Assembly: GCA_031276055.1 (NCBI GenBank)
Contig: JAISNW010000217.1
Coordinates: 1 to 15,851, forward strand
Length of the DNA: 15,851 nucleotides
Source of the DNA: Deferribacteraceae bacterium
Lineage (GTDB): Bacteria > Chrysiogenota > Deferribacteres > Deferribacterales > JAISNW01
Reading direction: 5' to 3'
How positions within the stretch are numbered: position 1 is the stretch's first letter; each line of letters starts with the position of its first letter. Below are positions 1-15,851 of this stretch, piece after piece. The position numbers and the translations under genes are program-made. The notes below the pieces were generated by a model. It made no database searches. It was not told the DNA's origin and saw only the letters and a list, made by a program, of their open reading frames with translations.

Positions 1-1201
1 GGGGGCGTTCTTTAACCCCTCCCACCAAGATATCTGCCTTTTTCTCCTTTATAAAAGCCTCTAACTCTGCGGGATTGGCGTCATCTAGTATAACAGCATC
101 GCTAGCCGCCAAGTTTGAAAGGATGGCGTAATCTTCCGCCTGCCCTGTCTGAGTGCCCACCACGACGCTGTCTATCCCCATGGAGTTAAACTGCCTAACC
201 AATGAGATCGCCTTAAAGCCGCCCCCCACATATATTGCCGCCCTTTTGCCCTCAAGCTGTGGACGGTATTCAGCATCAAAAGGGGTGAGGGCGCTTTCTT
301 CCGCCGTTATAAAAGCCTTTGCCCGCTTCACAGCTGCTTCGTCTTTTAATCCCTCTGCTGTGCGTAAGAGGGCGGTTGAGGTATCGTCTTTACCAAAAAA
401 GCTGACTTTTATATATGGTATTTCAAACTCTCTCTCCATCAACTTTGCTAGATAGGTCATAGAGCCCGCGCACTGCACCACATTCAACGCGGCGTTCGGC
501 GCTTTAAGAAGCCTCTCATAGCTTGCATCCCCTGTAATGACAGCTTGAACAGGAATTCCTAACTTCTTAAAATACCCTTCTATAATCCAAATTTCGCCGG
601 CTAGGTTAAAATCTCCTAATATATTGATCCCCCGCGGAAGACTTTGAACTATCCGCGGAGTTATAACTTTCATTATCGCCTCGCAAGCTAGACGGTAGCC
701 TAGAGATTTGCTGCCCGAAAAGCCCGCAGATTTCACAGCGATAACCCGAATTTTATACTCTTTTTCAGCCTCTCGGCAGACAGCGTCTACATCATCGCCT
801 ATAACCCCAACAATACATGTAGCATAGATAAAGATTAATTTTGGGTTATATCTTTCCACCGCCTCCCTTACCGCTCGGGCTAGCTTCTCTGCGCCGCCGA
901 AAATTATATCCCTCTCTAAAAGGTCTGTGGAAAAGCTGTTTCGATATTGGCTGCCGCCGCTTGTCAAACTCCCCCTTATATCCCATGTGTAGCTTGCGCA
1001 CCCTATAGGACCGTGAACAATATGCACCGCGTCGGTGATCGGGTTTAACACCACCCTAGCACCGGAGTATACACACGCCCTCTGACTGACAGAGCCTGAG
1101 ACGCTATTTTTTTCACAGCATATCTCTGAAGCGCGCCCGCCGCTTGCAATAGAACCTTTGCGCTCTTCTAAGATATCAGGGCTTGACGGATTCACCCGCA
1201 T
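1..1201 (-). CDS. nifE: NifE, FeMo-cofactor scaffold subunit (partial, 3' end beyond the window)
   Basis: NifE pairs with NifN to form the cytoplasmic scaffold on which the FeMo-cofactor precursor is matured before transfer to NifDK. The visible 400 residues, translated from the minus strand, carry the NifE signature SQRACVYSGARVVL at about 39-52, then HGPIGCASYTWDIRG at 63-77. The three cysteines matching the NifD P-cluster ligands are C43, C68 and C129. C244 (VVQCAGS) matches the cysteine equivalent to the NifD cofactor ligand. YTWDIRG separates NifE from NifD. The ATG lies only 2 bp after the nifK stop, so it is the last visible gene of the nif operon. The Shine-Dalgarno sequence is weak (GGTGATG), suggesting translational coupling to nifK. 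NifE proteins are usually about 450-470 residues, so roughly 50-70 are missing. A NifE-NifN fusion cannot be excluded from this fragment. Confidence 0.95.
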   Translation of the reverse strand, partial: MRVNPSSPDILEERKGSIASGGRASEICCEKNSVSGSVSQRACVYSGARVVLNPITDAVHIVHGPIGCASYTWDIRGSLTSGGSQYRNSFSTDLLERDIIFGGAEKLARAVREAVERYNPKLIFIYATCIVGVIGDDVDAVCREAEKEYKIRVIAVKSAGFSGSKSLGYRLACEAIMKVITPRIVQSLPRGINILGDFNLAGEIWIIEGYFKKLGIPVQAVITGDASYERLLKAPNAALNVVQCAGSMTYLAKLMEREFEIPYIKVSFFGKDDTSTALLRTAEGLKDEAAVKRAKAFITAEESALTPFDAEYRPQLEGKRAAIYVGGGFKAISLVRQFNSMGIDSVVVGTQTGQAEDYAILSNLAASDAVILDDANPAELEAFIKEKKADILVGGVKERP

Positions 1202-1203
1202 GG

Positions 1204-2568
1204 CTACATCACCACTTCAAGATCTTCATCTGCAGAATCTTCATCCTGCCTATCCATGAGGGCGTTTGTTATCTTTTCCACAAAGCGGAGCGCCCCCGTA
1301 TAGCCTAATGTGGGAAAATAAGGGTGGACGTATCTATCTAAAATAGGAAAGCCCGCCCTCACAAAAGGGATATCCTCCGCCTTTGCTATCTGTTTGCCGT
1401 ATGAAGAGCCTAACAGCAGATCAACTCCGTCATTTTTTATCCACTGATGCAGTTCAAAGAGATCTGCAGCCGCTTTAGCTTTGCAATCAGAGCGCCCATA
1501 CCTCTTAAAAAGCTCCTCCGCCTTGCGCGTAAAGCTATCCCCTGGAGTGCCCGTTATAACATATTTCGGGATCATCCCCATCTCTAAAACAAGGCTTGTA
1601 AGCCCCAACACCATATCAGGATCGCCGAAGACGGCAACGCTCCTATCTGAAAGGTAAAAGTGGGAATCAAGGATAACATCTATAAGCTGCCCGCGCTCTT
1701 CCTCTAATTCATAGGGAACTTCATTTTTTGCCCAGCGGGAGAGTTTCATCAAGAATTCATCGGTATTTACAATCCCTATCGGAAGAGGGAGGAGGGTATA
1801 AGCAACCCCGCACTTTCTAAGCAGAGCGTTGGCAGGTTCTTCACTGGTCAACTCCCCTAAGGCGAATACGCGCTCGCAATCCCCCATATTCTCTATCTCG
1901 GCAATGGTGGTTCCCCCCTTAGGATACATGGAATAATGCCCTGTCATAGGTGCATCCATAACCTGGCTGGCGTCTGGAAATAAGGTGATAGATGCGCCAA
2001 TAGCTTTTGCCATCCGTTTCAACTCCCGCATGTCGCCGGGGTTTACAAAGCCAGGGAATATCCCCGCCTTCCCATTCGGCTTTCCGCTCTTTTTGCTAAG
2101 ATAGCGGATAAACCCCGCCATCATATTAAAATATCCATTTATATGGCTGCCGACATAGCTGGGGGTATTTGCGTGCACAACATATTTCCCTTCTGGAATA
2201 TCCATATCTTGAATATAAGCGTTCATATCGTCGCCTATCGTCTCTGAAAGGCATGTAGTGTGGACGGCGATAATATCTGGCTTATAGATGTCAAATATAT
2301 TTTTTACAGAAGTTTTTATATTTGAGCCGCCTCCAAAAACTGACGCCCCCTCTGTAAAAGAGCTGGTGGAGGCTATAGCGGGCTCCTTAAAGTGTCTGCT
2401 TAAAAAGGTTCTATGATAAGATGCGCACCCTTGCGAGCCGTGGCTGTGGGGCATACACCTATGAACCCCTAAAGCCGCATAAAGCGCCCCTACCGGCTGG
2501 CAAGTTTTACACGGATTTATCCGCAGAGCTTCTCTGTCTATTATAGCTGTTGGGGTTAGATCAAGCAT
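1204..2568 (-). CDS. nifK: NifK, nitrogenase MoFe protein beta subunit
   Basis: Beta subunit of the MoFe protein; with NifD it holds the P-cluster that passes electrons from NifH to the FeMo cofactor. The 454-residue product has the P-cluster ligands C23 (KTCQPVGA), C48 (GSQGCASYHR) and C106 (HTTCLSETIGDD). S137 in NTPSYVGSH matches the serine that can ligate the P-cluster in Azotobacter. It starts only about 20 residues before the first P-cluster motif, as in the short clostridial-type NifK, and lacks the roughly 50-residue N-terminal extension of proteobacterial NifK. The C-terminus is a strongly acidic tail (DEDSADEDLE). The reading frame stays open upstream to 2766, inside nifD, but the ATG at 2568 is chosen because it has a near-perfect AAGGAGG Shine-Dalgarno (2574-2580) and overlaps the nifD stop by 8 bp. 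The nifE start follows 2 bp after the stop. Confidence 0.97.
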   Translation of the reverse strand: MLDLTPTAIIDREALRINPCKTCQPVGALYAALGVHRCMPHSHGSQGCASYHRTFLSRHFKEPAIASTSSFTEGASVFGGGSNIKTSVKNIFDIYKPDIIAVHTTCLSETIGDDMNAYIQDMDIPEGKYVVHANTPSYVGSHINGYFNMMAGFIRYLSKKSGKPNGKAGIFPGFVNPGDMRELKRMAKAIGASITLFPDASQVMDAPMTGHYSMYPKGGTTIAEIENMGDCERVFALGELTSEEPANALLRKCGVAYTLLPLPIGIVNTDEFLMKLSRWAKNEVPYELEEERGQLIDVILDSHFYLSDRSVAVFGDPDMVLGLTSLVLEMGMIPKYVITGTPGDSFTRKAEELFKRYGRSDCKAKAAADLFELHQWIKNDGVDLLLGSSYGKQIAKAEDIPFVRAGFPILDRYVHPYFPTLGYTGALRFVEKITNALMDRQDEDSADEDLEVVM

Positions 2569-4162
2569 CTTCGCCTCCTTGCACCAAAGCGCCCTCCAAA
2601 ACCGGCTTATTCTTCCAAGGCGGCGTAACAAGCGACCAAACAGGAGTGTATATCCCCATAGTAATATCTCGGGCGAAATTAATCGCCCCCTTAAAGCCTG
2701 AATACGGACCGCTGTAATCGTAAGAGTGCAGCTGCCTTGAGAGCACCCCCGCCTTCTGCAAAACATATTTATCTTTGATTCCAGAGAGGAATATATCAGG
2801 TTTCAACTCCTCTAAAAAAGCCTCTGTTTCGTAATGGTTGAGATCATCCACTACAACGCTTCCCGCCTGCATATCGGGGATAAGCCCGTGGTATTCTTCT
2901 AGTTGAATACTCTGCCTCAACTCTGCATAACGCTCTGGAGTGTGAAAGCTCTTATAGTGGTTTTCATCCCGCTCTACTTCAATGTGCTCTATATTCTTAT
3001 TATCCGCATCCTCTTTTATGTTTGGAATAACCTTACGCCCCTCATAGTCGTCCCGATGGCCGAACTCGTGCCCTGCAAGGACGGTCTTTACCCCAAAATC
3101 CGCCAATAAGTATTGGTAATGGTGGGACCTTGACCCCCCTACAAATAGAGCGGCTGTCTTCCCTTTTAGCTTTTCTCGGTAATAGGCGCGCTCAGCGCTT
3201 ATCTGTTCCAACTCATCTGCAATAACAGACTCTGTGCGCGCAGTTATCTCGTCATCCCCAAAGTAGAGCGCAATCTCCCTAAGGGTGCTTATGGTGGCGT
3301 CTATCCCAATAAAGTTTACCTTTACCCAGTCTATGCCGTATCTGGTTTTCATCATCTCGGCGATATAGTTTATAGAGCGGTGGCACTGCACTAAGTTTAG
3401 GTTCGCTAGGTGGGCGTTCTGCAACGTCTCAACGCTGCCATCCCCTGTCATAACCGAGACTACTTCATAGCCTATCCTCTTCAGCAAACGCTCTGTTTCC
3501 CAACCGTCGCCGCCGATATTATATTCCCCTAAGAGATTGACGGAAAATTTAGTTTTCGGCGGTTTATCCCCCGTTCCTATAACTCGGCGCATAACTCCGT
3601 TATTGGCGATATGATGCCCCCCGCTCTGGCTTACCCCCTTATACCCTTCACAGCTGTAAGCAACGCAGCGTATCCCATATTTTTTTTCAGTTTCCGCCGC
3701 CACCGCGTGAATGTCGTCTCCGATAAGCCCGACGGGGCAGGTGGAGCAGATCATTATGCAGGAAGGCTTAAATATTTCATAAGCCTCTTGAATAGCTTGA
3801 CGGAGCTTTTTTTCTCCGCCAAAAACGACATCAGGCTCCTGCATATCTGTTGAAAAGCAGTATTGTATAAAATTTCTGCCGTCTTCGGTTTTGGCTTTAT
3901 TTCGGCGCGTCCCCCAGGAGTAAAAGCCGCACCCAATCGGACCGTGTGTTATAAGCAGAACATCTTTTAGAGGTCCTAAAACCACCCCTTTGCACCCTGC
4001 ATAGCAGCAACCGCGGTTGGTCATTATACCAGGGATGCTTCGAGAGTTTGCTGCTATCTGCTGCTCTTCGGTGCATTCGTCTATCTCAAGGATATGCTCT
4101 TTGCGGTTTTTATACACCTTGGCGCTGTATCTATCCAGCACCTTTGCTTTTGAGTTCGGCAT
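2561..4162 (-). CDS. nifD: NifD, nitrogenase MoFe protein alpha subunit (Clostridium pasteurianum-like)
   Basis: Alpha subunit of the MoFe protein and carrier of the FeMo cofactor, where N2 is reduced. The 533-residue sequence shows P-cluster ligands C52 (TNRGCCYAG), C78 (GPIGCGF) and C142 (STCPVGLIGDD). The cofactor ligands are C260 (LVQCHRSINYI) and H479 (RQLHSYDYSGPY). The substrate-pocket residues Q179 and H183 lie in VSQSGGHHIAN. Residues around 370-440 carry the extra segment of about 50 residues typical of the C. pasteurianum type and absent from Azotobacter NifD, which explains the length. These residues argue for the molybdenum enzyme rather than VnfD or AnfD, and no delta-subunit gene (vnfG or anfG) follows nifD. 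The ATG has a GGAG Shine-Dalgarno and lies 10 bp after the nifI2 stop. The 3' end overlaps nifK by 8 bp. Confidence 0.98.
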   Translation of the reverse strand: MPNSKAKVLDRYSAKVYKNRKEHILEIDECTEEQQIAANSRSIPGIMTNRGCCYAGCKGVVLGPLKDVLLITHGPIGCGFYSWGTRRNKAKTEDGRNFIQYCFSTDMQEPDVVFGGEKKLRQAIQEAYEIFKPSCIMICSTCPVGLIGDDIHAVAAETEKKYGIRCVAYSCEGYKGVSQSGGHHIANNGVMRRVIGTGDKPPKTKFSVNLLGEYNIGGDGWETERLLKRIGYEVVSVMTGDGSVETLQNAHLANLNLVQCHRSINYIAEMMKTRYGIDWVKVNFIGIDATISTLREIALYFGDDEITARTESVIADELEQISAERAYYREKLKGKTAALFVGGSRSHHYQYLLADFGVKTVLAGHEFGHRDDYEGRKVIPNIKEDADNKNIEHIEVERDENHYKSFHTPERYAELRQSIQLEEYHGLIPDMQAGSVVVDDLNHYETEAFLEELKPDIFLSGIKDKYVLQKAGVLSRQLHSYDYSGPYSGFKGAINFARDITMGIYTPVWSLVTPPWKNKPVLEGALVQGGEDA

Positions 4163-4172
4163 ATTAAGACTC

Positions 4173-4547
4173 CTAAACTATATTTTCCCCTGTGCGGACA
4201 ACGTATGATTCGTTTATTGGGAGGATGAAGATCCGCCCGTCTCCGGGATTTCCCGTCTGATTTGCCTTGATTATGGTCTTTACCGCCAGTTCAACCTCAT
4301 CGTCATTTATTATCAAGGTAAAAAAACGTTTGGGGATAAGCCTTGTCCCCTCTGTCATAGATTCCCCAAGATCAGATAAAGGAAGTTCCCCTGTGCCCAG
4401 CACAATTTTTAGCAGGTTGGAATCCATATGTTTCTTCCCTCTACCCAGGCAAGGTCGGCAGAGGAAAGCAGGAAAGCCCGCGTTGGCAAGGGCGGTCTTT
4501 GTATCGTTCACCTTGTTTGCCCTAATGAATGTCATCACCTCTTTCAT
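4173..4547 (-). CDS. nifI2: NifI2, PII-like regulator of nitrogenase
   Basis: PII-family signalling protein which, with NifI1, binds the MoFe protein and inhibits nitrogenase when ammonium is available; the inhibition is relieved by 2-oxoglutarate and ATP. This is family knowledge from methanogens. The 124-residue product begins MKEVMTFIRANKV, has LGRGKKHMDS leading into a long T-loop region (about 35-72), and ends with the PII motif TGNPGDGRIF and YVVRTGE. The long T-loop is typical of NifI2 rather than NifI1 or GlnB. The ATG at 4547, with AGGGTG upstream, is preferred because family members begin at this Met. A GTG at 4556, three codons upstream with AAGGG 7 nt before it, is a credible alternative that would leave a 1-bp gap to nifI1. 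The gene lies between nifI1 and nifD in one operon. Confidence 0.93.
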   Translation of the reverse strand: MKEVMTFIRANKVNDTKTALANAGFPAFLCRPCLGRGKKHMDSNLLKIVLGTGELPLSDLGESMTEGTRLIPKRFFTLIINDDEVELAVKTIIKANQTGNPGDGRIFILPINESYVVRTGENIV

Positions 4548-4557
4548 GATAAGCACC

Positions 4558-4884
4558 CTATAACCCTTGTTTACCTGTGCTTATGGTGTAGGCGTCTACA
4601 ACTTGGCTGATGAATATCCGCCCATCTCCATAAGCTCCCTTTTCGCCCGTGCGGGCGTTGCGCATAATAACCCGCACCACATCGTCTTTCTCGTCATCGT
4701 TTACCACGAAGAGCAGCATCTCCTTAGGAATCTCATCATAGTGGACATCCCCTATGGAGAACCCTTTCTGCTTACCTCTCCCGAAAACATCCATCTTAGT
4801 GACCGCAGGAAAACCCGCGGATAGAAGTTCGCTTAAAACGATCCCCACCTTTTCAGGTCTGATAATGGCTCTAATTAACAGCAT
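4558..4884 (-). CDS. nifI1: NifI1, PII-like regulator of nitrogenase
   Basis: First member of the NifI1-NifI2 heteromeric PII pair that controls nitrogenase activity post-translationally. The 108-residue product starts MLLIRAIIRPEKV and has the NifI1 signature GFPAVTKMDVFGRGKQKG at about 28-45, followed by GDVHYDEIPKEML of the T-loop and the C-terminal ATP-site segment GDGRIFIS. Length and order of motifs match the family well. The ATG lies 9 bp downstream of the nifH stop; its Shine-Dalgarno AGGAGGG overlaps that stop codon (TAGGAGGG). NifH and NifI1 translation are therefore probably coupled, with no room for a processing hairpin between them. The pair makes ammonium switch-off by NifI likely here; nothing in the window argues for or against an additional DraT/DraG system. 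Confidence 0.95.
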   Translation of the reverse strand: MLLIRAIIRPEKVGIVLSELLSAGFPAVTKMDVFGRGKQKGFSIGDVHYDEIPKEMLLFVVNDDEKDDVVRVIMRNARTGEKGAYGDGRIFISQVVDAYTISTGKQGL

Positions 4885-4893
4885 AACTCCCTC

Positions 4894-5766
<873 letters not shown>

Positions 5767-5768
5767 TT

Positions 5769-5782
5769 AAGGGAAAACCCTT
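5769..5782 (-). other. Short stem-loop at the predicted 5' end of the nif mRNA
   Basis: AAGGG-AAAA-CCCTT is a perfect 5-bp stem with a 4-nt loop. Extra A/T pairs can form outside it if one base bulges. With the sigma-54 promoter at 5798-5813, transcription should start near 5786-5787, so the stem-loop would sit within the first few nucleotides of the transcript. A 5' hairpin may protect the message from decay; that role is an inference. The remaining leader runs about 50 nt to the nifH ATG and holds two copies of AGAGCGTT. Confidence 0.4.
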
Positions 5783-5797
5783 TAATGCCGATTTAAT

Positions 5798-5813
5798 TGC
5801 AATAACTATGCCA
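5798..5813 (-). promoter_or_regulatory. Sigma-54 (RpoN) promoter of the nif operon
   Basis: On the minus strand the sequence reads TGGCAT-AGTTA-TTGCA. The sigma-54 consensus is TGGCAC-N5-TTGCA, so there is a single mismatch. The invariant GG (5811-5812) and GC (5799-5800) are separated by exactly 10 bp as required. The predicted start is near 5786-5787, giving a leader of about 68 nt before nifH. Sigma-54 control with an activator ATPase is usual for nif operons. No canonical NifA site (TGT-N10-ACA) is seen between 5814 and 6055. Confidence 0.85.
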
Positions 5814-6055
5814 GAACATAACGTTTAATATTGCTTGTAATGCTTAAAAATATAGAAAATCCTTTATGGATAAGGGTTAATTATAAAACGATTATTTTAT
5901 TTTAATATAGATTCAAAAAAATATTTCACCGATATTTTGCAAAAATTGAAAAAATTTAGAAAAAATTGTAAGAATTAAAAAGAAATATTTACAAAATCGT
6001 AATTATTTATTAACTAAGTCTATAATTTTTGATTAATATTTTCAAAAATTGTATA
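5814..6055. other. AT-rich intergenic region upstream of the nif promoter
   Basis: About 240 bp without a credible gene, dominated by A and T runs. It lies between the end of the HNH gene and the nif promoter, where an activator would bind. Three weak structures are visible. A near-repeat occurs at 5932-5948 (ATATTTTGCAAAAATTG) and 6036-6051 (the same without one G). The first copy contains the palindrome TTTTGCAAAA at 5935-5944. A loose inverted pair TTGTAA/TTACAA lies at 5966-5971 and 5989-5994. In sequence this AT-rich any of these may be chance. No G+C-rich terminator hairpin follows the HNH gene, so read-through into nif is possible. Confidence 0.6.
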
Positions 6056-7150
6056 CTAATAGCATCTCACAAACATACATGTTTCAGGATTATAGGTAAT
6101 TACCGTTGCATAACTGAAACTTAAAGAACCACCGGAGCTATAGTGTCCCATAATCATCATATCCTCAACCCCATCGCCGGTAATATCGGATCGGAACATT
6201 TCTATAAGGGTATGACCCTCTCTATGAAAATATGTATCATCGCCGCAATCACTGCCGCAATTTATTGCTATTTCATGTTTGCCAAGTGACTGAATTTTAA
6301 ATACTCCCTTATTAACAGCATCAGCATAAGACGAATAAGAACTATAATCTTCTTCTCCGATCACGGGGTAAAAAGCAGCAGGAAGTTTGTCTAAACTGAA
6401 TAACCCTATATTTTCCATGTAACTTATTTTAGGCGGTTTGGCATTTTTTAAGCCATTAAGTATGGTAAATTGCCTTTCAAACAGACCGGAAAATTTTATT
6501 CCCCAATTATTGCTGGCATAGTAACCTTCAGCATTTGCGTTCGTGTACTCCATACAAGTTTTTACCGTTATACGATCCCCTTGCTCATTTATTAACTCTA
6601 GCTCCTCACCTCTAGGGAGAACTGGGGAGTTAAGCAATGTGTCTATGTCGCTTTTGGAAACATCGGTGATTATGCTATCCGCAAAGCGCAACTCTCCACT
6701 TAAATTCACAGTATCACTGGAAATACTTTGAAGGAGTTTTCTTAATTCTGCTATCTCACTGCCCGTGGGTTCAGATTTCAGAAATGATCGTAATATTTCA
6801 AAGTTATCCCTTCTTTTGTAGTTTTTGAGCAAATTATTGTAAATCTCATTGTATTTATCGATGTTTTTTCTTGCTATATTCAAAAAATAAAGTATAGCCC
6901 CTTTATCAAATAGAACATTGCCTTTTTGTTTATTGTGATACTCACTCACAGGCAGCAGGTTTTCAATGCCATCAACTTTAAAGTTATCTGGAAGGGAATA
7001 TTCTCTTTTCAGATCATTGTTAAATCGACTTTTGGGGATAATATGATCAACTGTTACATCACTGAACTCAATAGGATTGCCCGTATAGGCACATTTTTTC
7101 CCATAAGTTAGCCATAGTGCTTCTTTTTTTATTCCGTTAAGTTTAGACAC
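6056..7150 (-). CDS. HNH-endonuclease-like protein with a C-terminal DxTGDG-containing domain
   Basis: The N-terminal part resembles HNH nucleases: CAYTG, then VDHIIPKS (Asp-His pair), IENLLPVS (Asn) and YHNKQKGN, all within the first 80 residues. This matches the DHIxP...NL...HNxxKGN layout, but only one Cys is present in place of the usual CxxC. The following 75 or so residues are charged and helical-looking. The C-terminal half is unrelated to HNH and carries SDITGDGVEDMMIMG, a calcium-loop or FG-GAP-like motif, 55 residues from the end. I do not recognise the full family and assign no role. The GTG at 7150 (GGGGGA Shine-Dalgarno 6 nt upstream) is preferred, giving 364 residues. An ATG at 7192 would add 14 hydrophobic residues but overlaps the predicted -10 box. 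Spot counts of four 60-base lines give about 33% G+C against about 51% in two nif lines, suggesting acquisition by transfer. Confidence 0.75.
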   Translation of the reverse strand: MSKLNGIKKEALWLTYGKKCAYTGNPIEFSDVTVDHIIPKSRFNNDLKREYSLPDNFKVDGIENLLPVSEYHNKQKGNVLFDKGAILYFLNIARKNIDKYNEIYNNLLKNYKRRDNFEILRSFLKSEPTGSEIAELRKLLQSISSDTVNLSGELRFADSIITDVSKSDIDTLLNSPVLPRGEELELINEQGDRITVKTCMEYTNANAEGYYASNNWGIKFSGLFERQFTILNGLKNAKPPKISYMENIGLFSLDKLPAAFYPVIGEEDYSSYSSYADAVNKGVFKIQSLGKHEIAINCGSDCGDDTYFHREGHTLIEMFRSDITGDGVEDMMIMGHYSSGGSLSFSYATVITYNPETCMFVRCY

Positions 7151-7190
7151 TAGAAATCCCCCATAAAACATCATAGCAAAGCAGAGATAC

Positions 7191-7217
7191 ATTATAATTT
7201 CCCTTATTAGTTGTCAA
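7191..7217 (-). promoter_or_regulatory. Sigma-70-type promoter of the HNH gene
   Basis: On the minus strand a perfect TTGACA (7212-7217) is followed after 15 bp by a perfect TATAAT (7191-7196). The 15-bp spacer is shorter than the ideal 17; a 17-bp spacer would instead give TAATGT. With TATAAT as -10 box, transcription starts near 7184, downstream of the ATG at 7192. That favours the GTG start at 7150 for the HNH gene. Confidence 0.6.
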
Positions 7218-7224
7218 CAATATT

Positions 7225-7270
7225 CATTTTTAACGTTCTCCATGCGCCGAAGGCGTTAAACGTTAAAATG
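7225..7270. repeat. Inverted repeat between divergent promoters
   Basis: The left arm CATTTTTAACGTT (7225-7237) and the right arm AACGTTAAAATG (7259-7270) are complementary over 12 bp with one bulged T. Between them CGCC-GAA-GGCG forms a small inner hairpin, so the whole can fold into one stem with an internal loop. Each arm contains the palindrome AACGTT. It lies between the divergent promoters of the HNH gene and the outer-membrane gene, upstream of both. It could be a paired operator, a structured element or a remnant of a small palindromic repeat; the sequence alone does not decide. Confidence 0.65.
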
Positions 7271-7311
7271 GGTTTGTAATACAAAAAATTAACGGCGGCG
7301 GGGGATTTGCC

Positions 7312-7340
7312 TTGAAATGTAAATATTATTCGTATATATT
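7312..7340 (+). promoter_or_regulatory. Sigma-70-type promoter of the outer-membrane protein gene
   Basis: TTGAAA (7312-7317) and TATATT (7335-7340) are separated by 17 bp, the optimal spacing. Transcription would start near 7347, about 36 nt before the ATG at 7383, which has a GGGGG Shine-Dalgarno at 7374-7378. Confidence 0.6.
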
Positions 7341-7382
7341 GCTATCGTTTTATTTATCTTGACTAATTATATTGGGGGTTCT

Positions 7383-8399
7383 ATGAAAATTCTATCAGCT
7401 CTTGTCTCGTTTCTCTTTGTTGTTCCTCTCTTTTTTAACGTTAGCGCTTTTGCCGCCAATATTGAGGATGGCGCATTTTTAGCGGATAAAAACAGTTTTG
7501 CCTACCGGTTGTATCTTAATTCCAGCTACAAAAACACCATCAAAGAACCGAGGGGGTATGGTTCTTATAACGACATTTATAAGGGCTCTCTCGATCTATA
7601 TTACGGTTTAACCGAAGATATAACCCTCGCATTTCAAGGGATATATAACTATAACGGCACAGAGGATAGAAAAGGGGTTCAAAAAGCAAATTTGGTGAGC
7701 TTTATCCGCGCCGCTGACGACGTTTTCTTCTTTGACGTGCTTTTAGGGATGAGCTTAGGGGGGATTTTAGACGCCGAAATGGAAGCGAAAGTAACAGGCA
7801 CTGTTGGAGGCGATACTGAAGAAAAGATTTCACCTAGAAATTACTCCTATGGGATGTATGGGGTTATAGCAGGCGGACGTTTCGGTATGAAGGCAACCCC
7901 TAATCTGACTATGGCAATCCTCTTTGAGGCGACTCATAGATTTTCTCAAGACGACACTATAGATGCTGAAGTGGATGCTACAGGATTGAGGCATCAATCA
8001 TTGCCTGTTACAGGCACTAAATTTAAGGCAAAGGGAACATTTAAGCCCCTTACAGACTATTACACTCAGATTGCATTCTCTTACAAAGCTGCTGATAAAA
8101 TATACGTCAACACCAAATTTGGCTATCAATACTATGCCGAAAAGCACCTAAAGGAAGCTCGTGTGGATTCTGCTTCTGCTAACGCTATCGATGAAGGAGT
8201 TATAACGCAACTTGTTGCTCAGGGCAGGTTGAACGACTCTTGGTATGAATTCTCTTTTGGAATATCAGGGATATACACCATCACCAACTACCTGCAGGTA
8301 GGTCCCTACTATGAATATATGTCAGGCAAGAATGAAACAGGAGCCCTCCAAACAAAACAGCGGATGGAATATGGGCTGCGCATAAACGGGGCGTTCTAG
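7383..8399 (+). CDS. Putative outer-membrane beta-barrel protein, family not recognised
   Basis: The 338-residue product begins with a clear signal peptide: MKIL, a hydrophobic core to about residue 20, and a signal-peptidase I site near AFA-AN at 22-24. The mature part has no membrane helix. It is rich in Tyr, Phe and Gly with many short alternating segments such as ITLAFQGIYNY, LTMAILFEATHRF and KIYVNTKFGYQYY, and ends in Phe (RINGAF). This is the pattern of an outer-membrane beta barrel inserted by BamA. I cannot assign a substrate or family. The frame is open to a TTG at 7359, but the ATG at 7383 is chosen because it has a GGGGG Shine-Dalgarno and puts the signal peptide at the N-terminus. 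It has its own promoter and is probably a single-gene unit, divergent from the HNH gene. Confidence 0.85.
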   Translation: MKILSALVSFLFVVPLFFNVSAFAANIEDGAFLADKNSFAYRLYLNSSYKNTIKEPRGYGSYNDIYKGSLDLYYGLTEDITLAFQGIYNYNGTEDRKGVQKANLVSFIRAADDVFFFDVLLGMSLGGILDAEMEAKVTGTVGGDTEEKISPRNYSYGMYGVIAGGRFGMKATPNLTMAILFEATHRFSQDDTIDAEVDATGLRHQSLPVTGTKFKAKGTFKPLTDYYTQIAFSYKAADKIYVNTKFGYQYYAEKHLKEARVDSASANAIDEGVITQLVAQGRLNDSWYEFSFGISGIYTITNYLQVGPYYEYMSGKNETGALQTKQRMEYGLRINGAF

Positions 8400-8414
8400 G
8401 GGCTCTAAATCGCT

Positions 8415-8439
8415 AGTGCAAAGCAGCCGCCCCTGCACT
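8415..8439 (+). terminator. Possible terminator hairpin after the outer-membrane gene
   Basis: AGTGCA (8415-8420) and TGCACT (8434-8439) form a 6-bp stem around a 13-nt G+C-rich loop, 15 bp after the stop codon. The nearest T-run (TTTTTT) begins at 8451, 11 nt after the stem, which is too far for a textbook intrinsic terminator. It may act with the palindrome that follows. Confidence 0.3.
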
Positions 8440-8450
8440 TAAAACCCCGC

Positions 8451-8472
8451 TTTTTTATGCAAGCATAAAAAA
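8451..8472. repeat. Perfect A+T-rich palindrome
   Basis: TTTTTTATGC and GCATAAAAAA are perfectly complementary over 10 bp with AA between them. Because its arms end in T- and A-runs, it would place a U-run at the foot of a short hairpin in transcripts from either strand. It lies between the outer-membrane gene and mazG, so a terminator or protein-binding role is possible. The rest of 8473-8562 shows nothing clear, and no strong promoter for mazG is seen. Confidence 0.55.
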
Positions 8473-8562
8473 TGCAAGGGTGAAGGGGAATTTAAGATGG
8501 GCAGCTAAACTTCGCTATTTTTAAGTTGTAATTTTACTTCTAATAATGTTTACTCTGTAATT

Positions 8563-9324
8563 ATGGATAGCTTTGACCGCCTGAAAGAGATAGTTAAACA
8601 CCTTAGAGGTGAAAACGGTTGCCCATGGGATAAGGCGCAGACTCTTCAGAGCATGAGAGATGATTTTATTGAAGAAGTTTATGAAGCGGTGGAAGCCCTT
8701 GATAGGCTAGATATCGATAATATCCGTGAAGAGCTGGGGGATGTTCTCCTGCATGTCGTTCTACATGCACAGATCGCTGAAGAAAGCGGTCTTTTCAATA
8801 TAGATGATGTTATCCGCACTATAAACGGAAAGCTCATACGCCGCCACCCCCATGTTTTCGGGGGTGAGGTTATATCTGATAAAGATATGGTTATAAAAAG
8901 ATGGGAGCAGATTAAACGAGAGGAGAAAGCCAACGCTCCCAGCCTCTTAGATAAGGCAAATAAGGCTCTGCCTCCTCTTGAGAAGGCGCATAAACTCCAA
9001 GCTTGTGCGGCAAAGGCAGGCTTTGATTTCCCAACTGACGCCGCTATGCTTGAAAAGGTTGAAGAAGAGCTATTGGAGTTAAAAAACGCTCTACTTCAGA
9101 GAGATGTCGGTTCACTAAAAGAGGAAACAGGTGATCTCTTATTCGCTATAGTCAATCTTGCCCGCCGACTTAACTTTACAGCCTCTGAAGCGCTTAGGGG
9201 CGCAAATGATAAGTTTGTCCGCAGATTTAATTATATACAGGCGCATATCCCAGATATTGCATCAACTCCCCTTGCTGAGTTAGATGCGCTATGGGAGAAA
9301 GCTAAGAAAGATGAACAGATTTAG
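8563..9324 (+). CDS. mazG: MazG, nucleoside triphosphate pyrophosphohydrolase
   Basis: MazG hydrolyses nucleoside triphosphates to monophosphates and pyrophosphate, clearing aberrant dNTPs and, in some bacteria, affecting ppGpp levels. The 253-residue product has the two tandem MazG domains of the full-length type. The first shows CPWDKAQTLQSM at 20-31 and the metal-binding acidic residues E37, E38, E41 (FIEEVYEA) and E57, D60 (REELGDVL), with RRHPHVFG at 93-100. The second shows KVEEELLEL at 165-173 and KEETGDLLF at 186-194. The ATG has no strong Shine-Dalgarno. The stop overlaps the start of the downstream permease gene by 14 bp, so the two are probably cotranscribed and coupled. Confidence 0.95.
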   Translation: MDSFDRLKEIVKHLRGENGCPWDKAQTLQSMRDDFIEEVYEAVEALDRLDIDNIREELGDVLLHVVLHAQIAEESGLFNIDDVIRTINGKLIRRHPHVFGGEVISDKDMVIKRWEQIKREEKANAPSLLDKANKALPPLEKAHKLQACAAKAGFDFPTDAAMLEKVEEELLELKNALLQRDVGSLKEETGDLLFAIVNLARRLNFTASEALRGANDKFVRRFNYIQAHIPDIASTPLAELDALWEKAKKDEQI

Positions 9325-10405
9325 CATCTATACCATAAAGATCTTCCTTAAATACCTCTTAATTGTTCAATTTTTTGTAACCATAGTCTCTATGGTTTCT
9401 GCCGCATATACCTACTTGCAAGAGAGTTTTCGCGCCCATGTTACCCTCTGGCATATAATAAATATGGAGATTATTAAACTTCCCGCCACTATCAACAGCT
9501 CCCTCCCAATATCCATCGTTGTTGCAAATATCGTTGCCGTTCTCCTCTTAGTCCGCAGCAACGAGCTTTTAGCCTACTCTAGCATTGGTGGGCGGATCAC
9601 TCGTTTTACAATCCCTCTAATATTGGTATCTTTTATAGCAGCTTTAGGCATGTATTGCTCTTACTCTCTCCTATACGCAAATACTAGAATAGCCTATGAA
9701 CGCTATAGAACAGAAAAGATACTGAAAGAACCTTATAACCCTCTGAGAGAAAAGGTTTCAAACCTCTGGTCTATGGATGGTTCAACCCTTGTCCATATTG
9801 ATTTTGTTGACAATACCCAAAATTACATTAGCAATATCTCTGAATACTATATGGATGCCGCTTTTATGATAAGCTCTGTGCGGAATATTGAAAAAGCTGT
9901 CTATGACAATCAGAGCGGAAACTGGGAGTTTTTCAACGTATACGATACTGACCTAACCCAAAAACCGCCGATAACAAATTTTACCGAAAAGACCAGTTCC
10001 ACAGGGCAGCTCTTGCAAGATATTGTAGCGATAGCCGAAAAACGCCAACCTAAAACCCTCTCACTGGGGGAGATTTCACGGCTCATAAAGTTGATGAAGG
10101 CAAAGGGGCTCTCCGCCAATAAACATGAGATGATCTTATACTCCCGTTATGCAAGCACCCTCTCTGTTATAGTGCTGACGCTTCTTGTAGTGCCTATAGG
10201 GATAACTTTCAATAGGCGCTTCTCCCCTTTAAGAAACGCCTCTATCGCCTTTGGCCTCGCCCTCGCCTTCTGGATTACCTTTTCAGCCTTTAAGTCGCTT
10301 GGGGAATCTGAGGTGCTCCCCCCCTTTGCCGCTAATTTCCTCCCCCACATCATATTCATTATCGCAGGCTTATTTATACTATATAAAAAAGAGAGTGCAG
10401 GTTAA
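9311..10405 (+). CDS. LptF/LptG-family lipopolysaccharide transport permease
   Basis: Inner-membrane permease of the YjgP/YjgQ family. In the Lpt system LptF and LptG sit with the ATPase LptB and drive lipopolysaccharide out of the inner membrane. The 364-residue product has the family layout: three N-terminal membrane helices (about 13-33, 55-82, 97-122), a periplasmic domain to about 280, and three C-terminal helices (about 284-303, 310-330, 336-358). SNELLAYSSIGG at 83-94 is the usual cytoplasmic loop after helix 2 that contacts LptB. Sequence alone does not tell LptF from LptG; only one copy is present, although the two are often adjacent. The ATG at 9311 is chosen over an upstream start at 9284 because it begins at the family N-terminus. 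It overlaps mazG by 14 bp, and the NfeD-like gene follows after 2 bp. Confidence 0.9.
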   Translation: MNRFSIYTIKIFLKYLLIVQFFVTIVSMVSAAYTYLQESFRAHVTLWHIINMEIIKLPATINSSLPISIVVANIVAVLLLVRSNELLAYSSIGGRITRFTIPLILVSFIAALGMYCSYSLLYANTRIAYERYRTEKILKEPYNPLREKVSNLWSMDGSTLVHIDFVDNTQNYISNISEYYMDAAFMISSVRNIEKAVYDNQSGNWEFFNVYDTDLTQKPPITNFTEKTSSTGQLLQDIVAIAEKRQPKTLSLGEISRLIKLMKAKGLSANKHEMILYSRYASTLSVIVLTLLVVPIGITFNRRFSPLRNASIAFGLALAFWITFSAFKSLGESEVLPPFAANFLPHIIFIIAGLFILYKKESAG

Positions 10406-10407
10406 TT

Positions 10408-10944
10408 ATGGAAACCATCCTTTTAATATTGCTTATTATCTCAGGGCTTTTATTTATTGTGCAGGCTATTCTCAGCTTTGCAGGGGTTGGCTTTGAGCTT
10501 GATTTTGATCTTGAAGGGGGTGCAACAGACTCCCCCTTTGGAATGCTGACAATACGCAACTTAATAACCTTTGTATTAGGCTTTTCATCGGGAGCTTATA
10601 TCCCATTAAAATTTGGAGCGCCCGTCCCCATTGCCCTAATTTCAGGGGTTATTTTTGGCGGGCTGCTCTCGGCGGTTATAATAGTTGGTTTAAGATTTCT
10701 CATAAAACTTCAGCAGATAAATAAGGTTGAGAGCCATGAATATAGAGGGCTTACAGCAAAGGTGCTGGTTAAGATAGGTCCAGAGCGTTCATCCGCAGGG
10801 AAGGTGGAGTTTGTGCTGCACGAAAGGATAGACGAGATGCTTGCTCTCTCTGATGAAAAAACAGCCCTGCACCCTGGAGAAGAGGTTTATGTGTCAAGGC
10901 TTTTAGAAAATGGGATGCTCTTAGTGGCAAAAGCGATGATCTGA
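10408..10944 (+). CDS. NfeD-like membrane protein with C-terminal OB-fold domain
   Basis: The 178-residue product has a membrane helix at about 3-26, two more at about 48-66 and 72-100, and a soluble C-terminal domain from about 110. The segment YRGLTAKVLVKIGPERSSAGKVEF, then PGEEVYVSRL and MLLVA, fits the NfeD OB-fold beta pattern. NfeD-type proteins usually work with stomatin/flotillin (SPFH) proteins in membrane organisation, and their genes are often adjacent. None is present here: the gene is instead 2 bp behind the Lpt permease, so it is probably the last gene of the mazG operon. It is closer to the short YuaF/NfeD1b type than to the long protease-fused NfeD. The family call is moderately sure; the role is unknown. 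Confidence 0.75.
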   Translation: METILLILLIISGLLFIVQAILSFAGVGFELDFDLEGGATDSPFGMLTIRNLITFVLGFSSGAYIPLKFGAPVPIALISGVIFGGLLSAVIIVGLRFLIKLQQINKVESHEYRGLTAKVLVKIGPERSSAGKVEFVLHERIDEMLALSDEKTALHPGEEVYVSRLLENGMLLVAKAMI

Positions 10945-10968
10945 AGTAAAAAAATAATCGCTGCCCCC

Positions 10969-10997
10969 TTGATATTTAATAACTCATGGATTATATA
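10969..10997 (+). promoter_or_regulatory. Sigma-70-type promoter of the FmdB-type gene
   Basis: TTGATA (10969-10974) and TATATA (10992-10997) are separated by 17 bp. TATATT at 10994-10999 is an alternative -10 with a 19-bp spacer. The predicted start, near 11004, leaves a leader of about 30 nt with GAGGTG as Shine-Dalgarno. Confidence 0.5.
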
Positions 10998-11033
10998 TTA
11001 TAGCCTGATCATAAAATATTTATGAGGTGAAAG

Positions 11034-11288
11034 ATGCCTATTTATGAATATGTATGCAAAGAGTGCGGGAAGAAGATAGAGAAGTTAGTAACTTCAATCT
11101 CGGGAGCGGACAGCATCCCTTGCAGCTGCGGAGGAACAGCCGATAAAATATTGTCTCTATCTTCTTTTCAACTAAAGGGGAGCGGTTGGTATCGTTCAGA
11201 TTATAAAAAAGAGCCTAAACAAGAAACATGCCCCGCCAAAACAGACTCTCCGTCTTGCAACGCGTGCCCTCACAGCGCCGCTCAATAG
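11034..11288 (+). CDS. FmdB-type small zinc-ribbon protein
   Basis: An 84-residue protein that begins MPIYEYVCKECGKKIE, the hallmark of the FmdB/CxxC_CXXC_SSSS zinc-ribbon family. C8 and C11 form the first knuckle. The second is CSCGG at 30-34, with CxC spacing instead of the usual CxxC. The core ends with FQLKGSGWYRSDY, also typical of the family. The tail adds three further cysteines (ETCPA, PSCNACPH), common in longer members. Proteins of this family have been linked to regulation of formamidase and amidase genes, but most have no known role. The ATG is preceded by a good GAGGTG Shine-Dalgarno. It has its own promoter and stands alone, convergent with nhaB. Confidence 0.9.
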   Translation: MPIYEYVCKECGKKIEKLVTSISGADSIPCSCGGTADKILSLSSFQLKGSGWYRSDYKKEPKQETCPAKTDSPSCNACPHSAAQ

Positions 11289-11298
11289 TTCTACATTT

Positions 11299-11339
11299 AG
11301 TTTGCGGTGCATACCGCCCCGCAAACTCTCACACTTTTT
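11299..11339 (+). terminator. Terminator between convergent genes
   Basis: AGTTTGCGG (11299-11307) and CCGCAAACT (11319-11327) form a perfect 9-bp stem 10 bp after the FmdB-type stop; TTTTT follows at 11335-11339. Within it GCGGT-GCAT-ACCGC (11304-11317) can form a competing 5-bp hairpin. The gap of 7 nt before the T-run makes it an imperfect intrinsic terminator. It lies between convergent genes and may serve both directions. Confidence 0.65.
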
Positions 11340-11343
11340 AGAT

Positions 11344-12804
11344 TTATAAGAGAAATCTTGTAGCTAAAAGCCCTATAGATGTCATAATTATCGTATATGG
11401 AAGCGCTAGTTTCATCATCTCGATATACGAAAGGCGGATAAGCGGCGCTAGTGATGAAGTTAGCAGAAATAGGAAAGCAGCTTGCCCATTAGGAGTTGCA
11501 ATAGAGGGAACATTTGTTCCCATATTCACAGAAACAGCTAGTTTACTATACCATGCATGGTCAAAAGCCCCTGCCTGAAAAGCGGCTTGAAGCTCGTTTA
11601 TATAGACCGTAGCCACAAAAACGTTGTCGCTTATCATAGAGAGGGCGCCGTTTGCAAGGAATAGCAACAGAAGCTGTTTTTCGCCTTCAGCCGCAAGGAC
11701 TATCTTTGTGATCGGAGCAAATAGGTGCAGATCATGAATCACCGCTACTATACTGAAGAATACCACCAAGAGCGCTGTAAATGGCAACCCGTCGTGAAAA
11801 GCTCCGCCAAACTCCTCTTCTTTTACTATCCCATTAAAAGCAGTAAGGATGATAATAACTGAAAGCCCTATGAACCCTACTTCAGCAAGATGGAACGCAA
11901 GCGCAAATACTAAAAGAACGCCCACAACCCCTTGAATAATTAGACGTAGACGCATAGCGGAATCGATTGATGCGCTTAAATCCTTTTCAGATTTTGCAAG
12001 CACCTTTCTGACGCCATCGGGGAGTTTATAGCCGTAACCCCAAAACTTAAACTTCTCAAGGAGAAAGCAGGTAAATATCCCTGATATTCCAACAGGAACT
12101 GAAACAGGCGAACAGTTGCGGAAAAAATCTGCAAAGCGCCACCCTAGCCTTTCACCTATTAGAAGGTTTTGCGGCTCTCCAACCAACGTCATCGCGCCGC
12201 CTAGCGTAGTGCCGACCGCAGCGTGCATCATAAGATTCCGCAAAAACCCCTTGAACTCTTGCATATCTTCTTTAGGAAGCGGGTTATTTGCAAGGGTGGA
12301 GGCTTCATCAAACTTTTTATACAGCGTAAAAAAGCCGTAAGCAACCGAGATTACAACAGCTGTTACTGTTAGGGCGTCTAAAAAGGCTGAAAGGAACGCT
12401 CCCAGCCCGCAAAAGACCATAGACAGCAGAATTTTAGAGCGGAATTTGAGCAAAATCCTAGTGAAGAGCACCAAAAGCCCTTCCTTCATAAAGTGCACCC
12501 CTGCCACCATAAACATAAGTAAGAGGAGCACAGGGAGGTTTTGCGCCACTTCATTGTATACTGACGAAGGCGACGCCATCCCTAAGATCACCGCCTCAAT
12601 CGCCAAAAGCCCACCCGCAGGCAATGGGTAGCAGACCAGAGCAAAGGCGAGGGTGAATATAAACTCTAAAATCAACACCCAACCCGCAAGAAAAGGGTTT
12701 ATGTAAAATAAGAGCGGGTTTATAAGGATGAACACCGCTATGGTCATCTTATACCAGAGCGGTGCACTCCCTAAAAAACTTTTTACAAAAACGGAATCTG
12801 TCAA
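11344..12804 (-). CDS. nhaB: NhaB, Na+/H+ antiporter
   Basis: NhaB exchanges cytoplasmic Na+ for external protons, keeping intracellular sodium and pH in range. The sequence follows E. coli NhaB closely from end to end: GSAPLWYKM, AGWVLILEFIFTLAFAL, LPAGGLLAIEAV, FLSAFLDALTVTAVVIS (D143, matching the Asp essential in E. coli NhaB), MTLVGEPQNLLIGE, LHLAEVGFIGLSVIII, and ATPNGQAAFLFLLTSSLAPL near the C-terminus. The TTG at 12804 gives 486 residues and is chosen because AAGGA lies 7 nt upstream, the N-terminus then matches the family, and it overlaps the kinase TGA as TTGA. A GTG at 12846 would add 14 residues without a Shine-Dalgarno. No own promoter is evident, so nhaB probably depends on the upstream kinase gene. 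Confidence 0.95.
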   Translation of the reverse strand: MTDSVFVKSFLGSAPLWYKMTIAVFILINPLLFYINPFLAGWVLILEFIFTLAFALVCYPLPAGGLLAIEAVILGMASPSSVYNEVAQNLPVLLLLMFMVAGVHFMKEGLLVLFTRILLKFRSKILLSMVFCGLGAFLSAFLDALTVTAVVISVAYGFFTLYKKFDEASTLANNPLPKEDMQEFKGFLRNLMMHAAVGTTLGGAMTLVGEPQNLLIGERLGWRFADFFRNCSPVSVPVGISGIFTCFLLEKFKFWGYGYKLPDGVRKVLAKSEKDLSASIDSAMRLRLIIQGVVGVLLVFALAFHLAEVGFIGLSVIIILTAFNGIVKEEEFGGAFHDGLPFTALLVVFFSIVAVIHDLHLFAPITKIVLAAEGEKQLLLLFLANGALSMISDNVFVATVYINELQAAFQAGAFDHAWYSKLAVSVNMGTNVPSIATPNGQAAFLFLLTSSLAPLIRLSYIEMMKLALPYTIIMTSIGLLATRFLL

Positions 12805-15800
12805 ATAGTGTTCCTTGTTCTCAAGTACTCGTATATCTCGTTGCACAATTGTAGCACAGCAGGTTTTAGTTTTGCAAGAGCTTCGTTGGCGTCATTTACC
12901 GAGAAAAGTTCATTGCTGGCTATCTGTTCAAGAGATAAGCAGAGGTCGCGCACAACTCCCGAGAAGTAGGCGGCGCTGCTATTAAGGCTATGGGCGCAAT
13001 TTTTAAGCAACTTCCCATTTGAAGTCTGAATAGCCTTTTCCACCTCGCCTAACAAGGAGTGGACATTGTTTAAGAAAACTTCCATAGTTTGCGGGATAAT
13101 ATTTTCCACACCTAAGAAGTTCTTCTTCAGAAACTCCCTATCAAGTATAGACTCTGTAGGAACATTGGAAGTTACGCTTGCTACAGTGTGTTCAATAACG
13201 CTCTTTAAGGAATCCATGAAGACAGGTTTTGTAAGGTTTCCATCCATCCCAAGTTCACGGTAGCGCTCCTGCTCTGTTCTGCTGGTAACAGGGGTTAGGG
13301 CTATTATTGGGGTGTATGTCTTGTTCTTTTCGCAAAGTTTGCGGATTTCACGTATTATAAGCCCGCCGTCATGCTGCGGAATCCTAAGCACCATTAGGAT
13401 AATGAAAAAGTTCTTCTCTCTGCAAGCCTCAAGAGCTTCAGAGCCGGAGGAAACAACCTTCACAGAGTAGCCTAGTTTGGAGAGGTGGCGTTGAGTAACT
13501 ATCTGATTCAATTCGTCATCTTCCACAAGGAGAGCCTCAAAGTTCTTGTTGAGAACTTTCCTTTCAGTATCTCTGCCTTTCGCGGAGGCGTCTGCACTTA
13601 GAGTAACCCTAATAGCATCAAGGAGTTTCTCTTTATCTACAGGTTGAACAATATAATTGTCCATGCCAAGCGGGAGGAAATTGCCCGCCTCATCAACATT
13701 GGAAACTTTGGTGACGGCGATTATCGGAACATGTTTCTGTGTTCTTTCTTCCTCCATCTTTATCTTAGAGATAGCAACCCCTATGCCCTGAACAGGAGAT
13801 TGAGTATCTATAATTATGAGATCAAGCTCTTCGTTCTTGTGGGCTTCTACAGCATCATCTCCAGTTAGAGCCACCTTAGTGTTGTTGCCTAGCTCTGCTA
13901 GAAGACCTGAAATTTCATTTCTGCTCTGCTCAGAATCATCAACAAGGAGAACGTTCAACTCTTTGAACATCTGCCTCTTGAGCTCTTTAGAGATGGTGGA
14001 GAGGTTGTTGGAGCGAAGGATCGCGTTCATTAAGTCAAACGGGAGCACAGGCTTCATAAGCACAGAGGAGAATAGCTCCCTCTCCTCATAGGAGCAGTCA
14101 ACATGGCCGGAGGTTAAGAGAATCAATGGAATAGACTTAGAGTATTGGTTGCTTTTAAGGTTTTTAGCCAGCTCAAGCCCTGTCTGATTGGGCATATACA
14201 TGTCAATGATGATGAAGTCAAAGGATTTTGCAAGAGTTTCGCCTATTATGCGCTGCGCCTCGCTGGCGTTGGCCGCCTCAAGGGTGTTGACCTTCCACTT
14301 CGCTAAGAGCTTGCATATAACATTGCGCGACATATTGTTGTCTTCCACCACAAGAGCTTTAAGCCCGGTGAGCTGCGCCTCATTTTTAACGGTGGCGTCG
14401 GTGGTGATCGATCTGTCTGAATATGCAAGGTAGAGATCAAACCAGAAACGGCTGCCGCTGCCTACTTCACTATCAAGGTTTATCCTAGAGCCCATCATGA
14501 AGAGGAGCTTTTTAGAGATAGCAAGCCCTAAGCCTGTGCCGCCTGATTTAGTAGCTATATCTTTTGATTGCAGCTCAAACACGTCAAAGATGCGTTCCTG
14601 ATTCTCTTTAGGTATCCCTATCCCTGTATCGCTGACAGCGAAACGGAGAGCTACAGTGGAAGAATCTTGATTTTGGATGCTGACCGATAGGAGAACATTG
14701 CCTGAGTTCGTGTATTTTATGGCGTTGGAGAGAAGGTTCATGAGAACTTGCGCTACACGGAGAGGATCGCAGAAAACAAATTCAGGGATCTCCTGATCTA
14801 TATCCACTACAAGATCAAGGTTCTTTTCGTGCGCAAGGTGCGAAACGCTCCCTACAGCGCTGTATATAAAGTTAAAAAGGTTTACCTCTTCTCTAGTAAG
14901 AACTATAGCGCCCGCCTCTAGTTTGGAGAAGAACATAATATCGCTCATAAGCTCCATAAGGTTATTGCCGGCTTTTCTAATCATATTAAGCCTTGCGCGT
15001 TGGTCAGGGGAGAGCTTAGTTGAAAGCATGGATTCTGCTGATTCCAGAACACCGCTTAGGGGGGTGGAAACCTCATTGCTTATATTGTTAAGGAAGATGG
15101 TTTTAGCGCGGTTAAGCCCTTCCACCCCTTCTTTTGCGACCCTTAGCGACTCGGTGCGATCATCAACTATCCTTTCAAGGTCTGTATTGAATTTAATAAC
15201 ATCATCTTCAGCGGCGTAACGGCGTTCTAGGTTGCCAAGAAGGTTGCTAGTGGATGCTATCAAGATGATCAATATCATAACCCATACTGCTATATGGGAG
15301 ATTATAAGAATTCTATTTGTTTCAACCGTGCGCAAGAGGTAAGGTTCATACGAGATGCGCGTGGAGATTCCGCCTGCTATATCGCCGTATTTATACCCTT
15401 GCGTTCTATGGCATGGGATGCAGCGCTCCTCAACTTTAAGAGGTCCCATAAATCTGAGGAATTGAAGCCCTGAAGGGTCTGCAACAAGCTCGCTGTATTC
15501 CAGAGAGCCGCCGCGAATCTTTGCAAGGGCCGCAGCCTCCCAATCATCAGGCTTATTGGCTTCACGTATAGGCTTTTCGCTGGTAATGTGCCGTTTTAGG
15601 TCAGCATTTACAACCCCAATCTCGTAAACAAGCCGAGTCATGTAGGCTGGGTTTATATAAGTTAGGGTGGTTCCACTACGTGTTACAACGGTTCTCTGCC
15701 CTTCAGGAAGGTAGAGATTAGGGCGCGCTTTGTCTGAAGTTTCAGTGTATAAACCGCCTAATGTCAGATTCCAACGCCAATAGATCATATCTGTTTCATA

Positions 15801-15851
15801 GATGGTCTTAGCTTGGAATTGAGCATTTTCATAAGCGCTCTTTTTAGTGTT
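12801..15851 (-). CDS. Hybrid sensor histidine kinase, DUF3365 haem sensor-HisKA-HATPase-REC-REC-REC-HPt (5' end beyond the window)
   Basis: The visible 1016 residues stay open to the right edge, so the start and first membrane helix are missing. Numbering is from the Met at 15788. Residues 1-155 are a periplasmic DUF3365 (Tll0287-like) domain (WRWNLTLGGLY, INPAYMTR) with the c-type haem motif CIPCH at 123-127. A membrane helix spans 160-179 and a linker coiled coil about 185-228. HisKA reads FLNNISNEVSTP at 232-243, with Asn238 where the phospho-acceptor His is expected. HATPase boxes look intact: NLLSNAIKYT, DTGIGIP, GGTGLGLAIS. REC1 (about 476-592) keeps D529 and K579. REC2 (about 611-728) keeps D661 but has Q715 for Lys. 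REC3 (about 750-868) has V800 for Asp and keeps K854. The C-terminal HPt has H933 in CAHSLNSSAA. The stop overlaps the nhaB start by 4 bp. It probably senses redox, oxygen or NO, but autophosphorylation seems unlikely. Confidence 0.93.
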   Translation of the reverse strand, partial: NTKKSAYENAQFQAKTIYETDMIYWRWNLTLGGLYTETSDKARPNLYLPEGQRTVVTRSGTTLTYINPAYMTRLVYEIGVVNADLKRHITSEKPIREANKPDDWEAAALAKIRGGSLEYSELVADPSGLQFLRFMGPLKVEERCIPCHRTQGYKYGDIAGGISTRISYEPYLLRTVETNRILIISHIAVWVMILIILIASTSNLLGNLERRYAAEDDVIKFNTDLERIVDDRTESLRVAKEGVEGLNRAKTIFLNNISNEVSTPLSGVLESAESMLSTKLSPDQRARLNMIRKAGNNLMELMSDIMFFSKLEAGAIVLTREEVNLFNFIYSAVGSVSHLAHEKNLDLVVDIDQEIPEFVFCDPLRVAQVLMNLLSNAIKYTNSGNVLLSVSIQNQDSSTVALRFAVSDTGIGIPKENQERIFDVFELQSKDIATKSGGTGLGLAISKKLLFMMGSRINLDSEVGSGSRFWFDLYLAYSDRSITTDATVKNEAQLTGLKALVVEDNNMSRNVICKLLAKWKVNTLEAANASEAQRIIGETLAKSFDFIIIDMYMPNQTGLELAKNLKSNQYSKSIPLILLTSGHVDCSYEERELFSSVLMKPVLPFDLMNAILRSNNLSTISKELKRQMFKELNVLLVDDSEQSRNEISGLLAELGNNTKVALTGDDAVEAHKNEELDLIIIDTQSPVQGIGVAISKIKMEEERTQKHVPIIAVTKVSNVDEAGNFLPLGMDNYIVQPVDKEKLLDAIRVTLSADASAKGRDTERKVLNKNFEALLVEDDELNQIVTQRHLSKLGYSVKVVSSGSEALEACREKNFFIILMVLRIPQHDGGLIIREIRKLCEKNKTYTPIIALTPVTSRTEQERYRELGMDGNLTKPVFMDSLKSVIEHTVASVTSNVPTESILDREFLKKNFLGVENIIPQTMEVFLNNVHSLLGEVEKAIQTSNGKLLKNCAHSLNSSAAYFSGVVRDLCLSLEQIASNELFSVNDANEALAKLKPAVLQLCNEIYEYLRTRNTI

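Follow-up and report, generated by a model that had tools for sequence, protein, structure and literature searches.

A hybrid histidine kinase gene that runs off the end of a Deferribacteraceae contig encodes asparagine at the position of the phospho-acceptor histidine. We consider it moderately probable that the encoded protein, here called A, is a fixed, working pseudo-histidine kinase that acts as an allosteric, ATP-gated co-sensor and, like DivL, is no source of phosphate. The residue losses in A and the constraint on it are observed. The sensor, the ATP pocket and one receiver appear, from the sequence comparisons below, to be what selection has kept. The DNA analysed (the window, 15,851 nucleotides) is the whole of contig C3 of genome G000, positions 1-15851, and A reaches its end. 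The features discussed are:

12801..15851, minus strand: protein A, a Tll0287-HisKA-HATPase-REC-REC-REC-HPt hybrid pseudo-histidine kinase whose 5' end is truncated at the contig edge
15354..15842, minus strand: Tll0287-like sensor domain of A (PF11845, c-heme Cache), from Pfam
15408..15422, minus strand: CIPCH c-type heme motif of A (C144, C147, H148), invariant in 12 of 12 sequences of alignment A1
14910..15104, minus strand: HisKA (DHp) domain of A, remodelled, 12 of 26 conserved columns changed
15075..15077, minus strand: Asn259 at the phospho-acceptor His position of A (Asn238 from Met 15788)
14430..14768, minus strand: HATPase_c domain of A, N, G1, F and G2 boxes intact
14016..14369, minus strand: REC1 of A, all five phosphorylation residues present, Asp550 at 14204..14202
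13602..13958, minus strand: REC2 of A, Asp kept, conserved Lys replaced by Q736 (Q/R/Q/Q in the family)
13188..13541, minus strand: REC3 of A, phospho-acceptor Asp replaced by Val821 (codon 13391..13389), domain absent from P0004
12843..13139, minus strand: HPt-like domain of A, under the Pfam cut-off, absent from P0004
11344..12804, minus strand: nhaB Na+/H+ antiporter, TTG start at 12804..12802; a GTG start at 12846 was also offered by ORF calling

The minus-strand frame of A is open for 1016 codons, to the contig end. The G000 assembly is fragmented (1.56 Mb in 262 contigs, 78% complete). By alignment, the orthologues P0002 and P0003 start 40 residues further upstream than the window copy; judged from these orthologues, the 40 N-terminal residues of A, including the first hydrophobic helix, are absent from the window. 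The initial annotation had counted the H-box asparagine as residue 238 from a methionine at 15788. The count is correct, but because A runs off the contig end and P0002 and P0003 begin 40 residues upstream, this methionine is internal and not the start. The same asparagine is residue 259 in the open frame and 299 in P0002.

Pfam assigned to A a Tll0287-like sensor, HisKA, HATPase_c and three receivers, with an HPt match that falls short of its cut-off. The PF11845 match scored 53.4 bits against a cut-off of 24.1 and, together with the CXXCH motif, places A in the Tll0287/DUF3365 c-heme Cache class. In an AlphaFold2 model of A (45 sequences) the DHp is predicted as a pair of long helices and the CA domain as a mixed fold, with a mean pLDDT of 82, a pTM of 0.46 and moderate confidence in the DHp. 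The DHp-CA part also matches solved kinases by sequence, the best being 7z8n, with RetS and DivL among the others.

The H-box of A reads FLNNISNEVSTP, with asparagine in place of the phospho-acceptor histidine, and the minus-strand translation around it is FLNNISNEVSTPLSGV. Translation confirmed the annotated substitution at 15075..15077 and its codon, AAT (15077..15075), which is one base off CAT. The reported change of the H-box arginine to serine was found at H+3 in all four members of the A family, and the N, G1 and G2 boxes, described earlier as intact, are so, as is the F box. On its sequence, A lacks the defining feature of a HisKA autokinase, the phospho-acceptor histidine, and is not expected to autophosphorylate in the usual way.

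The substitution had been seen correctly, but the lesion is wider than had been noted. Of 26 conserved DHp columns, 12 are changed in all four A members; these include the phospho-acceptor His, the +3 Arg, a +11 Gly and an Asp of helix 2. Three or fewer are changed in each of 41 other homologues; conserved columns were defined on those 41 homologues themselves, so that their low departures arise partly by construction. In the ATP domain, A differs at 4 of 36 conserved columns, against up to 6 in the 41 others, and the construction effect does not touch the difference between its own DHp and CA domains. The initial annotation was silent on the receivers and the HPt. Compared with CheY, REC1 has all five residues and is complete in all four A members, the Lys of REC2 is replaced (Q/R/Q/Q), and the Asp of REC3 is Val in all three members that have the domain. 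The HPt His (His954 in the window copy, 12992..12990) is kept in the three A members having that domain and the domain is absent in one. This member, P0004, ends after REC2 with an unrelated tail and is without REC3 and HPt; a frameshift in its assembly may be the cause.

The protein search for A covered 5.8 billion proteins, of which 8000 candidates were scored by most shared words and the best 120 of 801 matches taken. Among these 120 the A orthologue group has four members: the window copy (P0001), P0002 (88% identical to it), P0003 (87%) and P0004 (80% over 75% of the query). Among named relatives, the Deferribacteraceae MAG isolate Pcl387_bin162 is the closest, at 88% identity. After the A family the next match in this set is 35% identical, and the score falls from 1393 to 500 bits. 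P0005 (35%), the closest homologue with a Tll0287 sensor outside the family among the same best 120 of 801, has the His that A does not. Alignment of the orthologues, proposed earlier as a check of the H-box column, gave Asn in all three and His in none; all four A members read N-E-V-S at the H-box in alignment A1. Outside the A family, His was present in 236 of 236 aligned homologues, against Asn in 4 of 4 A members. A profile made from 227 His-bearing homologues and run on 240 homologues yielded 255 domain matches: 249 with His, 4 with Asn (the A family) and 2 partial matches that lack the box, each from a protein with His in a different match. The two genomes of the genus, G000 and G001, hold 29 HisKA matches (14 + 15), 27 with His and 2 with Asn, the latter being A in each genome.

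At E <= 1e-90, A was found in 2 of 50 phylum genomes, its own included, both of this genus, and no further orthologue was found in these 50. The genome searches for A and B (see below) scored 13-16 candidates per genome. With P0004 as query, no viral-contig relative was confirmed. The evidence base for the A family is four sequences and two genomes, from metagenome assemblies, and in these known members the acceptor loss appears fixed (4/4, one clade).

Between G000 and G001, A is 87.6% identical, compared with 83.9% for nhaB and 70-82% for eight intact kinase pairs, which were matched by hand on H-box and contig similarity and of which a wrong pairing would lower the pair identity. The most conserved domains of A in this comparison are HATPase (94.7%), REC1 (93.2%) and REC3 (93.2%). 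The dN/dS of A was 0.050 versus 0.066-0.095 in the eight intact kinase pairs, ratios that are rough because dS is near-saturated. Purifying selection thus appears to maintain the gene; this dN/dS, the 1016 open codons and the Asn shared by orthologues bear out the earlier statement that it is not decayed. In a tree of 67 kinase cores, A forms one clade with full support (bootstrap not settled), with a stem of 1.69 and tips of 0.01-0.07, branch lengths that indicate much change and then little. The initial annotation's reading of A as a pseudokinase that is conserved, retains an intact ATP site and carries a heme-sensor domain is supported.

In the mechanism that we propose for A as an allosteric pseudokinase, its c-heme Cache domain, predicted to be periplasmic, would sense NO or redox state. 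Binding of ATP by the CA domain would set the conformation of the non-phosphorylatable DHp helices, REC1 would be phosphorylated by another kinase of the same cell, and contact between proteins would relay the combined state to a partner, either a kinase or a regulator. According to a preprint, Tll0287 domains fused to signalling modules show NO-sensor properties (PMC12889525, preprint), and it is by analogy with this source that we infer heme, NO or redox sensing by A. Na+/H+ antiport would be a plausible target, given the gene overlap with nhaB; any role of A in sodium or proton control is conjecture. The intact ATP site could be equally compatible with A as the kinase of another protein, and DivL, reported to bind ATP weakly (PMC4211667), models an ATP-gated A only in part. 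Three roles had been suggested for A in the initial annotation. Allosteric partner is the best fit; REC1 and perhaps the HPt would allow a role as phosphate acceptor, REC2 being without its Lys and REC3 without its Asp; the phosphatase role is not favoured (H+4 is T, T, I, A in the family).

The acceptor role is taken furthest by a scheme in which A is a phosphorelay station that passes phosphate between other proteins via REC1 and HPt and makes none, which we regard as unlikely. The model is RcsD, which likewise has a pseudo-histidine kinase domain and an HPt. The HPt of RcsD is described as exchanging phosphate with RcsB (PMC3762810). A REC1 complete in 4 of 4 members and 93% identical between the two genomes is as expected of such a station, as is the HPt His in the three members with the domain, but P0004 has neither REC3 nor HPt, and a search for a stand-alone REC3-HPt protein closely related to A found none (29 matches, best 32% identical over 82%). 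The HPt of A also scores under the Pfam cut-off, as does that of P0005, and its H+3 and H+4 residues are N and S, versus K/R at +3 and, in three of four, G at +4 in the four non-A homologues of alignment A1 that carry an HPt. A further differs from RcsD in its three receivers and intact ATP domain, and in lacking the HPt in one of four members.

A second protein, outside the view of the initial annotation on another contig, bears on whether A could act in trans. Protein B (Tll0287-HisKA-HATPase-REC-HPt, 894 aa) is encoded on contig C16 of G000 (locus L096, 1237-3921, minus strand) and on contig C190 of G001 (L101), where it adjoins obgE, rpmA and rplU (named by eye). Its orthologues P0122, P0123 and P0124 are 61-71% identical (among the best 120 of 264 matches, again from 8000 scored candidates). 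The His and the +4 Thr are present in all four B members, but the Glu after the His (A/S/S/S) and the G2-box glycines are lost; B also has Lys for N412. Part of the ATP domain is kept (N-box Asn416 and G1), and residual ATP binding may persist. All four members depart at 8 of 37 ATP-domain, 7 of 30 DHp, 5 of 40 REC and 0 of 9 HPt conserved columns. In the tree of 67 cores, the sister of the B kinase core is an intact kinase from this genus (support 97/80; bootstrap not settled). Taken alone, B reads as a kinase-dead protein, which may still be a phosphatase or phosphotransferase.

The opposite defect of B and its equal restriction to the genus suggest a split kinase, in which the ATP domain of A would phosphorylate in trans a His (DHp or HPt) of B. 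We consider this rather unlikely, for all that the two proteins are complementary: in 4 of 4 members each, A has an ATP domain without the His and B the His with a disabled ATP domain. They are the only kinases of the genus seen without the H-box His (2 of 29, A) or the G2 glycines (2 of 28 readable, B), carry the same sensor class and have at least four known members each. Full-length A and B were found at E <= 1e-60 only in G000 and G001 among 59 genomes, their own included. HisKA is the most conserved domain of B between the two genomes (87%), a place held by HATPase in A, and B keeps its receiver and an HPt without departures at conserved columns. CheA3/CheA4 of Rhodobacter sphaeroides offer a precedent, described as a kinase domain without His together with a His without kinase domain (PMC3591291); the same source proposes split HisKA kinases in print and notes EnvZ split in vitro. 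CheA3/CheA4 belong to the CheA family and have lost whole domains, whereas A and B are HisKA hybrids of full length that have lost single residues; B, as the acceptor, is also without the catalytic Glu, unlike that case. This Glu is reported as required for HisKA autophosphorylation (PMC3510030), and with its loss in 4 of 4 B members the DHp His lacks what phosphorylation requires, although the intact HPt might serve as acceptor in its place. The departures at 7 of 30 DHp columns in every B member and the 31% identity between the DHp domains of A and B likewise speak against trans-phosphorylation. The two genes lie on different contigs in both genomes, but these contigs are short and the genes may still be linked. 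Finally, there are two lesioned kinases in all, and the opposite lesions may be coincidence. The fuller form of this idea, a natural split HisKA hybrid kinase of A and B, each dead alone, whose signalling would need both heme sensors at once, is quite doubtful; here the target His of B would possibly be that of its intact HPt, in the manner of the P1 domain of CheA. That two heme-sensor hybrids of a single genus carry opposite lesions permits a direct test of two-part enzymes outside the CheA family.

A could instead phosphorylate a Ser or Tyr of its own, or a partner, as MsmS is reported to do and as has been suggested for RdmS, which we hold to be quite improbable. These redox sensor kinases of Methanosarcina acetivorans are, like A, without a phosphorylatable His (PMC11784639, PMC6944256), and MsmS is heme-based, as is predicted for A, and is reported to be Tyr-phosphorylated (PMC6944256). 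RdmS is described as binding and hydrolysing ATP, with no autophosphorylation under reducing conditions and with Tyr phosphorylation reported earlier under oxidising conditions (PMC11784639). The intact ATP site of A, Glu260 (H+1) and the Ser at H+3, both kept in 4 of 4 members, would suit such a kinase, but the sequence shows no sign of the activity and the phosphotransfer surface of the DHp is widely altered. MsmS and RdmS are moreover archaeal PAS/GAF proteins described as without an H-box, whereas A is a bacterial hybrid that keeps the box with Asn.

That A is a dedicated phosphatase for a response regulator is very unlikely. Loss of the His need not abolish HisKA phosphatase activity, as reported for CrdS, although it did in PleC (PMC3510030), and H+4 is Thr in both the window copy and P0002. 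This Thr is described as required for HisKA phosphatase activity (PMC3510030), and it is Ile in P0003 and Ala in P0004, compared with Thr in 249 of 251 matches outside the A family (two are not aligned there). Because the required Thr varies as T, T, I, A, a conserved phosphatase role for A is unlikely.

Sequencing error, recent mutation or gene decay, to which the single base between AAT and CAT might point, was ruled out, with practically negligible probability left to it, because the Asn also stands in three orthologues on other contigs and the gene, with its 1016 open codons, is under strong purifying selection.

Among known systems, the preferred reading of A as an allosteric pseudokinase is closest to DivL, a pseudo-histidine kinase of Caulobacter described as working without kinase activity (PMC4211667). 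Both have a HisKA-type fold without the phospho-acceptor His, and in both the loss is conserved in orthologues. The position is Tyr in DivL, with Ala in one homologue (PMC4211667), and Asn in A; ATP binding by DivL is reported as weak, whereas the ATP boxes of A are intact. DivL has multiple N-terminal PAS domains, whereas the sensor of A is of the c-heme Cache type and the protein carries three receivers; Pfam found Tll0287 and no PAS in the four A members. By these comparisons A lacks the DivL family features of Tyr at the His position and N-terminal PAS domains. The sensor domain and CXXCH motif are shared with the Tll0287/DUF3365 c-heme Cache sensor kinases (PMC12889525, preprint). A laboratory-evolved ChrS is a further pseudo-histidine kinase; native ChrS is reported to form heterodimers with HrrS, and the truncated form did not show heterodimers (PMC9491836).

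Pseudo-histidine kinases are already known, and Asn for His in a c-heme Cache hybrid is a variant of them. Literature searches within an open-licence library showed no Asn-for-His c-heme Cache hybrid whose ATP domain is intact and whose DHp is remodelled, and no earlier case from this phylum or involving this sensor. Few natural bacterial pseudo-histidine kinases among those compared have an apparently intact ATP site, which makes A a suitable case for studying the role of ATP binding where there is no phosphotransfer.

The stop of A and the start of nhaB overlap in TTGA at 12801-12804. The same overlap is present in the other genome of the genus, and for this reason A and nhaB are probably cotranslated. 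Beyond nhaB the neighbouring genes differ between the two genomes; the upstream side of A is not comparable because the window ends inside A. NhaB is reported in a cockroach Deferribacterota ectosymbiont (Te. cryptocerci) and not in a termite one, and these two ectosymbionts of gut protists are described as having reduced signal-transduction repertoires and genomes without nitrogenase (PMC12887300).

The window also carries a molybdenum nitrogenase cluster (2-5718, minus strand: nifH, two PII-like genes, nifD, nifK and nifE), with nifE cut by the contig end and a NifK score just below the curated cut-off. An ORF of 378 aa at 6056-7192 (minus strand) encodes an HNH domain with a Cas9 HNH match of 27 bits against a cut-off of 100; it is too short to be Cas9. 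Elsewhere in G000, on contig C28, locus L005 (3-1184) encodes a Tll0287 protein 38% identical to the sensor part of A, followed by an apparent GGDEF domain (by eye), which would possibly read the same signal as A into cyclic di-GMP.
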